From positions 496,001-560,000 of the forward strand of contig NZ_CP076547.1 in assembly GCF_018889995.1 (NCBI RefSeq): a stretch of 64,000 nt of DNA. Reading direction: 5' to 3'. Shown here piece after piece: positions 1 through 64,000 of this stretch. This stretch comes from Subtercola sp. PAMC28395 (lineage in GTDB: Bacteria; Actinomycetota; Actinomycetes; Actinomycetales; Microbacteriaceae). Within the stretch, counting starts at the first letter, position 1. Each line of letters begins with the position of its first letter. Position numbers and translations under genes: made by a program. The notes beneath the pieces are model-generated. The model was not told the DNA's origin, searched no databases, and saw nothing but the letters and a program-made list of their open reading frames with translations.

Positions 1-215
1 GTCTTACCGGTGCCGTGGGGAAGAATCACGGTGCCGCGGACCATCTGGTCTGCCTTGCGGGGATCGACACCGAGCTTGAGGGCGACCTCAACGGTGCTGT
101 CGAACTTGGCCGAGCCGGTCTCTTTTGCAAGAACGACGGCTTCGGCGGCGGTGTAGAGCTTGCCCTCTTCGATCTTCGAAGCGGCTGCCCGGTAAGCCTT
201 TGATTTCTGTGCCAT
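1..215 (-). CDS. rplA: 50S ribosomal protein L1, N-terminal part (cut by window edge)
   Basis: The minus-strand frame begins ATG at 215 and reads [20 protein letters not shown], continuing to a [13 protein letters not shown] segment typical of L1. L1 forms the L1 stalk of the large subunit beside the tRNA exit site and represses its own operon in many bacteria. About 71 residues are visible and the rest lies beyond base 1. It follows rplK by 9 bases in the usual secE-nusG-rplK-rplA order, so co-transcription is expected. Confidence 0.97.
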
Positions 216-224
216 GAGAGCCTC

Positions 225-656
225 CTACGCCTCGACCGTGATGCCCATGGAGCGGGCGGTTCCTGCAATGATCAGCGACGCGGCGTCGAGATCGTTGGCG
301 TTGAGGTCGGCCAGCTTGATCTGGGCGATCTCGCGAACCTGGTCTTTGGTGAGCTTCGCTACCTTGACGGTGTGCGGGGTGCCTGAACCCTTGGCGACGC
401 CGGCTGCCTTCTTGATGAGCTCAGCGGCGGGCGGGGTCTTCAGGATGAACGTGAACGAACGGTCTTCGTACACGGTGATCTCAACCGGAATGACGTTGCC
501 GCGCTGGTCTTCAGTCGCTGCGTTGTACGCCTTGCAGAACTCCATGATGTTCACGCCGTGCTGTCCCAGCGCAGGCCCGATGGGCGGTGCGGGGTTGGCG
601 GCGCCGGCCTTGATCTGAAGCTTGATCAGACCTGTGACCTTCTTTTTCGGTGCCAT
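225..656 (-). CDS. rplK: 50S ribosomal protein L11
   Basis: 143 residues, the normal L11 length. The N-terminus [18 protein letters not shown] and the [21 protein letters not shown] motif near residues 20-40 are diagnostic. L11 binds 23S rRNA at the GTPase-associated centre together with L10/L12. The gene lies 180 bases downstream of nusG and directly before rplA. I see no obvious regulatory structure in the 657-836 gap. Confidence 0.98.
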
Positions 657-836
657 TTCTTCTCTTCTCTTTCGTGCCGCCAGAAGGCGGCGCTCCCACT
701 ACAGGGCTTGTCCCCGCGGTGGTGGTGATGAATTGCCCGAAGGCAACCTTCTTACTTTAGCCGATTCCCGGCACAACCGCATTGCGCTGGGAATCGGACG
801 ACGTCGCGCCGCAGCAGCGGCGACGCGAATGTGTAA

Positions 837-1847
837 CTACAGCTTGGTGACCTGGTCGAAGCTGAGCTCCACCGGAGTCTCGCGCTCGAACAGGGATACC
901 AGGACCGTGAGCTTGCCACTCTCGGGCTTGATCTCGCTGATCGTACCGGGGAGGCCCGCGAACGAGCCCTCCTTGATGGTGATGGTCTCGCCGATCTCGA
1001 AGTCGATCTCCGCGGGGATCGAACGGGAAACGGCCTTGCCGCCCTTGGCCCCGCCTGCCTTCGCTACGGGGACTTCGATGATCTCCACGAGGCTCTTGAG
1101 CATGGAGAAGGCCTCTTCGAAGCGAAGCGGAGTCGGGTTGTGGGAGTTGCCCACGAACCCGGTCACACCGGGAGTGTGGCGCACGACAGACCAGCTGTCT
1201 TCGTTGAGGTCCATACGAACGAGCACGTACCCGGGGATGCGAACGCGCGTGACCAGCTTGCGCTGGCCGTTCTTGATTTCGACGACGTCTTCCATCGGCA
1301 CCTCGACCTGGTAGACGTAGTCCTCCATGCCCATGGAACTCTTGCGGCTCTCGATGTTCTGCTTGACGCGCTTCTCGAAGCCCGCGTAAGAGTGGATGAC
1401 GTACCACTTGCCCGGCATGAATCGGAGTTCGGTGCGGAACGCCTCGTAGGGGTCGACCTCTGCCGCCTCAGCAAGCTCGGCCTCGAGTTCGAGGTCACCC
1501 TCACTGTCGGCAGTCACAACGGAATCGGAGATGAAGTCGTCGTCTTCTGCGTCAGTGTCGGCGCCGTCGATCTCTTCTTCGTCTTCGATGGCCTCGAGTG
1601 CTGCCTCGGTGTCGTCAGCGCTGTCGGGGTCGAGCGCTTCGTTCACCTCAGCGTCGGCTTCGATGTCGACGACGTCTTCGGAGTCGAAGTGCTCTTCGCC
1701 GGTTCCGCCATCGATGGCTGCCAGAAGTGCATCGAGGTCGGTCGGCGACTCGATTTCGATGTTGTCGCCCTCTTGAGCCTCTTCGACCTCGCTTGACTGC
1801 TCACGAGCAGCGCCGAGATCGAGATCGTCGCGGTTTGACTTAGACAC
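837..1847 (-). CDS. nusG: Transcription termination/antitermination factor NusG with long acidic N-terminus
   Basis: 336 residues, against about 180 for E. coli NusG. Residues 1 to about 140 are strongly acidic and low in complexity. The NGN domain begins near the [16 protein letters not shown] motif and the protein ends with a KOW domain ([11 protein letters not shown]). NusG binds RNA polymerase and modulates pausing, Rho termination and coupling to the ribosome. Acidic extensions are known in actinobacterial NusG proteins; this one is at the long end. It lies 47 bases after secE in the conserved order. Confidence 0.97.
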
Positions 1848-1894
1848 TAAATACGTTCCATTTCTGTTGCTGAAGGGTGAGCCGAAAGGGAACC

Positions 1895-2185
1895 CTACGA
1901 GCCGATTGGGCTGGTTCCCGGATCACCGAACACGAAGACGGCCAACCAGCTGAAGACGAAGTCGAGCCCTGATACCAAAGCCATCATGATGACGACGAAG
2001 ACGAGGACGACAAGCGTGTAGCTGATGAGCTCTTTGCGGGTCGGAGTGACGACCTTCTTAAGTTCTGCAAGGACCTGTCTGATGAAAAGAACGAGACGCG
2101 AGAACGGGTTGCGCTTGGCTGCCCGATCCGTCTTGGCGCGTTCGACGACTGCCTCACTGGGTTCGTCGACTATCTTTCGTGCCAC
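1895..2185 (-). CDS. secE: Preprotein translocase subunit SecE
   Basis: 96 residues. A charged N-terminal part is followed by the conserved [18 protein letters not shown] amphipathic segment and one hydrophobic helix, which is the usual short single-span SecE of Gram-positive bacteria. It stabilises SecY in the SecYEG channel. The GTG start at 2185 has an AAAGG ribosome-binding site about 8 bases upstream. It sits between tRNA-Trp and nusG, the standard arrangement. Confidence 0.96.
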
Positions 2186-2344
2186 CGTTAGTACCTTTCA
2201 CAAACTGGCCCCAGGAATCGCGGCAGTGAAGTTATTTCGCGCCACGCCCGGAACGGTGAGTTCCCAACGTGCGTGATTTCACTTCGTGAGCCACGACCAG
2301 CCTTTCGGCCACGATCAACACGGGCAAACGCCTGCGCTGATTTG

Positions 2345-2417
2345 CAGGGCGGACAGGACTCGAACCTGCAACCTGCGGTTTTGGAGACCGCTGCTCTACC
2401 AATTGAGCCACCACCCT
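2345..2417 (-). tRNA. tRNA-Trp (CCA)
   Basis: A 73-base cloverleaf on the minus strand. The acceptor stem AGGGTGG pairs with CCGCCCT, the anticodon loop reads CTCCAAA with anticodon CCA, and the T-loop is GGTTCGAGTCC. The discriminator base is G and no CCA end is encoded. It lies just upstream of secE, as in many actinobacteria. Confidence 0.97.
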
Positions 2418-2641
2418 AAGGATGAGACAACCCTGTCACACTCAACAGTGTTGCCGCACGGAGAAGCATCAGCACGCTTCGTTACACCCACCCTCAGCAC
2501 CACGCGCCAGAAGACGCTGGAAACTGAAAATGGGCATGAAAAAGCATGGCAGATTTCAACTACCTTCACCTAGTGTAAGTCACATCGAAGTCGACCGCAA
2601 AGATGCCCAGTCGGTCGAGGGTCAACCTGCCTAGCACGAGT

Positions 2642-2653
2642 TACCTTGGAATC
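2642..2653 (+). promoter_or_regulatory. -10 element of a probable leaderless promoter (oxidoreductase gene)
   Basis: TACCTT at 2642-2647 is followed by exactly six bases and then the ATG at 2654. A transcript starting 6-7 bases after the -10 would begin at the start codon. No ribosome-binding site is needed for this start. Confidence 0.6.
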
Positions 2654-3625
2654 ATGAAAGCTGTCGTGATCTCTTCATTCGGTGGGCCGGAAGTGCTCCA
2701 ACTGGGCGACGTGCCTGAGCCCACTGTCGGGCCCCGTGACGTGCTCATCAACGTCGCTGCTGCCGGTGTGAACCGCGCAGATGTCAGCCAACGGGAGGGC
2801 AACTACCCAGCGCCGAAGGGCGCGCCGGAATGGCCGGGGCTGGAGGTCTCCGGCACTGTCGCCGCCCTCGGCCACGAGGTGAGCGAATTCGCGGTCGGTG
2901 ATGAAGTGTGTGCCCTGCTCTCCGGTGGCGGCTATGCCGAACGAGTGAGCGTACCGGTGGAACAGGTGCTTCCCATTCCTTCAACCGTCTCACTGGTCGA
3001 CGCGGCCGGCCTGGTCGAGGTCGCAGCCACAGTCTGGTCGAACGTTTTTCTGCTTGCCGACCTTCGGGCAGGCGAGACCCTTCTTGTGCACGGCGGCTCG
3101 AGCGGTATCGGAACCATGGCGATCCAACTGGCACGGGCGCGTGGCGCGAGGGTTGCGGTCACCGCAGGATCGGATACGAAACTCGACGCCTGCCGGGAAC
3201 TGGGCGCGGAGATTCTCATCAACTACAAGACGCAAGACTTCGTCGAACGACTCAAAGCAGAGGGGCCCGGCGCCCAGGTCATCCTCGATTCAGTGGGCGG
3301 CTCCTACCTTGAACGCAACGTGCGCGCCTTGGCATTGGACGGCCACCTCCTGAACATCGGCAACCTCGGGGGGACCCCCGGTCTCCTGAACTTCGGCCCC
3401 CTCATGATGAAGCGCGGAACGATCCACGCCACCAGCCTCCGGGCCCGCTCGGCTGCGGCCAAGGGCGCGATCGTGTCGAGTCTTCGCGAGAACGTCTGGC
3501 CCCTCATCGAAAACCGTGAGGTCAAGCCCGTGATCTTCGCCCGCATTCCGCTGGCCGAGGCCGCAGAAGCCCATCGCCTCCTCGAATCGTCAACGCACAT
3601 CGGAAAGGTCGTGCTGACGACGTAG
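2654..3625 (+). CDS. NADPH:quinone oxidoreductase family protein (zinc-free MDR)
   Basis: 323 residues from the ATG at 2654; an upstream in-frame ATG at 2603 is unlikely because a -10 hexamer ends six bases before 2654. The sequence has the MDR/Qor layout: an N-terminal GroES-like domain (G-V-N-R-A-D-V-S-Q-R-x-G-x-Y near residue 40) and a Rossmann domain with the nucleotide motif V-H-G-G-S-S-G-I-G near 145. The zinc ligands of alcohol dehydrogenases are not evident. Family members reduce quinones or activated alkenes with NADPH; the substrate here cannot be told. A flavin reductase-like gene follows after 128 bases. Confidence 0.9.
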   Translation: MKAVVISSFGGPEVLQLGDVPEPTVGPRDVLINVAAAGVNRADVSQREGNYPAPKGAPEWPGLEVSGTVAALGHEVSEFAVGDEVCALLSGGGYAERVSVPVEQVLPIPSTVSLVDAAGLVEVAATVWSNVFLLADLRAGETLLVHGGSSGIGTMAIQLARARGARVAVTAGSDTKLDACRELGAEILINYKTQDFVERLKAEGPGAQVILDSVGGSYLERNVRALALDGHLLNIGNLGGTPGLLNFGPLMMKRGTIHATSLRARSAAAKGAIVSSLRENVWPLIENREVKPVIFARIPLAEAAEAHRLLESSTHIGKVVLTT

Positions 3626-3753
3626 CCCACGGCAGGACCACTATGCACGTGCACGAACAGGCGCGCCGCAATTGTGTTACGGCGAAATTCCCATGAAACA
3701 CGGGGCGACTTAGGCTGGCAGCAGCCCATACGACAAAAGGCCCAGGAGTGACA

Positions 3754-4383
3754 GTGAGTAACGCACAGGCGCCAAACCCGTTCGAGCACAACGTGGAGCA
3801 GAACGAAACGGCCGAGCACAGTATCGCGAACGAACACAACCTCGTTCAGCACCCGAGTGCAGAGACTGTTACTCCTGACGAATTCAAAGCAGCGTTCCGG
3901 AATCACCCGGCTGGCGTCGCCGTGATCACCGCCGACGCTGGCGACGGCCCGGTCGCCATGACAGCGAGCAGCGTGTTCTCCGTCAGCGCCGCGCCGCCCC
4001 TGTTGGTCTTCTCCGTCTCGGAGCTTTCGTCGAGTGCCCCAACGATTCGGAGCGCCGACACGGTGGTCGTTCATCTCCTGGGCGCTGACCAGCTCGACAT
4101 CGCGAAACTAGGCGCAACGAGCGGCATCGACCGCTTCGCGGACACGAACATCTGGAAGAGACTGCCGACGGGTGAGCCCTATTTTCCGGCTGCACACGCG
4201 TGGATCCGGGGTCGGATCGTCAACCAGATGCAAGCCGGCGGGTCGACCGTGGTCGCGGTGCAGGCCCTCGAGACGCACGCACCGGGGCCGGGCGACGAGG
4301 CTGCCGACGCGTCTCAGGCGCACCCCTTGGTGTACCACAACCGCACCTGGCACCGCCTCGACGAGAACTCGAAGATCGTCTGA
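3754..4383 (+). CDS. Flavin reductase-like domain protein (FMN-binding split barrel)
   Basis: 209 residues. I chose the GTG at 3754 because AGGAG at 3744-3748 lies five bases before it, while the in-frame GTG at 3748 overlaps that site. The first ~40 residues are polar and unconserved. The domain then shows F-R-N-H-P-A-G-V-A-V-I-T-A and P-V-A-M-T-A-S-S-V-F-S-V-S-A-A-P-P-L-L-V-F-S-V, the hallmark of HpaC/flavin reductase-like proteins. Members reduce FMN or FAD with NAD(P)H for partner monooxygenases, but no oxygenase is adjacent. It could also be a flavin-binding protein of unknown reaction. Confidence 0.88.
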   Translation: MSNAQAPNPFEHNVEQNETAEHSIANEHNLVQHPSAETVTPDEFKAAFRNHPAGVAVITADAGDGPVAMTASSVFSVSAAPPLLVFSVSELSSSAPTIRSADTVVVHLLGADQLDIAKLGATSGIDRFADTNIWKRLPTGEPYFPAAHAWIRGRIVNQMQAGGSTVVAVQALETHAPGPGDEAADASQAHPLVYHNRTWHRLDENSKIV

Positions 4384-4435
4384 TCTCTGGCTCGCCGAGC
4401 ATCCGGTTGCCCGAGGACTCTGGACTGTCGTGCTC

Positions 4436-4447
4436 TAAACTTGTCTG
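4436..4447 (+). promoter_or_regulatory. -10 element of a probable leaderless promoter (aminotransferase gene)
   Basis: TAAACT at 4436-4441 lies six bases before the GTG start at 4448. No convincing Shine-Dalgarno is present. The spacing matches the other leaderless candidates in this window. Confidence 0.65.
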
Positions 4448-5647
4448 GTGACTGAACGCGCCAGAATCTCGCACCGCATCTCTTCCATTGCCGAATCAGC
4501 GACCCTCAAGGTCGACGCGAAGGCGAAGGCACTTCAGGCTGCGGGACGGCCAGTCATCAGCTTCGCCGCCGGCGAACCCAACTTTCCCACGCCGGATTTT
4601 GTCGTCGAGGCTGCCGTCGCCGCAGCGCGCGACCCGAAGAACCACAAGTACACGCCGGCCGTCGGTCTCCCTGAGCTGCGGGAGGCCATCGCGGCGAAGA
4701 CCCTGCGGGACAGCGGCCTCGAAGTGAGCCCCGCGCAGGTGATCGTGACGAACGGCGGCAAGCAGGCTGTCTACCAGTCGTTCGCGACGCTCCTCGACCC
4801 GGGCGACGAGGTACTTGTTCCCTCGCCGTACTGGACCACCTACCCCGAGGCCATCGCCCTCGCCGGCGGAGTGACCGTCGACGTCTTCGCCGGCAGCGAT
4901 CAGGGGTATCTCGTCACCGTCGAGCAGCTCGAGGCGGCCCGAACCGAGCGAACCAAGGTTCTACTGTTCGTCTCACCGTCGAACCCGACAGGGGCCGTCT
5001 ACTCACCGGAGCAGACGAAGGCGATCGGTGAATGGGCCGACGAACACGGCCTCTGGGTGATCTCCGACGAGATCTACCAGAACCTGACCTACGACGGCGT
5101 GAAGGCGGTGTCGATCGTCGAGGCCGTGCCAGCGCTGGCCGACCGCACGATCCTGGTCAACGGCGTGGCCAAGACCTACGCCATGACCGGATGGCGTGTG
5201 GGGTGGATGGTCGGCCCTGCCGATGCCATCAAGGCCGCCGGAAACCTGCAATCGCATCTTTCGTCGAACGTCTCGAACATCTCGCAGCGCGCCGCCCTCG
5301 CGGCACTGACCGGCCCGCAGACCGCCGTCGAGGAGATGCGGCTGGCGTTCGACCGCCGCCGCACGACGATCGTTGCGGGGCTCAACGCGATTCCGGGCAT
5401 CCATACCCCCACACCCGAGGGCGCGTTCTACGTGTACCCCGATGTGACGGGCCTGCTGAACCGCGAATGGGGTGGCGTCACACCCACGACCTCACTCGAG
5501 CTCGCCGACCTGATTCTCGACCAGGTCGAGGTCGCGGTGATTCCCGGTGAGGCGTTCGGGCCGAGCGGGTTCCTGCGGTTGTCGTATGCGCTGAGCGATG
5601 AGGCACTCGCCGAGGGTGTCTCGCGGCTTCAGCGCCTCTTCAGCTGA
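4448..5647 (+). CDS. aspC: Pyridoxal phosphate-dependent aminotransferase, class I (aspartate aminotransferase-like)
   Basis: 399 residues, normal for class Ib aspartate aminotransferases. The A-G-E-P-N-F-P-T-P motif (residues 41-49), the S-P-S-N-P-T-G motif near 176-182 (substrate-side Asn), D-E-I-Y near 207 and the PLP-binding lysine at about 242 in [11 protein letters not shown] are all present. It transfers the amino group between aspartate (or another amino acid) and 2-oxoglutarate. The secE/nusG cluster 2.2 kb away commonly has an aminotransferase nearby in actinobacteria. The gene symbol is a best guess; substrate range is not readable from sequence. Confidence 0.93.
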
Positions 5648-5701
5648 GGCCGACAGCCCGGCCAGATCCAGCGCAACTGGTGCACGCCTGAATCGCTGGA
5701 T

Positions 5702-6619
5702 TCAGTTCTTTGTTCGGGCCAGAAGAGCGTCGAACGTGCGGAAGTAGGCCTCATGGCGACCCGTTGCGTGATTCTGGTGACGGGCGTGGATCATGCGCTC
5801 GCGAAGGTGGGAGTCCCCCAGAAATTGGCTCGGGTCGGCCGGGTAGCCGATGTCTTCGAAGAACTGGAGTGCGAAGACGTAGACCGTGCGGCAGTTGCCA
5901 TCCTGGAAAGCGTGGATGGTCTGGATCTCACCCGCCAGTTCCGCCATGAGATCGAGAACTCCCTCACGGCTTAGATCCGTTCGCGAACGCAACGCGTGCA
6001 ACTGGCTGTAGACAATAGACGAGGCCTCGGCAATCTCCGAGCCTGCGAAGTACTTGTACTTCATCGGAGGGGCAGAAAGATCACCAGGTTCGAAGTGCAC
6101 TGCGTCGGGGGCGAAGCGCATCATCGATGACGGATCGACCCGCTCGTGACCAGCCCAGTGATAGACGTCTCCGAAGAGCCGCCGATGGATGTGTTTCATG
6201 TGGTCGTAGTCGAGGTGCCCCTGAACCGGCACGGCGGCAAGTTCGACCAACCGGATCCGGGAGATCTCCTGTTCGATTCGTCGGAGCTCTGCGCTGTCTT
6301 CAATGCCGTAATGATGGTTTGCAGAGATGAGGCGGTTGCGCAACGTCGTCGACCCGGGGATCTCGTAGAGATCTCCGCCAGCTCCGACTGTGAGATCAGG
6401 GTCGCCGATCGTCGCCCCGACTCGGGCTGCGGTTATGGCGACGGCCTCCTCTGCTGGGAGTGCGCCAGAAGCGACCCGTCGCACAAGAACACGGTGCCGA
6501 ATATCGCCGGGCCCGCACCTCACCAGCGCAAGGGCCGCGTCGGCAAAATCGATCCGGCGCTGGATCTCCTGATCGGAGACCAGATCAGAGCTGCCCAACA
6601 GACCGGGGTCCGCACCCAT
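5702..6619 (-). CDS. Fic-domain protein, VbhT-like, with fused antitoxin-like N-terminus and altered motifs
   Basis: 305 residues from the ATG at 6619, which has a GGGGGTGG sequence 6-7 bases upstream; an earlier in-frame ATG at 6784 would overlap the divergent promoter region. Residues 15-70 resemble VbhA-type antitoxins (R-R-I-D-F-A-D-A-A-L, then S-G-A-L-P-A-E-E-A-V-A). Residues 85-260 match the VbhT Fic fold (I-P-G-S-T-T-L-R-N-R-L, H-I-H-R-R-L-F-G-D-V-Y-x-W-A-G). Fic enzymes transfer AMP from ATP to target proteins. The catalytic His is at 236, but the motif reads H-A-F-Q-D-G-N-C-R-T rather than H-P-F-x-x-G-N-G-R-T, and the inhibitory S/T-x-x-x-E-G of the antitoxin helix is absent. It may be an altered-activity or inactive Fic protein. 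Confidence 0.85.
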   Translation of the reverse strand: MGADPGLLGSSDLVSDQEIQRRIDFADAALALVRCGPGDIRHRVLVRRVASGALPAEEAVAITAARVGATIGDPDLTVGAGGDLYEIPGSTTLRNRLISANHHYGIEDSAELRRIEQEISRIRLVELAAVPVQGHLDYDHMKHIHRRLFGDVYHWAGHERVDPSSMMRFAPDAVHFEPGDLSAPPMKYKYFAGSEIAEASSIVYSQLHALRSRTDLSREGVLDLMAELAGEIQTIHAFQDGNCRTVYVFALQFFEDIGYPADPSQFLGDSHLRERMIHARHQNHATGRHEAYFRTFDALLARTKN

Positions 6620-6713
6620 TTCAACTGCCACCCCCGGTCTTCGCCGATTCTGAAGATGTGGAACCTCACAGGAATTTCTCACTGCGTGAATGATCGCAAC
6701 ACGAAGGAGCCGC

Positions 6714-6739
6714 GTCCATCCCCCAATAGGGGGATGGAC
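6714..6739. promoter_or_regulatory. Perfect 11-bp inverted repeat upstream of the ABC/two-component operon (candidate operator)
   Basis: GTCCATCCCCC at 6714-6724 and GGGGGATGGAC at 6729-6739 are exact reverse complements around an AATA loop. The element lies 54 bases before the ABC gene start and about 95 bases from the divergent fic start. The operon encodes a NarL-type regulator, a class that binds palindromes near its own promoter, so an operator is the first hypothesis. No U-tract follows on either strand, so a terminator is less likely. Confidence 0.55.
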
Positions 6740-6793
6740 AAATAGGTGAGCCGACGGCTGTTGCTGCGAGCCGCGCGAGTGCACGATGGTCTC

Positions 6794-7756
6794 ATGACCT
6801 CAAACGACACCGCCGTGAGCGTGCAGAACCTCACCAAGTCCTATGGAGCCTTCACTGCGCTCGACGGAGTGACCTTCGACATCGCGCGCGGTGAGACCTT
6901 CGCGCTGCTGGGCCCGAACGGCGCAGGCAAGAGCACCACGATCGAGATTCTCGAGGGGTACCGAGACCGCAGCGGCGGTGAGGCGCACGTGCTGGGGGTC
7001 GACCCGCAGCACGGCGGACTCGAATGGAAGGCACGCCTGGGAATTGTGCTGCAGAGCTCGGGTGAGAGCGGAAACGTGACCGTACGCGAGCAGCTCACGC
7101 AGTTCGCCGGCTTCTACCCGAATTCACGGAACGTCGACGACGTCATCTCGGCCGTCGGGCTCGAGGAGAAGGCCGGCACCCGCATCAAGAACCTTTCAGG
7201 CGGCCAACGGCGAAGGGTCGACGTGGCGCTCGGCGTCATCGGCAGGCCCGAACTGCTGTTTCTCGACGAACCCACCACGGGATTCGACCCGGAGGCGAGA
7301 CGTCAGTTCTGGGAACTGATTCATGGCCTCAAACGGGAGGGAACGACCATTCTGCTGACGACGCACTACCTCGACGAAGCGGCACAGTTGAGCGATCGGG
7401 CCGCCGTCGTGGCCGGCGGCAAGCTCATCGACATCGGGCCCGTCGGTTCTCTGGGCTCGGCTGAAGCGCGCGTACCCATTGTGCGCTGGCTCGAGAACGG
7501 CATCTCCCGCGAAGTCCGGGCCCACGATCCGGGGGCGACGGTCGCCGATCTCGTGCGGCGCATCGGCGAACCACAGAACCTCGAGGTCGTGCGCCCGAGC
7601 CTCGAAGACATCTACCTCGGACTGGTCGCTGATGCCGACCCCGCTTCGCACAGCGAATCGTCGGCGAGGGTCGCAGCAAACACCCTCACCACCGAAGCCG
7701 CCACCACAGGCGCCGCGATCACCGGCACCTCCTCGAAGGAGAACGAACTCGCATGA
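6794..7756 (+). CDS. ABC transporter ATP-binding protein (drug/antibiotic exporter type)
   Basis: 320 residues from the ATG at 6794. Walker A G-P-N-G-A-G-K-S-T, Q-loop in L-Q-S-S-G-E, signature L-S-G-G-Q and Walker B L-L-F-L-D-E-P-T are all intact. A roughly 80-residue C-terminal extension follows the ABC domain, as in DrrA-type exporters, and ends in a Thr/Ala-rich tail. It would power the ABC-2 permease encoded next, whose ATG overlaps this stop by four bases (ATGA). A kinase and response regulator follow in the same unit, which suggests a regulated efflux or envelope-stress system. Confidence 0.94.
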   Translation: MTSNDTAVSVQNLTKSYGAFTALDGVTFDIARGETFALLGPNGAGKSTTIEILEGYRDRSGGEAHVLGVDPQHGGLEWKARLGIVLQSSGESGNVTVREQLTQFAGFYPNSRNVDDVISAVGLEEKAGTRIKNLSGGQRRRVDVALGVIGRPELLFLDEPTTGFDPEARRQFWELIHGLKREGTTILLTTHYLDEAAQLSDRAAVVAGGKLIDIGPVGSLGSAEARVPIVRWLENGISREVRAHDPGATVADLVRRIGEPQNLEVVRPSLEDIYLGLVADADPASHSESSARVAANTLTTEAATTGAAITGTSSKENELA

Positions 7757-8625
7757 CCACCACCACTCTGCGCACCCCGCGCACCAATCCAGGCAATCCG
7801 TCGTTCGGCCTCGCACGCACGATCCGGCTCGGAGCCAACCGCATCGGCTATGAGACGAAGGTCTACTTCCGACAGACCGACACCCTCTTCTTCACCTTTC
7901 TCTTCCCCGTGATCATGCTCTCGATCTTCTCCGTCGCCTTCCAGGGCATGGGCAACGTCGGCGCGAACCCCGACGGTACAGGCGGCATCAGCCAGGCAGC
8001 GTTCTACCTGCCGGGAATGATCGCTGCGGGCATCCTGCTCAGTGGCGTTCAGAACCTCGGCGTCGACATCGCCATGGAACGAAGCGACGGCACCCTCAAG
8101 CGGCTCGGCGGCACACCCCTGCCGGTACTCTCGTACTTCTTCGGCAAGATGGGGCAGGTCTTCGTGACGTCGTTGCTGCAGATCGGCCTGCTGCTTCTGG
8201 TCGCCCGGTTCGCCTTCGACGTGGCCCTGCCGACAGACCCGGCCAAGTGGATGACCTTCGCCTGGGTCTATCTGCTCGGGATCGCCACCTCGGCGGTGCT
8301 GGGTATCGCCATCTCTCGGTTGCCCCGCACCGGCCGCAGCGCCACCGCCGTGATCATCCCCCCGGTGCTGATTCTGCAGTTCATCTCCGGGGTCTACCTG
8401 CAGTTCTCGCTGCTGCCGGATTGGCTGCAGACCGTCGCCAGCCTGTTCCCGCTCAAGTGGATGGCGCAGGGAATGCGCTCGGTCTTTCTGCCCGAGTCCT
8501 TCGCAACCGTCGAAAGTGGGGGGGCCTGGAACCTGGGCGGCGTCGCCATTGCACTGCTGGTCTGGCTGGTCGCCGGGCTCATCGTGTGCCGCGTGACCTT
8601 CCGCTGGATCCGCAAAGATAGCTGA
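7753..8625 (+). CDS. ABC-2 type transporter permease
   Basis: 290 residues with about six hydrophobic segments and the ABC-2 architecture: a cytoplasmic N-terminus, a first helix at F-F-T-F-L-F-P-V-I-M-L, and a conserved R-S-D-G-T-L-K-R-L-G-G-T-P-L coupling segment. It forms the membrane pore partner of the preceding ATPase. The substrate is unknown; homologous pairs export antibiotics or lipids. The stop is immediately followed by the ATG of the sensor kinase. Confidence 0.92.
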   Translation: MTTTTLRTPRTNPGNPSFGLARTIRLGANRIGYETKVYFRQTDTLFFTFLFPVIMLSIFSVAFQGMGNVGANPDGTGGISQAAFYLPGMIAAGILLSGVQNLGVDIAMERSDGTLKRLGGTPLPVLSYFFGKMGQVFVTSLLQIGLLLLVARFAFDVALPTDPAKWMTFAWVYLLGIATSAVLGIAISRLPRTGRSATAVIIPPVLILQFISGVYLQFSLLPDWLQTVASLFPLKWMAQGMRSVFLPESFATVESGGAWNLGGVAIALLVWLVAGLIVCRVTFRWIRKDS

Positions 8626-9864
8626 ATGAACAGATTCAGCTGGTGGCACATCGCGGTGGGGGTCACCCTCGTCGCGATGGCCGCCGTCGCTGCCACCGAC
8701 TTCGCCGAATCACCTACGTCAGCCATCGGCGCCTGGGTCTGCCTCGGCGTGCTCGCGGTCGGTTATGTTCTCTTCGGGTGGCGAGGGTTCATCGTGGACT
8801 ACGACGAGTGCCACCGCACCAGCCTGCGGGCGCTCGCCTTCCCCGTTCTGGCCATCGTGTGCACCAGCGTGGGAGTGGGGTTCAACCCGTCCCTTGCCAC
8901 GCTGCAGGCCATCGCCTTTCCGATCATCTGGTTCACCGTCGACCCGCTTCGCCGCGCAATCATTCTCAACGTCGTTCTCGCTGCAGGGGTCACCATCGGG
9001 TTCCTGTTCTCGACGGGAACCTCAGCCCGGGCCATCGCGCAGGCGATCACCATCGAGGCGATCTCCCTGCTCTTCAGCCTCGCCCTCGGCCTCTGGTTCT
9101 CGTTCGCCCTCAAGCAGGGGCAGGAGAACACCAGGCTCCTGGCCGAGCTCCAGGCCACGCAACATGAGCTTGCGGTACTCAACCGTGACAGCGGAATTCT
9201 GAGCGAACGCGAACGGCTGGCCGGCGAGATCCACGACACGATCGCCCAGAGCCTCACCGGGCTGGTGATGGTGGCCCAGCGCGCGTCACGAGCGGCGACG
9301 GATGATCAACCCTCCGTGAAGCTCGACCTCACCCTCATCGAAGACATCGCCCGCGAGGCGCTCGTCGAAACCCGGGCGCTCGTCGCCGCTGGCACGCCCG
9401 TGGCTGTGGATGGCGGCCTGCCGGCCGCGCTCACCCGCCTCAACACCCGTTTCACCCGCGAGACCGGCGTCGCCATCACGTTGACCACGGAGGGGTATCA
9501 CCCCGAACCGAACGAGGTCGAAGTCGTTCTGCTGAGATCGGCGCAGGAGGCGCTGGCGAACGTGCGGAAGCACTCCCACGCAACTCGGGTGACGATGCGG
9601 CTGGCGACAACCGGAAGCGCAGCTGCCGCCACCTCTGCCGTGGTCGCTCCCTCCGACGGCGCCCGGCTTCGAATCGTTCTTTCGGTCGGCGATGACGGAA
9701 CGGGCATCGACGCGTCGCGACCGCTCGACGACGGTTTCGGCCTGTCCGGCATGCAGCAGCGGCTGGCCCTGCTCGGTGGCGAACTCGCGATCGGCCCCTC
9801 CGGCCAGGGCGGGGTCGAACTGACGGTCTCCCTGCCGTCGCTCGCAGAGAGGGTGGGGTCGTGA
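8626..9864 (+). CDS. Two-component sensor histidine kinase, NarL/LiaS-DesK class (HisKA_3)
   Basis: 412 residues. About five N-terminal transmembrane segments (residues 8-160) are followed by a short coiled stretch and the HisKA_3 motif E-R-x-R-L-A-G-E-I-H-D-T-I-A-Q-S-L with the phospho-accepting His at about 203. The HATPase region contains A-L-A-N-V-R-K-H-S-H-A (N box) and G-D-D-G-T-G-I-D (G1). The large membrane domain without an extracellular loop resembles sensors of membrane state or lipid-active compounds. It begins right at the permease stop and overlaps the regulator gene by four bases. Confidence 0.93.
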   Translation: MNRFSWWHIAVGVTLVAMAAVAATDFAESPTSAIGAWVCLGVLAVGYVLFGWRGFIVDYDECHRTSLRALAFPVLAIVCTSVGVGFNPSLATLQAIAFPIIWFTVDPLRRAIILNVVLAAGVTIGFLFSTGTSARAIAQAITIEAISLLFSLALGLWFSFALKQGQENTRLLAELQATQHELAVLNRDSGILSERERLAGEIHDTIAQSLTGLVMVAQRASRAATDDQPSVKLDLTLIEDIAREALVETRALVAAGTPVAVDGGLPAALTRLNTRFTRETGVAITLTTEGYHPEPNEVEVVLLRSAQEALANVRKHSHATRVTMRLATTGSAAAATSAVVAPSDGARLRIVLSVGDDGTGIDASRPLDDGFGLSGMQQRLALLGGELAIGPSGQGGVELTVSLPSLAERVGS

Positions 9865-10484
9865 TCCGCGTGGTGGTCGCCGACGATCATCCGATCGTTC
9901 GCGCCGGCGTGGTCGCGCTGCTCGAATCAGCACCCGATGTGGAGGTGGTCGGCCAGGCCGTGAATGGGCTCGAAGCCGCTGTGCTGGCTCTGAACCTCAG
10001 GCCAGACCTCGTGGTCATGGACCTCCGGATGCCCGGGCTCAGCGGAGCCGAAGCAACGGCTCGGATCGTGGCGAAGTCGACGGGCATCCGGGTGCTCGTA
10101 CTGACGACCTACGAGACGGACGACGACATTCTGCTGGCGATCGAAGCAGGGGCCAGCGGATACCTCGTGAAGGCGGCACCCCCGGAGGAGATTCTCGCCG
10201 GTGTGCGTGCCGTTGCAGCCGGGCAGACCGTGCTGGCGCCCTCGATCGCCTCGTTGCTTGTGCAGAGGATGCGCGAGGACCGTGCACCGGTTCCGAAGCT
10301 GAGCGCGAGAGAACTCGATGTACTCAGGCTCGTCGCGGCCGGTAACAGCAACCCCGAGATCGCCCGGACGCTGGTCATCGGCGAGGCGACGGTGAAAACG
10401 CACTTGCAGCACACCTTCGAGAAGCTGACCGTGACCGACCGCACGCGGGCCGTGACGCGGGCCATGGAGCTCGGGCTGATCTGA
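9861..10484 (+). CDS. NarL/LuxR-family response regulator
   Basis: 207 residues. The receiver domain has the acidic pair D-D at 8-9, the phospho-acceptor Asp at about 54 in V-V-M-D-L-R-M-P-G, and T/K switch residues. The LuxR helix-turn-helix (L-S-A-R-E-L-D-V-L-R-L-V-A-A-G, then E-A-T-V-K-T-H-L) spans about 147-200. It is the cognate regulator of the upstream kinase, GTGA-coupled to it. The perfect palindrome at 6714-6739 is its most likely binding site. Confidence 0.95.
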   Translation: MIRVVVADDHPIVRAGVVALLESAPDVEVVGQAVNGLEAAVLALNLRPDLVVMDLRMPGLSGAEATARIVAKSTGIRVLVLTTYETDDDILLAIEAGASGYLVKAAPPEEILAGVRAVAAGQTVLAPSIASLLVQRMREDRAPVPKLSARELDVLRLVAAGNSNPEIARTLVIGEATVKTHLQHTFEKLTVTDRTRAVTRAMELGLI

Positions 10485-10500
10485 GGGAAGGCGCGGGCAA

Positions 10501-10514
10501 CGCCGGTTGAGTAG
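10501..10514 (+). repeat. Half copy of a GGTTGAGTAG intergenic repeat
   Basis: CGCCGGTTGAGTAG matches the left arm of the inverted repeat at 43871-43956. It lies in the gap between two convergent genes. The other arm is not recognisable here. Confidence 0.45.
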
Positions 10515-10533
10515 GCCGCAGGCTGGCTGGTGG

Positions 10534-11718
10534 CTACAGGTAGTCCGCCTGCTCGGCGTCGAACCCGATGAAGACCGGCTCCGGCGAGAGGTTTACACCG
10601 AATTCAGCCTGCACCCGCCATTGCACGAAGCGGGCCAGTTCGGCGACTTCGGCCGCGGTCGCACCCCCGCGATTGGTCAATGCGAGGGTGTGTTTGCCCG
10701 AGATTGCAGCGCGGGAGCCGGGAATCGCGAACCCACGGGCGATTCCCGCGTGTTCGATCAGCCAGGCAGCGCTGAGCTTCACGGGGTACCCGCCCTGAGG
10801 CGCGACATGAGGGGCGAAGACCTCGGGTTCTGGCGCCTCGTCCAGCGCTCTCACCACGGGAGCCGCCTCGGGCTCGACCAGCCAGCGCGGTGCGTCAGGG
10901 GGAAGCGTGCGTGAGAACGCCTCGCTCACGATGGGGTTGGTGAAGAACGAACCGGCGCTGACCGAATCGGGGTCGTCTGCGTCGAGGATCATGCCCTTGG
11001 ATGCACGAAGCCGAAGTACTGCGTCACGAACCAGCCCCACTGCCACCCGATCGCCGGGTTGCACGCCGAGTGCGGTTGCGAGCTGGCCGTACTCGATCGG
11101 CTGGCCGAGGGATTGCGGCCCGCGGCCGGCGCCGGCGTCTGCGTCTGCGTGCAATCGCAGCCCGACGGCGAGCACGACACCACGGCGCCCCGCCTTGAAG
11201 ATGCTGGTGCGGTACCCGAAACCCAGTTCGTGCACCCCGAGCCACTGCACTTCTTCGGTGTCGTAGTCGAGAAACTCGACCCCGGTGAGAGATGAAGCTA
11301 TCTCCTGGCCGTACGCGCCGATGTTCTGAATCGGCGCCGCACCGGTCGAGCCGGGAATGCCCGAGAGGGCCTCGATTCCGCTGAATCCGCGCTCGACCGC
11401 GTAGCTCACCACGTCGTCCCACGGTTCACCCGCCTGCACCAGCAGGCGCACGGTCGCAGGCGGGTCGCCCGGCACCGTGTCGGCCTCGACGATGCCGCGC
11501 GACGCGACGCGGATGACCGTGCCCGCGAAGCCGTCGTCGGAGACGACCACGTTCGAGCCGCCACCGAGGATCATCCAGTGGTCACCGTCGTGCCACGCAT
11601 CGAGGCTCGCCTCGATGATGCCCTCGACATCAGACGCCGTCACGAGTCGCGCCGCTGCGCCCCCGACTCGAAGCGTGGTGAGCGGCTCGAGCGAGGCATC
11701 GGTGGATTCTTCGATCAT
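10534..11718 (-). CDS. murB: UDP-N-acetylenolpyruvoylglucosamine reductase MurB
   Basis: 394 residues from the ATG at 11718, which overlaps the stop of the upstream MaoC-like gene by four bases. FAD-binding motifs (T-L-R-V-G-G, G-G-G-S-N-V-V-V, S-G-I-P-G-S-T-G-A-A-P-I-Q-N-I-G-A-Y-G-Q) and the catalytic Ser in S-A-G-S-F-F-T-N-P are present. MurB reduces UDP-GlcNAc-enolpyruvate to UDP-MurNAc with NADPH, the second committed step of peptidoglycan precursor synthesis. An in-frame extension to 11946 runs antiparallel-free over the MaoC gene and is not coding. Confidence 0.96.
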   Translation of the reverse strand: MIEESTDASLEPLTTLRVGGAAARLVTASDVEGIIEASLDAWHDGDHWMILGGGSNVVVSDDGFAGTVIRVASRGIVEADTVPGDPPATVRLLVQAGEPWDDVVSYAVERGFSGIEALSGIPGSTGAAPIQNIGAYGQEIASSLTGVEFLDYDTEEVQWLGVHELGFGYRTSIFKAGRRGVVLAVGLRLHADADAGAGRGPQSLGQPIEYGQLATALGVQPGDRVAVGLVRDAVLRLRASKGMILDADDPDSVSAGSFFTNPIVSEAFSRTLPPDAPRWLVEPEAAPVVRALDEAPEPEVFAPHVAPQGGYPVKLSAAWLIEHAGIARGFAIPGSRAAISGKHTLALTNRGGATAAEVAELARFVQWRVQAEFGVNLSPEPVFIGFDAEQADYL

Positions 11719-12170
11719 GGGGCCTGAAACACTGCCATCGGGGCGTGGATGCGGATCTGGGACTTGCCGAGCACGGTCTGGCCGGCCGCGGTGACCACGA
11801 GGTCGACGCGGGCCGTACCGGCATCGACGTCGAGCTGGCCGATCTTCGCCGATACCGTGACCTCGGCACCGCTCTCGGCGTCGACGTAGACCGGGCGGGT
11901 GAAGCGCACCTGGTAGTCGTCGATGAGGGCCGGGTCGCCGAGCCACTCGATCACGGGCTGGACAGCGAAACCCATCGTCAGCATGCCGTGCGCGAGCACA
12001 CCCTCGAGGCCCACCGACCGGGCGACGTCGTCGCGATAGTGGATGGTGTTGAAGTCACCGGACGCACCGGCGTACCGCACGAGGGAATCGCGGGTGAGGG
12101 TGAACTGGCGTTCGGCGACGTAATCGCCCAGCGCGAGCGCGGCGAAGTCGGCCGATGTGATGACGCTCAT
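11715..12170 (-). CDS. MaoC-like (R)-specific hydratase domain protein, HadB-like
   Basis: 151 residues, a single hot-dog fold. The hydratase motif Y-A-G-A-S-G-D-F-N-T-I-H-Y (catalytic Asp and His) and the downstream G-V-L-A-H-G-M-L-T-M-G segment are intact. With the neighbouring N-terminal half protein it should form a heterodimer like mycobacterial HadAB, dehydrating (R)-3-hydroxyacyl thioesters. The arrangement of these two genes before murB is common in actinobacteria. In organisms without mycolic acids the exact acyl substrate is not established. Confidence 0.92.
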   Translation of the reverse strand: MSVITSADFAALALGDYVAERQFTLTRDSLVRYAGASGDFNTIHYRDDVARSVGLEGVLAHGMLTMGFAVQPVIEWLGDPALIDDYQVRFTRPVYVDAESGAEVTVSAKIGQLDVDAGTARVDLVVTAAGQTVLGKSQIRIHAPMAVFQAP

Positions 12171-12613
12171 TCGTCACCCCTCACGACGAGGGTCGAGATC
12201 GCGGTCACGACGTGGGCCCCGGCCGCGTCTTCGATGCGCGATTCAGAGGTGACCATGGAGTTGCCCCCGAGGGACTTGACGCTGGCGATGGTGAGAGTGG
12301 CCGTGAGTTCATCTCCGGCGACGATGGGCCGCGTCTGGGTGAACCGCTGGTCGCCGTGCACCACGCGCGAGAAGTCGATACCGGCGTCGGGGTCTGCGAG
12401 CAGCTGGTCGAGCGTGAGCTGCTGCAGGATGACAGCGAAGGTGGGCGGAGCCACCACATCGCTGTACCCGGCCGCCCTGGCCGCGACGACGTCGAAGTTG
12501 AGCGGGCTGGTCGAGAAGACCGCGCGAGCGAATTCACGGACCTTCTCACGCCCGACGAGATACGGCGAGGTCTTCTCGAACACCCGGCCCGCGAGATCTG
12601 GGTTGATTGGCAC
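12167..12613 (-). CDS. FAS1-like dehydratase domain protein, HadA-like
   Basis: 148 residues from the second of two adjacent GTG codons (12613), since a TAGACT -10 hexamer ends six bases before it. The sequence begins V-P-I-N-P-D-L-A-G-R and has Y-x-V-G-R-E-K-V-R-E-F-A-R-A-V and the A-P-P-T-F-A-V motif of the non-catalytic hot-dog partner (MaoC_dehydratase N). It lacks the Asp-His pair of its neighbour, as expected for the structural subunit. It is the first gene of a three-gene unit ending with murB, each overlap being four bases. Confidence 0.9.
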   Translation of the reverse strand: MPINPDLAGRVFEKTSPYLVGREKVREFARAVFSTSPLNFDVVAARAAGYSDVVAPPTFAVILQQLTLDQLLADPDAGIDFSRVVHGDQRFTQTRPIVAGDELTATLTIASVKSLGGNSMVTSESRIEDAAGAHVVTAISTLVVRGDE

Positions 12614-12625
12614 CACGCAAGTCTA
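12614..12625 (-). promoter_or_regulatory. -10 element of a probable leaderless promoter (HadA-like/murB unit)
   Basis: TAGACT (minus strand, 12620-12625) followed by TGCGTG and then the GTG at 12613. This would place murB under a leaderless promoter of the upstream gene. Confidence 0.6.
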
Positions 12626-12677
12626 ACGATCAGCCCACCGGCAGCGCTCTTCATCCGCCTGCCGGAGTGGTGATGGG

Positions 12678-13868
12678 CTACGGAGCCGAGGTCTGCTGCG
12701 GGTTGACGCCGTAGCTGGAGCTGTCGGTCGGTGCGACCGGGCTCGAGCTCACGCCGTACGATCCATCGGGATTCCAGAACACCACGTCGTGAGCACCAGA
12801 GCGATACGGGTACGTGTCTGAGCTCGTGCGCGCATTCAGGCTCGTGATGCGCAGTTCGATCCCCATCGACGCGAACTCGTCCTTCGTCACGCACGTGGCG
12901 CTCTGGGTTCCATCGGTGTAGACGGCAAGCAGGCACGGTTGGTTGATTCGGTTCTCGACGGCGTAGACCGTGAGGTCGGAGTCTGCGACACCCAGGAGGC
13001 GCAACGAGTCAGGCTTGTAGTACGGGTCGATGTTCGCCGGAGGGATCGCCGGGGCGAGGGTGGGGTCTTCGAAGATCGTCAGCCCGAGGCTCGCACCGGC
13101 TTGGGCCGTCGCGGATGGCGTCGCCCCAGACGCACCGGCCGCCCCAGCCGCGGTGGTGGTGGTGCCCAGCGAGCCCGATTGCTGTGCCACGACCAGCACG
13201 ACCCCGGCGAGCAGGAGAACAGTCATCGTCACTGCTGCCGACATCCAGATCATCGACCTCCTACGCCACGCCAGGGCCGAGATCCGTGCACCCGGATGCT
13301 CGTCTGACCCCTCAGAGTCTTCCTCACCGCCACCGCTGGCGCTGGCCACCCGAGCGTGAATGCCCCGGCTCCCAGCGGTCGACGAGCCGGCCGCTGCCGT
13401 CGTCGCTCCCGCCACTGGCGTGCCCTGCCGAGGTGCATGTTCGAGGGTCGTTGTCTTCGGAGCCACCGCTTCGAGCCGTGATTCGGCCTCCTCGAGTTGC
13501 GGGCGAGAACGCTCGATCGCCTCGATGAGAGTCCGGGAGTCGGTCACGAGATGGGCTTCGAGCCGGATGAGTGCGGCTTCTGCGCGGGTGACGGTGAGCG
13601 ACTCCCCTGTCAGCGGGTCGTCGATAGCGACCAGCGGAGAAGTCGATGCCTCGCGCGAATACGCGGCCGCGCGAGCAGCAGCCAGCGCCAATGCCGGGTC
13701 GAGCGCGCCGCTTGGCGCGCGGGTGAGCGGATGCGCGGACCACCACAGGGCATCCATCACCGCGAATCGGCCGGAATAGGCATCCTCCAGCGCAGCCAGG
13801 GCTCGAGGGTCCTCAGCGACGATTTCTCGCACGCGAGAGACCTGCAGGCGTTCAGCATCACTCGTCAC
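12678..13868 (-). CDS. Single-pass membrane protein of unknown function
   Basis: I do not recognise a family. From the GTG at 13868 it has 396 residues. The N-terminal ~190 residues are predicted cytoplasmic, helical and Ala/Glu-rich. A basic R-R-R-S segment precedes one transmembrane helix near 210-232, and a Thr/Ala/Gly-rich linker leads to an extracytoplasmic domain with two cysteines (N-Q-P-C-L and S-A-T-C-V) that could form a disulfide. A TATTGT hexamer at 13889-13894 is consistent with transcription starting just upstream of this GTG. The frame is open to 13955, so a longer start is possible. Functions in envelope sensing are conceivable but unsupported. Confidence 0.75.
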   Translation of the reverse strand: MTSDAERLQVSRVREIVAEDPRALAALEDAYSGRFAVMDALWWSAHPLTRAPSGALDPALALAAARAAAYSREASTSPLVAIDDPLTGESLTVTRAEAALIRLEAHLVTDSRTLIEAIERSRPQLEEAESRLEAVAPKTTTLEHAPRQGTPVAGATTAAAGSSTAGSRGIHARVASASGGGEEDSEGSDEHPGARISALAWRRRSMIWMSAAVTMTVLLLAGVVLVVAQQSGSLGTTTTAAGAAGASGATPSATAQAGASLGLTIFEDPTLAPAIPPANIDPYYKPDSLRLLGVADSDLTVYAVENRINQPCLLAVYTDGTQSATCVTKDEFASMGIELRITSLNARTSSDTYPYRSGAHDVVFWNPDGSYGVSSSPVAPTDSSSYGVNPQQTSAP

Positions 13869-14162
13869 AGCGGGCTCGTTCTCTGTGCACAATATCCATT
13901 GGCACCTCGGTGTACCTCTTGTTCCATTCTGCTCCTGCCCGGCGGGCGCTCGCACCTAGGGCCGAATCGGCTTGACACCACTAGATTGATAGGGAAGCGC
14001 CGCACCCTTCGGTCTGGGGTGATGCACACGGAGCCGGTGTCGGATCGACACCATGGATTCGGTGCCGTACCTCCGAGCGACGGGCTCACGCTCCCGGTTG
14101 CGCCGGTCAACCCGCGCGCTGCTGACGTATCGTTCGACCCGCGATGAACCGAGGAACACGAC

Positions 14163-14942
14163 ATGAGCATGGAAACGCCTCCCCCTGTGCCGCCCACTCC
14201 GCCTGTGCCGCCGACCTCGCCGGTGCCGAGTGTTCCGCCGGGGCCGCCCTTCGGTACCCAGCCACCGAGCCAGGTGCCGGCGAACCAGAGGTACAACGTG
14301 CTGGCGATCGTCTCACTGGTCAGCGCCTTCGTTCTGTCACTCGTCGCCGTCATCACCGGTCACCTGGCGCTCAGCCAGATCAAGAAGACCGGCGAGAAGG
14401 GCCGCGGCCTTGCGCTTGCCGGGGTGATCCTCGGGTACGCGGGAATTCTCGCCGGCATCATCGTGGCGATCGTTCTCGTCGTCGCACTGGCCACAGGCGC
14501 TGCCGTGGTGAAGGCCGGCATCGACCAGAGCCAGGCGCTGTCGTCACTGATCCCCACCGACCTGACGTTGCCGACCGACGACCCGAGCGCTGGTGGCTCC
14601 GACGGCTCGACCCAGACTGTGGCCGAGGCCTGCACCATCCTGAACAAACAGGTCTCCGCCTCAGCGAGCGCACTCAGCAACAGCTTCTCGTCGCTGCAAT
14701 CCGACCCGGCTGGCGCTGTGACCGCTCTGCAGAACCTGTCGACCGACTTCGGCACCGCGCTCGGCACGATCACGAACCCGGTGGTTCTGCAGACGGCAAC
14801 CACCGCGTACGGGGACCTCGAAACCCTCATCGCCGACATTCAGGCCTACGTCGCCGACCCGAGTGTCGGCAGCAGCGCGATCCAGGCCGACGGTCTCGCC
14901 GTCCAGACCTCCTTCACCGCCATCGGCGCGGTCTGCCAGTAG
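14163..14942 (+). CDS. DUF4190 domain membrane protein
   Basis: 259 residues; GAGGAA lies about seven bases before the ATG. A Pro-rich cytoplasmic N-terminus (residues 1-45) is followed by two transmembrane helices around the DUF4190 motif G-H-L-A-L-S-Q-I-K-x-T-G-E-K-G-R-G-L-A-L-A-G. A polar extracytoplasmic domain with two Cys residues (E-A-C-T-I and A-V-C-Q) makes up residues 110-259. DUF4190 proteins are common in actinobacteria and have no assigned role. A TATCGT hexamer at 14128-14133 is a plausible -10. Confidence 0.85.
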   Translation: MSMETPPPVPPTPPVPPTSPVPSVPPGPPFGTQPPSQVPANQRYNVLAIVSLVSAFVLSLVAVITGHLALSQIKKTGEKGRGLALAGVILGYAGILAGIIVAIVLVVALATGAAVVKAGIDQSQALSSLIPTDLTLPTDDPSAGGSDGSTQTVAEACTILNKQVSASASALSNSFSSLQSDPAGAVTALQNLSTDFGTALGTITNPVVLQTATTAYGDLETLIADIQAYVADPSVGSSAIQADGLAVQTSFTAIGAVCQ

Positions 14943-14959
14943 AAAGCAGTCCGCCCCCC

Positions 14960-15424
14960 ATGACGCCGACGCCGCCCACAGGGCCAACCCCGCGCATCCT
15001 GCTGCTCAACGGGCCGAACCTCAACATGCTCGGTACCCGGGAGCCCCTCATCTACGGCACGCAGACGCTCGCCGATGTGGAGCACCTTGTGACGTCGAGC
15101 GCGCTCGGATTCGGCTACGCGGTGGATGCCCTGCAGAGCAACCACGAGGGCGAACTCATCGATGCCCTCCACAGGGCGCGGACCACCCACGTCGGCGTGC
15201 TGCTGAACGCTGGCGGACTGACCCACACCTCGGTCTCGCTGCGCGACGCCGTGCAGGCCTCAGAGCTGCCGATGGTCGAGATCCACCTTTCGAACGTGCA
15301 CCGGCGGGAGGACTTCCGTCACTTCTCGTACCTCTCCGAGGTGGCGATCGCCATCATCGTCGGGGCCGGCGTGACGGGCTACCGATTCGGCGTCGAGGCT
15401 CTGCACGAGCACCTGACGAAGTAG
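14960..15424 (+). CDS. aroQ: 3-dehydroquinate dehydratase, type II
   Basis: 154 residues, the usual type II length. The N-terminal L-L-L-N-G-P-N-L-N-M-L-G-T-R-E-P-x-I-Y-G carries the catalytic Arg and Tyr, S-N-H-E-G-E-L-I-D follows, and the active-site histidine lies in G-L-T-H-T-S. The usual N-P-G-A-Y-T-H-T-S is N-A-G-G-L-T-H-T-S here, a mild departure. The enzyme removes water from 3-dehydroquinate in the shikimate pathway. It starts 17 bases after the DUF4190 gene, in a run without a clear ribosome-binding site. Confidence 0.94.
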   Translation: MTPTPPTGPTPRILLLNGPNLNMLGTREPLIYGTQTLADVEHLVTSSALGFGYAVDALQSNHEGELIDALHRARTTHVGVLLNAGGLTHTSVSLRDAVQASELPMVEIHLSNVHRREDFRHFSYLSEVAIAIIVGAGVTGYRFGVEALHEHLTK

Positions 15425-15574
15425 GGCGACTCGAAGTCATCGTCGGAGCACTGAAGAGTCTGCGCGATGAGGTCCTCATACTACCCAGCAGACACCAGAC
15501 GTCGCGCGGATCACCGGCGGGCTGGAGTTGGTCCAGTGCCTGCAGTTTCCGGCGGGATGTAGTGCATTGTCGCG

Positions 15575-15603
15575 ACCCTGGCCGTGAAGTGGCCGGCCAG
15601 GGT
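15575..15603. terminator. Hairpin between convergent aroQ and the Ig-repeat gene
   Basis: ACCCTGGCC (15575-15583) pairs perfectly with GGCCAGGGT (15595-15603). It sits in the 190-base gap between two convergent genes, close to the stop of the minus-strand gene. There is no U-tract, so termination is plausible but unproven. Confidence 0.4.
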
Positions 15604-15615
15604 CTCGACAGCTGC

Positions 15616-18600
15616 TCAGCCGATGATGGTCAGACGTTGCTGCATGGTACCGACGTTGCCGGCAGCATCTGTCGCAGAGACGACCACTGTGTGCGCGCCG
15701 AGAGTCAGAGGCTGCGAGGTGACCGACCAGGTGCGTGCCGACAACACGCTCGCCGTGTGGGCGACTCCGTCGACGACAACAGTGATGCTGCTGCCTGCTG
15801 GCAGATTGACCCGACCGCTGATCGTCGGGGTGACGGACTTGGTCGACATCGCAAGGCCACCATCGATGACAATCGTTGGAGCGATCGTGTCGACGGTGAG
15901 TGTCTGCCAGGCAGTCGACACATTTCCGACAGCATCACGAACACGCGCCATCACCGAGTACCCGGATGACCCCAGTTTCGGAGCAGTCACAGACCAGATG
16001 CCCGGCGTCGTCACTGCGCCGACGATCGTCTGTCCACCGACTACGACGGTGATGGGGCTGCCGAGGAGAGCATCGGTCGTCCCGCTGATGGTAGGCGCGG
16101 CAGAGTTCGTGAGCCGGGCAGCCCCACCGTCGATGAGGATCACCGGTGCCAGGGTGAGCCGCTGTCGCTGCGAGCCGACATTCCCTGCAGCGTCAGTCGC
16201 AGAGATGACCACTCCGTGGGTGCCCACGGTGAGACGGGGAGAGACCACTGAGAAGGTTCTCGTTGACGACACAACGCTCGTCAGGGCGACACCGTCGACC
16301 ACGACGGTGACTGTGCCGCCAGCAGGCAGACTGGTCCGCCCACTGATTGTCGGCGTGGCCGATCGTGTGGAGATGGCAGAGCCGCCGTTGATCACGATCG
16401 ACGGGGCGATGGTGTCGACGATGAGCGTCTGGGATGCGCTCGCTTTCGACCCGTCAGATGCTACGACGCCAGCGACAACCGCGTGCGCGCCCTCGGTGAG
16501 CACGAAAGGGACGACACTCCAAGCGCCCGTGGCCGAAACGGCGCCCGAGAGAGTCTGCTTGTCGACTGTGACGGTGACGCGACCGCTGAGCTGATTCGTT
16601 GTGCCACTGATCGTCGGCCGAGCCACTGTTGAGGAGGCCGTCGGGCCACCGGTGATCGCGACCACCGGTGAAGCTGGGGGCGCGGGGGTCGGAGTCGGCG
16701 TGACCGTCGGAGTCGGGTTCGGGGTGACCGTCGGGGTAGGAGTCGGCGTCGGTGTGACCGTCGGAGTCGGCGTCGGGGTCGGGGTGACCGTCGGCGTCGG
16801 GGTCGGCGTGACTGTCGGGGTCGGCGTCGGGGTCGGCGTGACCGTCGGAGTCGGCGTCGGCGTCGGGGTCGGGGTCGGGGTGACCGTCGGCGTCGCGGTC
16901 GGCGCCGGTGTGACCGTCGGAGTCGGCGTCGGGGTCGGAACGACGACGGTCACGTTGATCGTCAGCGACTGTGTGGCCGTGCCGGTGTTACCTGCAGCGT
17001 CTGTTGCCGAGGCCGTGACGGCAACGGTTGCGTTTCCGAGCGCTGTGGGAGCAACGGACCACCGGCCACCGGTCTGGACCGTGGCGGTGAAGGTCTGGTT
17101 TGACACAACGACCGTGAGAGTGCTGCCCTGGGGAGCATCCGTCGTTCCTGCGACCACCGGAGTTGCCGACACCGACGTCGCGCTGGCTCCACCGGCGATG
17201 GTGACGACCGGTGCGATTGTGTCGACGGTCAGCGCCTGCGACGCCGAACCGACGTTGCCCGCAGCATCCGACACCGAAGCCGACACCGCGATCGGGCCCT
17301 GGGCAAGCGCGGCCGACGTGACGCTCCACGTGCCATCTGCGTTCACCGGCGTGGTGAGCGTCTGCGTACCGACCAGAACCGTCAACGCAGAACCCGCTGC
17401 AGCGTCGGTCGTACCCGAGAGCTCCGGAGTGGTCGACGTCACCAGCACGCTCGCGCCGCCGGTGATCGTGACGACGGGAGCGATGGTGTCGACGGTCAGC
17501 GCCTGCGCCGCTGAACCGACGTTGCCCGCAGCATCCGTGACCGACGCGACGACGGACGCCGTGCCCTCAGGCAGCGCAGAGGGAGTGACACTCCACGTGC
17601 CGTCGGCAGCGGCCGTCGTCGTCAGCTTCTGAGAGCCGACCAGTACCGAGACGACAGCCCCTGCGGCCTCGTCCGTTGTGCCGTCGATCGTCGGGGTCGA
17701 CGTTGCGACGAGTGACTTCGCTGCACCGGTGATCGTGACGGCCGGCGCGGTCGTGTCGATGGGAACGATGGTCGAGGCCGAGACATTGCCGATCAGGTGA
17801 GTATCGACCGTTGAACCATCTGAGGCCGTGAAGCCGAACTGGTAGCTCGACGGAGCCGCGTCGGTCATCGTGTACCGCAGCACCTGCGTGAGCGCGGCCG
17901 TCGGAGCGAATGCCGCATAGACAGTGACCGTCGGGAACTTCTCGGCCGAAACGGTCACGCGGAATTTGCGGGCCATCGCCGAGGTGAGAAGGGTCGAATC
18001 GCTCAGGCTGGTGCGCAGCTTCTGAGTCGCGGTCGGCAGGTTCGTAGCCGCCAGGTAGCAGTACCCGGTCTTGCCGGAGCCGGGGCCGCGAAGCACCACC
18101 GAGTTGGGTTGGAAGGTCGCCGACTGGCCGGTCGAGCATCCGGTGCCGTGCCCATCGGACGAGCTCGCGAACGCGCCGTGGACATCCAGACCCACACCGA
18201 GGTACGCACCCGCCAGACCGTTCGGAGCCGGCGGCTGATTCGTGTTCTGCGCATAACCGATCGAGCTGCCCTGCCCGCCCGTGGTCGTGATGTTCGCCGA
18301 ACCATCAGCGACGAAGAAGCTGAGACCGTCACCACCCGAGCCACCCGAGCTGTACTGCCACTGATCGAACGTCACGTCCAGCCCGAGAGCGGAAGGCGAG
18401 GCCTTCGTGTACACCGCGCCACCCTTGCGGTAGCCCGTTGCGTCGGTGAGCTGCAGGTACCCCGTTGCCGACGCTGCAGCGGGCGATGCCACCCGGAGGG
18501 CACAGACGCCCAGGCTCGAGGCGGTCGACGCCGGCGCGACAGTTGCGCGGGTCAGGCAGCCGTCGCCCAGAGCACGCCACGCGCTGTCGGAGATCGTGGT

Positions 18601-18798
18601 GCCGGAGAACGATTCGGAGACCAAGTTGGTGCCGGCCGGCACGGAGACAACGGGTGCAGAGGCAACGGGTGCAGCAGAGGCCGGTGCGGCAACAGCGACA
18701 ACCGCGCCGAAAGCAACGAGAGCCGGAGCCACGACGGCCACGATCAGGTGGCTCCTGGTGAGACGACGGCGGCTGGTGGCCGTGGTGATGGACTGCAC
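15616..18798 (-). CDS. Secreted L-type lectin and seven Ig-like repeats, adhesin-like
   Basis: 1060 residues from the GTG at 18798 (AAGGGG eight bases upstream). Residues 1-43 are a signal peptide ending A-S-A. Residues ~55-335 have L-type lectin features (F-x-Q-W-Q-Y, [19 protein letters not shown]). Seven Ig-like repeats of ~85-90 residues follow, each with the V-x-I-x-G-G, T-P-x-I-x-G-T-T, T-W-S-V and D-A-A-G-N-V-G pattern and usually ending T-V-D-T-I-A-P. Three lie before and four after a long Pro-Thr linker. No LPXTG motif or C-terminal anchor is visible, so it is probably secreted or non-covalently attached. The lectin domain beside a glycan locus suggests carbohydrate binding. Confidence 0.88.
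16675..16950 (-). repeat. Hexanucleotide tandem repeat encoding a Pro-Thr linker
   Basis: The plus strand is built of repeated GTCGGC/GTCGGG units with GTGACC interruptions. On the coding strand this reads alternating Thr-Pro with Val-Thr-Pro breaks. Such tracts can change length by slippage, altering the spacing between the Ig blocks. Confidence 0.85.
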
Positions 18799-19093
18799 GA
18801 GGTTCCCCTTGCTGGGTGGGTTGACAAGTCGGTGTGAAAAGTCAGTCGGTGTACCGCGTGGTGCAGTACCGAGTAGAACAGTAGCGTTGCCACCCTCTGC
18901 GGTCCCGACGCAATTCGCCCAGCTTTTGCGCAGTTTCTCGCCGAATGGCACGAATTGCCGGACAACTTCACTCTCGTGAGGCGATGGTGCCGAATCGAGG
19001 CCAGCCCACGCGCCTCACATCGGCACGTCGGCCGGACATCGCCTCGCACCGTCGCATCAGACTCGCGACGAAGCTGGACACTGTTGAGAGCCG

Positions 19094-20284
19094 TCAGGCG
19101 GCTTTCTGCTTGCCTCGAAGCGGGATGCCGGCGATCCACTGGCGAATTGAATCGAAGTTACGACGTGCCTCAACTTCGAGCTCAGCGCTGCGTTCGCGCA
19201 CCTGCACCGAGACCGTCTCGCGTTGCTCGATCAAGTCGACCATCTGCCCTGCGAGCGCGGCAGCCTCGAACGGCTGGTTGATGTCGACAGTCCAGTCGGA
19301 GAGACCGAGCATGTTCGCCAAGCCGCTCACCTTCACGTCATACGCGAGCACCACAGACGGCACACCGAGAATCGAGGCGATGACGATCGCGTGGAATCTC
19401 TCACTCACGACCAGGTCGCACGACTCGATGAGCCGGGCGACGTCGTTGTGATCGTGCAGCTCGTGCCGATGGAACGTGACGGAGGGCAATCGGGCAGCGA
19501 ACGCATCCAGAATCTCGCCGTCGTCGTTCTGTTTGAAACCGACCTGCATCGCCAGCGCGTGCAGCTCGATGGGGTGATGGTCGTTCACCCGCTCGAGGGC
19601 GAGGGCGAGGCGCTCGAGAAAGAGTTCCCAGTTCTCTGGGTTCTCGATGTCGAAGTTGAGGTTCAAGGCGACCTTCAGGGGGTCGGTGGATGCCCGTGGC
19701 GCCGGTTCGGCCAGGGGAGCTCGGCCAAGCAGCCACTCCGGGCTCGCCGAGAACACTGCGTCGGTCGCCTGAAGCGCATCGACACCGATCGACTGGCAGG
19801 TTGCGAGGGACTTCGCATCACGCACCGTCAGCTCGTCGACCTGGGAGAGGATCATGCGCGCAATGCGTAGCCCCCGAGGGCTGCGCAGCGGGCCCACACC
19901 GATGTTCAGCATGGCGATGGGCTTGCGTGCTATCCGATGCGTGAAGGTCACGATGGCGAGGATCATCAGAAGAGTCGAATACCGGTTGCGCCCGGTTGAG
20001 GCGTAGAGCTCCTTGATGATGCTCCCGCCGCCGAAGCAGAGCAGATCGCAGCTGAGCAGCCCGCGCAACAACTGCCGCCGGTCCTTCGACGTGTCGATCA
20101 CCTCGACGGTGTACCGACCGGCAAGCTGGGCGCGCGTGAAGGCGGGGTCATACGAATTCACCAGATAGCGATTCTCGCGGCCCAGCTGCGCGAGAAACGA
20201 TTCGAGCAGAAGCTCGTCACCGATGTTGTACTGGCCATGCGTGCCGAGAAAGACGATCCTGCGAGGGGTGGGGGTGGTGGTCAC
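19094..20284 (-). CDS. Polysaccharide pyruvyl transferase family protein
   Basis: 396 residues from the GTG at 20284, with GGAG eight bases upstream. The N-terminal V-F-L-G-T-H-G-Q-Y-N-I-G-D-E-L-L-L motif, the C-F-G-G-G-S-I-I segment and the C-terminal S-E-R-F-H-A-I-V-I-A-S-I-L-G-V-P motif identify the CsaB/pyruvyl transferase fold. Members add a ketal pyruvate from PEP to sugars of exopolysaccharides or cell-wall polymers, giving negative charge. It begins five bases after the large membrane protein gene, last in the minus-strand unit of the glycan locus. Confidence 0.9.
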   Translation of the reverse strand: MTTTPTPRRIVFLGTHGQYNIGDELLLESFLAQLGRENRYLVNSYDPAFTRAQLAGRYTVEVIDTSKDRRQLLRGLLSCDLLCFGGGSIIKELYASTGRNRYSTLLMILAIVTFTHRIARKPIAMLNIGVGPLRSPRGLRIARMILSQVDELTVRDAKSLATCQSIGVDALQATDAVFSASPEWLLGRAPLAEPAPRASTDPLKVALNLNFDIENPENWELFLERLALALERVNDHHPIELHALAMQVGFKQNDDGEILDAFAARLPSVTFHRHELHDHNDVARLIESCDLVVSERFHAIVIASILGVPSVVLAYDVKVSGLANMLGLSDWTVDINQPFEAAALAGQMVDLIEQRETVSVQVRERSAELEVEARRNFDSIRQWIAGIPLRGKQKAA

Positions 20285-20289
20285 GATGG

Positions 20290-23200
20290 TTACTCCTTTG
20301 GTTCGGGTGGAGGTGAGTCTTCGTACTCCAGATCGGGCCGTCGACGCGAGCGCCAGCGCACCAGCAGGGCGCTGACCACCAGGAGCAGTCCGGTTGCTGC
20401 GATGCCCAGCCAGCTCGGGCCCATCTCATCGCTCGTACCGGGCACGAGATCCTGCACGTCTGCGGCCGCCAGATTGAGCAGCTGGTCCTCGGTGAGGTTG
20501 AGGTGGGCCTGGTTGGCAGCAGGGTCGACGTAGCCCTGGACTTTGCCCGTGATGGGGGTGACCTTCGAGCATCCGAGGTCATTGGGGTTGGTGATCTGCG
20601 AAACGTTGGCCGGGAGAGCAAGCGACTCATAGTCTGCTTCGGGCACGAGCATCATGCCCTCGACCAGCATGGGGTTGTTGTCGGTCTTGTCGATGTTGAA
20701 GGCGTGCGAGCCGGCCGTGGCATCCACCACGCCGAGATCCTGGTAGCTGTACGCGACGTTCACCGGCGTCAGTTCATCTGGCATGGCTGCCTCGAGTTGG
20801 GCGACCGACATCCCTGAGGTGTCCACCGGCTTCCGATCGGGGCTGAACACGCTCGCCGTCGGGTAGTACTGGAGGTCACTCGGCGGGGAACGAAGTTCGA
20901 CCGTCTTGTCGTACGAGAGCCCGGGAGAGCTGATCTTCAACGTGTTCGCCGTCGCGGCCGTTCGCATCAACACGTGGTATTTGCCCGCTGTCGGAACCGT
21001 CACCGGAATGCTGAACTGGGTGGCTCGGGGCACACCGATGAACGAACCGCGCAAAGTACCGAAAACCCCGGGAGTGATCACGTTCGTGCGATTCCATTTC
21101 GTGTTCGAGAACAACAGGAACGAACGGAACATTGGCGACAGATAGTAGCTCGACGCAACGATGTCGGGGTTGAAGGCGAACATCCGGGTGTCCGGCGGCG
21201 AGATCGACTTCGGATGATCCAGCATGTAGAGGTCGAGCGCAGAGGTCTGCACGTCGTCGGTGAGCAGGTGGATCGTGCTGTTCGGCTCCACCGATGCCGG
21301 GTCGAAGTACGGCGTGTACTCGAACTTGTAACACCGGCTCAGATCGTGGCGGGTGAACACCAGGTTCAGGTAGGTCTGCCAGCTCGAATCGACCAGCAGC
21401 GTCTCACGATGTTCCGGTGCCTGGTCGGTGATCTCGTAGAGTGCATAGCTCTTGTTCTCGAACCGGAGCGCGACCTGGTCGGGCAACCGCTTCAGAGCGG
21501 GTTCGACGTAGCTCTCAACGTTCGGCAGGTACTCGGCACCGACACCGTTGTTGGTGTGGATGTTCTTTGCCACCACGATGTACCTGAGGCCGATGTCGCG
21601 GGCCTCGTTGATCCACCAGTCCTGCTGGTAGTAGAGCCCGCGCAGAATCAGGAAGAAGTCGAACTTGTTCTTCACGTCGCCTGTCAGCCCGTAGTAGAAG
21701 CTCGGCGCGTCGAGATAGTAGATGAAGAACTTGTCGATGAACTTGTGGTCGATACCGTTCTCGTCACCTACGAGTTTCGACGTCTCTGTTGGCGGCAGAA
21801 CCGCCGTCTTGCCCTCCGGCAGGGCATCGAGGGCCGTCTTGAGCTCCTTCAGGTCACCGAGTGGGAACGGCGAGAGAAAGTTCGCCATGTTGCCCGAGCT
21901 GAACACGAGCCGGTACGTCGGGTTGGAGAAGAACGGGGTGAAGAAGACCGAGGCGATGCACGCCGTTGCGAGAAGCCGGAACAGCAGCGTGCTGCGCTCT
22001 GCCGCAGTGGATGCCCGGCGTCGCCTCCGCGCAGGCTTCATCGCCTTGGCTGCGACACCCGTCGCGGAGACCGGCGCATCGGTCGGCGCGAATGCGGCTG
22101 CGGTGACGGGTTCTGCCTGTGCGTCAGCAGGCTCTCCCTGTCGCGAGTCCCCGGACTGCAGCGCATCCGGCTTCAAGGCGTCGGCCGCGGGCGGCATCGC
22201 TGCACGGGCCGGGGCACCCGTCAGAAGGCGGCCCAGCGCATCGATGCCCCAGGCGAGAGTGAGCGACATCACAAGCGGCGCGAGCATGAACAGGATCAGC
22301 TGGAACCTGTGCGGGAAGCGGAGCACCTGCACGATGGTGCCAGCGATCGTCACCACGAAGTTGCCGATGACGCTGTGTGAGTTGTTCGCGGTGATGGCGA
22401 GAGCCGCGAGGGTGCGGTGGAAGGTCGGCAACCACAGCGGCTCCCCGTAGCCGATCGTCGCCCAGAGGGCGAACGCGATGGCCACGTAGATCACGCCGAG
22501 GAGTTGCCGGTGCGGTCTCGTCGGAAACAGCCGACGGCGAATCGGCCCGACGAACAGCGGAATGAACAACAGAACGGTGTACACCGCGTCCGGGTACCGC
22601 GGCACCTTGGCGAGGTAGTCGCCGAAGAGAATCTTGTCGGTGATGCCCGCCAGATCCCACGACAGCATGTGCAGCCACGACACCGAGGCGTCCTGAATGA
22701 AGTAGAAGTCTCCGGGTACCGTGTCGCTCAGGTTCGTGACCCCGGCGAGGGCGACGTATTTCACGAACAGGGCGTACGGGATGATCGCGATCAGCACGAA
22801 GATGACGCCGGCGAACAGCGAGCGCCCGAGAACCGTGTCGCTGGCTTTGGTGGTGAATGCCGTGATCTTCTTGCGAAGCCGGGCCAAGCCGGCGCCGACC
22901 GATCGCAGGGACAACGGTTCACCACCCGCGCTCTCCCGCCAGACCGTCACCGGAGACCGCCATCGCCTGCGCCAGCGCCACTGCCAGGGCCACCTCAGCC
23001 TGCGCGGGCCGCCCAGTCTCATCCAGAGCCCGACCTGGCCGACGATGAGCACGAGGATGGTGATGCCGAAGAAGAGGCTGAACAGGATCAGGTAGTGCAC
23101 CGCCGGGTTGAGAAGCGTCACGAAGCTCGACAGCACCATGTAGCGCTTCCACTTGCGCCCTGCGAACAGGAGGGCGTAGAGCATCCACATCGAGGAGATG

Positions 23201-23778
23201 GTCATCATGACCAACCCGAGAATCAGCGTGTAGAAATGCGTGACCTTGGAGTAGACCATGATCAGGTAGATCAGGGCCACCGGGAACGCCGTCGCGAGAT
23301 AGATGGACTGCGACGACAAAGAGGTGAACACCTTGTCCATGAAGCGGGCAACGGTGAGGTACGTGCCCCAGAACATGGCGGGGATCACGATGAGAATGGC
23401 GAAGGGCAGCACCTTGTAATAGCGCACCCAGGTCGTGAGGAACGCGTAGCGCACGCGGAACTCGTACCCGTTCACCAACTCGTTGAACTGCCCGGCGGCC
23501 TGTTCGAGAAGCTGGCTTCGTGGGTTGAAGAAGGGCACCAGTTCGTCGCCGCCGATGACGGCAGTGCCATTCAGAACAGACGGGATGGCGAACAGAACGT
23601 CACGGAAGACGAAGAGAGCGCCGGCGAAATAGACCACACCGACGGCGAGCGCGATGGTCTTCACCGAGAGCCCGGCTGCACCGGCGGGCCTGGTGCGAGT
23701 CGTCTGCTTCGAGGCCTGAGGGCGGTCGAGCCCATCTGCCTGCGTGGGTCGTGGTGCCCGGCGGAGCACTCTGATCAC
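20290..23778 (-). CDS. Large polytopic membrane protein of the glycan locus, possibly a GT-C-type glycosyltransferase
   Basis: 1162 residues; I do not recognise the family with confidence. A first hydrophobic helix lies near residues 42-65, and about ten or more spans occur up to residue ~640. A long mostly extracytoplasmic region follows (~640-1110), with Tyr/Phe/Trp-rich stretches (F-F-I-Y-Y-L-D-A-P-S-F-Y-Y-G). One last helix near 1125 and an acidic Pro-rich tail finish the protein. A polytopic half joined to a big outer domain recalls GT-C arabinosyl/mannosyltransferases and YfhO-like proteins. Its start overlaps the hybrid kinase stop by four bases and the pyruvyl transferase follows, so a role in glycan assembly or export is inferred. 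Confidence 0.75.
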   Translation of the reverse strand: MIRVLRRAPRPTQADGLDRPQASKQTTRTRPAGAAGLSVKTIALAVGVVYFAGALFVFRDVLFAIPSVLNGTAVIGGDELVPFFNPRSQLLEQAAGQFNELVNGYEFRVRYAFLTTWVRYYKVLPFAILIVIPAMFWGTYLTVARFMDKVFTSLSSQSIYLATAFPVALIYLIMVYSKVTHFYTLILGLVMMTISSMWMLYALLFAGRKWKRYMVLSSFVTLLNPAVHYLILFSLFFGITILVLIVGQVGLWMRLGGPRRLRWPWQWRWRRRWRSPVTVWRESAGGEPLSLRSVGAGLARLRKKITAFTTKASDTVLGRSLFAGVIFVLIAIIPYALFVKYVALAGVTNLSDTVPGDFYFIQDASVSWLHMLSWDLAGITDKILFGDYLAKVPRYPDAVYTVLLFIPLFVGPIRRRLFPTRPHRQLLGVIYVAIAFALWATIGYGEPLWLPTFHRTLAALAITANNSHSVIGNFVVTIAGTIVQVLRFPHRFQLILFMLAPLVMSLTLAWGIDALGRLLTGAPARAAMPPAADALKPDALQSGDSRQGEPADAQAEPVTAAAFAPTDAPVSATGVAAKAMKPARRRRRASTAAERSTLLFRLLATACIASVFFTPFFSNPTYRLVFSSGNMANFLSPFPLGDLKELKTALDALPEGKTAVLPPTETSKLVGDENGIDHKFIDKFFIYYLDAPSFYYGLTGDVKNKFDFFLILRGLYYQQDWWINEARDIGLRYIVVAKNIHTNNGVGAEYLPNVESYVEPALKRLPDQVALRFENKSYALYEITDQAPEHRETLLVDSSWQTYLNLVFTRHDLSRCYKFEYTPYFDPASVEPNSTIHLLTDDVQTSALDLYMLDHPKSISPPDTRMFAFNPDIVASSYYLSPMFRSFLLFSNTKWNRTNVITPGVFGTLRGSFIGVPRATQFSIPVTVPTAGKYHVLMRTAATANTLKISSPGLSYDKTVELRSPPSDLQYYPTASVFSPDRKPVDTSGMSVAQLEAAMPDELTPVNVAYSYQDLGVVDATAGSHAFNIDKTDNNPMLVEGMMLVPEADYESLALPANVSQITNPNDLGCSKVTPITGKVQGYVDPAANQAHLNLTEDQLLNLAAADVQDLVPGTSDEMGPSWLGIAATGLLLVVSALLVRWRSRRRPDLEYEDSPPPEPKE

Positions 23779-26390
23779 GGGGCGATCCCCTGACCGTGCC
23801 CCAGATCGTCGATGTCTTTCGCCACGGCATCGAAACTCGTGCGCAGGTGCTCGAACGAAGCTGGGTCGAGTGGTGACTCGTCATTCAGCGTCTCGATGGG
23901 CAGGCAGGCGGCAGCCAGAGCATCGGCGCCGATCGTGAGGCTGCTCCCTCGCAGCCGGTGGGCGAAGAACCGCAGATCTCCGACGTTTCCGGCGGCGAAC
24001 GCGTGCTCCAGGTCGAGAAGGTCGTGAGCTCCCTGGAGTGCGAACGAGCGGAGCGCAGCGGCCTTGACCTCTTCTCCCAGGTGATCGAGCCGGGCGAACG
24101 GCCGGTTTTCTGACGACCCGAGGCCGGCGTGCGCCTGACTCGCCGGAACGGCAGAACCGAATGCCCACGCAAGGTCGCGCACGGTGAACGGCTTTGCGAT
24201 GTACTCGTCCATTCCTGCCGCAAGACACGCCTCGCGATCAGTGACGGTCGCGCTTGCCGTGAGGGCGACGATCCTGGGTTGGTGCACCGCATCGCCGGCC
24301 GCACGAATTGTGATTGCGGCTTCGAGGCCGTCCATGACGGGCATGTGCATGTCCATGAGCACAAAGTCGTACACCGTGCGGTGCACGGCATCCACGGCTT
24401 CGGCGCCGTTGGAGACAAAGTCCACGACGTGGCCGAGCTTGGTCACAAGCACTCTCGACAGGGTCTGCAGGGTCGGGTCGTCTTCAGCCACCAGGACTCT
24501 GAGTGCTCCGCCAGCCACAGCGGCGACGTGTCTCGGAAGGTTCGGGTCTGGTGAACGAGGCAGGCCGGGCTCGGCACTGAGGCCAGGGCCCGAGGCGGGG
24601 TCGAACGTGGTCAACTCCCCCGCATCGGGCACCTCCAGCGGAAGGCTGTCGACCTCGACACGTACCCGGCTGAGGTTCGCATCCTCGAAGTGGAGCTCGA
24701 ACGAGAATGCAGACCCCATTCCTACGACGCTCATGAGCGTGATGTGGCCGCCCATCAACTCGACGAGAGAATGGCAGATACTGAGGCCGAGACCACTCCC
24801 GCCGTACATCCGAGTCGTCGATTCATCGACCTGTCTGAAGGATGTGAACAGCCGGTCGAGCTTGTCGACAGGGATGCCGATGCCGGTGTCGGCGACCTCG
24901 AATCGCACCGCACCGGGCGACGCGCCGTTGCGCACCGTCACACGCACCTCACCAGTCGGCGTGAACTTGACGGCGTTGCCGATGAGGTTGACCAGTATCT
25001 GGCGGAGCCGGGTGACGTCACCGAGCACCAGAAGGGGGCAGTCATCCGCCACGCGCACCTTCAGCTTGAGACGCTTTGCGTCGGCCTGCAGCGCGAAAAG
25101 GTCGGCACTGTCGGCCACGGCCTCACGAAGGTCGAACGGGCGGTGCTCCAGCTCGACTGCGCCGGCTTCGATCTTCGAGAAGTCGAGGATGTCGGTGATC
25201 AGTTCGAGAAGCAACGAACCGCTCCGCGACGCCTTTGTTGCAAGGTCGCGCTGCTCAGGGTCGAGATCGGTCAAGAGCAGCGCCTCGTTCAAACCGAGCA
25301 CGCCATTCAGCGGCGTGCGGATCTCGTGGCTCATGGTGGCGAGGAACGTGGTCTTCGCCTCGTTCGCCGCGAGCGCCTCATCCCTCGCCTGCTTCAGGCT
25401 GGCACTCAGAGCTTCCTCTCCGCGTCGCAACCGATCGGCGTCTGCCACCGAGATGAGCAACCGCAGCACGCCGGCACCCAGAGTGGCGATCGCGAAGAAC
25501 ACGGGTATATCACCCCGGGCACCGAGTTGGTTCTGCAGCAGCACACTCAGGGCGAACAGGGAGAACAGGGCCGGCGCGAACACGATGCCCCGAAAGCGCG
25601 ACTCGCTGGGCGGTGGTGGCACCTGCGACGACCACGCCGCAAGGGCGATCAGGATGGTGGCGAGTGGCCACAGCACATCGAAGGGTGAGCCCATCGAGTA
25701 TGCCCCCTGCGCCATCTGCGTGGCGAGCGCGATGCTCGAAATCGCCATGAGCAGGTACGCCGCAAACTGCAGCCACATCGCAGTACTCGGCTTGCGGTTG
25801 AGTGCGGCAAGGGCCGCGATGAGAATGGCCACGAACAGAAGGGGAGCCGCCGTGTAGAAGAGCTGGATGAGGTTGCCGACCGACATCGACTCGCCAGGAA
25901 TGACCGTGATGTTCGAAACGATCGCCAGAAGACCCAAGCCTGCGATCAGGCCATCGAGCCAGACGGCGAACGACGCGTGGGCCACCCGCTTGCGGATGAG
26001 CAGCATGAGCGAGGCCGTTGTGCAGAGAAAGAAGAGAACGTACAGAACCTGCGAGACCGGGGCGTTGGGCTGTGCCACACCTGGCGAAGCCGAGAGACCT
26101 TCGATGCAGTCCGCCACGGTGACCAGGACGAGGGCTGCGCACATGAGCCCCCACGCCACTCTCTCACGGGGAATCAGGGCGACTCGGAGCCCGATGAGCA
26201 GCGCAGACACACCCTCGATTCCCAGGTAGACACCCGTCTCCCACCAGAAGAGGGGAACAGACGACGGAAGAGCAACGGTGGCAATGCCGTACACCGTCAG
26301 TACGACGAAGACGGCCACGAAAATGGTGCTGAGAACCCGGGCGCGCGCCCTGCCGCCGATCAGCTGACCGGAGCTCGTGTCATTCGCCAC
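23775..26390 (-). CDS. Hybrid sensor histidine kinase with receiver and Hpt domains
   Basis: 871 residues from the GTG at 26390, which has GGGAGGAA seven bases upstream; the frame is open to 26528 but that part is unlikely to be translated. Residues 15-315 hold about nine transmembrane helices. HisKA has H355 in M-S-H-E-I-R-T-P-L-N-G. HATPase has N-L-I-G-N-A-V-K-F-T, D-T-G-I-G-I and G-G-S-G-L-G-L-S-I. The receiver domain (~630-745) has E-D-D at 636-638, D680 in L-M-D-M-H-M-P-V-M-D-G and K733. An Hpt helix has H811 in F-F-A-H-R-L-R-G-S-S. All relay residues are present, so phosphate could pass H355-D680-H811 to a separate receiver such as that at 32611-32985. It leads the minus unit of the glycan locus. 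Confidence 0.93.
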   Translation of the reverse strand: MANDTSSGQLIGGRARARVLSTIFVAVFVVLTVYGIATVALPSSVPLFWWETGVYLGIEGVSALLIGLRVALIPRERVAWGLMCAALVLVTVADCIEGLSASPGVAQPNAPVSQVLYVLFFLCTTASLMLLIRKRVAHASFAVWLDGLIAGLGLLAIVSNITVIPGESMSVGNLIQLFYTAAPLLFVAILIAALAALNRKPSTAMWLQFAAYLLMAISSIALATQMAQGAYSMGSPFDVLWPLATILIALAAWSSQVPPPPSESRFRGIVFAPALFSLFALSVLLQNQLGARGDIPVFFAIATLGAGVLRLLISVADADRLRRGEEALSASLKQARDEALAANEAKTTFLATMSHEIRTPLNGVLGLNEALLLTDLDPEQRDLATKASRSGSLLLELITDILDFSKIEAGAVELEHRPFDLREAVADSADLFALQADAKRLKLKVRVADDCPLLVLGDVTRLRQILVNLIGNAVKFTPTGEVRVTVRNGASPGAVRFEVADTGIGIPVDKLDRLFTSFRQVDESTTRMYGGSGLGLSICHSLVELMGGHITLMSVVGMGSAFSFELHFEDANLSRVRVEVDSLPLEVPDAGELTTFDPASGPGLSAEPGLPRSPDPNLPRHVAAVAGGALRVLVAEDDPTLQTLSRVLVTKLGHVVDFVSNGAEAVDAVHRTVYDFVLMDMHMPVMDGLEAAITIRAAGDAVHQPRIVALTASATVTDREACLAAGMDEYIAKPFTVRDLAWAFGSAVPASQAHAGLGSSENRPFARLDHLGEEVKAAALRSFALQGAHDLLDLEHAFAAGNVGDLRFFAHRLRGSSLTIGADALAAACLPIETLNDESPLDPASFEHLRTSFDAVAKDIDDLGHGQGIAP

Positions 26391-26761
26391 TTCGAAGTTC
26401 CTCCCACTCGGTCCCTGAAGATTATTCCTGCGCAGTGTCTCTGGATACGATTCCTGCACGATTTGCAGGCCGCGTCTGCCCCGGTCGACTCGGATTCCCC
26501 ACCCCCAGTACTCCCAACACCCGCGCATTCATTGGTGCCACTCAAACTGGGGGTGCCCAGTCTTGCAGGCTTCTTGTGTTCTCGTGCGTAATCCCGACAG
26601 CCGTCGTCGGATCGCCCCGGTTGATTCTGCGCTATCGTGAAGCCACGACCACCCGCAGGCGATGTACCTGACATCGTCACAGCAGTAGAAATCCGGGGTG
26701 CGACGGCGATCGGGCAGTTGCCTGCTTCGCCACCTGACCGACTGCTGGGGGGTAGCGGCTC
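26391..26761. other. Divergent control region of the glycan locus
   Basis: 371 bases between the hybrid kinase (minus) and the glycosyltransferase (plus). I see no gene here. The glycosyltransferase ATG is preceded by a run of six G within ten bases, a possible ribosome-binding site. TATCGT at 26633-26638 is a possible -10, without a convincing -35. No clear sigma-B-like promoter was found by eye. Confidence 0.5.
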
Positions 26762-27988
26762 ATGACCGATCCGCAGCACACGGCCCGTCTCGACTCACGC
26801 TCCGCCTCGAAACTTCGAATCGGTGTCGTCACAGCATTTCCACCAGGCAGGAACAGCCTGAACGAATTCGGCTTCCACTTGGTGAAGCACCTGTCACGGC
26901 TCGACGAGGTCGAGTCAGTGGTCGTCTTCGCCGACGAGACAGACGCGGGTGACCCTGACCCCATGCCGGGGGTCCAATTCGTCTCCGCCTGGCGATTCAA
27001 CAGCCTGTCGACCGTGTTCCGTCTCACCCGCTCCATCGTGCAGGCGAAGCCCGATGCAGTCGTGCTCAATCTCCAGTTTGCGACCTTCGGCGATCGCCGC
27101 ATCGCCGGGGCCCTCGGGCTCCTGGTGCCCGCTGTACTGCGAGCACGAAAGATTCCCACGCTCCTGATCCTGCACAATCTGGCTGACAACGTCGACATGA
27201 AGGATGCCGGCTTCGCCGGTTCGCCGCTCACCGCCTGGCTGATGACGAAGGCCGGCCGTATCCTGACGCGTGCCTTGCTTCGTGCAGACCTGGTCGCGCT
27301 GACGATTCCGCGATATGTCGAGTTCCTACAGTCGAGCTACGGAGCCACGAACGCGATTCTCGCTCCCCACGGCAGCTTCGATGAGATACCCCAGCCCGTG
27401 TTCACGGCGCCCCCCGGGCGACGGTCCATCCTCGCCTTCGGCAAATGGGGAACCTACAAGACCGTCGACCTTCTGGTTCACGCCTACAAAGAACTCCTGG
27501 ACCGCGGCTACACCGACATCAGCCTCGTACTTGCCGGCACCGACAGCCCGAACTCGGCCGGATACATGGCCTCGGCCGAGGAACGCTTCTCCGACGTGCC
27601 GAATATCGAGATGCCGGGCTACATCTCTGAAGACGAAGTCTCCACCCTCTTTCTCTCAGCGACCGTTGTGGCGTTTCCGTACACCTCGACGACCGGCAGT
27701 TCGGGAGTACTGCACCAGGCCGGAGAGTACGGTCGCGCTGCGGTGATCCCCCGGATCGGTGACCTGGTCGACATCATCGAGGAAGAAGGGTTCCGAGGCG
27801 TCTACTTCGAACCAGGTGATGCAACCAGCCTGGCCGACGCGCTCGCAGAAGTGCTCGACGACCCCGTCAAACAGGGGGAGCTGGGCCGGCGCAACTATGC
27901 GGCCGCGACCGGGATCCCGATGTCAGAGGTCGTGCAGTGGCACATCGCGCACATCGAACGTCTGCTCGAGAAGCGGGCGCGGCGATGA
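26762..27988 (+). CDS. Family 4 glycosyltransferase (GT-B)
   Basis: 408 residues. The C-terminal half has the GT4 pattern: an F-G-K-W-G-T-Y-K substrate/NDP loop near residue 226, L-V-L-A-G-T-D, N-I-E-M-P-G-Y-I-S-E-D-E-V, and S-T-T-G-S-S-G-V-L-H-Q-A-G-E-Y-G-R near 310 with the E-x7-E-like region somewhat modified. It should transfer a sugar from a nucleotide donor to a growing glycan on the cytoplasmic face. It is the first gene of a nine-gene unit and its stop overlaps the flippase start (ATGA). Confidence 0.9.
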   Translation: MTDPQHTARLDSRSASKLRIGVVTAFPPGRNSLNEFGFHLVKHLSRLDEVESVVVFADETDAGDPDPMPGVQFVSAWRFNSLSTVFRLTRSIVQAKPDAVVLNLQFATFGDRRIAGALGLLVPAVLRARKIPTLLILHNLADNVDMKDAGFAGSPLTAWLMTKAGRILTRALLRADLVALTIPRYVEFLQSSYGATNAILAPHGSFDEIPQPVFTAPPGRRSILAFGKWGTYKTVDLLVHAYKELLDRGYTDISLVLAGTDSPNSAGYMASAEERFSDVPNIEMPGYISEDEVSTLFLSATVVAFPYTSTTGSSGVLHQAGEYGRAAVIPRIGDLVDIIEEEGFRGVYFEPGDATSLADALAEVLDDPVKQGELGRRNYAAATGIPMSEVVQWHIAHIERLLEKRARR

Positions 27989-29259
27989 CGGAGCAGGCGG
28001 TCACCGACTCGAAGGTGAGTGGCAGGCTGATCGGCGGTGGCGCACTTCTTGCCATCGCGATGGTCGTCGCGAACGCGGGCAACTACATTCTGAACCTCTT
28101 TCTCGGGCGGGTTCTGACCCCCGCAGAGTTCTCCGACGCCAACCTGATCGTCACCTTTCTCTTCAGCCTGACCTCGATTGCCCTCTGCCTGCAGCTCGTT
28201 GCCGCCCGGTTCATCGCACGCGCCGACCAGCTGGGATTCAGCGGGGATTCCGATCTGCTTGCACGTCGTCTGCGCCTGGTGGCTCTGCTCGCCGGAGTCG
28301 TCACCGGCGCCGTGCTCGCGATCGCGGCGCCGTTCTGGTCCACGATCTTTCACACCGCCTCCGCGTTGCCGTTCGTCATTCTCGGGGTCGGCGTACCCTT
28401 CTGGCTCGTTCAGGCCGTGGGGCGAGGCGTGATGCAGGCGAGACTGATGTTCGCACCTCTCGCCCTCTCGTTCGTCGTCGAGATGGTGGTGCGACTCGGC
28501 CTCGGAATCGCCCTGGTCACCGCCGGCTTCGGCGTTGACGGCGCCACTGTTGCCCTCTCGGTCTCGTTCGTCGTCACGTGCATCGTCGTGCTGATCAGCA
28601 GTCGCTCGCACAGCGACACAATGGGCCCTGGTATCGACTACGCCGAAGTCCGGGCGTATGCGTGGTTGGTCTCCGTTCTGCTACTCGGGCAGATCATCGC
28701 CAACAACAGTGACATCTTCGTGGCGAAGGCCTTCTTCACGCCGACCGACGCCGGAATCTACGCGGCCGTGGCCCTCGTCGGGCGAGCGGTGTTCTTTCTC
28801 GCGTGGTCTGTTGCGACGGTCGTCTTCCCTGTCGTCGCCCGACGCCATGCTGCGGGTGTCGAATCGTCGGCCGTTCTCCGCGGCGGAATTCTCGCTGTTC
28901 TCGCCATCGGGGTCGCGTGCACTCTCGGAGCGTTCTGGATCGGCGGCCCGGCGCTGGGCATCATCCTCGGCCCGGCATACTCCCAGCTCTCGGTGCCGCT
29001 CGCGGCGTATGCCGCAATGACCACGCTCTTCGCCGTCGCAAATCTTGTGGCGAGCTACCGCCTGTCGCAGTCGCGGGTGACCGAATCGGCCCTGCTGCTT
29101 GGCGCATCCGTTCTGCAGCTCATTCTGATTCTCATCTGGCACTCGGACATGGCGACCCTGATCGCCATGCAGTTCATCGCGATGAGCCTGCTGGTGGTCG
29201 TATTGGGCGTTAGGGCAATCGCCCTGAGGCTGGGCAACCGACAGGAGGAGGTCGCATGA
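27985..29259 (+). CDS. Wzx-like polysaccharide flippase (MOP superfamily)
   Basis: 424 residues from the ATG at 27985, within the four-base overlap. About twelve evenly spaced hydrophobic helices cover the protein. L-I-G-G-G-A-L-L-A-I-A-M-V-V-A-N-A-G-N-Y and the conserved first-helix layout match polysaccharide biosynthesis flippases. The role would be to move a lipid-linked repeat unit across the membrane. No Wzy polymerase is recognisable unless the 1162-residue protein fills that role. It is GTG/ATG-coupled to a family 2 glycosyltransferase. Confidence 0.88.
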   Translation: MTEQAVTDSKVSGRLIGGGALLAIAMVVANAGNYILNLFLGRVLTPAEFSDANLIVTFLFSLTSIALCLQLVAARFIARADQLGFSGDSDLLARRLRLVALLAGVVTGAVLAIAAPFWSTIFHTASALPFVILGVGVPFWLVQAVGRGVMQARLMFAPLALSFVVEMVVRLGLGIALVTAGFGVDGATVALSVSFVVTCIVVLISSRSHSDTMGPGIDYAEVRAYAWLVSVLLLGQIIANNSDIFVAKAFFTPTDAGIYAAVALVGRAVFFLAWSVATVVFPVVARRHAAGVESSAVLRGGILAVLAIGVACTLGAFWIGGPALGIILGPAYSQLSVPLAAYAAMTTLFAVANLVASYRLSQSRVTESALLLGASVLQLILILIWHSDMATLIAMQFIAMSLLVVVLGVRAIALRLGNRQEEVA

Positions 29260-30107
29260 GCGGGGATTCGTCGGCATACCGGGCGTACCGTGCCTGGGTC
29301 ACCGAGCCACTGGCCGTGCCGCCGATCGTCTCGGTCGTGATTCCGACCTACAACGAGGAGATCCGGATCCTGCCGACCCTCGGTGCCATCGCGACGCACA
29401 TGAGCGCGCGGAATGAGCCGTGGGAACTCATCATCGCCGATGACGGTTCGACCGACTCCACCGTCGAACTGCTGAAGGACCTGCGGTTCCCGAACCTTCG
29501 GATCCTGGTCGCCGAGAAGAATGCCGGCAAGGGTGACGCCGTTCGCCGGGGCATGCTCGCCGCGCGCGGCGAGGTCGTGTTGTTCGCGGATGCGGACCAG
29601 TCGACGCCGATCGAGCAGTTCGACCGGCTCTACGGGAAGGTCGCCGAGGGCTTCGATGTCGTCGTCGGGTCACGCGCGGCCGAGGGTGCTGCGGTGAGCG
29701 GAAAGAGCCTGTCGCGCAGGATTCTCAGCCGCGGCCTGCGCGTCATCGTCTCCCGAGGATTCGGAGTAACCGTGACTGACACCCAGTGCGGCTTCAAGCT
29801 GTTCACAGCAGACGCAGCCCATCGCCTGTTCTCCCTGCAGGTCGTCGACAGCTTCTCATTTGACCTCGAGGTGCTGTATCTGGCCTCTAAACTGGGTTTC
29901 CGTGCCGCGGAAGTGCCCGTCGAGTGGATCGACGCGCCAGGATCCACGGTGGACGCCGCCAAGGTCAGCATGCAGTTCCTCAAAGATCTCGTGCGAATCC
30001 GTGTGCACGACATGCAGGGCAGGTATTCGGCCTCCCCCCACACGACCGTTGCACGAGACCAGCACTCACACGCCGCCGGGCTTGAAGAAGGACCAACACA
30101 GACATGA
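29256..30107 (+). CDS. Family 2 glycosyltransferase, dolichyl-phosphate glucose/mannose synthase-like
   Basis: 283 residues. S-V-V-I-P-T-Y-N-E-E near 25-34, I-A-D-D-G-S-T-D near 61, A-D-A-D near 109 (metal-binding DXD) and T-D-T-Q-C-G-F-K-L-F near 171 are the canonical motifs of the Alg5/DPM1 group. It probably makes a polyprenyl-phosphate-linked sugar used outside the membrane by a GT-C enzyme. That fits the 1162-residue membrane protein of the divergent unit. The C-terminal tail after residue 250 is polar. The stop overlaps the STAS gene by four bases. Confidence 0.92.
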   Translation: MSGDSSAYRAYRAWVTEPLAVPPIVSVVIPTYNEEIRILPTLGAIATHMSARNEPWELIIADDGSTDSTVELLKDLRFPNLRILVAEKNAGKGDAVRRGMLAARGEVVLFADADQSTPIEQFDRLYGKVAEGFDVVVGSRAAEGAAVSGKSLSRRILSRGLRVIVSRGFGVTVTDTQCGFKLFTADAAHRLFSLQVVDSFSFDLEVLYLASKLGFRAAEVPVEWIDAPGSTVDAAKVSMQFLKDLVRIRVHDMQGRYSASPHTTVARDQHSHAAGLEEGPTQT

Positions 30108-30427
30108 TCATCCGCACCGAATCCGGCCCCAACCAGAACCGCGTGTCACTCGTCGGTCGTTTTGACGCCCACGAGGCCGAAAGCTTCCGGCGCACTGTGG
30201 CACCCCTTCTCACGGCGGAGACCAGCACGCTCAGGCTGGATCTCTCGCAGGTGGCGTTCGTCGACTCGACGGCGCTCACCGAGCTCGTTCGACTCCAGAA
30301 GTCTGCCAAGGCACTCTCAGGCGAACTCATCCTCGTCGATCTGTCAGACCCGGTGCGCGTCATCCTCGAAATCACCGACCTGCGCCAGGTGTTCTCCGTT
30401 GAGCAGTCTGGCGCGAGCTCCTCGTGA
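30104..30427 (+). CDS. STAS-domain protein, anti-sigma factor antagonist-like (first copy)
   Basis: 107 residues, one STAS domain. The phospho-site loop reads V-D-S-T-A-L (Asp54, Ser55, Thr56) where SpoIIAA/RsbV proteins have D-S-S-G-L, so the phosphorylated residue would be a Thr rather than Ser and the following Gly is Ala. Dephosphorylated STAS proteins of this type bind RsbW-like kinases and free their partner. It lies between glycosyltransferase and phosphatase genes, with four-base overlaps at both ends. Confidence 0.88.
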   Translation: MIIRTESGPNQNRVSLVGRFDAHEAESFRRTVAPLLTAETSTLRLDLSQVAFVDSTALTELVRLQKSAKALSGELILVDLSDPVRVILEITDLRQVFSVEQSGASSS

Positions 30428-31824
30428 TCAATCCACGCCCGCAGCAGTCTCGCGAACGGGCCGCGCTTGCGGCCGTTCCGAAGACGGCGTACCACGCGAT
30501 CGACCAGCTCGAGGCTCAGGCATCGGCCGCCTACGACGGCCGGGCAGATGGTACAGGCGGGGCTGCGAGCGCGACGGCAGCCGCCGGACTCGCCCGAGAC
30601 GCGATCCACTCCCTGGAGTCGATGCAACTCGAACTGACCAGCGCCCTGATCGCCAGCCAGGACCGCATTCACGCCATGAAGGCACTCGCACAGATCAACG
30701 TGCAGGGCCTGGCATCGGAGCAGACGATCGGCCTGCTTCTCGGCAAGGCTCTCGGCCTGACAGAATCCGTCGTGATCCTTCTCCTCGAGGGAGAGGAGGT
30801 CATTGCTTCGAACGGGCAGCTCGCCCAGCTCGACGAATACACCGCAGTGACACTCGAGAGCATCCGCTTGGCGCCAGGGTCTTCGTTGCGAAGCGCGGCC
30901 TCCGGACGGGCGATGATCGCTGCGCTCGACCCCGATGGGCAGGCCGACCGCTACCTCGCCTTCTTCCGCGGAGAGGGCCGATCGTTCTCGACCACCGACA
31001 TCCCGGTCATCGAAGCCATCGTCTCTGCCCTCGGTGTGATGCTGGCGTTCAACGACCTGCACCACCGCGAACTCGAACGCGCCGCCGTCGAGCGCGAACA
31101 CCAATTGGCCTCTGCCCTGGCGCAATCGGTGATCATCGAGCGACCGCCGAAGTCACCGGTGATCGACTTCTTCGCCAAGTCAGTGCCAGCGTCACTCACA
31201 GGCGGTGACTTCTACGTCTTCGGCCAGACAGACGGCTCGATCTGGTTCGCGGTCGGCGACGTCGCGGGCAAGGGGCTGCCTGCAGCAATGATCATGACGC
31301 GTGCCGTTGCGGCTTGTCGAGTCGCCTTCCTCGCCCACCGCCACGCCTCCGTTGCCGAGGTCATGCGGCGAATAGAAGACGAACTCTTCGACTACCTCGA
31401 CGACGTCGGGGTCTTCGTCACGCTCGCTGTCGGTCTCTACGATGAGAACTCTCACGAGGTGTCGCTGGCGAACGCCGGTCACTCCCCCGTCGTACTCGTG
31501 CGTGACGGAGTCGCAACCTTCGTACCGGCCTCCGTGCCCCCGCTCGGCGTGGTTCGAAACCTCATACCAGTGGTGAGCAGCATGATCCTGAACGATACCG
31601 ACTGCCTCGTCGTCGGGTCAGACGGTCTCGCTGAGCAGTCGAATGCTTCCGGAGAGATGTTCGGTTACGAACGCTTTCGACAGCTCTGTCTCAGCGCTTC
31701 GCTCAAACCCTCACGGATGATGGGAGAAGAGTTGTTCGACACCATTCACTCATTCGCCGCCGGGCAGAGCGCCTCAGACGACTCGACCCTCGTCATCCTC
31801 AAATCGCTCGGAGAGCACTCATGA
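30424..31824 (+). CDS. GAF-SpoIIE PP2C-type serine/threonine phosphatase
   Basis: 466 residues. Residues 1-85 are helical; 90-215 look like a GAF-type sensory domain; residues 216-235 form a linker helix. The SpoIIE catalytic domain covers ~245-462: G-G-D-F-Y (260-264), V-G-D-V-A-G-K-G-L-P-A-A (277-288), A-N-A-G-H-S-P (349-355), G-S-D-G-L-A-E-Q (398-405) and D-D-S-T-L-V-I-L (452-459) supply the metal-binding Asp residues. It would dephosphorylate one or both STAS proteins, in response to a cytoplasmic signal sensed by GAF. GTGA start overlaps the STAS gene. Confidence 0.93.
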   Translation: MINPRPQQSRERAALAAVPKTAYHAIDQLEAQASAAYDGRADGTGGAASATAAAGLARDAIHSLESMQLELTSALIASQDRIHAMKALAQINVQGLASEQTIGLLLGKALGLTESVVILLLEGEEVIASNGQLAQLDEYTAVTLESIRLAPGSSLRSAASGRAMIAALDPDGQADRYLAFFRGEGRSFSTTDIPVIEAIVSALGVMLAFNDLHHRELERAAVEREHQLASALAQSVIIERPPKSPVIDFFAKSVPASLTGGDFYVFGQTDGSIWFAVGDVAGKGLPAAMIMTRAVAACRVAFLAHRHASVAEVMRRIEDELFDYLDDVGVFVTLAVGLYDENSHEVSLANAGHSPVVLVRDGVATFVPASVPPLGVVRNLIPVVSSMILNDTDCLVVGSDGLAEQSNASGEMFGYERFRQLCLSASLKPSRMMGEELFDTIHSFAAGQSASDDSTLVILKSLGEHS

Positions 31825-32243
31825 CTCCCATTGTGCAGTCCCATCTCCGCCTTGAGCCGAGCCCTCTGGCCCTCCGGGCGCTGAGTCCCTGGTTGAAGAC
31901 AGCGATCGACAGCCTGGATCCTGCACCCGCACCGGATCTGTTCTCCCGCGCGGAGTTGGCCGTGCACGAGGCGTGCATGAACGTGATCGACCATGCAGAG
32001 CTGCCGCCCAACAGCATGATCGAGCTGGAACTCACTCTCGGGCCCGACAGTCTGACCGTACAGGTACGAGACCCGGGCGAAGAGTTCGATCTGGCTGCGG
32101 TGCCTGCGCCTGACCCGATGGGCCTCGGCGAGCGCGGCTACGGGGTCAAGATCATCCGCTCGCTTGTCTCTGTTCTCGTCTACCGTCGAAACGGCGACAT
32201 GAACGAACTGGAGATGCGCATCGACACAGAGGGGCTATCGTGA
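31821..32243 (+). CDS. RsbW-like serine/threonine kinase (anti-sigma factor type)
   Basis: 140 residues of the HATPase_c_2 family. N box H-E-A-C-M-N-V-I-D-H-A (49-59) with Glu50 and Asn54; G1 box R-D-P-G-E-E-F-D (83-90); G2 box G-E-R-G-Y-G-V-K-I-I (103-112). In partner switching such kinases phosphorylate STAS antagonists and hold a sigma factor or another effector. Coupled by ATGA to the phosphatase and by GTGA to the second STAS gene. No sigma factor gene is in the window, so the sequestered partner is unknown. Confidence 0.92.
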   Translation: MTPIVQSHLRLEPSPLALRALSPWLKTAIDSLDPAPAPDLFSRAELAVHEACMNVIDHAELPPNSMIELELTLGPDSLTVQVRDPGEEFDLAAVPAPDPMGLGERGYGVKIIRSLVSVLVYRRNGDMNELEMRIDTEGLS

Positions 32244-32611
32244 CGGAATCCGACACCAGAGGCGTACCGAGCGACGGCCTGACACTGACGATCACATCGC
32301 TCGTCGGCGACACCGCTGAACTTGCCCTGAAGGGCAGATTCGACGTGGTCGAGTCGCTGGGCGTTCGCGAGCAGTTGGCCAGTGAGAAACTGGCTCCTGT
32401 GCGACACCTCACCATCGACCTCACTGAGGTCTCGTTCGTCGACAGCGCTGGTCTCGCCGTGCTCGCGCGAGCTCGACGCGACCTCATGCGCGAGGGAGGA
32501 TCGGTGACGCTGGTGCGGCCGATTGCCAACGACGCTATGCGCGTTTTCCGGCTCACCCAGTTCGACCAGATCTTCACAATGATCGACCGACCGCAGACGG
32601 ACGGTTCGTAA
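32240..32611 (+). CDS. STAS-domain protein, anti-sigma factor antagonist-like (second copy)
   Basis: 123 residues. The phospho-site loop is V-D-S-A-G-L (Asp68, Ser69, Ala70, Gly71). The usual phospho-Ser position (second residue after Asp) is Ala here, while the preceding Ser is kept. F-V-D-S-A-G-L-A-V-L matches RsbV-like proteins well. With the first STAS protein it forms a pair with different phospho-site chemistry around one kinase and one phosphatase. The stop and the next ATG share one base (TAATG). Confidence 0.9.
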   Translation: MTESDTRGVPSDGLTLTITSLVGDTAELALKGRFDVVESLGVREQLASEKLAPVRHLTIDLTEVSFVDSAGLAVLARARRDLMREGGSVTLVRPIANDAMRVFRLTQFDQIFTMIDRPQTDGS

Positions 32612-32985
32612 TGGGTTCGATTGCTCTGGTTGTTGAAGACGATGCGATCTCCCGGCTCGTGTTGTCGCACATGCTCCGTCAACGCGGCTTCGCTGTCGAC
32701 GAAGCGATCGATGTCGTCGACGCCTGCAGAAAGGTGGTGCGGACCGAATACGACCTCGTGATGTCGGACTACCACCTCCCATCGGGAACCGCTGTCGACG
32801 TACTGGAGACGGTCGAAGCACGGCCGGGCACGCAACCACCGTTTCTGCTGATCACGGGCAGCATCGAACATTCGGCCGTCTCTGCGGAACTGGCTGGTCG
32901 TCTGAGCGGGCTGATGACCAAACCCGTCAGCTCGGAAGCGCTGAACGACGCCCTCGACCGCTTGTTTCCGCAAGGCTCTGCCTGA
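32611..32985 (+). CDS. Stand-alone receiver-domain response regulator
   Basis: 124 residues, receiver domain only. Acidic pair E9-D10-D11, phospho-acceptor D53 in V-M-S-D-Y-H-L-P-S-G, T82 and K104 are all in place. There is no output domain, so it acts by protein contact or as a relay intermediate. The only orphan phospho-donor nearby is the Hpt domain of the divergent hybrid kinase, which lacks another partner. Coupled by TAATG upstream and TGATG downstream. Confidence 0.93.
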   Translation: MGSIALVVEDDAISRLVLSHMLRQRGFAVDEAIDVVDACRKVVRTEYDLVMSDYHLPSGTAVDVLETVEARPGTQPPFLLITGSIEHSAVSAELAGRLSGLMTKPVSSEALNDALDRLFPQGSA

Positions 32986-33962
32986 TGGGTCGCCCCACTC
33001 GACTGTCGCGAGTCGGGTACGCACTGGGCTGGGCCGTGGCCGGTGGGCTGGTCTTCGTGGCTGTCGTGCGCGTATGGCGGCCGGAATCTGTGCCCCTGCT
33101 CATCGGTCTCCAGGGCGTCGTCGAGTGGGCCCTGCTTCCTGCGTATCCCCTGGCCGTCATCGCGATCTGGCGTCGCAAACGCGCCCTCGCCGTCGTGGCG
33201 CTGGCACTCTGTGCCGTACAGCTGTGGTGGACAGCAGGCCTGATCGGGTGGAACGGCACGCAGGCGCTCCCCGACGGAGATCTGCGGGTCCGGCTCGTCA
33301 CGGCCAACCTGCTCAACGAGAACGCCCACATCCCCGAGCTCGGTGACAGTCTCGCGGCCGAGGGTGCCGACATCGTCGTCGTGCAGGAAGTCACGCCAGA
33401 TGTGCTGGCAGCCCTCGGCTCATCCCAGCTCTGGACGATCTACCCGTACCGCGCCACCGCGCCGCTGGACGGGTTTCTGGGGTCGGCGACATTCTCGAAG
33501 TTCCCCATAGCCAACAGTCACGAAATCGACGTGGCCGGCCACCCGATGCTGCAGACCGACCTCGAGACCCCGGCGGGCTCGCTGCGCCTCGTCAACGTGC
33601 ACACCGTGGCTCCCCTCTCCACCGAAGATGCACCGGCCTGGGCACGGCAATTCTCCTCACTTGCTACGGTGGCGGCAGAGAGCCCCTTTCCCATCGTGTT
33701 CGCTGGCGACTTCAATGCAACGCTCGATCACGCACCGCTCGAGTCGCTGGTATCGGGCGATCTGCGCGATGCCTTCCGGGTTGCCGGATCTGGCGTCGGC
33801 CTGACCTGGCCCCGCTGGGACCTGCCCATCCCTCCTCTGATGCGCCTCGACCATGTAATCGTGAGCCCGGGCATCACCGTCGTCTCCGTCAACGACGAAC
33901 TGAGCGTCGGGAGCGACCACCGCCACCTCGTCGTCGAGCTCGGCCTGCCGCACGCGAACTAG
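32985..33962 (+). CDS. Membrane-anchored endonuclease/exonuclease/phosphatase (EEP) family protein
   Basis: 325 residues. Three hydrophobic helices (about 12-30, 36-61, 67-90) precede an EEP domain. Catalytic motif residues are visible: N108 in V-T-A-N-L-L-N, E135 in V-V-Q-E-V, D242 and N244 in G-D-F-N-A-T, D289-H290 and D311-H312 in S-D-H-R-H. The domain is probably outside the membrane. EEP enzymes hydrolyse phosphodiesters of nucleic acids, phosphoinositides or sphingomyelin; the substrate here is unknown, and a glycolipid phosphodiester would suit the neighbours. It is last in the nine-gene unit. Confidence 0.88.
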   Translation: MGRPTRLSRVGYALGWAVAGGLVFVAVVRVWRPESVPLLIGLQGVVEWALLPAYPLAVIAIWRRKRALAVVALALCAVQLWWTAGLIGWNGTQALPDGDLRVRLVTANLLNENAHIPELGDSLAAEGADIVVVQEVTPDVLAALGSSQLWTIYPYRATAPLDGFLGSATFSKFPIANSHEIDVAGHPMLQTDLETPAGSLRLVNVHTVAPLSTEDAPAWARQFSSLATVAAESPFPIVFAGDFNATLDHAPLESLVSGDLRDAFRVAGSGVGLTWPRWDLPIPPLMRLDHVIVSPGITVVSVNDELSVGSDHRHLVVELGLPHAN

Positions 33963-34011
33963 CCGCTGAGAGTTTGAACGCTCGGCACCCAGCCCTTGCG
34001 CGACCTGAGCA

Positions 34012-34293
34012 TCACGGATTCACTCTCCTGCGAGCCCTGACGATTACGACTACTCGCCAAACGAGCAGTGCAACAGCGAGAACGCTTAAGACGACAATGC
34101 CTACCGCGAACGGCGCTGGGACGAAAGGGCGCAGTGGACCACATGAGTCAGGCCCGTACCCCGAATCGCTGGGGGAGGTGAAGCACACCCTCGTGCCGGA
34201 CGCGAGCACAGTCACATCGGCAAACATGATGAGCACGATACAGGCGATCAAAGGCCAGATCCGCTGTGATCGACGACCCGGCTCGGATTCCAT
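34012..34293 (-). CDS. Small two-helix membrane protein of unknown function
   Basis: 93 residues. A hydrophobic helix at about 13-32 and another at 63-88 flank a short outer loop with two Cys residues (R-V-C-F and D-S-C-G). I recognise no family. The reading is supported by TAGTCT at 34300-34305, six bases before the ATG at 34293. It ends in basic residues R-A-R-R-R. It lies between the glycan operon and tRNA-Met; the open frame on the opposite strand is not supported. Confidence 0.6.
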   Translation of the reverse strand: MESEPGRRSQRIWPLIACIVLIMFADVTVLASGTRVCFTSPSDSGYGPDSCGPLRPFVPAPFAVGIVVLSVLAVALLVWRVVVIVRARRRVNP

Positions 34294-34305
34294 TGGAGAA
34301 GACTA
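34294..34305 (-). promoter_or_regulatory. -10 element of a probable leaderless promoter (small membrane protein)
   Basis: TAGTCT (34300-34305), then TCTCCA, then ATG. No Shine-Dalgarno sequence precedes this ATG. The hexamer and spacing match the other leaderless genes. Confidence 0.55.
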
Positions 34306-34450
34306 TCGACGATGGACGGCGGAGCCGAGCACTCGCTGGTTCAAAACGCAAGTAGTGAGTGCGGGGGGGCGATGCGCGCCCTGAGCGGGGGTGAAACAGG
34401 GACGAACCCACTTAGTTCTTCCTCTCCTATTTCCCGCTGCAGGAGTAGGC

Positions 34451-34493
34451 GAAAAGAAAGAAGCCCCCGAGACGGCGAGATCTCGAGGGCTTC
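34451..34493 (-). terminator. Intrinsic terminator after tRNA-Met
   Basis: On the minus strand GAAGCCCTCGAGA (from 34493) pairs with TCTCGGGGGCTTC (ending 34460) with one G-T pair, an eight-base loop (34473-34480) and then TTTCTTTTC. It starts two bases after the tRNA 3' end. Confidence 0.85.
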
Positions 34494-34494
34494 G

Positions 34495-34568
34495 TAGCGG
34501 GAGCGGGACTTGAACCCGCGACCCCACGATTATGAGCCGTGTGCTCTAACCAACTGAGCTACCCCGCC
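34495..34568 (-). tRNA. tRNA-Met (CAT), elongator type
   Basis: 74 bases. The anticodon loop is CTCATAA with anticodon CAT. The acceptor GGCGGGG pairs with TCCCGCT and the T-loop is GGTTCAAGTCC. The first base pair is present (weak G-T), unlike initiator tRNA. It follows tRNA-Thr by 37 bases and is followed by a terminator, so the two are probably co-transcribed. Confidence 0.95.
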
Positions 34569-34605
34569 AAGGCCCCCAGTCTCTCACGAGACATACGGAG
34601 CCGGG

Positions 34606-34677
<72 letters not shown>

Positions 34678-34765
34678 GCGTCTGAGCAGCCGAACATCCG
34701 GCGGCTTTTGGCACCGTAAGAGAATAGCATCTGCGGGAGGCGCAAAAGCGCCGCGTGACTCGCAT

Positions 34766-34777
34766 TAGGGTTTTAGC
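34766..34777 (+). promoter_or_regulatory. -10 element of a probable leaderless promoter (GH13 gene)
   Basis: TAGGGT at 34766-34771 lies six bases before the ATG at 34778. There is no ribosome-binding site. Confidence 0.6.
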
Positions 34778-36550
34778 ATGACAACCGATCTGACTCCCGA
34801 CGTCGGCGACCCCAACGAAACGCTGACTTTCGCCGGCCTCGACCGCGAAACAGTGGTGACCACCGGCAGCGAGTGGTGGCGCTCTGCAGTGATCTACCAG
34901 ATCTACCCGAGGTCGTTCGCCGACTCCGACGGCGACGGCATCGGCGATCTGGCGGGCATCACAAGCCGGCTCCCCTCCCTTCTCGAACTCGGCATCGATG
35001 CAATCTGGCTGTCGCCCTTCTTCACGTCGCCCCAGCACGACGCGGGCTACGACGTGGCGAACTACTGCGACGTCGACCCCCTGTTCGGCACACTCGCCGA
35101 CTTCGACACACTCCTGGCGGAGAGCCACTCACTCGGCATCAAGGTGATCGTCGACCTGGTTCCGAACCACACCTCATGGGACCACGAGTGGTTCAAAGCC
35201 GCGATCGCCGCGCCTGAGGGCAGCCCCGAACGGGACCGCTACGTGTTCCGCGATGGCCTCGGCCCGAACGGCGACATCGCGCCGAACAACTGGGAGTCCG
35301 TGTTCGGCGGCCCGATGTGGTCGCGCATCACCAACCCCGACGGCACGCCCGGCCAGTGGTACCTGCACATCTTCGACATCAGCCAGCCCGACCTCAACTG
35401 GGAGAACGAGTGGGTGCGGGCACAGTTCCGCGGCATCCTGCGGTTCTGGCTCGACCGGGGTGCAGACGGCTTTCGAGTGGATGTTGCGCACGGGCTCATC
35501 AAAGAAGAAGGCCTGCCCGACTACACACCTCCCGCCGAGGCCGGGAGCATGGGTGGCGGTGCCGTTCCCCTGACTCCGGAGATCGCCGACCCGATCGACG
35601 CACCAACTCCTCCCTACTGGGCACAGGAGGGGGTCCACGAGATCTACCGCGACTGGAACGCAGTACTGGCTGAATACGACGGCGAACGTGTACTGTGCGC
35701 CGAGGCGTGGGTCGAGCCCCTGCACAAGCTCGCGCACTGGGTGCGTGACGACGAGATGCACCAGGCCTTCAACTTCACCTACCTCTCGGCGAACTGGTCG
35801 GCCGAGGAGCTGCGCATCGTGATCGACACGTCGATCGCTGCCTTCGCGACGGTCGGGGCACCGAGCACCTGGGTGCTCTCGAACCACGACGTCGTGCGGC
35901 ATGCCACGCGCCTCGCCCTGGCCCCTGGCCACCTGCAGGGCGACGGCATCGGGCCGAAGTCGGTCGGCATTCCCGATCCGGCCGACGGACTGCGCAAAGC
36001 CAGGGCCGCCACGGCCGTCATGCTCTCGCTGCCCGGCAGCGCCTACATCTACCAGGGAGAAGAACTCGGCCTGCCCGAAGCGATCGACCTGCCCGACGAG
36101 GCCCGCCAGGATCCGACGTGGTTCCGCACGAACGGCGAGCGTTACGGCCGAGACGGCTGCCGCGTGCCCATCCCGTGGGAGGCGAACACCCCGAGCTACG
36201 GGTTCGGGCCCGCGGACGCGAGCTGGCTGCCCCAGCCCGCCGGTTGGGACGTCTACGCGCGTGACCAGCAGACCGGAGTCGCCGGTTCGACGCTCGAGCT
36301 GTACAAGCTCGCGCTCTCGCTCCGCGCCGAGGGCAACCTCGGCATGGGTGCCGTCGAGTGGATCACCGACCTCGGCTTCGGCGACGACGTTCTGGCATTC
36401 CGCAATGGTGACGTCACAGTGATCTCCAACACCGGTGCGATGCCCGTCGAACTCCCGGTCGAGGTGCTCGGCGAACTGCTGCTTGCCAGCGACCCTGTCG
36501 ACGAAGCTGTTCTCCCCGCCGACACGACGGTGTGGCTTCGCTCACTGTGA
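34778..36550 (+). CDS. GH13 alpha-glucosidase family enzyme
   Basis: 590 residues. The N-terminal W-W-R-S-A-V-I-Y-Q-I-Y-P-R-S-F-A-D-S-D-G-D-G-I-G-D-L is the hallmark of oligo-1,6-glucosidase/alpha-glucosidase proteins. D-L-V-P-N-H (126-131), the nucleophile D235 in G-F-R-V-D-V-A-H, acid/base E309 in C-A-E-A-W and D371 in S-N-H-D complete the site. It hydrolyses or transfers alpha-glucosyl units of maltose, sucrose or isomalto-oligosaccharides in the cytoplasm. No transporter or regulator adjoins it; a LacI gene lies 6 kb away. Confidence 0.94.
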   Translation: MTTDLTPDVGDPNETLTFAGLDRETVVTTGSEWWRSAVIYQIYPRSFADSDGDGIGDLAGITSRLPSLLELGIDAIWLSPFFTSPQHDAGYDVANYCDVDPLFGTLADFDTLLAESHSLGIKVIVDLVPNHTSWDHEWFKAAIAAPEGSPERDRYVFRDGLGPNGDIAPNNWESVFGGPMWSRITNPDGTPGQWYLHIFDISQPDLNWENEWVRAQFRGILRFWLDRGADGFRVDVAHGLIKEEGLPDYTPPAEAGSMGGGAVPLTPEIADPIDAPTPPYWAQEGVHEIYRDWNAVLAEYDGERVLCAEAWVEPLHKLAHWVRDDEMHQAFNFTYLSANWSAEELRIVIDTSIAAFATVGAPSTWVLSNHDVVRHATRLALAPGHLQGDGIGPKSVGIPDPADGLRKARAATAVMLSLPGSAYIYQGEELGLPEAIDLPDEARQDPTWFRTNGERYGRDGCRVPIPWEANTPSYGFGPADASWLPQPAGWDVYARDQQTGVAGSTLELYKLALSLRAEGNLGMGAVEWITDLGFGDDVLAFRNGDVTVISNTGAMPVELPVEVLGELLLASDPVDEAVLPADTTVWLRSL

Positions 36551-36607
36551 TGTCGCGCGCTGGAGCTTAGAGCGGGCATCCAGTGGATGCCCGCCGCGAC
36601 GCCAGCG

Positions 36608-36634
36608 CCGAAGAAGCTGTGCTTCTTCGGGTTC
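36608..36634 (+). terminator. Hairpin after the GH13 gene
   Basis: CCGAAGAAGC (36608-36617) pairs perfectly with GCTTCTTCGG (36621-36630) around TGT and is followed by GTTCTT. A second perfect 9-bp hairpin (36572-36594) lies just upstream. Together they separate the convergent GH13 and phosphatase genes. Confidence 0.55.
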
Positions 36635-36696
36635 TTACGTCGGGTTCTTGCTGAGATTCTGAAGTCGATGACCCATCTCGCAAGCCCGAACTCAGC

Positions 36697-37527
36697 TCAG
36701 AGACCGGCCTTCGCGAACAACTCGCGGATGATCGGCTCGAGCCGGGCCGCCAACACCGGCTCTGCAGCCAGCGTGAACTCCCGTGCGGCCGGTGCGCCAT
36801 TGAATCCCGTCACCACGGCCCCGGCCTCGCGCGCGATCAGCGCACCCGCCGCATGGTCCCATGGGTTGAGCCCACGCTCGTAGTACGCGTCGAGGCGACC
36901 GGCGGCGACCGCGCACAGGTCGAGGGCGGCAGCGCCGATGCGCCTGATGTCACGCACCTGACCGATCAGCTCCCCGAGCACGATCCCCTGCTTCACGCGC
37001 GTCTCAGCGCTGTAGGAGAAGCCCGTGCCGACGAGCGCCTGCGACAGGTCGACGGGAGGGTTGACAGCGAGCGGGGTCGATCCGAGAAAGGCTCCCCGGG
37101 CATCCGTCGCCGTGTACACCTCACCGGCCGCCGGGTTCACGACGCACCCCGCCAGCGCGTTCCAGGTGAGAGGGTCGGGTTCGCCCTCGACCACGGCGAT
37201 GCTGATGTTGTAGGCCGGGATGCCGTAAAGATAGTTGACCGTGCCGTCGATGGGGTCGACGACCCAGGTGAGGCCCGAAGTACCTGCCGAGGCCGAGTCG
37301 GTCGACTCTTCCCCGAGGAACCCGTCGTTCGGCCGCGCATCGGCAAGAGAGCTGCGGATGAACGCCTCGACTTCGCGGTCGGCGAACGTCACCACGTCTT
37401 CGAGTGACGACTTGCTCGCCGCCACCTGCACGCCCTCCTGGCGCCGGCGGGCCGCCAAGGTGCCCGCTTCGACGGCGATTCGGCGTGCGATGGCGAGCAG
37501 CTCTGCGTTCGGGTCAGCGAGCGTCAT
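36697..37527 (-). CDS. Inositol monophosphatase family protein
   Basis: 276 residues from the ATG at 37527, which overlaps the upstream gene stop by four bases. Metal-binding motifs are intact: D-P-I-D-G-T-V-N-Y near 95-103 and N-P-W-D-H-A-A-G-A-L near 222, plus E-E-S-T-D upstream. Members dephosphorylate inositol-1-phosphate, histidinol-phosphate, fructose-1,6-bisphosphate or PAP. The family cannot be split by eye here. It forms a two-gene unit with a conserved unknown protein. Confidence 0.92.
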   Translation of the reverse strand: MTLADPNAELLAIARRIAVEAGTLAARRRQEGVQVAASKSSLEDVVTFADREVEAFIRSSLADARPNDGFLGEESTDSASAGTSGLTWVVDPIDGTVNYLYGIPAYNISIAVVEGEPDPLTWNALAGCVVNPAAGEVYTATDARGAFLGSTPLAVNPPVDLSQALVGTGFSYSAETRVKQGIVLGELIGQVRDIRRIGAAALDLCAVAAGRLDAYYERGLNPWDHAAGALIAREAGAVVTGFNGAPAAREFTLAAEPVLAARLEPIIRELFAKAGL

Positions 37528-37841
37528 GCTGCCGAACCCTCGACCGTATCGACCAGCCAGGCGACGGCGTCCCGCCACGGCAGCGGCTCACCCGTGACCT
37601 CAGGATGCCCGTGGGACTTGTGGGTGCGGGCCACATAGAGCGCATCGGCCCCCGCTGCGCCACTGAGTTCGAAGCGACCCACTTCGTGCCAGTCGACGAG
37701 GCGAGAGACCCACACACTGAACTTCTCGTCGTGATCGTTCTGGATGAAGAACGAGAACGTACCCCGGTGGAACGAAATCTGTTCGTAGCGGGTGCGCGGC
37801 AGGTCGTCGATCGCAGCAAGCTGCGGAGGCAGATCGGTCAT
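37524..37841 (-). CDS. Small conserved-looking protein of unknown function
   Basis: 105 residues, soluble, acidic, rich in aromatic residues (F-H-R-G-T-F-S-F-F-I-Q-N-D). I do not recognise the family. Translation is supported by a TAGAGT -10 six bases before the ATG at 37841 and by the four-base overlap with the phosphatase gene. No motif suggests an enzyme. Confidence 0.75.
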   Translation of the reverse strand: MTDLPPQLAAIDDLPRTRYEQISFHRGTFSFFIQNDHDEKFSVWVSRLVDWHEVGRFELSGAAGADALYVARTHKSHGHPEVTGEPLPWRDAVAWLVDTVEGSAA

Positions 37842-37853
37842 GCCCGAACTCTA
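37842..37853 (-). promoter_or_regulatory. -10 element of a probable leaderless promoter (unknown protein/phosphatase unit)
   Basis: TAGAGT (37848-37853), then TCGGGC, then ATG at 37841 on the minus strand. Confidence 0.6.
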
Positions 37854-37898
37854 CCTGCTGGTCGGTAAGGAGCGGATTCGCACGGAGGCGGGTGGCGG

Positions 37899-38396
37899 CT
37901 ACCCGCCGTTGACCGTCACTCCCACGGCGAGGCACTGGTTCGAGAGGTCGGTGAACGTCTGCTGCCCTTTCGACTGCGCTTCGGAGCTGGTGTCGTCGAT
38001 GACCGATACGAGATAGCTCATGTCTGAGGCCAGCGTCTGCCACCGCGAATCGACGGCCGCCGCCGCCGAAACCTGCGCCGCGGCACCGGCTTGCGTCTTC
38101 GGGAAGGTCGACTTGTCTTGAGAGAGGCTCGTCTGCCAACTCTGGCAGGCGAGCACCACACTGGCCAAAGCAGCAGAGCTCGGGTTAGGATTCGAGGGCG
38201 TTGTACTGGGGACTGGGGTCATCGATGGAGTTGCTGCGGGGGGTGCCGACGACGGCTGCGGGCTCGGTGTTGCCGAAGCAGACGACGTCGACGATGGCGG
38301 GGACGGCTGAGGGCCTGCACTCGTGCAGCCCGTCACAACAGCCAGCGTTACCAACAGTGCGGCCCCGGAAAATGCCCGAACCAGACCGAGTCTCAT
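37899..38396 (-). CDS. Putative lipoprotein of unknown function
   Basis: 165 residues from the ATG at 38396, which has GGGGGAG about seven bases upstream. Residues 1-26 form a lipoprotein signal ending in the lipobox V-T-G-C. A Pro/Ser-rich spacer (30-70) leads to a helical domain with two Cys residues (L-A-C-Q-S-W-Q and N-Q-C-L-A). It is divergent from the M15-like/DUF4214 gene. The function is unknown; attachment to the outer face of the membrane is the only firm prediction. Confidence 0.78.
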   Translation of the reverse strand: MRLGLVRAFSGAALLVTLAVVTGCTSAGPQPSPPSSTSSASATPSPQPSSAPPAATPSMTPVPSTTPSNPNPSSAALASVVLACQSWQTSLSQDKSTFPKTQAGAAAQVSAAAAVDSRWQTLASDMSYLVSVIDDTSSEAQSKGQQTFTDLSNQCLAVGVTVNGG

Positions 38397-38530
38397 TCCG
38401 ACTCCCCCTTCGTAACGATCTCTGAAGCCAATGAAGAGCACCACCGACCACCCCTTCAACAAACGTCGCCCAGCCAGTACCGAACTTGCTCGTCGTTCTG
38501 AAGCTACCCCATGAACGCACGAGGAGTACT

Positions 38531-40072
38531 GTGACCCGGCTGAACAGAGTGTCCATTGCCGTCACCATCGCCCTGGTGGCAGGCCTCGGCGGTGTGGGTG
38601 TGCAGCCTGCCTTCGCACAGCCAACACCGACACCGTCAGTGGCGCCTTCAGCCGCAGCATCCACCGCCCCTCTGCCAACGGCTACAGAAGCGCCGGCCCC
38701 CACTCCGACACCGACACCGGATGCTGTACCACCGTCACCGGGCACACCAGCGACTGGTTCACCGCAACCGATAGCGACGACCACACCGACACCGACAGCC
38801 CAGCCGACGATCGTACCCACACCGGTCAAGTCTGCGCAGCCGGCGGCGCCGACCCCGACCCCCACCACCTCGACGCAGGCAGTCGGTACTCCGCTGGTGT
38901 CGAATGACCCCCACGAACTCGCCCAGGCCCTCGTCGACGCCAAGACGGCTGGTGCGCTCCGCACCAACCCGCCCGCGATCTTCGACCGTGAGATCGCACC
39001 TCTGGCCCAGGGCCAGGCGCTCACGGGCTGTACCGTCGACACGCGAATACTGCAGATCATCGTTCTGACGCTGTACAAGTTCGGTTCGGTCACGATCTCC
39101 GACATCCAGAGGCCGTGCATCGGCGACCAGACCAACTGCGGGCCACCGACCTACTCCGTGCACTGCACAGATCCGGCGAGGGCCGTGGACTTCGCCGTCG
39201 TCGGCGGCGTGGTGCTCAACGGATCGAATTCGCAGACCATCCAGCTGCTCAAGCTCCTCGACAGTGTCGTTCCAGACGGGACGAACGCCGGCCAGTACCA
39301 ATGCAGGGTGTCAGCGGGGACGTCGCTCTACCTGGTGAACATCAACCAGTTCTCCGACTCCTGCAATCACGAGCACATCGATTTCAGGAACACGAATGTG
39401 CCGCTGAACCTCGCCGCGATCGGCGCGGGCGTCAACGTGCTCTCGGCCAGCGGCTCGTACGTGACAGCCTTGTACAACGACTACCTCGCCCGCACCCCGG
39501 CGTTCAGCGAGCTCATGTTCTGGACGAAGATCCTCGACGGCGGCGGTGCCCGAACTGCCGTATCTGACGCTTTCGTCTCGAGCGACGAATACCGCCTCAT
39601 CCGCATCAATGCCGCGTATCGGGGCATTCTGGGGCGCGGCTCCGATCCCGGCGGGCAGACCTTCTGGCTGACACGCATGCAACAGGGTCTGCTGACCACA
39701 GACGACATCGAGACCAGCTTCTACGGATCACTGGAGTACTTCACCAATCACGGTGGTACAAATCTGTCGTTCGCGCAGTCGCTGTACCAGACGCTCCTGA
39801 AACGCTCGGGAGGTGCGTCCGAGTACCAATTCTGGGCAGATCTTGCGCAGAGCCACGGTCGCGACTGGGTCATCGCGCAGTTCTGGGATTCGACAGAGAC
39901 AATCAGCAGCCGCGTGAGTTCGATGTACTCGGCGTATCTCGGGCGGGTGCCAGACCCAGCGGGGTTGCAGAACTGGGTCGGCCTTGCCCTCAAGATCGGC
40001 GATTCCGGCCTGCGCTCGGGCCTCACCGGCAGCGACGAGTACTGGTCGCGCGCGGCGACCCGCTTTCACTGA
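38531..40072 (+). CDS. Secreted protein with M15-peptidase-like domain and DUF4214 repeats
   Basis: 513 residues from the GTG at 38531 (GAGGAG four bases upstream). Residues 1-29 are a signal peptide ending A-F-A. Residues 30-118 are Pro/Thr-rich. A middle domain (~125-295) has S-V-H-C-x6-A-V-D-F (His211, Asp220) and N-H-E-H-I-D-F (His280, His282), a spacing like the zinc ligands of M15 peptidases. Three DUF4214-type repeats follow (Y-N-D-Y-L-A-R-T-P, Y-R-G-I-L-G-R-G-S-D-P-G-G, Y-S-A-Y-L-G-R-V-P-D-P-A-G-L). A secreted peptidoglycan-processing or surface-binding role is inferred, not shown. Confidence 0.8.
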   Translation: MTRLNRVSIAVTIALVAGLGGVGVQPAFAQPTPTPSVAPSAAASTAPLPTATEAPAPTPTPTPDAVPPSPGTPATGSPQPIATTTPTPTAQPTIVPTPVKSAQPAAPTPTPTTSTQAVGTPLVSNDPHELAQALVDAKTAGALRTNPPAIFDREIAPLAQGQALTGCTVDTRILQIIVLTLYKFGSVTISDIQRPCIGDQTNCGPPTYSVHCTDPARAVDFAVVGGVVLNGSNSQTIQLLKLLDSVVPDGTNAGQYQCRVSAGTSLYLVNINQFSDSCNHEHIDFRNTNVPLNLAAIGAGVNVLSASGSYVTALYNDYLARTPAFSELMFWTKILDGGGARTAVSDAFVSSDEYRLIRINAAYRGILGRGSDPGGQTFWLTRMQQGLLTTDDIETSFYGSLEYFTNHGGTNLSFAQSLYQTLLKRSGGASEYQFWADLAQSHGRDWVIAQFWDSTETISSRVSSMYSAYLGRVPDPAGLQNWVGLALKIGDSGLRSGLTGSDEYWSRAATRFH

Positions 40073-40138
40073 GCGGGCCGGGGCGCGCGGCGGCGGCCGT
40101 GCACGGTGAGGCCCCGCCTGGGGCCGGGTCTGGCTGGC

Positions 40139-42373
40139 TCAGTCCCGCAGCGCGAACCTCGCGTGAACGGGTTTCAGCCAGCGGGGCGCCCACCACATGA
40201 AGCGATACGACCACGTCATGAACGCGGGCACCAGCAGGCAGCGCACCAGGGTGGCGTCGAGCAGAACCGCCACTGCGAGCGCCACCCCGAGCTGCTTGAT
40301 GAGCATCAGGTCGCCGGTCGCGAAGCCTGCGAACACCACGATGATGATGAGTGCGGCTGAGGTGATGATGCGACCCGAGCGCTGCAGACCGAGCGCAATC
40401 GCCTCTTTGGCCGGAACACCCGCCTCGACCAGCTCTGTCACCCGCGAGAGGATGAACATCTCGTAGTCCATTGCCAGCCCGAAACCGAAAACGAAGGTCA
40501 GCAGAAGCACCAACGCATCCACCCCGTGCACGTCGGCGGCATTGAAACCCATGAGGCCGGCGAAGTTGCCCTGTTGGAAGCCCCAGACGAGCACCCCGAT
40601 CGAAGCCCCGAGCGAGAGCGCACTGGCGACAAGTGCTTTGAGAGGGATGATCAGCGAACCGGTCATCAAGAACAGCACGATCATCGTTCCGACCGCGATG
40701 AGCAGTGCAGCGCGGGGCGCCCCACTGAGCAGCGACCCGGCCAGGTCGGCGGTGTCGGCGTCGATACCGGAGACCCAGGCGGGGAAGGCCGGCCGGGCAT
40801 CCCGGATCTCGTGCACGACCCTGACGCCATCGGTGGGCTGGTCGACCGACACCCGGACGCTCCAGCCGTCACCAGCCCCGGTCGGCACGCCGACCGAGGC
40901 CACGTGGTCGAGGGACTTCACCTGCGCGGCCCAGCTTGCCGCGTCGGCCTCGGTCTCGGTCACGAGGAGCACACGTGGGCTCGTCGCCAGTGCGAAATGT
41001 GCGTTCACCGTCTGAACGAAGTCGTACTGGGTGGATGACTTCGGAATGGCATCGACACTCGTGTTCGCGAGCTGCAGTGTCAGCAGTGGGCTGCCCATCA
41101 CCAGCAGCACAACCACAGTGGCCAGGGTGAGGAGGGCGGGCCGGCGTTGCACGCGCCTGGTCAGGTGGGAGAAGAAGCCTTCAGGGGGCGCCACGTCACC
41201 GAACCGGCTGAGCAGTGGGCCGACACCGGGGATGCGCGTGAGCACGCCGGGGCGAATGAGTCGTTCGCCACTCAGACCGATGAGCGCCGGGATGAGCGTG
41301 AGCGCAGATGCGACCGCAATCACCGTCACGGCGAGTGCCCCGATGCCGATTGCTCGCACGATCGGTGGATCGAAGAGCAGGAGCCCGAGAGCCGCGATTG
41401 CAAAGACGGTGCCTGAGAAGGTGACCGTACGACCGGCCGAATTCACCGCGAGGCCGACCGCGGCCAATCGCTCGTCCCTCGACACCAGCAGGTGTTTCCG
41501 GGACTCCTCCCGAAAGCGGCTCACGATCAACAATCCGTAGTCGATCGAGAGGCCGAGCCCCACTGCGGTGACGACATTCACGACACTCGTATTGATGTCG
41601 GTGAAGAAAGTGAAGCAGAAGAGCACTCCGAGAGCGCCGCCGATGGCTGCCACCGCGCCGGCCAGAGGAATTCCTGCTGCAATGAACCCGCCGAAGACGA
41701 CAAGCATGACGATGAGTGCGATGGGGAGGGCGACCGTCTCGCCTCTCGCGAGGTCGCTCTCGGAGATCGACGTGAGCGACTCGACGAGCAGCGGCGAGCC
41801 ACCGACCTCGGCTGTCGCGCCGGGAAACGCCGCGCGGTACTGGAGCGAACTGGTATTCAGCGCGGCCTCGACATCGTTGACGACGGCTTTGTCGGGAGCT
41901 TTCCCGTCAACGCCGGAGATCGTTGCCGTGATGAGGAATCCGTTGCCATCGTCGGCGAGCAGAGGCACCGACGCTGGGTTCGCACTCCCATCAGCGAGCG
42001 GCCGAACGACAAGCGGGTTGGCAACTGTCGTGTCGGGCAGCGCTGCAAGAGTGCTGGAGATCTCCGTCGACATGCGGATGGCCCGGGCATCGGAGGGTGA
42101 AACTCCGTGCACCGCCAGGCTGAGTTGGTCACGCTGGACCCCACTGTCGAGAATCGCCGTGGCCCTGCTGCTCTCCCCCACCGCGGACGGCGCACCGGTC
42201 ACCAGCCGCTGGAAGAGCGTCTGGCCTCCCGTAGCACCGAGCGCCGCAGTCAACGCGATGCCGACCAGCAGGATCCACCCGGCCAGTGCGATCCACGGCC
42301 GTCGGGCCGACGCCGCACCGAGGCGCCCCACCCAGCCGAGCTTCACAGGAGTCACAGGAGTTGGGTCAGCCAT
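40139..42373 (-). CDS. MMPL/RND family transporter
   Basis: 744 residues from the ATG at 42373, with GGAG four bases upstream. About twelve transmembrane helices lie in two repeats, each with a large extracytoplasmic loop after the first helix. The G-L-G-L-S-I-D-Y-G-L-L-I-V-S-R-F-R-E-E and G-F-G-L-A-M-D-Y-E-M-F-I-L-S-R motifs (proton-relay Asp) are typical of actinobacterial MMPL proteins. They export lipids or glycolipids using proton motive force. The cargo is unknown, and no lipid synthesis gene adjoins. Confidence 0.93.
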   Translation of the reverse strand: MADPTPVTPVKLGWVGRLGAASARRPWIALAGWILLVGIALTAALGATGGQTLFQRLVTGAPSAVGESSRATAILDSGVQRDQLSLAVHGVSPSDARAIRMSTEISSTLAALPDTTVANPLVVRPLADGSANPASVPLLADDGNGFLITATISGVDGKAPDKAVVNDVEAALNTSSLQYRAAFPGATAEVGGSPLLVESLTSISESDLARGETVALPIALIVMLVVFGGFIAAGIPLAGAVAAIGGALGVLFCFTFFTDINTSVVNVVTAVGLGLSIDYGLLIVSRFREESRKHLLVSRDERLAAVGLAVNSAGRTVTFSGTVFAIAALGLLLFDPPIVRAIGIGALAVTVIAVASALTLIPALIGLSGERLIRPGVLTRIPGVGPLLSRFGDVAPPEGFFSHLTRRVQRRPALLTLATVVVLLVMGSPLLTLQLANTSVDAIPKSSTQYDFVQTVNAHFALATSPRVLLVTETEADAASWAAQVKSLDHVASVGVPTGAGDGWSVRVSVDQPTDGVRVVHEIRDARPAFPAWVSGIDADTADLAGSLLSGAPRAALLIAVGTMIVLFLMTGSLIIPLKALVASALSLGASIGVLVWGFQQGNFAGLMGFNAADVHGVDALVLLLTFVFGFGLAMDYEMFILSRVTELVEAGVPAKEAIALGLQRSGRIITSAALIIIVVFAGFATGDLMLIKQLGVALAVAVLLDATLVRCLLVPAFMTWSYRFMWWAPRWLKPVHARFALRD

Positions 42374-42525
42374 CACGCTCCAGGTGCGAGAACCATCTGA
42401 ACGAGCATCCGCCCGCCTGAAAAGACTATGGGTGAACGACGGGCTCAGCGAATCGGTGGCTGGGTTCGTCAACGGCGGTCAGGACCCGGTATGGGGTTCG
42501 TGTGGGGTCGGACCCCTGATTCAAA

Positions 42526-42561
42526 CCAAAAAGCCTTGAAATCGCAGTGATTTCAAGGCTT
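42526..42561 (-). terminator. Intrinsic terminator after tRNA-Tyr
   Basis: A perfect 13-bp stem (42531-42543 with 42549-42561) around GCAGT. On the minus strand it ends in TTTTT. It starts seven bases after the tRNA. Confidence 0.9.
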
Positions 42562-42568
42562 TCATTGG

Positions 42569-42650
42569 TGGCAAGTGAGGGATTCGAACCCCCGAAGGCT
42601 CAGCCGTCTGATTTACAGTCAGATCCCTTTGGCCGCTAGGGTAACTTGCC
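42569..42650 (-). tRNA. tRNA-Tyr (GTA)
   Basis: 82 bases with a long variable arm. The acceptor GGCAAGT pairs with ACTTGCC, the anticodon loop CTGTAAA gives anticodon GTA, and the T-loop is GGTTCGAATCC. No CCA end is encoded. Confidence 0.96.
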
Positions 42651-42753
42651 GAGGCGCACCCGACCACGTTCACAAACACAACCGAAGGCGCTCGCACAAG
42701 AATACTCACTGGGGCCGCTCTGGCGAAATCGACACCGGCCACAGGCGGGAGAA

Positions 42754-42776
42754 GTGCGGTGTGTACACGCTTGCAC
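42754..42776. promoter_or_regulatory. Palindromic element upstream of the LacI gene (possible operator)
   Basis: GTGTACAC (42761-42768) is a perfect palindrome flanked by GTGC on the left and GCAC on the right, with spacing that differs by one base. It lies about 70 bases before the LacI-family gene, and TAAACT follows at 42786-42791. Autoregulation by the LacI protein is possible. Confidence 0.35.
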
Positions 42777-42842
42777 GGCACCCTCTAAACTCGGAGTCAC
42801 CAATTCGTTGCACTCTGTCGTGCAAGTCTCAGCAAGGACGCC

Positions 42843-43862
42843 ATGCCCGGAATCGAAGCCGTCGCCAAGCTCGCTGGCGTTTCAACGGCGACTGTTTCCC
42901 GTGCGCTGAGCGGCAACGGGCATGTCTCCCCGTCGACCCGGGTCCGGGTTCACGAAGCGGCGCGAGAGCTGGGTTATGTCGTGTCGTCGTCAGCGTCGAG
43001 CCTCGCCAGCGGCCGAACGAAGAATGTCGGCGTCGTCGTACCGTTCCTCAGCCGCTGGTTCTACTCCTCAGTGCTCGAGGGGGCCGGTGCAGCGCTCCTG
43101 CGGAACGGCTACGATCTCACCCTGTACGGCCTGAGTGGCGGAGACGAAGAGCGCACGAGCGTCTTCGAACACTTTCTGCTGCGAAAACGTGTCGACGCCG
43201 TTCTCGCGCTCACCATCGAACTCAACGAGAGCGAGCTGCAGAGCCTGCTCGACCTGCACAAACCGATCGTCGGCATCGGCGGCCCGCTCAAGGGCGTGCA
43301 GACGCTCAGCGTCGACGACGTGGCTGTAGCCATGCTCGCGACCGACCACCTGCTCAGCCTCGGTCACACCCGCATCGGGATGATCGGCGGGGCCTCGCGC
43401 TTCGAACTCGACTTCCACCTGCCCACCAACCGCAGGGCCGGCTATGAGGATGCCCTTCGGCTCGCGGGCGTTCAGCCTGACGCCTCGCTGTTTCGGCCAG
43501 CCGACTTCACGATTCGTGGTGGATACGAAGCCGCGCACGAACTTCTGACGAACGCTCCCAACCGGCCGACCGCGATCTTCGCCGCCTCAGACGAGATGGC
43601 GATCGGCTCGATCCTCGCGGCGCGCGATCTGGGGCTTTCGGTACCGCGTGATGTCTCGGTGATCGGCATCGACGGGCACGAGCACTCCGAGTTCTTCGGC
43701 CTGACCACCATGGCCCAGTTTCCGCGCCGCCAGGGAGAACAGGCCGTCGAAATGCTGATGGACCGCCTTCACCCCGGCCGCCGCGACCCGCTGCCCACGA
43801 ACATCCCGTTGCCCGTCGAGCTCATCGTGCGTACGTCGACGGCGCCGCCGCCAGCTGGTTGA
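42843..43862 (+). CDS. LacI-family transcriptional regulator
   Basis: 339 residues; AAGGA precedes the ATG. The N-terminal helix-turn-helix A-V-A-K-L-A-G-V-S-T-A-T-V-S-R-A-L-S-G and hinge region are followed by a periplasmic-binding-protein-like sugar domain (V-V-P-F-L-S-R-W-F-Y, A-S-D-E-M-A-I-G, V-I-G-I-D-G-H). It likely represses carbohydrate genes in the absence of an inducer sugar. No transport or catabolic gene is adjacent, so the regulon is elsewhere. Confidence 0.94.
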   Translation: MPGIEAVAKLAGVSTATVSRALSGNGHVSPSTRVRVHEAARELGYVVSSSASSLASGRTKNVGVVVPFLSRWFYSSVLEGAGAALLRNGYDLTLYGLSGGDEERTSVFEHFLLRKRVDAVLALTIELNESELQSLLDLHKPIVGIGGPLKGVQTLSVDDVAVAMLATDHLLSLGHTRIGMIGGASRFELDFHLPTNRRAGYEDALRLAGVQPDASLFRPADFTIRGGYEAAHELLTNAPNRPTAIFAASDEMAIGSILAARDLGLSVPRDVSVIGIDGHEHSEFFGLTTMAQFPRRQGEQAVEMLMDRLHPGRRDPLPTNIPLPVELIVRTSTAPPPAG

Positions 43863-43873
43863 GCCTCCTCGCC

Positions 43874-43956
43874 GGTTGAGTAGCGGGGCGCAGCCACGCG
43901 TATCGAAACCCCAACGACGAGCAGGTCTTGATACGCGACACGGTCCCTACTCAACC
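43874..43956. repeat. REP-like intergenic inverted repeat
   Basis: Outer arms GGTTGAGTAG (43874-43883) and CTACTCAACC (43947-43956) match perfectly. Inner arms CGCGTATC (43897-43904) and GATACGCG (43930-43937) also match perfectly. It fills the gap between convergent genes, and the right arm supplies the last codon and stop (GGT TGA) of the transglycosylase gene. A half copy is at 10501-10514. Confidence 0.75.
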
Positions 43957-44895
43957 CGCGGCGGCAGCGAATCGGTTCGCTGCCTGCGAGACCTTGAGGG
44001 CGTAGGAGGTGGCATCGTTATAGGCGGCGACCCCTTTCTTCCACCCGGCCTCCGTGCTGAGGTCTCCGCCGGCGTGGCACAGGTAGTTGGCCGTGGCGAG
44101 CACGGCATCGTCGATGTTCTGCGGGTCGGCCACGCCGTCACCGTTCGCGTCGGTTCCCCAGTTTCGCCATGCCTCGGGGATCAGCTGCATCGGCCCGACG
44201 GCCCGGTCGAACGTCGCGTCGCCGTCGATTGCTCCACCATCGGTGTCGGGTATCGCGGTCACCCCATTGCCATCGAGGGCGATGCCGTAGATCGGCGGGC
44301 TGACCACGCCGTCGGCGCCGACCGAGCTGTCAGCGTAGGTACCGTTGCCCGACTCGACCGAGCCGATCGCGGCGAGCGTGTTCCAGCCGATGTGGCACCC
44401 CGGGTCCTCTTGCTGTTTGGCCACCGCGACGCCCGTGTACGCCTGGATGGCCCGCAACGAGATGTTGGTGGACGTGGCGACGCGTGTCGCCCACGCAAGG
44501 TCGACCCGCCCCGCCACACCGGGCAGAGCGCCGGGGGTGCTGCCCAGCTGGGCCACCGCGACCGACGCCGGGGGTACGACGACGGTCTGCGGATCATCCT
44601 GCCCCGCCTGTGCATCAGCGACAGCCTGGCGTACAGCGTCTCCCAGTGGGCCCGCCGCGGCCACTCCGAACACCAGTAAGACGGCAACGGAACCCGCGAC
44701 TGAGGCGGCGATCATCCACCTTCTGCGATGGATGCCCCACTTCCGCCGGCTCGACCGCCTGCGTGCGACTGCCCGCCTGCCTCCCGGCTTCTGCGAACCA
44801 GTTGGACCGCTTCGTTTCGCGCCGCCGTTGGGCTTCCCTGGGACGCTCGGCTTCCCGGGACCCCTTGGCTTCCCGGAGCGGCTGGCGGAGTTCAC
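43951..44895 (-). CDS. Membrane-anchored lytic murein transglycosylase (SLT/MltB-like)
   Basis: 314 residues from the GTG at 44895, set by a -10 hexamer six bases upstream. The N-terminus (1-55) is basic and Pro/Gly-rich, followed by one transmembrane helix near 61-83. The catalytic domain (~140-310) has I-G-S-V-E-S-G-N-G (catalytic Glu), [10 protein letters not shown] and [13 protein letters not shown] motifs. It cleaves the MurNAc-GlcNAc bond of peptidoglycan with formation of anhydroMurNAc. The stop codon lies inside the repeat at 43874-43956. Confidence 0.92.
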
Positions 44896-44907
44896 TCGGC
44901 CACCCTA
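44896..44907 (-). promoter_or_regulatory. -10 element of a probable leaderless promoter (lytic transglycosylase)
   Basis: TAGGGT (44902-44907), GGCCGA, then GTG at 44895 on the minus strand. Confidence 0.6.
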
Positions 44908-44992
44908 CAGATGCCCGCTTGGAGGAGCCCGACACCCGCCCGGGCACACATCGGGCGGCCGCTTCACTTCACGTCGCCCCACCCTCCCCCGG

Positions 44993-45004
44993 TACAATTG
45001 CGCC
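44993..45004 (+). promoter_or_regulatory. -10 element of a probable leaderless promoter (yajQ)
   Basis: TACAAT at 44993-44998, the best -10 match in the window, lies exactly six bases before the ATG at 45005. Confidence 0.75.
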
Positions 45005-45493
45005 ATGGCAGATTCAAGCTTTGACATCGTGAGCAAGGTCGACAAGATGGAGGCCGACAACGCGCTCCACCAGGCCCAGAAGGAGGTCGAGCAGCGCTAC
45101 GACTTCAAGAACATCGGCGCCTCGATCGACTACAGCGGCGAGAAGGTGCTGATGAAGGCGAACTCCGAGGAGCGCGTGAAGGCGATCCTCGAGGTGTTCG
45201 AGCAGAAGCTCATCAAGCGCAGCATCAGCCTGCGCAGCCTCGACGCGGGAGAGCCCTTCGCCTCGGGCAAGGAGTACCGCATCGAAGCCAGCTTCAAAGA
45301 CGGCATCGAACAGGAGGCCGCCAAGAAGATCTCGAAATTGATCCGCGACGAATCTCCCAAGACCGTGAAGGCGCAGATCCAGGGCGACGAGCTCCGGGTC
45401 TCCTCCAAGAGCCGCGACGACCTGCAGGCCACGATGGCGATGCTGAAGTCGGCTGACCTCGACGTCGCGGTGCAGTTCGTCAACTTCCGCTGA
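45005..45493 (+). CDS. yajQ: YajQ family nucleotide-binding protein (UPF0234)
   Basis: 162 residues, the family length. [13 protein letters not shown] at the start, Q-R-Y-D-F-K near 31, and the terminal V-Q-F-V-N-F-R are diagnostic. In Xanthomonas a homologue binds cyclic di-GMP; for actinobacterial members the ligand is not established. The frame is open upstream to 44345, but the -10 six bases before 45005 fixes the start. It is convergent with the decayed ABC locus. Confidence 0.95.
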
Positions 45494-45604
45494 CGCCCGA
45501 ATGCGCCGCACGGTCGGTGGCGCGCCTTCAGTCTGGGGAAACCGTCGGAGATTCGGCGACAGTACGCGCCTCTGTGTCGTGCCCCGCAGGAATGTCCGAA
45601 CGTT

Positions 45605-46663
45605 TCAGCCGGGCTGTGCGGGGAGAGTGGCGCGTGCGGCCAGCGTCAGTTGGCGGGCGTGGCGCGACGGAGTACGAGATACGCGAAGACCGCAGCGACA
45701 GCGGTGATCACCAGCGACCAGGCGGCCACCCCGTAGGCACCAGCGTCGACGAACCAAGTACCGACCGCGGGCCAGCCGTTGGTGACCGTGATCAGCGTGA
45801 CAGCGCCGAGCGATAGGAGCGTCACCGCGATCCAGAGCACGATCTGGCCCATGGCACGCCAGCGCAGGTACACCGTGGCGATCGCCGCTCCCACGAAGAA
45901 GAAGAACGAGAACGCGAAGAACTGCGACGAGAGCCTGACGGCTGAGCACCGTGCGCCCCGTCGTGAACTCGTCGACCGCCCGGGCGGTGCCCGCAACGGT
46001 CGTTGCCGACCCGCGGAGCTCGTCGGCATCCGAATCGACGAGAATGCGGCCCTGGTCGATGACGATGACGTGTTCGAGCAGGTTCTGCACTTCGTCGATG
46101 AGGTGTGTCGACAAGATGACGGTTCGCGGATGCTCGGCGAAATCCTCGAGCAACCGATCGTAGAACAGCTGCCGTGCCACTGCATCGAGGCCGAGGTACG
46201 GCTCATCGAAGAAGGTGAGCGGAGCGCGTGAGGCGAGCCCGACGATCACGCCGAGCGCCGAGAGCTGCCCCCGCGAGAGCTTCTTGATGCGGCGCCCGAG
46301 CGGCAATCGGAAGTCGGCGACGAGGGAATCGGCGAATGCCGCGTCCCAGCCAGCGAAGAACAGCGGAGCGTTCTGGAAGACGTGCTTCACACGGAAGTCT
46401 TCGGGGTACTTCTGGCTCTCTTTGATGAAGCAGAGCTGCTGCAGCACCCGGTTGTTCTCGACCGGCGACTCGCCGAACACAGAGATCGTGCCGGAGCTCG
46501 CGAAGTCCTGGCCGGTCAGCAGCTGCATCAACGTGGTCTTGCCCGCGCCATTGCGGCCGAGCAGCCCGTGGATCTTTCCCGGCTCGAGCGACAGGCTCAC
46601 GTCGTCGACGGCCACGACGCTGCCGTAGCGCTTCGTGAGGTTGGTGGTGGCGATGATGCTCAT
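45605..46663 (-). pseudogene. ABC transporter ATP-binding protein (YtrB-like), C-terminus replaced by out-of-frame sequence
   Basis: From the ATG at 46663 about 245 residues look normal: Walker A G-R-N-G-A-G-K-T-T, signature L-S-R-G-Q and Walker B L-T-F-F-D-E-P. The family pattern ends at G-R-T-V-L-S-R-Q (near base 45930). After that the frame runs into Arg/Leu/Ala-rich shadow sequence to a stop at 45605, giving 352 residues. In the next frame the same bases encode a permease fragment. A deletion fusing ATPase and permease genes out of frame explains this. The ATPase core might still fold, but its partner is lost. Confidence 0.75.
45646..45948 (-). pseudogene. Remnant of the ABC permease, C-terminal part
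   Basis: In the frame shifted relative to the ATPase, the minus strand encodes S-S-Q-F-F-A-F-S-F-F-F-F-V-G-A-A-I-A-T-V, then L-W-I-A-V-T-L-L-S-L-G-A-V-T-L-I and a last helix A-W-S-L-V-I-T-A-V-A-A-V-F-A-Y-L, ending at 45646. These are three convincing membrane helices of a permease whose beginning is missing. There is no start codon or ribosome-binding site of its own. Confidence 0.7.
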
Positions 46664-46666
46664 GGG

Positions 46667-46803
46667 TCACGCCTCCTTCTGCAAGAGAGAAACGAGCTGC
46701 TCTCTGGTGATGCCGAGTTTTGCGGCCTCGCTCACGAGGGGGCGCAGGTACTGCGCCTCGAATTCCTCGCGCCGCACTGCGAGGAGACGCGGCGGAGTGG
46801 TCA
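46667..46803 (-). pseudogene. Remnant of a GntR (YtrA-type) regulator, C-terminal ~45 residues
   Basis: The minus frame just upstream of the ATPase reads R-R-E-E-F-E-A-Q-Y-L-R-P-L-V-S-E-A-A-K-L-G-I-T-R-E-Q-L up to a stop at 46667. This matches the tail of YtrA-type GntR proteins, which normally precede such ABC pairs. Beyond 46803 the sequence is fprA, so the DNA-binding part has been deleted. Confidence 0.65.
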
Positions 46804-48162
46804 GACCTCCGGGGTCTGGTTCGAGACCGCGACCATCTCGTCGCGGGGAACGACCTTGATGCGGGTGCGGCCGGCAGCCGCGCCGAGCGCGAGTTCGTAC
46901 TGGTCGAGGTGGTGCCAGCCATCGATGGTGGTGAAGACCACTCCACGCTCGTCGAGCAGCTCTACGATCGATTCCTCGTCGGGCGATGCGGGCGTCCACC
47001 AGTTGGCGCCGTCGCGCACGAGGTGCGACAGGGTCTCCATGGCGTCGGACTTCGTGTGCCCGATGAGGCCGACGGGGCCACGCTTGATCCAGCCGGTGGC
47101 GTAGACGCCGGGAACAACCTCATCATGATCATCCAGAACCCGGCCTTCGCGGTTCGGGATCACTCCGCGACGCTCGTCGAACGGAACCTCTGGAAGCGGT
47201 GAGCCGAAGTACCCGACGGCCCGGTAGACCGCCTGGATCGGCAGTTCGCGAATCTCTCCGGTACCTTCGACTCCCCCGGCACCGTCGGGCCGCGTGCGTT
47301 CGTACCGGATGCCCGTGACGGCACCGTCGTCACCGAGGACTTCGACCGGCCGGGCGTAGAAGTGCAGGTGCAGCCGACGTGACGCGGTGCCCGCCGGCCG
47401 GGTGCGCCACTGGTTCATCACTCGGTTGATCACCATGACCTGCTTGTTCGTGGCGATGGCCGCCTCCGACGCCGGGTCGAGGTCGAAGTCCTCGTCGTAC
47501 ACGACCAGGTCGACATCGGGGATCTCGCCGAGCTCACGCAGTTCGAGCGGGGTGAATTTCACCTGCGCCGGCCCGCGGCGCCCGAAGACGTGAACGTCGG
47601 TCACCGGCGAGGCGAGCAACCCGTCGTACACGTTCGAGGGGATCTCGGTGGGCAGCAGGTCGTCGGGGTGCTTGGCGAGAATGCGCGCCACGTCGAGCGC
47701 GACATTGCCATTGCCGAGTACGGCCACCTCGCGGGCGGTCAGCGGCCAGGTACGCGGCACGTCGGGGTGCCCGTCGAACCAGCTCACGAAGTCGGCTGCG
47801 CCGTACGACCCGTCGAGGTCGATGCCGGGGATGTCGAGACTCGCATCGCGAATGGCGCCAGTTGCGAAGATCACCGCGTTGTAGTGCTTGTTCAGGTCTG
47901 CCAGCGTCAGGTCGACCCCGTAACGCACGTTTCCGAAGAACCGGATGTCGCCGCGGTCGAGCACCTCACGCAGTGCCGTGATGATGCCTTTGATGCGCGG
48001 ATGATCGGGGGCGACGCCGTAGCGCACCAACCCGTATGGTGCGGGCAGGTGGTCGAACAGGTCGATCGAGACGTCGAACGACCTCTCAGCCTTGATGAGC
48101 AGGTCGGCGGCGTAGATGCCGGCCGGCCCTGCGCCGACGATGGCCAGGCGGAGCTTGGTCAT
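46801..48162 (-). CDS. fprA: Ferredoxin/adrenodoxin-type NADP reductase (FprA-like)
   Basis: 453 residues. The N-terminal FAD motif V-G-A-G-P-A-G-I-Y-A-A, the L-P-A-P-Y-G-L-V-R-Y-G-V-A-P-D-H-P motif, and the NADP-binding V-L-G-N-G-N-V-A-L-D-V-A-R near 150 match mycobacterial FprA. It moves electrons between NADPH and ferredoxin. AAGGA lies upstream of the ATG. The 3' end abuts the GntR remnant, showing where the deletion stopped. Confidence 0.94.
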   Translation of the reverse strand: MTKLRLAIVGAGPAGIYAADLLIKAERSFDVSIDLFDHLPAPYGLVRYGVAPDHPRIKGIITALREVLDRGDIRFFGNVRYGVDLTLADLNKHYNAVIFATGAIRDASLDIPGIDLDGSYGAADFVSWFDGHPDVPRTWPLTAREVAVLGNGNVALDVARILAKHPDDLLPTEIPSNVYDGLLASPVTDVHVFGRRGPAQVKFTPLELRELGEIPDVDLVVYDEDFDLDPASEAAIATNKQVMVINRVMNQWRTRPAGTASRRLHLHFYARPVEVLGDDGAVTGIRYERTRPDGAGGVEGTGEIRELPIQAVYRAVGYFGSPLPEVPFDERRGVIPNREGRVLDDHDEVVPGVYATGWIKRGPVGLIGHTKSDAMETLSHLVRDGANWWTPASPDEESIVELLDERGVVFTTIDGWHHLDQYELALGAAAGRTRIKVVPRDEMVAVSNQTPEV

Positions 48163-48188
48163 GAGGGTGTGGTTCCTTACGTTTGTGG

Positions 48189-49289
48189 TCAGCTCGAACG
48201 TTCGACCATGGTGGCGGCGAACTTGACGAGCGTCTTCTTGATCGTGCCGTCGGGGAGGGGTGCGAGGGCCGCGACGGCGTCATCGGCCCACCGGCGGGAT
48301 TCGACGATGGTCTCAGCCGTGACCGGGTGGGCGCGGAGTTCAGCGATCAGGGCGTCGACGTCGGCGTCGGGTGTGACGGCGATGAGTTCAGGGTCGAGCC
48401 GACGGAGGAGCCCGGCCGCCGTCGGGTCGGTCGGCGCGTCTCGCTGCAGGTACAGCAGGGGCAGTGTGACGACGCCGGCACGGATGTCAGTGCCGGCCGT
48501 CTTACCCGTCTCGTCGCTCTGGGGAGCCAGGTCGATGACATCATCGACGAGTTGGAACGCGATGCCGATCTTCTCACCGAAGTCGAAGACGGCCTGCTGG
48601 TATGCCTCTGGCGCGTTCGACACGAGCACTCCGAGCTGCGCGGATGCCGCAATCAGCGACCCGGTCTTGTCGGCGAGCACCTGGAGGTAGTGCACAATCG
48701 GGTCTTCGCCGGGGCGCGGCCCGACCGTCTCGTGCAGTTGTCCGAGGCAGAGCCGTTCGAAGGTGTCGGCCTGCAGGCGGATCGCCCTTTCACCGAGAAT
48801 CGAGAGCAGCTTGCTCGCGCGGGCGAACAACAGGTCTCCGGTGAGGATAGCGATGGAGTTACTCCACACCGTGTGTGCGGTGGGCACGCCTCGACGCTGC
48901 TCCGCTTCGTCCATCACGTCGTCGTGGTAGAGCGAGGCGAGGTGAATGAGTTCGATCGACGTTGCCGCGGTGATCACGTCGTCGGTGACACCGTCGCCGA
49001 GCTGCGCGGTCAGAAACGCCAGGAGGGGGCGAACACGCTTGCCGCCGGCGTCGAGCAGGTACCGGGCCGACACCTCGGCCATGCCGTCGTGGAAGGCCGT
49101 TTCGGTGACGAGGTTCTTCTCGAGGCGTTCGATGCCCTCCTCGACCGCGCGGTAGGCCTTGCGGTCGTCGGCGGTGGAGAAGAGTCGTTCAGCCAGCGAG
49201 AGCGAGGCCGTCGAGGGCTGGCTGCGCCTAGCCCCCTTGGAGGGGTTGGCGCCCCAGAAAATGTCCGCGGAGCGGTTCGTCGGCTTCAC
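48189..49289 (-). CDS. Polyprenyl diphosphate synthase, long chain (menaquinone side chain)
   Basis: 366 residues from the GTG at 49289, six bases after a TAGGCT hexamer. First Asp-rich motif L-Y-H-D-D-V-M-D-E-A-x-x-R-R-G, G-K-R-V-R-P upstream, and second motif Q-L-V-D-D-V-I-D are intact. It extends FPP or GGPP with isopentenyl diphosphate to a long prenyl chain, presumably the menaquinone tail attached by MenA. The chain length cannot be read from sequence. Its -10 overlaps the 3' end of menG. Confidence 0.93.
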   Translation of the reverse strand: MKPTNRSADIFWGANPSKGARRSQPSTASLSLAERLFSTADDRKAYRAVEEGIERLEKNLVTETAFHDGMAEVSARYLLDAGGKRVRPLLAFLTAQLGDGVTDDVITAATSIELIHLASLYHDDVMDEAEQRRGVPTAHTVWSNSIAILTGDLLFARASKLLSILGERAIRLQADTFERLCLGQLHETVGPRPGEDPIVHYLQVLADKTGSLIAASAQLGVLVSNAPEAYQQAVFDFGEKIGIAFQLVDDVIDLAPQSDETGKTAGTDIRAGVVTLPLLYLQRDAPTDPTAAGLLRRLDPELIAVTPDADVDALIAELRAHPVTAETIVESRRWADDAVAALAPLPDGTIKKTLVKFAATMVERSS

Positions 49290-49301
49290 GTGTCAAGCCT
49301 A
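49290..49301 (-). promoter_or_regulatory. -10 element of a probable leaderless promoter (polyprenyl synthase)
   Basis: TAGGCT (49296-49301), TGACAC, then GTG at 49289. The hexamer overlaps the menG stop codon. Confidence 0.65.
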
Positions 49302-50039
49302 CTGAGTCGGCTGCGGGCTCGAGGGCTTCACGCCACGGTGCAGGGCGACGATGCCGAAGGTCAGATTACGATAGCCCACCTGTTGGAAACCCGCTTCTGA
49401 GAGCCACCGGCTGAGCGTGGTCTGGTTCGGCCAATCTTTGATCGACTCTGCGAGGTAGATGTAGGCGGCGGGATTCGAGCTTGCCACCCGGGCCACCGCC
49501 GGCATCACCCGCTGAAGATACGTCGAATAACCGACCCTGATCGGCGTGAACGGTGGTGTGCTGAATTCGCAGATCACGATCCGGCCGCCGGGCTTGGTGA
49601 CCCGGTAGAGCTCACCGAGTGCGACCTTCGGGTCGACGATGTTCCGGAGCCCGAACGATATCGTCACAGCATCGAACTGATTGTCGCCAAACGGAAGGTT
49701 CATGCCATCAGCCACGATGAATTCGATGTTCGGGTTGCCCGCCTGCTGGCGCTTACCGACCTCGATCATTCCGGGCGAGAAATCGGCCGCAACGACATGG
49801 GCACCGCCCACCCCATTCTTCACGTGCCTGGCGAGAGAGGCGCTTGATGTTCCCGTGCCGGCCGCGAGGTCGAGAATGCGCTCACCCGGCCTCGGGGAGA
49901 CAGCTTTGGTCGTCGCGATGCGCCAGAGCACATCGTTACCCGCCGAGAGCACGTTGTTTGTGCGGTCGTAGTGGGTCGACACATCGTCGAACATCGCAGA
50001 AACCTGCGCGGGTTGCTTACTGAGGTCGGCCTTGGACAC
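49299..50039 (-). CDS. menG: Demethylmenaquinone methyltransferase
   Basis: 246 residues. The SAM motif I-L-D-L-A-A-G-T-G-T-S-S near residue 45, D-A-V-T-I-S-F-G-L-R-N near 118 and G-G-R-I-V-I-C-E-F-S-T-P identify the UbiE/MenG family. It methylates demethylmenaquinone to menaquinone in the last step. The GTG at 50039 follows a TAAACT hexamer by six bases. menF starts divergently 104 bases away. Confidence 0.95.
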   Translation of the reverse strand: MSKADLSKQPAQVSAMFDDVSTHYDRTNNVLSAGNDVLWRIATTKAVSPRPGERILDLAAGTGTSSASLARHVKNGVGGAHVVAADFSPGMIEVGKRQQAGNPNIEFIVADGMNLPFGDNQFDAVTISFGLRNIVDPKVALGELYRVTKPGGRIVICEFSTPPFTPIRVGYSTYLQRVMPAVARVASSNPAAYIYLAESIKDWPNQTTLSRWLSEAGFQQVGYRNLTFGIVALHRGVKPSSPQPTQ

Positions 50040-50051
50040 CTTCCAAGTTTA
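50040..50051 (-). promoter_or_regulatory. -10 element of a probable leaderless promoter (menG)
   Basis: TAAACT (50046-50051), TGGAAG, then GTG at 50039 on the minus strand. Confidence 0.68.
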
Positions 50052-50130
50052 GTTCGCTGTATCAGGGCTCACGGGAAACGCTCAGGATGCCCGGGCCGAT
50101 CGCTGGCGGCCCAATCCGCGGGGTGCGGCG

Positions 50131-50142
50131 TAGGGTTGCTTC
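50131..50142 (+). promoter_or_regulatory. -10 element of a probable leaderless promoter (menF)
   Basis: TAGGGT at 50131-50136 lies six bases before the GTG at 50143. It faces away from the menG promoter within a 103-base gap. Confidence 0.65.
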
Positions 50143-51405
50143 GTGACTGATTCCGCGCCGCACAAACCCCGGCTGTACGTTGAAACACTCCCGGTGGGCG
50201 ACATCCGACTCCTCGTCCCGCTGATCGACTCGCGAGACCCATTGCTCTGGATCCGCATGGGCCAGGGCATGGCCGGCATCGGCACAGCGCTGCGCCTGGA
50301 GTTCTCGGGCGAATCACGGATCGTCGACGCGTGCGCGCGCTGGCGCGAAGTCGCTGATGCGGCGACCGTCGTCAACCCTCTCGGCTCTCCCGGCACCGGG
50401 CTCATCGCCTTCGGCGCGTTCACCTTCGCAGGAGACTCGTCACTGCCCAGCGTGCTCATCGTTCCGCAGCTGATCATCGGCAAGCGCGACGGGCAGTTCT
50501 GGGTGACGAAGGTGACCGTACTCCAGCCGGGCGAGACCGTGCCGGGCGATCATCCATCGCTGCCTGGCGGGAGGCAGCTCGGCGAGGAGTACCGTATTTC
50601 TCTGCTGCCGGGGGCTTCGAAACCCGACACCTACCGCGGCGCCGTCGAGAAGGCTGTGGCGCACATTCTCGCCGGCGACCTCGAAAAAGTCGTTCTCGCG
50701 CGCGACCTCGTGGGGCATCTGCCGGAGGGGGCCGACCTGCGGCGCGTCATCACCGACCTCGCCCTGGGCTACCCCGACTGCTGGACGTTCGCGGTCGACG
50801 GCCTCATCGGCTCGAGCCCCGAGACGCTGGTACGCGTTGACCGTGGCACCGTGTCTGCCCGGGTTCTGGCCGGCACGATTTCGCGCGGCCGTGATGCTGA
50901 GGCAGACCACGACCAGGCCGTCGCACTCGCCACGAGCGCCAAAGACCTCGACGAACACCGCTTCGCCGTGGCGAGCGTGCTCACCGCGCTGTCGCCGCAC
51001 AGTCGAACGCTCATCACGAGCGAGATCCCCTTCACCCTCAAACTGCCGAACCTCTGGCACCTCGCCAGCGACGTCGAAGGCGCGCTCAGCGACGGCTCGA
51101 CTTCGCTCGACCTGATCGCCTCACTGCACCCCACGGCGGCCGTCGCAGGCACCCCGACCCCGGATGCCCTGCGACTCATCGGCGAACTCGAACCCTTCGA
51201 CCGTGGTCGCTACGCGGGCCCGGTCGGCTGGGTCGGGGCCGACGGCGACGGCGAATGGGCTGTCGCCCTGCGCTGCGCCCAGGTCGCCGGCGACGGAGAC
51301 ATCACGGCGTACGCCGGCGCGGGCATCGTGGCCGAGTCGCAACCCGACCACGAGTTCCTCGAGACGCGCATGAAGTTCCGGCCGATCGTCGAGGCGTTCG
51401 CGTAG
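50143..51405 (+). CDS. menF: Isochorismate synthase
   Basis: 420 residues. The chorismate-binding domain has K-V-V-L-A-R-D-L (Lys base), F-A-V-D-G-L-I-G-S-S-P-E-T-L, L-A-G-T-I-S-R-G, H-P-T-A-A-V-A-G-T-P and Y-A-G-A-G-I-V motifs. It converts chorismate to isochorismate for menaquinone. A siderophore role (EntC-like) is possible by fold, but the men genes around it favour MenF. Confidence 0.94.
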   Translation: MTDSAPHKPRLYVETLPVGDIRLLVPLIDSRDPLLWIRMGQGMAGIGTALRLEFSGESRIVDACARWREVADAATVVNPLGSPGTGLIAFGAFTFAGDSSLPSVLIVPQLIIGKRDGQFWVTKVTVLQPGETVPGDHPSLPGGRQLGEEYRISLLPGASKPDTYRGAVEKAVAHILAGDLEKVVLARDLVGHLPEGADLRRVITDLALGYPDCWTFAVDGLIGSSPETLVRVDRGTVSARVLAGTISRGRDAEADHDQAVALATSAKDLDEHRFAVASVLTALSPHSRTLITSEIPFTLKLPNLWHLASDVEGALSDGSTSLDLIASLHPTAAVAGTPTPDALRLIGELEPFDRGRYAGPVGWVGADGDGEWAVALRCAQVAGDGDITAYAGAGIVAESQPDHEFLETRMKFRPIVEAFA

Positions 51406-51477
51406 CACTGCTGCATCACTCCGCGGGCTTGCCTGCGGCTCCGCGATCTGTCGTGTGAGCCGGTATCGATGTCGAGA

Positions 51478-51524
51478 TGACGCGATACGCACTCCCGAGC
51501 CGCGTCAGAGGGCCTATCGCGTCA
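51478..51524. repeat. Perfect 10-bp inverted repeat between convergent menF and menD
   Basis: TGACGCGATA (51478-51487) and TATCGCGTCA (51515-51524) are exact reverse complements with a 27-base spacer. The CGATACGC core resembles the inner arm of the repeat at 43874-43956. Without a U-tract it is more like a REP element than a terminator. Confidence 0.55.
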
Positions 51525-51548
51525 GGCCGAGAGCGGTATCGGCGGTGG

Positions 51549-53489
51549 TCAGCGAGGCAGACGGACCTCGACGATCGCGGGGACGGTCACTTGGGCCGTG
51601 AGCGCGCTGTCGAGGTCAGTACGGGTCGACACGATCGAGTAGGCCCAGCCGTACGCCTTCGCAAGGGAGGCGATATCGACGGACTGCGGGGTGAACATCA
51701 CCCGGTCGAATGCCGCACGGTTCGCGGTATCGGCGACTTCGAGCGTGTCGAAGATCGTGCCGCCCCCGTCATTCGCGACGACGAGCTGGATGCGCGGCCG
51801 TCGCTCCCCCACACCGAGCAGCATGCTCCCCACATCGTGGAGGAGCGTGAGGTCGCCGAGAAGCAGCCTGGTGACGCCGACAGAATCGGCGCCGCGCTGG
51901 CTCGCGAGCGCGATGCCGATCGCCGTGGCAATGGTGCCGTCGATGCCGGCCAGCCCACGGTTCGAGTGCACGCGGATGTTCTTGCCCGGCACAACTCGGT
52001 CGAGATCCCGGATGAGGCGTGAGGCACCGAGCACGAGCCGGTCGTGCGGCCAGGTCGCCTGCCAAAGGGCCAGAGCGAGAACGCGCCTCGTGATCGGGGC
52101 GCGCAGCGCAGCGAGTTCGGCCAGGCGGTAGTCGCGGCGCACGGCGATGTCGGGGGAGCGAGCGTCGTCGGGGTTCGGCGGGGCGACCTCGTCGAGCTGG
52201 GACGCGACGATGGCCCGGCTCGCGAGCACCCACAATCGGAGCCAGTCACGATCATCCGGAGCGTCACGGCCTTCCGGGCTAGCACCGCCTGCCGTCGGAT
52301 CGGTTGCGACCGTCACCGAGGAGGCAAACCGAGAGACCCGGTGGCCAGGATTGTACAGACCGATTGCGTCGTCGGTCACCGCTCTTCGGCGGAATACAGC
52401 ACGGGGATCGACGTTGTCGCCCGCATCGGCACTGGCGCGGGCGAACTGCTCTGCGGCTTGAAAGTGGGCGTCGGCGTCAGGTGTGACGACGATGGTCTCG
52501 ACGCCCTCCCGCAGCGAGAGAATAGGGACCTCGCGCGAGAGAGTCGGGTGGCCGAAGACAATGGCTCGTTCGACCCTGCCGCCGAAATCGGGGTCGTTCA
52601 GCAGCTCTCGGTATGCGACCACGAGGTTGCGCCCGAATCTGGATCCACTGGAGGGTTCAGCGACCAGCGGCCACCCGCCTTCGTGGGCGAGCTGCTCGGC
52701 CGCCCTGCCAGCGCCGTGGCCTGCGATGACGATGGTGCGTGGGCCGCGGGCGAGCTCGAGGGGGGCGGGCTGAAGGCCCCCAGCCGCGGCGTGCGAGGCG
52801 CGAAGATGGTCGTCGAGTGTGACTGTGCCCGGCGAAGGCTCTCCGATGACGACCTCACTCGTCTCCGGCTGCTCACCAGCAAAAGCGAGCGGGTTCGGGA
52901 CCAGGTCGGGAACCGACGCCGAGAGTGGTTCACGGAACTGAAGGTTGACGTGGACCGGGCCCGGGCGGCCACTGTGGATTCCCACCGCCGCTTCGTAGGC
53001 CTCTCGGGCGATGGCGATTGCAAGAGAAGGTTCGCCTGCCTGCCCGCCCGGCGCGCCGACGTCGATGGAGTGCCGGACGAAGCGCCCGAAGATGCCCGGC
53101 TGCCAGGTCGTCTGGTTGCCGCCGGTGCCGCGCAGTTCAGCGGGGCGGTCAGAGCTCAGAACAAGCATCGGCACACTCGAGTGGCTGGCCTCCAGCACAG
53201 CTGGCAGCAGGTTTGCGACAGCCGTGCCGGAGGTGGTGACGACGAGGGCAGGTTGGCCGGTTTCGATGGCGAGGCCCAGGGCAGTGAACCCCGAGGTGCG
53301 TTCGTCGATGCGCACCTGGAGGTCGATGAGGTTCGCCCGATCGAATTCTGCAAGCGCGAGGGCCAGCCCCTGTGAGCGGGAACCCGGCGAAAGCACCGCG
53401 TCTTTCACCCCGAGCCGGTGGAACTCCTGCAGGAGTGCGAGCGAGAAATCAGCAGCCGGGCTGCCCGTGGAGATGTGCGCCCTGGTCAC
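51549..53489 (-). CDS. menD: 2-succinyl-5-enolpyruvyl-6-hydroxy-3-cyclohexene-1-carboxylate synthase
   Basis: 646 residues. The N-terminal D-A-V-L-S-P-G-S-R-S-Q-G-L-A-L-A motif and E-R-T-S-G-F-T-A-L-G-L (ThDP glutamate) are diagnostic; the C-terminal N-R-G-L-A-G-I-D-G-T-I and L-V-V-A-N-D-G-G-G-T-I-F bind ThDP and metal. It adds a succinyl semialdehyde unit from 2-oxoglutarate to isochorismate. The GTG overlaps the stop of the PLDc_N gene by four bases, so it is probably expressed from that gene's leaderless promoter. Confidence 0.95.
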   Translation of the reverse strand: MTRAHISTGSPAADFSLALLQEFHRLGVKDAVLSPGSRSQGLALALAEFDRANLIDLQVRIDERTSGFTALGLAIETGQPALVVTTSGTAVANLLPAVLEASHSSVPMLVLSSDRPAELRGTGGNQTTWQPGIFGRFVRHSIDVGAPGGQAGEPSLAIAIAREAYEAAVGIHSGRPGPVHVNLQFREPLSASVPDLVPNPLAFAGEQPETSEVVIGEPSPGTVTLDDHLRASHAAAGGLQPAPLELARGPRTIVIAGHGAGRAAEQLAHEGGWPLVAEPSSGSRFGRNLVVAYRELLNDPDFGGRVERAIVFGHPTLSREVPILSLREGVETIVVTPDADAHFQAAEQFARASADAGDNVDPRAVFRRRAVTDDAIGLYNPGHRVSRFASSVTVATDPTAGGASPEGRDAPDDRDWLRLWVLASRAIVASQLDEVAPPNPDDARSPDIAVRRDYRLAELAALRAPITRRVLALALWQATWPHDRLVLGASRLIRDLDRVVPGKNIRVHSNRGLAGIDGTIATAIGIALASQRGADSVGVTRLLLGDLTLLHDVGSMLLGVGERRPRIQLVVANDGGGTIFDTLEVADTANRAAFDRVMFTPQSVDIASLAKAYGWAYSIVSTRTDLDSALTAQVTVPAIVEVRLPR

Positions 53490-53851
53490 CGCTCGGATCT
53501 GCCGGTGTCGGCTCTCCCTGCGTCAGGGTCGTCGTCGATCTCGGCGAGTTGCTGCTCGAGTTCGCGAAGCTGTGCATCGGTGACCGGCTCTGCGCGGAGG
53601 TTGCCGAGGAAGTCGGGGTCGTCATCTGGACCCACTGTGCGGTAGACGGGCTGCAGGCGGGGATTCTCCCGGCCCCTGCCGACAAGGAACCAGAGCACGG
53701 CTCCGATGACGGGGAAGAGGAGCACGATGAAAACCCACACCAGCTTGGGCAACCCTCGCACGCGCGCTCGGGCGAACAGAATGCAGTCCACGAGCGCGTA
53801 CACAGAGAAAGCCACCGCCACTGCGACGAGACCAACCAAGAGACGAGCCAT
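53486..53851 (-). CDS. PLDc_N (phospholipase D N-terminal-like) membrane protein
   Basis: 121 residues from the ATG at 53851, six bases after TATGGT. Two helices (about 5-22 and 33-53) contain the PLDc_N pattern with L-P-K-L-V-W-V-F-I-V-L-L-F-P-V-I-G-A-V-L-W-F. The tail is acidic. Small PLDc_N proteins adjoin men genes in many actinobacteria without a known role. It is the first gene of a two-gene unit with menD. Confidence 0.88.
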   Translation of the reverse strand: MARLLVGLVAVAVAFSVYALVDCILFARARVRGLPKLVWVFIVLLFPVIGAVLWFLVGRGRENPRLQPVYRTVGPDDDPDFLGNLRAEPVTDAQLRELEQQLAEIDDDPDAGRADTGRSER

Positions 53852-53863
53852 AGTCAAACCATA
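53852..53863 (-). promoter_or_regulatory. -10 element of a probable leaderless promoter (PLDc_N/menD unit)
   Basis: TATGGT (53858-53863), TTGACT, then ATG at 53851. Confidence 0.6.
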
Positions 53864-53940
53864 CGCCCTGGCGCAGGTGCTAAACCTTCTGTTTGCTGTG
53901 TCTGTGGGAGACGTACGGCAAGCGCTCAGAACGGCTTCGA

Positions 53941-53952
53941 TAAACTGTAGGA
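53941..53952 (+). promoter_or_regulatory. -10 element of a probable leaderless promoter (DUF4229 gene)
   Basis: TAAACT at 53941-53946, then GTAGGA, then GTG at 53953. The GGA could be read as a Shine-Dalgarno but sits too close to the start. Confidence 0.65.
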
Positions 53953-54252
53953 GTGAAAACAAGTCGAATGTGGTTGGTTTACTCGCTGATCAGGATCGGC
54001 CTGTTTGCGGTGGTTCTCGCACTGCTGCTTCTGACGCAGATGACACCGTGGATTGCCGCGGCCGTGGCCGCCGTCATCTCGCTCTGTGCGTCGTACATCT
54101 TCTTGCGCAAGCCCCGCGAGCAGCTTGCGCAGGGCCTCTATGAGGCACGGCATGGCGAGGGCAAAGTGGCTCCGCGCGCACCCGAGAAAGCCGGCTCAGA
54201 CGAAGAGAACGAAGACGCCGTCGTAGACGGCGACCCGGCGTCCCGCAGCTGA
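53953..54252 (+). CDS. DUF4229 small membrane protein
   Basis: 99 residues. Two helices (about 8-27 and 31-50) are followed by F-L-R-K-P-R-E-Q-L and an acidic polar tail, the DUF4229 pattern. These proteins occur next to menA and menD in actinobacteria; the role is unknown. The stop lies in a 15-bp tandem duplication. Confidence 0.85.
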   Translation: MKTSRMWLVYSLIRIGLFAVVLALLLLTQMTPWIAAAVAAVISLCASYIFLRKPREQLAQGLYEARHGEGKVAPRAPEKAGSDEENEDAVVDGDPASRS

Positions 54253-54268
54253 ACGTCCCGCAGCTGAA
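54239..54268. repeat. 15-bp tandem duplication at the DUF4229 stop
   Basis: CGTCCCGCAGCTGAA occurs twice in a row (54239-54253, 54254-54268). CTGAACG recurs two more times up to 54303, into the menA stop region. Confidence 0.8.
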
Positions 54269-54289
54269 CGTTCGGTAATAACTGAACGC

Positions 54290-55252
54290 TCAGTAACTGA
54301 ACGCGAACACGCTCGCAAGTGCCAGCCCGTAGACCAGCCCCACGAGGCTGGTGAGCTTCAGCGCCAGGATGAACTCCTTTGCGGTCTTGCCGGTGAGCAC
54401 AATGAGTGCCGCCGGAATCGCGATCAACAGCGTGAAGAACACCAGCAGAGCCAGCGGATAGATCCACGAGACGAGTGCCGCGACCACGTAGGCCACAAGC
54501 ATGAAGAGCACGTACACAACGCGGGCGACACGGTTGCCGACCAGCACGGCGAGCGTGCGCTTCTTCGCCACCTTGTCCTGGTCGATGTCGCGGATGTTGT
54601 TCGCCATCAACACCGCACACGCGATGGCCCCGGCACCCACGCTGGCGACCAGAGACTCGACGTTGTACGTGCCGGAGAGGATGTAGGTCGTGCCGACCGT
54701 GGCCACAACGCCGAAGAAGATGAACACGAAGACTTCGCCGAAGCCGTAGTAGCCATACGGCCGCTTGCCCCCGGTGTAGAAGTACGCGGCCGCAATGGCG
54801 ATGACGCCAGGGATCAACAGCCAGTAGTGTCCGGTCAGCACGACGATCGCAAGGCCCGCGAGAGCGCCCAGGGTGAAGAAAATGACGGCGACGGCGAGCA
54901 CCCGCTTCGGGTTCGCCACCCCGGAGCCGGTCAGGCGCGGCGGCCCGACCCTGAACTCGTCAGTGCCACGCACGCCGTCGGAGTAGTCGTTCGAGTAGTT
55001 CACCCCGATCTGCAGGAACAGCGCAACACCGAGGCTCAGCGCAGCCAGCGCCCAGTTGATCGTGCCGAATCCACCGGTGATGATCGTCGAGGCGCCCACA
55101 CCGAGCGCAACGGGCGCGATTGCGAGCGGCAGCGTTCGAATTCGCGCCCCGGCGATCCACATCGCCGCCGTCGGCGTGGTGAGCTTGTTCGGAGCCGAGT
55201 GCTGCTTCTTGCCAGCCGGGTGACCCGACCTCTTGCGTTTGGTTTGTGCCAC
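54290..55252 (-). CDS. menA: 1,4-dihydroxy-2-naphthoate polyprenyltransferase
   Basis: 320 residues with about eight helices. The prenyl-diphosphate motif N-D-Y-S-D-G-V-R-G-T-D and the second D-I-D-Q-D-K-V-A-K-K-R-T are characteristic of MenA. It joins the polyprenyl chain to DHNA with loss of CO2, in the membrane. The GTG at 55252 lies six bases after TAGAAT. Confidence 0.94.
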   Translation of the reverse strand: MAQTKRKRSGHPAGKKQHSAPNKLTTPTAAMWIAGARIRTLPLAIAPVALGVGASTIITGGFGTINWALAALSLGVALFLQIGVNYSNDYSDGVRGTDEFRVGPPRLTGSGVANPKRVLAVAVIFFTLGALAGLAIVVLTGHYWLLIPGVIAIAAAYFYTGGKRPYGYYGFGEVFVFIFFGVVATVGTTYILSGTYNVESLVASVGAGAIACAVLMANNIRDIDQDKVAKKRTLAVLVGNRVARVVYVLFMLVAYVVAALVSWIYPLALLVFFTLLIAIPAALIVLTGKTAKEFILALKLTSLVGLVYGLALASVFAFSY

Positions 55253-55264
55253 CAGAAGATTCTA
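55253..55264 (-). promoter_or_regulatory. -10 element of a probable leaderless promoter (menA)
   Basis: TAGAAT (55259-55264), CTTCTG, then GTG at 55252. Confidence 0.65.
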
Positions 55265-55317
55265 CGAGTGCACAGCCGAATGGATGCTGCGGGGGGCCGA
55301 CAGCACGCAGAACCCTG

Positions 55318-56721
55318 TCACTCTGACGGACTTTCGGCGAGCATCCGCGTGATTGCCAACCGGTCGGGCTTGCCCGAGCTCAACGTCGGCAGCGTGTCGA
55401 CGAAGACCACTCGCGTCGGGGCGGCAGCACGACCGACACTCGCCGTCACCGCAGCCTGTAGCGTGACGAGTGAATCATCACGGGAGGCGGTACCCGTGCC
55501 CGCGCTGGGGCGCGCGACGACGACGGCGGCCGCCTGCCCCCACGCCTCGCTCGGCACCGCTGTCACGATCGCGGTTCCGTACCCCGGTACTGACTGCACG
55601 ACGCGCTCGACCCAATCGAGAGCGACCTTGATCCCGCCGGAGATCATCACGTTGTCGAGCCGCCCGGTGATGCTGACGATGCCTTCGGTGACGTCCCCGC
55701 CGTCTGCGGTTCGATACCAGCGATGGCCAGCGTCGGAGTAGAACTTCTGCGCCGTCAGCTCCTCGTCGCCGAGATACCCCTCGGCCAGCGTCGGACCACC
55801 GAGCTCGAGTTCGCCAGCGGTGACCCGCGCGACGGCCTGGCCGATGGGTCGGCCGTCGTAGACGCATCCACCGCTGGTCTCGCTCGAGCCGTAGGTTCGC
55901 ACTGCCCTCAGCCCGAGGTCGAGGGCCGCAGTGAAAAGCGCCTGGGGTACCGCCTGGCCGCCGATGAGCAGGGCATCCAGTCGCCGGAGCGAGTCCCGGA
56001 TGCCCGGCGAACCGCCAGCGGCATCAACCAGTCTGGCCAGTTGGGCCGGCACGATCGACGTGAACTTCAACGGCGCGGTCAGCTCGTCCACGAGTGCCGC
56101 GAACTCCGCAGGGTCGAAGTGCCCGGCAGGCATGACAACGGGCTGCGTGCCCGCGACGATGGAGCGCACGAGCACCTGCATGCCCGCGATGTAGTGCGTG
56201 GGCAATGCCAGCAACCATTGGCCTCCCCCGCCGAGCACCGATTCGGTGGCGGCCGCGCTCGCCAGCAACGCGTCGGCGCTCAGGGCAACTCGCTTCGGCA
56301 CGCCCGACGTGCCCGAGGTCTCGACGACGAGAGACACCCGCTTCGGCACCTCGCGTGACAGGGGTCGCCCTGTCTCCTCAACGACCACTCGTGGCACACT
56401 GGCGGGAGTGGTTCGTGTGCCTACTGCGGGCCTGGCATCCGGCACACCGGCGGGAGTGGGTTGGGTGGCTCTTGCGGGCCTAACATCCGGCGGGTCGACC
56501 GCTGCCGTCGACTCGCCGACCTGAACACCCTCGCCGAGACCGCCGTGACCGCCCGCGAATTCGATGTCACCTACCGAGCCGACACGCCGACCGGGCACTG
56601 CGGCGTCAGTGCGCCGTTCGCGCGGCAGGATCGCCGGACCACTGCCGTCGAGCGCCGCCTTCAGCGCAACCGTCACCGCGGCAGGGTCCCCACCGCCGAT
56701 CACCTCAAGTCGTCGCGTCAC
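55318..56721 (-). CDS. menE: o-Succinylbenzoate-CoA ligase
   Basis: 467 residues from the GTG at 56721; a GTG three codons earlier (56728-56730) overlaps the TAGGGT hexamer and is less likely. The adenylate-forming motif T-S-G-T-S-G-V-P-K-R-V, Y-G-S-S-E-T-S-G-G-C-V-Y and the R-x-D-N-V-M-I-S-G-G-I-K-V hinge are present. Residues ~60-110 form a Pro/Thr/Ala-rich insertion unlike typical MenE. It activates o-succinylbenzoate with CoA. Confidence 0.92.
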   Translation of the reverse strand: MTRRLEVIGGGDPAAVTVALKAALDGSGPAILPRERRTDAAVPGRRVGSVGDIEFAGGHGGLGEGVQVGESTAAVDPPDVRPARATQPTPAGVPDARPAVGTRTTPASVPRVVVEETGRPLSREVPKRVSLVVETSGTSGVPKRVALSADALLASAAATESVLGGGGQWLLALPTHYIAGMQVLVRSIVAGTQPVVMPAGHFDPAEFAALVDELTAPLKFTSIVPAQLARLVDAAGGSPGIRDSLRRLDALLIGGQAVPQALFTAALDLGLRAVRTYGSSETSGGCVYDGRPIGQAVARVTAGELELGGPTLAEGYLGDEELTAQKFYSDAGHRWYRTADGGDVTEGIVSITGRLDNVMISGGIKVALDWVERVVQSVPGYGTAIVTAVPSEAWGQAAAVVVARPSAGTGTASRDDSLVTLQAAVTASVGRAAAPTRVVFVDTLPTLSSGKPDRLAITRMLAESPSE

Positions 56722-56734
56722 GTCATCCACCCTA
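56722..56734 (-). promoter_or_regulatory. -10 element of a probable leaderless promoter (menE)
   Basis: TAGGGT (56729-56734), seven bases, then GTG at 56721. The seven-base spacing is one longer than in most other cases. Confidence 0.5.
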
Positions 56735-56827
56735 CGGTCTCAACGGAAGGCATCCACTCGTTCGTCTACACGGGGCGCTACGTGCACACTGCACGTGCGA
56801 GGGCGCGTGGACGAACGGGGGGACGGT

Positions 56828-57745
56828 TCAGTAGTGGTAGGGGAACGGTGACCAGTCGGGCTCGCGCTTCTGCAGGAACGAGTCGCGCCCCTCGACGGCC
56901 TCGTCGGTGCCGTAGGCGAGCCGGGTCGCCTCACCGGCGAAGACCTGCTGCCCCACGAGACCGTCGTCCACCGCGTTGAACGCGAATTTGAGCATCCGGA
57001 TGGCCGTGGGCGACTTGGTGAGAATAGTGCGCGCCCAGTCGAGGGCAGTCGCCTCGAGTTCAGCGTGGGGCACAACTGCGTTTACGGCCCCCATCTCGTG
57101 GGCCCGCTTCGCACTGTACTCCCGCGCCAGAAAGAACACCTCGCGAGCATTCTTCTGGCCGATCTGCCGGGCGAAGTAGGCGCTGCCGTAGCCCGCGTCG
57201 AACGACCCCACGTCAGCGTCGGTCTGCTTGAACTTCGCGTGCTCCTCACTGGCGATGGAGAGGTCGCAGACAACGTGCAGCGAGTGCCCGCCGCCAGCTG
57301 CCCAGCCGGGCACCACCGCGATGACGACCTTCGGCATGAACCTGATGAGCCTCTGCACCTCGAGAATGTGCAGCCGGCCCGTCGATGCCGCGTTCAGCCC
57401 GGCCCCGTCGCCCTCGGCGTACTGGTACCCGTCGCGGCCGCGGATCCGTTGGTCGCCGCCGCTGCAGAACGCCCAGCCGCCGTCTTTCGGGCTCGGGCCG
57501 TTCCCGGTGAGCAGAACCGCACCGATGCGCGGGTTTTGGCGGGCATCGTCGAGCGCACGGTAGAGCTCGTCGACCGTGTGCGGGCGGAACGCGTTTCGCA
57601 CCTCCGGCCGGTTGAATGCGATCCGTGCAACCTGGCCCTGGAGGTCGTGGTGATAGGAGATGTCCGTCATCGACTCCGCTCCGGGAGCGATCTTCCATGA
57701 ACCAGCATCGAAGATTTCAGAGACAAAGGGCTGTTCGGTGACCAT
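56828..57745 (-). CDS. menB: 1,4-dihydroxy-2-naphthoyl-CoA synthase
   Basis: 305 residues. The crotonase fold shows F-C-S-G-G-D-Q-R-I-R-G-R-D-G-Y (oxyanion loop), V-V-P-G-W-A-A-G-G-G-H-S-L-H-V-V-C-D-L and F-D-A-G-Y-G-S motifs specific to MenB. It cyclises o-succinylbenzoyl-CoA. The ATG at 57745 follows TAGGCT by six bases. menC is divergent from it. Confidence 0.95.
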   Translation of the reverse strand: MVTEQPFVSEIFDAGSWKIAPGAESMTDISYHHDLQGQVARIAFNRPEVRNAFRPHTVDELYRALDDARQNPRIGAVLLTGNGPSPKDGGWAFCSGGDQRIRGRDGYQYAEGDGAGLNAASTGRLHILEVQRLIRFMPKVVIAVVPGWAAGGGHSLHVVCDLSIASEEHAKFKQTDADVGSFDAGYGSAYFARQIGQKNAREVFFLAREYSAKRAHEMGAVNAVVPHAELEATALDWARTILTKSPTAIRMLKFAFNAVDDGLVGQQVFAGEATRLAYGTDEAVEGRDSFLQKREPDWSPFPYHY

Positions 57746-57757
57746 CTGTTCAGCCTA
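57746..57757 (-). promoter_or_regulatory. -10 element of a probable leaderless promoter (menB)
   Basis: TAGGCT (57752-57757), GAACAG, then ATG at 57745. Confidence 0.68.
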
Positions 57758-57807
57758 GCCTTCGGCCCGGTGGTGCGCGCCTCGGCTGTTCAGCGGGACA
57801 ATGGGGC

Positions 57808-58836
57808 ATGCCCCAAATGAACCGCCCTCTGCCGACGCTGACCGAGCTGCTCGAACTGGCCAGCGTCGTTTCGCTGCCGTTGAATACGCGCTTCCGCGGT
57901 GTGGATGCCCGGGAGGCAGTCATTCTGAGGGGCCCGCTCGGGGCCACCGAGTTCTCTCCGTTCGTCGAATACGACGACACCGAGAGCCTGGCCTGGCTGG
58001 CCGCAGCCATCGATTTCGGCTGGAGCGAGACCCCACATCTGTTGCGTGACCGTATCCCCGTGAACGCCACGCTGCCTGCCGTCGCAGAACCCGACGTCGA
58101 GCAGATTCTCGCCCGTTACCCTGGCTGCCGAACGGTCAAGGTGAAGGTAGCCGAACGTGGCCAGTCGCTCAGCGACGACATCGCCAGGGTCAGGGCGACG
58201 CGCGCCTTCATCGGCACCGAGGGCCGCATCCGCCTCGACGCCAACGGGGGCTGGAACGTCGACGAGGCCGAGCACGCCATCCACGCTCTCGCCGAGTTCG
58301 ACCTCGAGTACGTCGAACAGCCCTGCGCGACCGTCGACGAACTCTGGGAGATCCGGCAGCGCGTCAAGTACATGGGAATCCCCATCGCAGCCGACGAGAG
58401 CGTGCGCAAGGTGGATGATCCGCTCGACGTGGCTCGCCGGGGTGCCGCCGATCTGCTCGTCATCAAGGCCCAGCCCCTGGGGGGCATCCATTCAGCTCTC
58501 GACATCGTCGAGCGAGCGGGCCTGCCCGTCGTGGTCTCGTCTGCCCTCGACACCTCGATCGGAATCGCCATGGGCGCTCACCTCGCAGCGTGCATTCCGA
58601 ATCTGGAATACGACTGCGGTCTCGCGACCGCTGCCCTGCTGGCGGCCGATGTCACCGCCGAACCGCTGCTGCCTGTCGACGGCGCAATCCCGGTGGTACG
58701 TCCGGTGCTCGACGAGACGCTGGTCGAGAACAACCTCGCGGCTCGCGACCGCGACGTCTGGTGGCGCGAACGGCTCATGCGCACCTACGGCCTGCTCGAG
58801 GCCCTCAGCGAGTCGTCAGGCCGCCACGCCGGCTGA
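57808..58836 (+). CDS. menC: o-Succinylbenzoate synthase
   Basis: 342 residues of the enolase superfamily. Active-site residues are visible: K111/K113 in V-K-V-K-V, metal ligands D144, E170 and D196, and K220 in V-I-K. It dehydrates SHCHC to o-succinylbenzoate. GACAAT ends five bases before the ATG, a weaker leaderless candidate. Confidence 0.94.
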   Translation: MPQMNRPLPTLTELLELASVVSLPLNTRFRGVDAREAVILRGPLGATEFSPFVEYDDTESLAWLAAAIDFGWSETPHLLRDRIPVNATLPAVAEPDVEQILARYPGCRTVKVKVAERGQSLSDDIARVRATRAFIGTEGRIRLDANGGWNVDEAEHAIHALAEFDLEYVEQPCATVDELWEIRQRVKYMGIPIAADESVRKVDDPLDVARRGAADLLVIKAQPLGGIHSALDIVERAGLPVVVSSALDTSIGIAMGAHLAACIPNLEYDCGLATAALLAADVTAEPLLPVDGAIPVVRPVLDETLVENNLAARDRDVWWRERLMRTYGLLEALSESSGRHAG

Positions 58837-58860
58837 TCTGGCCCCAGGAGCTTCGGCGGT

Positions 58861-59952
58861 CTACAGGCCGGAGTAGGAGTGCAGGCCGTGGAAGAACACG
58901 TTCACCACGCCGAAGTTGAACAGCACCGCGCCGAAGCCGATGATCGCGAGCACCGCCGAGCGCGAACCGCGCCAGCCCCGGGTCGCCCGGGCGTGGATGT
59001 ACCCGGCGTAGATGACCCAGATGATGAAGGTCCAGACCTCTTTGGTGTCCCAGCCCCAGTAGCGGCCCCAGGCTCGCTCAGCCCACACTGCGCCGGCAAT
59101 GAGCGTGAAGGTCCAGAACACGAACCCGACGATGTTCACCCGGTAGGCGAGGTTCTCGAGCCTGACCGAGTCGGGCAGTGACGCCAGGAACTTGAGCTTC
59201 AGGAACTTCGCCCCGGTTGTGATGGTCTCACGCCGGTACTGCAGCAACTGGATGCCCGACAGAGCGAACCCGAGCGCAAAGAATGCGGTACCGAGACTCG
59301 CCACGAACACGTGGATCACGAGCCACGCCGACTGGAGCGCCGGCGGCAGCGGGGCGATCACCACGTAGTAGTTCACCGTCGAGATGCCGAGCAGAATGAG
59401 TACGAGGCCGGTGACGAAGGTACCGAGGAAGCGCAGGTCGACGCGGGTGATGACGAGGAGGAAGACGCCCACAATCAGCACCGTGCCGGTCATCGAGAAC
59501 TCGTACATGTTCGCCCACGGCACCCGGTTGGCGGCAATGCCACGCAGGATGTCAGCCGTCACTTCGAGCAGGAACCCGATGAGGGTGAACGCGACGCCGA
59601 GGCGCAGGCTCAGCGAGCGGCTCGACGTGCTGCCGTCGGCCGCAGTGACGCCCGCAGAACCAGACCCGCGCCCGCCGAACAAGCGGCCGCCCGGGTTCTG
59701 GGTCGCTGGTGCACTTTCTGGGGCCGAACCAACCACGGGCGAGCCGACGCCCCCGGCACCGACTGCCGCCCCGACGGTCTCGCGGGCGGGCGCAGGGGTC
59801 GTCACAGTACCGTCGACACTGACCAGGTTGCCCTTGGAGACCTGCGCGGAACGCCGAGCCAGGTCGAGAGCGAACGCGATGAAGGCCGCGGCGTAGAGGA
59901 CCATGGCCCCGTACAGGAAGAAGATCGAATACTCGTCGAGAGTTAGCGTCAC
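58861..59952 (-). CDS. ccsB: Cytochrome c biogenesis protein CcsB/ResC (heme handling)
   Basis: 363 residues with about eight helices. The heme-binding tryptophan-rich motif W-G-R-Y-W-G-W-D-T-K-E-V-W (about 302-314) and flanking His residues are present. With ResB it moves heme outward and attaches it to apocytochromes c (System II). A Pro/Ala-rich linker (45-100) separates the first helix. It begins nine bases after resB, last in the unit. Confidence 0.94.
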   Translation of the reverse strand: MTLTLDEYSIFFLYGAMVLYAAAFIAFALDLARRSAQVSKGNLVSVDGTVTTPAPARETVGAAVGAGGVGSPVVGSAPESAPATQNPGGRLFGGRGSGSAGVTAADGSTSSRSLSLRLGVAFTLIGFLLEVTADILRGIAANRVPWANMYEFSMTGTVLIVGVFLLVITRVDLRFLGTFVTGLVLILLGISTVNYYVVIAPLPPALQSAWLVIHVFVASLGTAFFALGFALSGIQLLQYRRETITTGAKFLKLKFLASLPDSVRLENLAYRVNIVGFVFWTFTLIAGAVWAERAWGRYWGWDTKEVWTFIIWVIYAGYIHARATRGWRGSRSAVLAIIGFGAVLFNFGVVNVFFHGLHSYSGL

Positions 59953-59961
59953 GGTGTAAGC

Positions 59962-61647
59962 CTAAGTGTTTGTTCGGTCGGCGGGAATGGGTGCATCTGG
60001 GGCGTCGCTGAGGGTCTTCGTGTGCCTGTCTGCGATCTCGGTCACAGCGCTCACGAGACGCGGGTCTTCGCCGCGTGCGAGCCCCGCATATTCGAGGGTC
60101 AGGGTACCGTCGCTGCGCTCTGTCGCCTTGACCCAGACGCGCCGGCGCGGGATGAACAGCGAGATGAGCAGGCCACCCAGCGCAGACGCTGCGAACAGCA
60201 GCACCCAGCCCTGGGTCGGGTCGTGGTGGATGTCCAGCGAGGCATAACGGTGAACGGCGTCGAAGCTGATCGTGCCGAGCCCGTCGGGCAGGCTCTGGCT
60301 GTCGCCCGGCTTGAGTTCGATCGACTTGACCCCGGTCTTGCCTCCGGTGAGCTGCGTCATCTTGTCGGTATTCAGCGAGTAGACCGAGGTCGGCACTCCG
60401 CCGTTCAGCCCCAGGTCTCCGTCATACACGTTGAGCGTGAGGACGGGATACTGCGCGTCAGGGTACGAGGAGTAGAACGCACCGGTCGTTGACGTCGCCT
60501 GCGTGGGGTAGAAGAACCCGATCATGCCGAGCTGTCTGGCCAGGCCATCCGGAATCTTCACCACACCGACGCTGGTCAGGTTCGCGTCCTGCGGCAGGAA
60601 CGGCACCGAGTCAGTGAACACCACGTTGCCTGCTGGGTCTTTCACGGTGATCGTGGGAGCGTAGCCGTTGCCCAGCAGGTAGACGTCGGTGCCACCGATG
60701 CGGAGCGGCGAGTTGACCTTGATGGTCGACTGCTGCGCTGGCTGGCCCTTCTCCTGTGTGGTGACCGTGGCGTTGTAGTCGATCGGCTGCCCGAAGGCTC
60801 CGTCTGCCTTCGTCTCGTAGGTTGCCGTGAACTGGTCGAGCTTCAACGAGTACGGGTCGAGCGAGTTCTCGCTGAAGAACCGGCCGGGGTTGAAGGTGTC
60901 GAAGGCGCTCAGCGTGTTCACGAACGTGCCTCCGCCCTCGACGAGGGTGCGCTGGCCCGCGAAGCCGAAGCCCCCGCCGACACCGACGGTCATCAGGATG
61001 CCCACCAGAGCTGCGTGAAAGACGAGGTTGCCCGTCTCACGGGCGTACCCACGCTCGGCCGAGACCGAGGCCGTGTCAGTGGAGCCATCGGCACCGGCGT
61101 CGGCGAAGACCACGACCCGGTACCCCGATTTGCGCAGCTGGCGCCGGGCGACCTCGATGGCCTGCACCGCACTGGTGCCCGATTCGGCTGCGAGCTCACG
61201 CTTCTGGAATCCACCCAGCCGCGCGAGATTGCGTGGGGTACGTGGAGGCTTCGCGCGGAGGGCGTCGAAGTGGTGCTTCGCGCGCGGTATGACACAGCCG
61301 ACGAGTGAGATGAAGAGCAGCAGGTAGATGCTCGAGAACCACACCGAGGTGTAGACATCGAAGGCCTGCAGCTTGTCGAGGAACGGCGCCAGCGACGGGT
61401 TGTCGGCGAAGTACTGGGTGACGCCGTTCGGGTCGGCGGCGCGCTGGGGAACGAGCGAACCGGGAACAGCCGCGAACGCCAGCAGCAACAGGAGGAAGAG
61501 CGCTGTGCGCATGCTGGTGAGCTGTCGCCAGAACCAGCGCAACCAGCCCACCAGGCCGAGTTTGGGCTGCACGATGTCGTCGCCGCCGGGGCCAGAGATG
61601 GCAACCGAGGGGTCGGGTGAGTCGATGTGATCAGATGGCCGGGACAA
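59962..61647 (-). CDS. resB: Cytochrome c biogenesis protein ResB
   Basis: 561 residues. Helices near 47-65, 105-125, 205-225 and 480-500 flank a large extracytoplasmic domain, the ResB layout. The frame starts at a TTG (61647) overlapping the ccdA stop; a GTG at 61572 (before Q-P-K-L-G-L-V-G-W) is an alternative start. It is the System II partner of CcsB in heme ligation. Confidence 0.92.
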   Translation of the reverse strand: MSRPSDHIDSPDPSVAISGPGGDDIVQPKLGLVGWLRWFWRQLTSMRTALFLLLLLAFAAVPGSLVPQRAADPNGVTQYFADNPSLAPFLDKLQAFDVYTSVWFSSIYLLLFISLVGCVIPRAKHHFDALRAKPPRTPRNLARLGGFQKRELAAESGTSAVQAIEVARRQLRKSGYRVVVFADAGADGSTDTASVSAERGYARETGNLVFHAALVGILMTVGVGGGFGFAGQRTLVEGGGTFVNTLSAFDTFNPGRFFSENSLDPYSLKLDQFTATYETKADGAFGQPIDYNATVTTQEKGQPAQQSTIKVNSPLRIGGTDVYLLGNGYAPTITVKDPAGNVVFTDSVPFLPQDANLTSVGVVKIPDGLARQLGMIGFFYPTQATSTTGAFYSSYPDAQYPVLTLNVYDGDLGLNGGVPTSVYSLNTDKMTQLTGGKTGVKSIELKPGDSQSLPDGLGTISFDAVHRYASLDIHHDPTQGWVLLFAASALGGLLISLFIPRRRVWVKATERSDGTLTLEYAGLARGEDPRLVSAVTEIADRHTKTLSDAPDAPIPADRTNT

Positions 61648-62374
61648 AACCTGTGATCACCGCCTGAAGCTGGTAGGTCCAGGCGGTCCAGAGACCGCTG
61701 ACCATGAGAATACCGATCACGACGAGCCCTGCTCCCCCGAGAATGTTGATGAAGCGAATATGCCGCTTCAGGAATGCGATGGAGTGCGTGACCCAGTTCA
61801 GGCCGAGCGCCACCAGCAGGAACGGGATCCCGAGACCGAGGCAGTAGAAGAGCCCGAGCAGCGCGCCACTGAATGCCGATCCGCCGCTGAGGCTGAGCGC
61901 CTGGATGGCGCCGAGGGTCGGGCCGATGCACGGAGTCCAGCCCAGACCGAAAACAATGCCGAGAATGGGGGCACCTGCCAGCCCGGTTGCCGGTCGCCAC
62001 GAAGGCTTGAAGGTGCGCTGCATGAAACTGAACTGCCCGATGAACACAAGTCCGAGCAGAATGACGACGACACCCAGCACCCGCGTGATGACGTCGCCCC
62101 AGACCAGAAGCCACACACCCAACGCACCGAACAGCGTCGAGGCTGCCACGAAGACGAGGGAGAACCCGAGAACGAAGAGGCTGATACCCAGAAGCACCCT
62201 GCGACGGTTCGCTCGTTCGCCCGGCTCGCTCAACCCGCCGACGTACGCGAGGTAACCCGGTACGAGCGGCAGCACACACGGCGAAGCGAACGAGACCAGG
62301 CCGGCCAGCATCGCGATGGGTATCGCCACGAGCAGCTGGCCGTTCAGCACAGCGTCGGCGAAGGGATTCACCAC
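61631..62374 (-). CDS. ccdA: Thiol-disulfide transmembrane protein CcdA
   Basis: 247 residues, six helices. F-A-S-P-C-V-L-P-L-V-P-G-Y near 30-42 and G-W-T-P-C-I-G-P near 145 hold the two redox cysteines. It carries reducing power across the membrane to ResA. It overlaps resB by 17 bases and starts five bases after resA. Confidence 0.95.
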   Translation of the reverse strand: MVNPFADAVLNGQLLVAIPIAMLAGLVSFASPCVLPLVPGYLAYVGGLSEPGERANRRRVLLGISLFVLGFSLVFVAASTLFGALGVWLLVWGDVITRVLGVVVILLGLVFIGQFSFMQRTFKPSWRPATGLAGAPILGIVFGLGWTPCIGPTLGAIQALSLSGGSAFSGALLGLFYCLGLGIPFLLVALGLNWVTHSIAFLKRHIRFINILGGAGLVVIGILMVSGLWTAWTYQLQAVITGFVPAI

Positions 62375-62379
62375 GGCGT

Positions 62380-63021
62380 TCAGCTCGCTTCAGCGACAGC
62401 GCCGCTGATGAGGGTGTCGAGGATGCTCGGCTCAGTGGTCTGGCCCAGGATCCGTGCGGCAACCCGGCCTTGCTTGTCGATCACGAGCGTCGTCGGCACG
62501 GCGTTGGGCGCGACGAGCCCTGCGAGGGCCAGCTGCACACCCCCATCGGTGTCGATGACAGACGGATAGGTGATGCCGAAGGACTTCTCGAACGAGAGGG
62601 CAGTGTCGGCCTGGTCGCGCACGTTCACGCCGAGAAAGCTCGCTCCCTTGTCGGCGTACTTCGCACTGAGGGTCTGCAGAGCGGGCGCTTCGGCCCGACA
62701 GGGCGCACAGCCTGCATACCAGAAGTTCAGAACAAGAACCTGGCCAAGATACTGCGAGGAGCTGACCGTGGTTCCGGATTCTGTGGTGGCCGTGAAGCTG
62801 ACGGGGGTGCCGCGGTTCTCTGCGGCAATCTCGGTCACGGTGCCGTCGCCGGCGATGTACTGCTTGGAGTCACCGCTGCGGTATTGAGCAGCAAGTGGGT
62901 CGCTCGAGCAGCCGGCGAGCAGACCTGCCAGCGCCAGAGCAGCGCCTAAGGCAAGCAGCCGACGCGAGGTACGAGCCCGAAAGGTTCGTGGGAAGAGGTA
63001 ATCAGGCATGCCCGGTGTCAC
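62380..63021 (-). CDS. resA: TlpA/ResA-like thiol-disulfide reductase lipoprotein
   Basis: 213 residues from the GTG at 63021, which overlaps the upstream stop (GTGA); an ATG four codons later (63009) is also possible. A lipoprotein signal ends at L-A-G-C. The thioredoxin domain has the active site W-Y-A-G-C-A-P-C-R. It reduces the CXXCH cysteines of apocytochrome c so that heme can be attached. Confidence 0.93.
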   Translation of the reverse strand: MTPGMPDYLFPRTFRARTSRRLLALGAALALAGLLAGCSSDPLAAQYRSGDSKQYIAGDGTVTEIAAENRGTPVSFTATTESGTTVSSSQYLGQVLVLNFWYAGCAPCRAEAPALQTLSAKYADKGASFLGVNVRDQADTALSFEKSFGITYPSVIDTDGGVQLALAGLVAPNAVPTTLVIDKQGRVAARILGQTTEPSILDTLISGAVAEAS

Positions 63022-63662
63022 ACCGCCCCGTCGTCGGTGGCCAGCGCCAGGAGGTCGGCCGCTGGGTCTTCGTAGCCGACTTCGAGAAAGATGCCGCCGA
63101 CGCGCTCGAACGACGTGATGCTCGACAGGTTGCACCGTCTTTTGCGAGGGTCGTGCCACAGCCGTTGACCGGTGATCTCGAGGTGGGTCGCCCAGATCGG
63201 CAGCTGGTGGCTCACCATGACGACATCGCCCGAATCGACGGAGTCGTACGCGTCGTGAAGGGCGGCGATCATCCGGGTCGTGATGCTCTTGTAGGGCTCG
63301 CCCCAGCTCGGCTTGAACGGGTTTGCGACCCACGACCAGTTCTGAGGCCGGCGCAGCGTGGCGTTCCGCATCTGCGGGCTCATGCCCTCGAACTTGTTTG
63401 TGGGTTCGATGATGCGCGGTTCGGTCTGGATCTCAAGACCGAAGGCAACAGAGAGGGGTGCGGCGGACTCCTGCGCGCGCTGCAACGGCGAGGCGAAGAG
63501 TGCCGAGACCGGTCGGCTCCGCTGCGCGAGTTCGTCGGCTGCCGACTGTGCGATCTGCCGGCCGAGGTCTGAGAGCCCGAAGCCGGGCAGTCGCCCATAG
63601 AGCACGTGCTCGGGATTGAAGACCTCGCCGTGACGGACGAGATGGATTTGGCTGGCTACCAC
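63018..63662 (-). CDS. Histidine phosphatase family protein (phosphoglycerate mutase-like)
   Basis: 214 residues from the GTG at 63662, seven bases after TAGACT. The N-terminal I-H-L-V-R-H-G-E-V motif carries the phospho-His, L-S-D-L-G-R-Q-I-A follows, and V-M-V-S-H-Q-L-P-I holds the second His. The substrate is unknown. It precedes the res/ccd genes in several actinobacteria and is translationally coupled to resA here. Confidence 0.9.
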   Translation of the reverse strand: MVASQIHLVRHGEVFNPEHVLYGRLPGFGLSDLGRQIAQSAADELAQRSRPVSALFASPLQRAQESAAPLSVAFGLEIQTEPRIIEPTNKFEGMSPQMRNATLRRPQNWSWVANPFKPSWGEPYKSITTRMIAALHDAYDSVDSGDVVMVSHQLPIWATHLEITGQRLWHDPRKRRCNLSSITSFERVGGIFLEVGYEDPAADLLALATDDGAV

Positions 63663-63675
63663 GCCCCACAGTCTA
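63663..63675 (-). promoter_or_regulatory. -10 element of a probable leaderless promoter (phosphatase/res unit)
   Basis: TAGACT (63670-63675), seven bases, then GTG at 63662. It would drive the whole phosphatase-resA-ccdA-resB-ccsB unit. Confidence 0.5.
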
Positions 63676-63819
63676 CGGAGCGTAGAACAAGCCAAGCTGC
63701 TCAGCACCTGAATGAGTCATAAGTGATGAAGCTCAGCTTCACAAAAAGCGAAGAAGAACTAGATTGTGCTGAACAGTCAACAGGAGTGGAATGGAGTCAC
63801 GAAAGGATCTATCCACATC

Positions 63820-63951
63820 ATGGCTATCATCATCACCCTCACACTCCTCGGCATTCTCGCCGCCATCGCTATCGTCGCCGCGATCATCGAAACCGTCACT
63901 GACGGCTACGGCCACCGCTCCTCCGAGGTGCGCTTCAACCGCCTCCCGTAG
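63820..63951 (+). CDS. Very small single-helix membrane protein
   Basis: 43 residues: one hydrophobic helix (M-A-I-I-I-T-L-T-L-L-G-I-L-A-A-I) and a short polar tail with H-R-S-S-E-V-R-F. AAGGA lies about 13 bases before the ATG, a loose spacing; an in-frame start at 63766 exists. TAGATT at 63760-63765 is a possible -10. No family is recognised. Confidence 0.45.
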   Translation: MAIIITLTLLGILAAIAIVAAIIETVTDGYGHRSSEVRFNRLP

Positions 63952-64000
63952 GCACAGCTGCCGTCAGCGCAGCTCGCTTCGCGACGGCCACAGCACCTCC

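Follow-up and report, generated by a model that had tools for sequence, protein, structure and literature searches.

Subtercola sp. PAMC28395 encodes a set of glycan-assembly genes interlocked with a complete partner-switching module: an RsbW/SpoIIAB-type kinase, a PP2C phosphatase and STAS proteins with a phosphorylatable serine. We are inclined to regard the whole as a horizontally moving cassette for glycan assembly that brings its own post-translational switch, the output of which, the protein STAS1, acts on the glycan machinery. The switch probably controls the sugar machinery itself, because the genomes that carry the cassette are mostly without a sigma factor of the SigB/SigF type for it to address.

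The unit lies in a window of 64,000 nucleotides (positions 496001-560000 of the contig). Nine plus-strand genes extend from 26762 to 33962, and each label is backed by Pfam: a GT4 glycosyltransferase (26762-27988; PF13692, 5e-16); FLIP, a Wzx-type flippase (27985-29259; PF13440, 8e-7), taken to start with the ATG at 27985 and not at 27937, where the longest frame would begin; GT2, a probable polyprenyl-phosphate sugar synthase (29256-30107; PF00535); STAS1, an antagonist-like STAS protein with a predicted phosphosite at Ser55 (30104-30427; PF01740); a SpoIIE-type PP2C phosphatase with an additional N-terminal domain (30424-31824; PF07228, 2e-37); an RsbW-like serine kinase (31821-32243; PF13581, HATPase_c_2, 3e-18); STAS2, with a predicted phosphosite at Ser69 (32240-32611; PF01740); a single-domain receiver with phosphoacceptor Asp53 (32611-32985; PF00072, 2e-14); and EEP, an accessory, membrane-anchored enzyme of the endonuclease/exonuclease/phosphatase fold with two hydrophobic segments (32985-33962; PF03372, 2e-24). 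Neighbors overlap by 4 bases (GT4/flippase, flippase/GT2, GT2/STAS1, STAS1/SpoIIE, SpoIIE/RsbW, RsbW/STAS2) or by 1 base (STAS2/receiver, receiver/EEP). All nine frames and every overlap were read from the sequence, and the uninterrupted run described in the first-pass annotation stands. Its limits do not: three divergent minus-strand genes (19094-26528) also belong to the unit. These encode HHK, a membrane hybrid histidine kinase of HisKA-HATPase-REC-Hpt architecture by Pfam (23775-26528); TM1162, a 1162-aa membrane protein recognized by its hydrophobic segments and possibly a glycan-assembly enzyme (20290-23778); and PYR, a CsaB-like polysaccharide pyruvyl transferase (19094-20284; PF04230, 8e-30). 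The region between HHK and GT4 (26529-26761) is likely to carry promoters for both directions. No DNA-binding domain was matched by Pfam among the unit's 12 proteins. The secreted Ig-like repeat protein P1111 (15616-18951), which adjoins PYR, was considered as a further member and dropped: tblastn (E 1e-3) yielded no match to it in the eight regions that extend past PYR (G219, G192, G058, G358, G310, G700, G670 and G685), the named-contig loci stopping within PYR.

Twelve carriers were found, in Microbacteriaceae, in a second family of that order and in the family to which Rhodococcus belongs (G811 is left uncounted because its contig is only 5.3 kb long and shows EEP-TM1162-PYR alone). All 12 have the five glycan genes (GT4, FLIP, GT2, PYR, TM1162; in L025, L027 and L028 the retrieved sequence stops within PYR) together with a STAS1-type gene; the RsbW-like kinase and the SpoIIE phosphatase are present in 10. 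Gene order and the 4-base overlaps from GT4 through RsbW are identical in the seven loci compared, and also in G700. TM1162 is present in 6 of 398 genomes of the family, and these six include all five in which the phosphatase has a strong ortholog (hypergeometric 7e-11). The repetition of order and overlaps and this co-occurrence argue that the arrangement is not due to chance, and the objection that it might be peculiar to this strain, which the first-pass annotation had itself raised, fails because the gene set is kept so far beyond it. The distant carrier G310 has a rearranged core, with STAS1-SpoIIE-RsbW immediately before TM1162-PYR-FLIP-GT2-GT4. Flanking genes differ between genera, and the cassette appears to have moved horizontally between genera and orders; carriage by plasmids was rejected, since none of 72,556 plasmid records matched a 487-aa piece of TM1162. 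The weakly matching phosphatases of G308, G254 and G011 (29-31% identity; in G308 only the phosphatase was matched within 20 kb) were discarded as not orthologous, as were L030 (28%) and L031 (25%), by identity.

The switch proteins retain their characteristic motifs. The kinase keeps E50/N54/H58 and the DxG motif in 10/10 kinase-bearing loci and is its genome's best match to PF13581 by nine orders of magnitude in E. In the phosphatase, D262, D279, D400, D452 and D453 are invariant (seven aligned), and its top Foldseek matches are SiaA (6k4e) and Rv1364c (3ke6). STAS1, which is matched by solved RsbV and SpoIIAA chains, has serine at residue 55 in all 10 kinase-bearing loci; the DS motif of STAS2 is found in each of the eight kinase-bearing loci that possess that gene. 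The claim that a complete kinase/phosphatase/antagonist set resides within a glycan locus is thus borne out. The phosphatase's GAF label is not: seven orthologs gave no Pfam match to that domain even at E up to 1, and it is only by eye that the order of elements in the AlphaFold model of its alpha/beta N-terminal domain would fit a GAF-like domain. On the two-component side, HHK's phosphorelay residues H401, D726 and H857 are conserved in 8/8 aligned sequences and the receiver's D53, T82 and K104 in 9/9.

Two genomes of one genus, G670 and G685, are natural variants in which kinase and phosphatase are missing from the locus; tblastn and profile searches found no match to either in the surrounding 37.7 and 40.0 kb. 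The phosphorylatable serine motif is gone from both STAS proteins (residue 55 of STAS1 is arginine in both), and the STAS1-type protein is nevertheless retained, with scores of 44.5 and 43.2 bits where an unlinked STAS protein reaches 16.0. Because kinase, phosphatase and serine motif have been lost while STAS1 is kept, these two genomes suggest that STAS1 serves some function by itself, independent of a locus-borne kinase.

Wzx-dependent glycan assembly calls for a flippase, glycosyltransferases and a polymerase or ligase; of these, a flippase and two glycosyltransferases are recognizable among the glycan genes. The nearest solved chains to GT2 are ArnC (9bhc, 3.6e-17) and dolichol-P-mannose synthase (5mlz, 4.7e-15); PYR scores 141 bits against the CsaB model, under that model's cut-off of 213. 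TM1162 had no match in Pfam, NCBIfam or the PDB sequences (one of eight orthologs had a single chance-level Pfam match); it is 67-71% identical to six aligned orthologs and 53% to that of G310. It was also held against the features of a GT-C polyprenyl-phosphate-sugar transferase, a GT-C membrane fold with an acidic motif in the first outer loop: a simple scan gives 12 hydrophobic segments, and the motif GDELVPFFN (77-85) is invariant. Its AlphaFold model is poor (mean pLDDT 42.6; at or below about 50 in the N-terminal part). Blocks of the C-terminal domain mostly reach 56-86 but drop at 971-1010, and only the C-terminal beta-sandwich is usable. This sandwich, at about 911-1070, resembles CBM6/CBM35 by Foldseek; among 10 matches at E <=0.001, insecticidal Cry proteins take the first four places and CBMs or CBM-bearing enzymes the others, which probably signifies a common jelly-roll fold and nothing more.

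Mean pairwise identity is 69% for STAS1, 70-76% for the glycan proteins and 54-57% for the other regulators (some of these means being over other subsets): regulators except STAS1 diverge faster than the enzymes. Distances for the glycan set (GT4, FLIP, GT2, TM1162) and the regulator set (STAS1, SpoIIE, RsbW) are correlated, with r 0.93, or 0.62 once a near-duplicate Microbacterium is removed. Glycan distances do not follow those of SigA; of three taxon sets, two show a weak correlation between regulator and SigA distances (r 0.22, p 0.034; r 0.54, p 0.019).

What, then, does the switch act upon? The RsbW-like kinase could be an anti-sigma factor whose partner, a housekeeping or ECF-like sigma factor, lies elsewhere in the genome; the switch would then govern transcription, whether of the locus itself or of other genes. 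We consider this unlikely, even though STAS1, at 58.4, exceeds the 53.45 cut-off of the superfamily model for anti-sigma antagonists (STAS2, at 48.0, is just under). SpoIIAB-type proteins bind region 3 of sigma factors, and in Chlamydia it is reportedly the housekeeping sigma factor that RsbW targets, as a study's title suggests. Biofilm STAS switches that work through sigma factors are on record (PMC6482189). The genome has nine places matching Sigma70 region 2, all of them outside the window, in which the first-pass annotation had rightly seen no sigma gene; region 3 is matched only once, within a 477-aa frame that is presumably the housekeeping sigma factor. Exactly one region-3 sigma factor is also found in six of eight other carriers, so that no SigB/SigF-type partner was found in seven of the nine carriers tested, the sole region-3 factor presumably being the housekeeping one; L025's genome and G358 have a further one. 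Also against sigma control are the kinase's weak match to curated RsbW models (26.1 bits, cut-off 145), the apparent movement of the cassette between orders, and the retention of STAS1 at loci that have no kinase.

The receiver accompanies STAS1 in all 11 judgeable loci, and STAS1 could therefore work with the two-component part: HHK, the receiver or the phosphatase might be what the STAS proteins modulate, with the receiver as true output. In the kinase-less loci a hybrid kinase that aligns with HHK is retained, and the G670 locus has a DNA-binding response regulator (Pfam). This arrangement is nonetheless distinctly improbable, since HHK was not found in the 20 kb of G700 examined, where the switch is retained, and since the type of receiver changes from locus to locus (single-domain, HTH fusion, OmpR-type) while STAS1 stays. 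That the target should be some other enzyme, EEP for instance or one that handles cyclic-di-GMP, recalls the action of SiaC on SiaD: the SiaABC partner switch is tied to that diguanylate cyclase (PMC7647112, PMC8457831), and SiaA is the phosphatase's top fold match. It is very unlikely here: no GGDEF domain is matched among the unit's 12 proteins, and the absence of EEP from 4 of 11 judgeable loci (L025, G358, G310, G685) rules it out as a necessary target. (G670 has an EEP-family protein that aligns with the window's EEP over just 172 residues at 27% identity and may not be its ortholog.) As for the absence of any functional link, the regulators merely adjoining the glycan genes by chance or hitch-hiking with them, the faster evolution of regulators besides STAS1 would fit; it can scarcely be credited when 10 loci, including a rearranged one, have kinase, phosphatase, STAS1 and the five glycan genes side by side, when GT2 and STAS1 overlap by the same 4 bases in the window, the 7/7 compared loci and G700, when flanks differ between genera, and when glycan and regulator distances are correlated.

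The favored reading, that STAS1 acts on the glycan machinery, can be put as a scheme. GT2, GT4, the flippase, PYR and TM1162 would make and export a pyruvylated glycan. HHK would relay phosphate from His401 through Asp726 and His857 to Asp53 of the receiver, and a second signal may reach the phosphatase by way of its N-terminal domain. The kinase would phosphorylate Ser55 of STAS1 and Ser69 of STAS2, and the phosphatase would remove the phosphate. In the proposed polarity it is free, unphosphorylated STAS1 that would be the output, acting in the cytoplasm or at the inner face of the membrane on a target that would not be a sigma factor. The gene adjoining STAS1 differs between locus types, and no single target is therefore marked, the 1162-residue protein that the first-pass annotation gave as an example included. 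Tentatively, one can go further and imagine a valve that, in Gram-positive bacteria, acts directly on the assembly of lipid-linked glycans: STAS1, when unphosphorylated, might bind a glycosyltransferase, the flippase or TM1162 and license export, the RsbW-like kinase would be an "anti-glycosyltransferase", and STAS1 of the kinase-less relatives would be locked in one state.

The three protein families are those of Bacillus RsbU/RsbV/RsbW and SpoIIE/SpoIIAA/SpoIIAB; unlike in Bacillus, the unit has no sigma gene and seven of the nine carriers tested have no second region-3 factor. In Pseudomonas, the Hpt protein HptB feeds HsbR-HsbA, whose genes sit outside a glycan operon. That pathway is likewise a response-regulator-linked STAS switch for biofilm, described, however, as acting through FlgM and RpoS, that is, by sigma control (PMC6482189). 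Pseudomonas SiaABCD resembles the cassette in co-transcribing a PP2C phosphatase, a kinase and a STAS-like protein with an output enzyme, in that case a diguanylate cyclase; SiaC is reported to be phosphorylated on Thr68, and the portions of the accounts compared mention neither glycan genes nor a receiver (PMC7647112, PMC7278518, PMC8457831). Nearest in logic, though not by locus homology, is Syp of Vibrio fischeri (SypF hybrid kinase, SypE, SypA), in which a STAS protein and serine kinase/phosphatase are tied to a polysaccharide locus under phosphorelay control (PMC4517449, PMC8256260). SypE unites kinase and phosphatase in one protein, while the actinobacterial unit encodes kinase, phosphatase, receiver and the two STAS domains as separate proteins; Syp also has a DNA-binding activator, SypG, with no counterpart matched here. 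Unphosphorylated SypA, the S56A form included, is reported as active (PMC4517449), and the accounts describe no evidence that it serves as an anti-sigma antagonist (PMC4517449, PMC8256260), one of them leaving sigma factors open as partners (PMC8256260). HmpU/HmpW/HmpV of the cyanobacterium Nostoc also form a partner switch, linked there to both motility and polysaccharide (PMC8256260). A literature search by titles and the openings of abstracts, with most subscription papers outside its scope, found no description of such a cassette.

On what the STAS proteins of polysaccharide loci act is an open question: the targets of SypA and HmpV are given as unknown (PMC4517449, PMC8256260). The same logic recurs in actinobacteria as a compact, apparently mobile cassette, mostly in genomes that offer it no sigma factor of the SigB/SigF type as partner, and there are natural variants without kinase, phosphatase and phosphosite together. 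Recurrence, the mostly missing sigma partner and the natural variants therefore narrow the target to a few co-inherited proteins, testable in small genomes.

All nine plus-strand genes (26762-33962) are confirmed as open reading frames, with the overlaps that the first-pass annotation described, and Pfam matches them as a GT4 glycosyltransferase, a Wzx-type flippase, a GT2 glycosyltransferase, a STAS protein (STAS1), a SpoIIE phosphatase, an RsbW-like HATPase kinase, another STAS protein (STAS2), a single-domain receiver and an EEP enzyme. STAS1 lies above the cut-off of the NCBIfam antagonist superfamily (58.4 bits; cut-off 53.45), STAS2 slightly under it (48.0 bits), and the kinase scores weakly on the curated NCBIfam RsbW models (26.1 bits; cut-off 145). 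The GAF label given to the phosphatase finds no backing in Pfam at E up to 1 for any of seven orthologs; in the AlphaFold model (mean pLDDT 73) the N-domain is alpha/beta, and its elements, judged by eye, run in an order that would fit a GAF-like domain. The phosphatase's nearest fold matches (Foldseek) are SiaA and Rv1364c.

Divergently, on the minus strand, lie genes for a membrane hybrid histidine kinase that also contains a receiver and an Hpt domain (HHK, 23775-26528), an 1162-aa membrane protein (TM1162, 20290-23778) and a CsaB-like pyruvyl transferase (PYR, 19094-20284). In related loci PYR through the receiver or EEP are kept together as one set; by eye, the flanks vary from genus to genus, the two Microbacterium loci having theirs in common. 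This gives the unit a length of about 14.9 kb, 19094-33962: the nine genes do form part of it, and the limits first proposed, which left out the three divergent genes, were too narrow. The tRNA-Met and tRNA-Thr genes immediately past the EEP end (34494-34677, minus strand) are a possible integration edge. Adjoining PYR (15616-18951, minus strand) is a gene for a secreted-looking protein of 1111 aa. It carries six Ig-like (Big_13) stretches as well as an extended Pro-Thr linker and has no match in eight related regions.

(Elsewhere on the plus strand of the window are an ABC transporter pair followed at short spacings by a HisKA_3 kinase and a LuxR-type regulator, 6746-10484; a 528-aa protein with three DUF4214 stretches, 38486-40072; and a YajQ-family gene, 44345-45493, which probably begins further in than its 382-aa frame, since the match is limited to residues 222-382.)

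How widespread is the cassette? The phosphatase protein has matches at E 1e-20 or better in eight of 398 same-family genomes, five strong (own genome included) and three weak (29-31% identity), and none in the ten own-genus genomes listed in that search. Scanning named genome contigs reduced 266 candidate stretches to eight relatives, a lower bound because exact peptide words are required; the six strong ones are a MAG, Rhodococcus sp. KRD162 (L025), two Microbacterium (L027 and L028, near duplicates with identical SigA), and Agreia bicolorata and a Homoserinibacter, both of the window's own family, Microbacteriaceae. Pieces of TM1162 match in 6/398 genomes of that family, 4/394 of the class (own included), 4/391 of the family of G670, to which Rhodococcus belongs, and 1/186 of the family of G700. 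With L024/G219, L026/G192, L029/G058 and L025/G1017 each taken as one genome (L025 is also placed in G398), there are twelve distinct carriers: the window, G219, L025, G192, L027, L028, G058, G358, G310, G700, G670 and G685. To these is added a fragment, L077 (G811, a 5.3 kb contig), with EEP-TM1162-PYR on a single strand, a different gene order, and too short to reveal regulators.

The gene order does recur in other genomes: from GT4 through RsbW every junction, including the GT2-STAS1 seam between glycan and switch genes, is a 4-base overlap in seven loci (G219, L025, G192, L027, L028, G058, G358) and in G700, a carrier from another family. EEP is present in the window, G192, L027, L028, G058 and G700, finds no match in the L025, G358, G310 and G685 loci, is represented in G670 by a distant family member (27% over 172 residues), and cannot be judged in G219, whose contig stops after RsbW. 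HHK is absent from the 20 kb read of G700, although the switch is there. G310 is rearranged: on one strand STAS1 is followed by a short phosphatase, the kinase, TM1162 (53% identical to the window's over the alignment), PYR, flippase, GT2 and GT4, then by a fusion of HTH and receiver and by a histidine kinase; STAS2 was not found in its locus either.

Glycan and regulator genes show correlated divergence. Mean pairwise identity across eight loci is 76% for TM1162 and GT4, 73% for GT2, 70% for the flippase and 69% for STAS1, with the other regulators at 57% (SpoIIE), 55% (RsbW) and 54% (HHK); on other subsets PYR gives 71% (L025 partial), STAS2 57%, EEP 56% and REC, the receiver, 54%. Glycan distances (GT4, flippase, GT2, TM1162) correlate with regulator distances (STAS1, SpoIIE, RsbW) at r 0.93 (p 0.0006, eight loci), 0.62 without L028 (p 0.006) and 0.64 without L028 and L025 (p 0.004). 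Glycan distances do not track SigA in three taxon sets (r 0.13, -0.17, 0.15), and the regulators do so weakly in two of the three (r 0.22, p 0.034; 0.06, p 0.43; 0.54, p 0.019). The Rhodococcus locus, which is without EEP, stands at 0.23-0.28 from the Microbacteriaceae loci, which lie just as far from one another (0.22-0.31, leaving aside the two Microbacterium), while its SigA distance is 0.28-0.29 versus 0.05-0.08 among Microbacteriaceae. This pattern points to transfer of the cassette between orders.

Does the switch serve a conventional sigma factor? SpoIIAB-type proteins bind sigma region 3. In the own genome region 2 has nine matches, and just one of these frames, of 477 aa and presumably the housekeeping sigma factor, also shows region 3. 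Of eight other carriers, six have one region-3 match each, in frames of 455-539 aa, compared with two in G358 and three in Rhodococcus; one of these lies in a 282-aa frame, so that the search does detect SigF-sized proteins. By region 3, then, a SigB/SigF partner is not found in seven of nine carriers, own genome included, in a sample made up of the window's genome, G192, L025, G058, G358, G310, an 82% complete genome (G219) and the two near-duplicate Microbacterium.

The two kinase-less loci, G670 and G685 (one genus), bear on the same question. There GT2-GT4-STAS-STAS-(EEP family, G670)-OmpR-type regulator adjoins flippase-PYR-TM1162 (assigned by Pfam in G670, by likeness in G685). On the STAS1 profile the first STAS reaches 44.5 and 43.2 bits, against 25.3 and 21.7 on that of STAS2, unlike the unlinked STAS of G685 (16.0 and 36.1; the window's STAS2 gives 49.9 on the STAS1 profile), which places this first STAS in the STAS1 line. 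Ser55, which we take to be the equivalent of SpoIIAA Ser58, is kept in 10/10 kinase-bearing loci and is Arg in G670 and G685, where the second STAS has also lost its Ser motif. RFD-H and R-ILE are further conserved residues of STAS1. Kinase, phosphatase and phosphosites are thus missing together: neither tblastn nor profiles (built from ten kinase-bearing loci, and recovering the G310 and G700 copies, both profile members) find SpoIIE or RsbW in the surrounding 37.7 and 40.0 kb. An antagonist that merely holds a kinase would be useless in such loci, and these two related genomes, read at the locus alone, suggest that STAS1 has a function of its own there. A hybrid kinase is also present, adjoined by a heme-NO-binding protein and a HisKA-like fragment (5816-7023 of L068 in G670, by Pfam; 6647-7818 of L070 in G685, by likeness); gas or redox sensing may therefore control the glycan of these loci.

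The nearest solved chains to GT2 are ArnC and dolichol-phosphate-mannose synthase, which makes a polyprenyl-phosphate sugar its likely product. GT-C polyprenyl-phosphate-sugar transferases have an acidic motif in the first outer loop. TM1162 has no family match in Pfam, NCBIfam or PDB-sequence searches; its C-terminal beta-sandwich is similar to jelly-roll domains, CBM6/CBM35 among them (Foldseek), the remainder of the AlphaFold model being unusable, and a GT-C-type transferase or polymerase is our guess. On its glycan side STAS1 borders GT2 (loci of the window's type) or GT4 (G670/G685); the G310 series begins with STAS1, and TM1162 comes after its phosphatase and kinase. Gene neighborhood thus marks no single glycan protein as the candidate target.

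The phosphorelay residues of HHK are intact in 8/8 and the receiver active site in 9/9 aligned; the motifs of the kinase and the Asp residues of the phosphatase are kept in 10/10. Phosphorelay and phosphatase inputs would set the phosphorylation of STAS1 and STAS2, and free STAS1 would act upon the glycan machinery. In logic the closest known systems are Syp (PMC8256260, PMC4517449) and Sia (PMC7647112, PMC8457831, PMC7278518); Pseudomonas HsbR-HsbA (PMC6482189) was also compared. Literature searches, going by titles and the openings of abstracts, found no account of this glycan/partner-switch cassette; we regard it as a form of partner switching with a probable non-sigma output.
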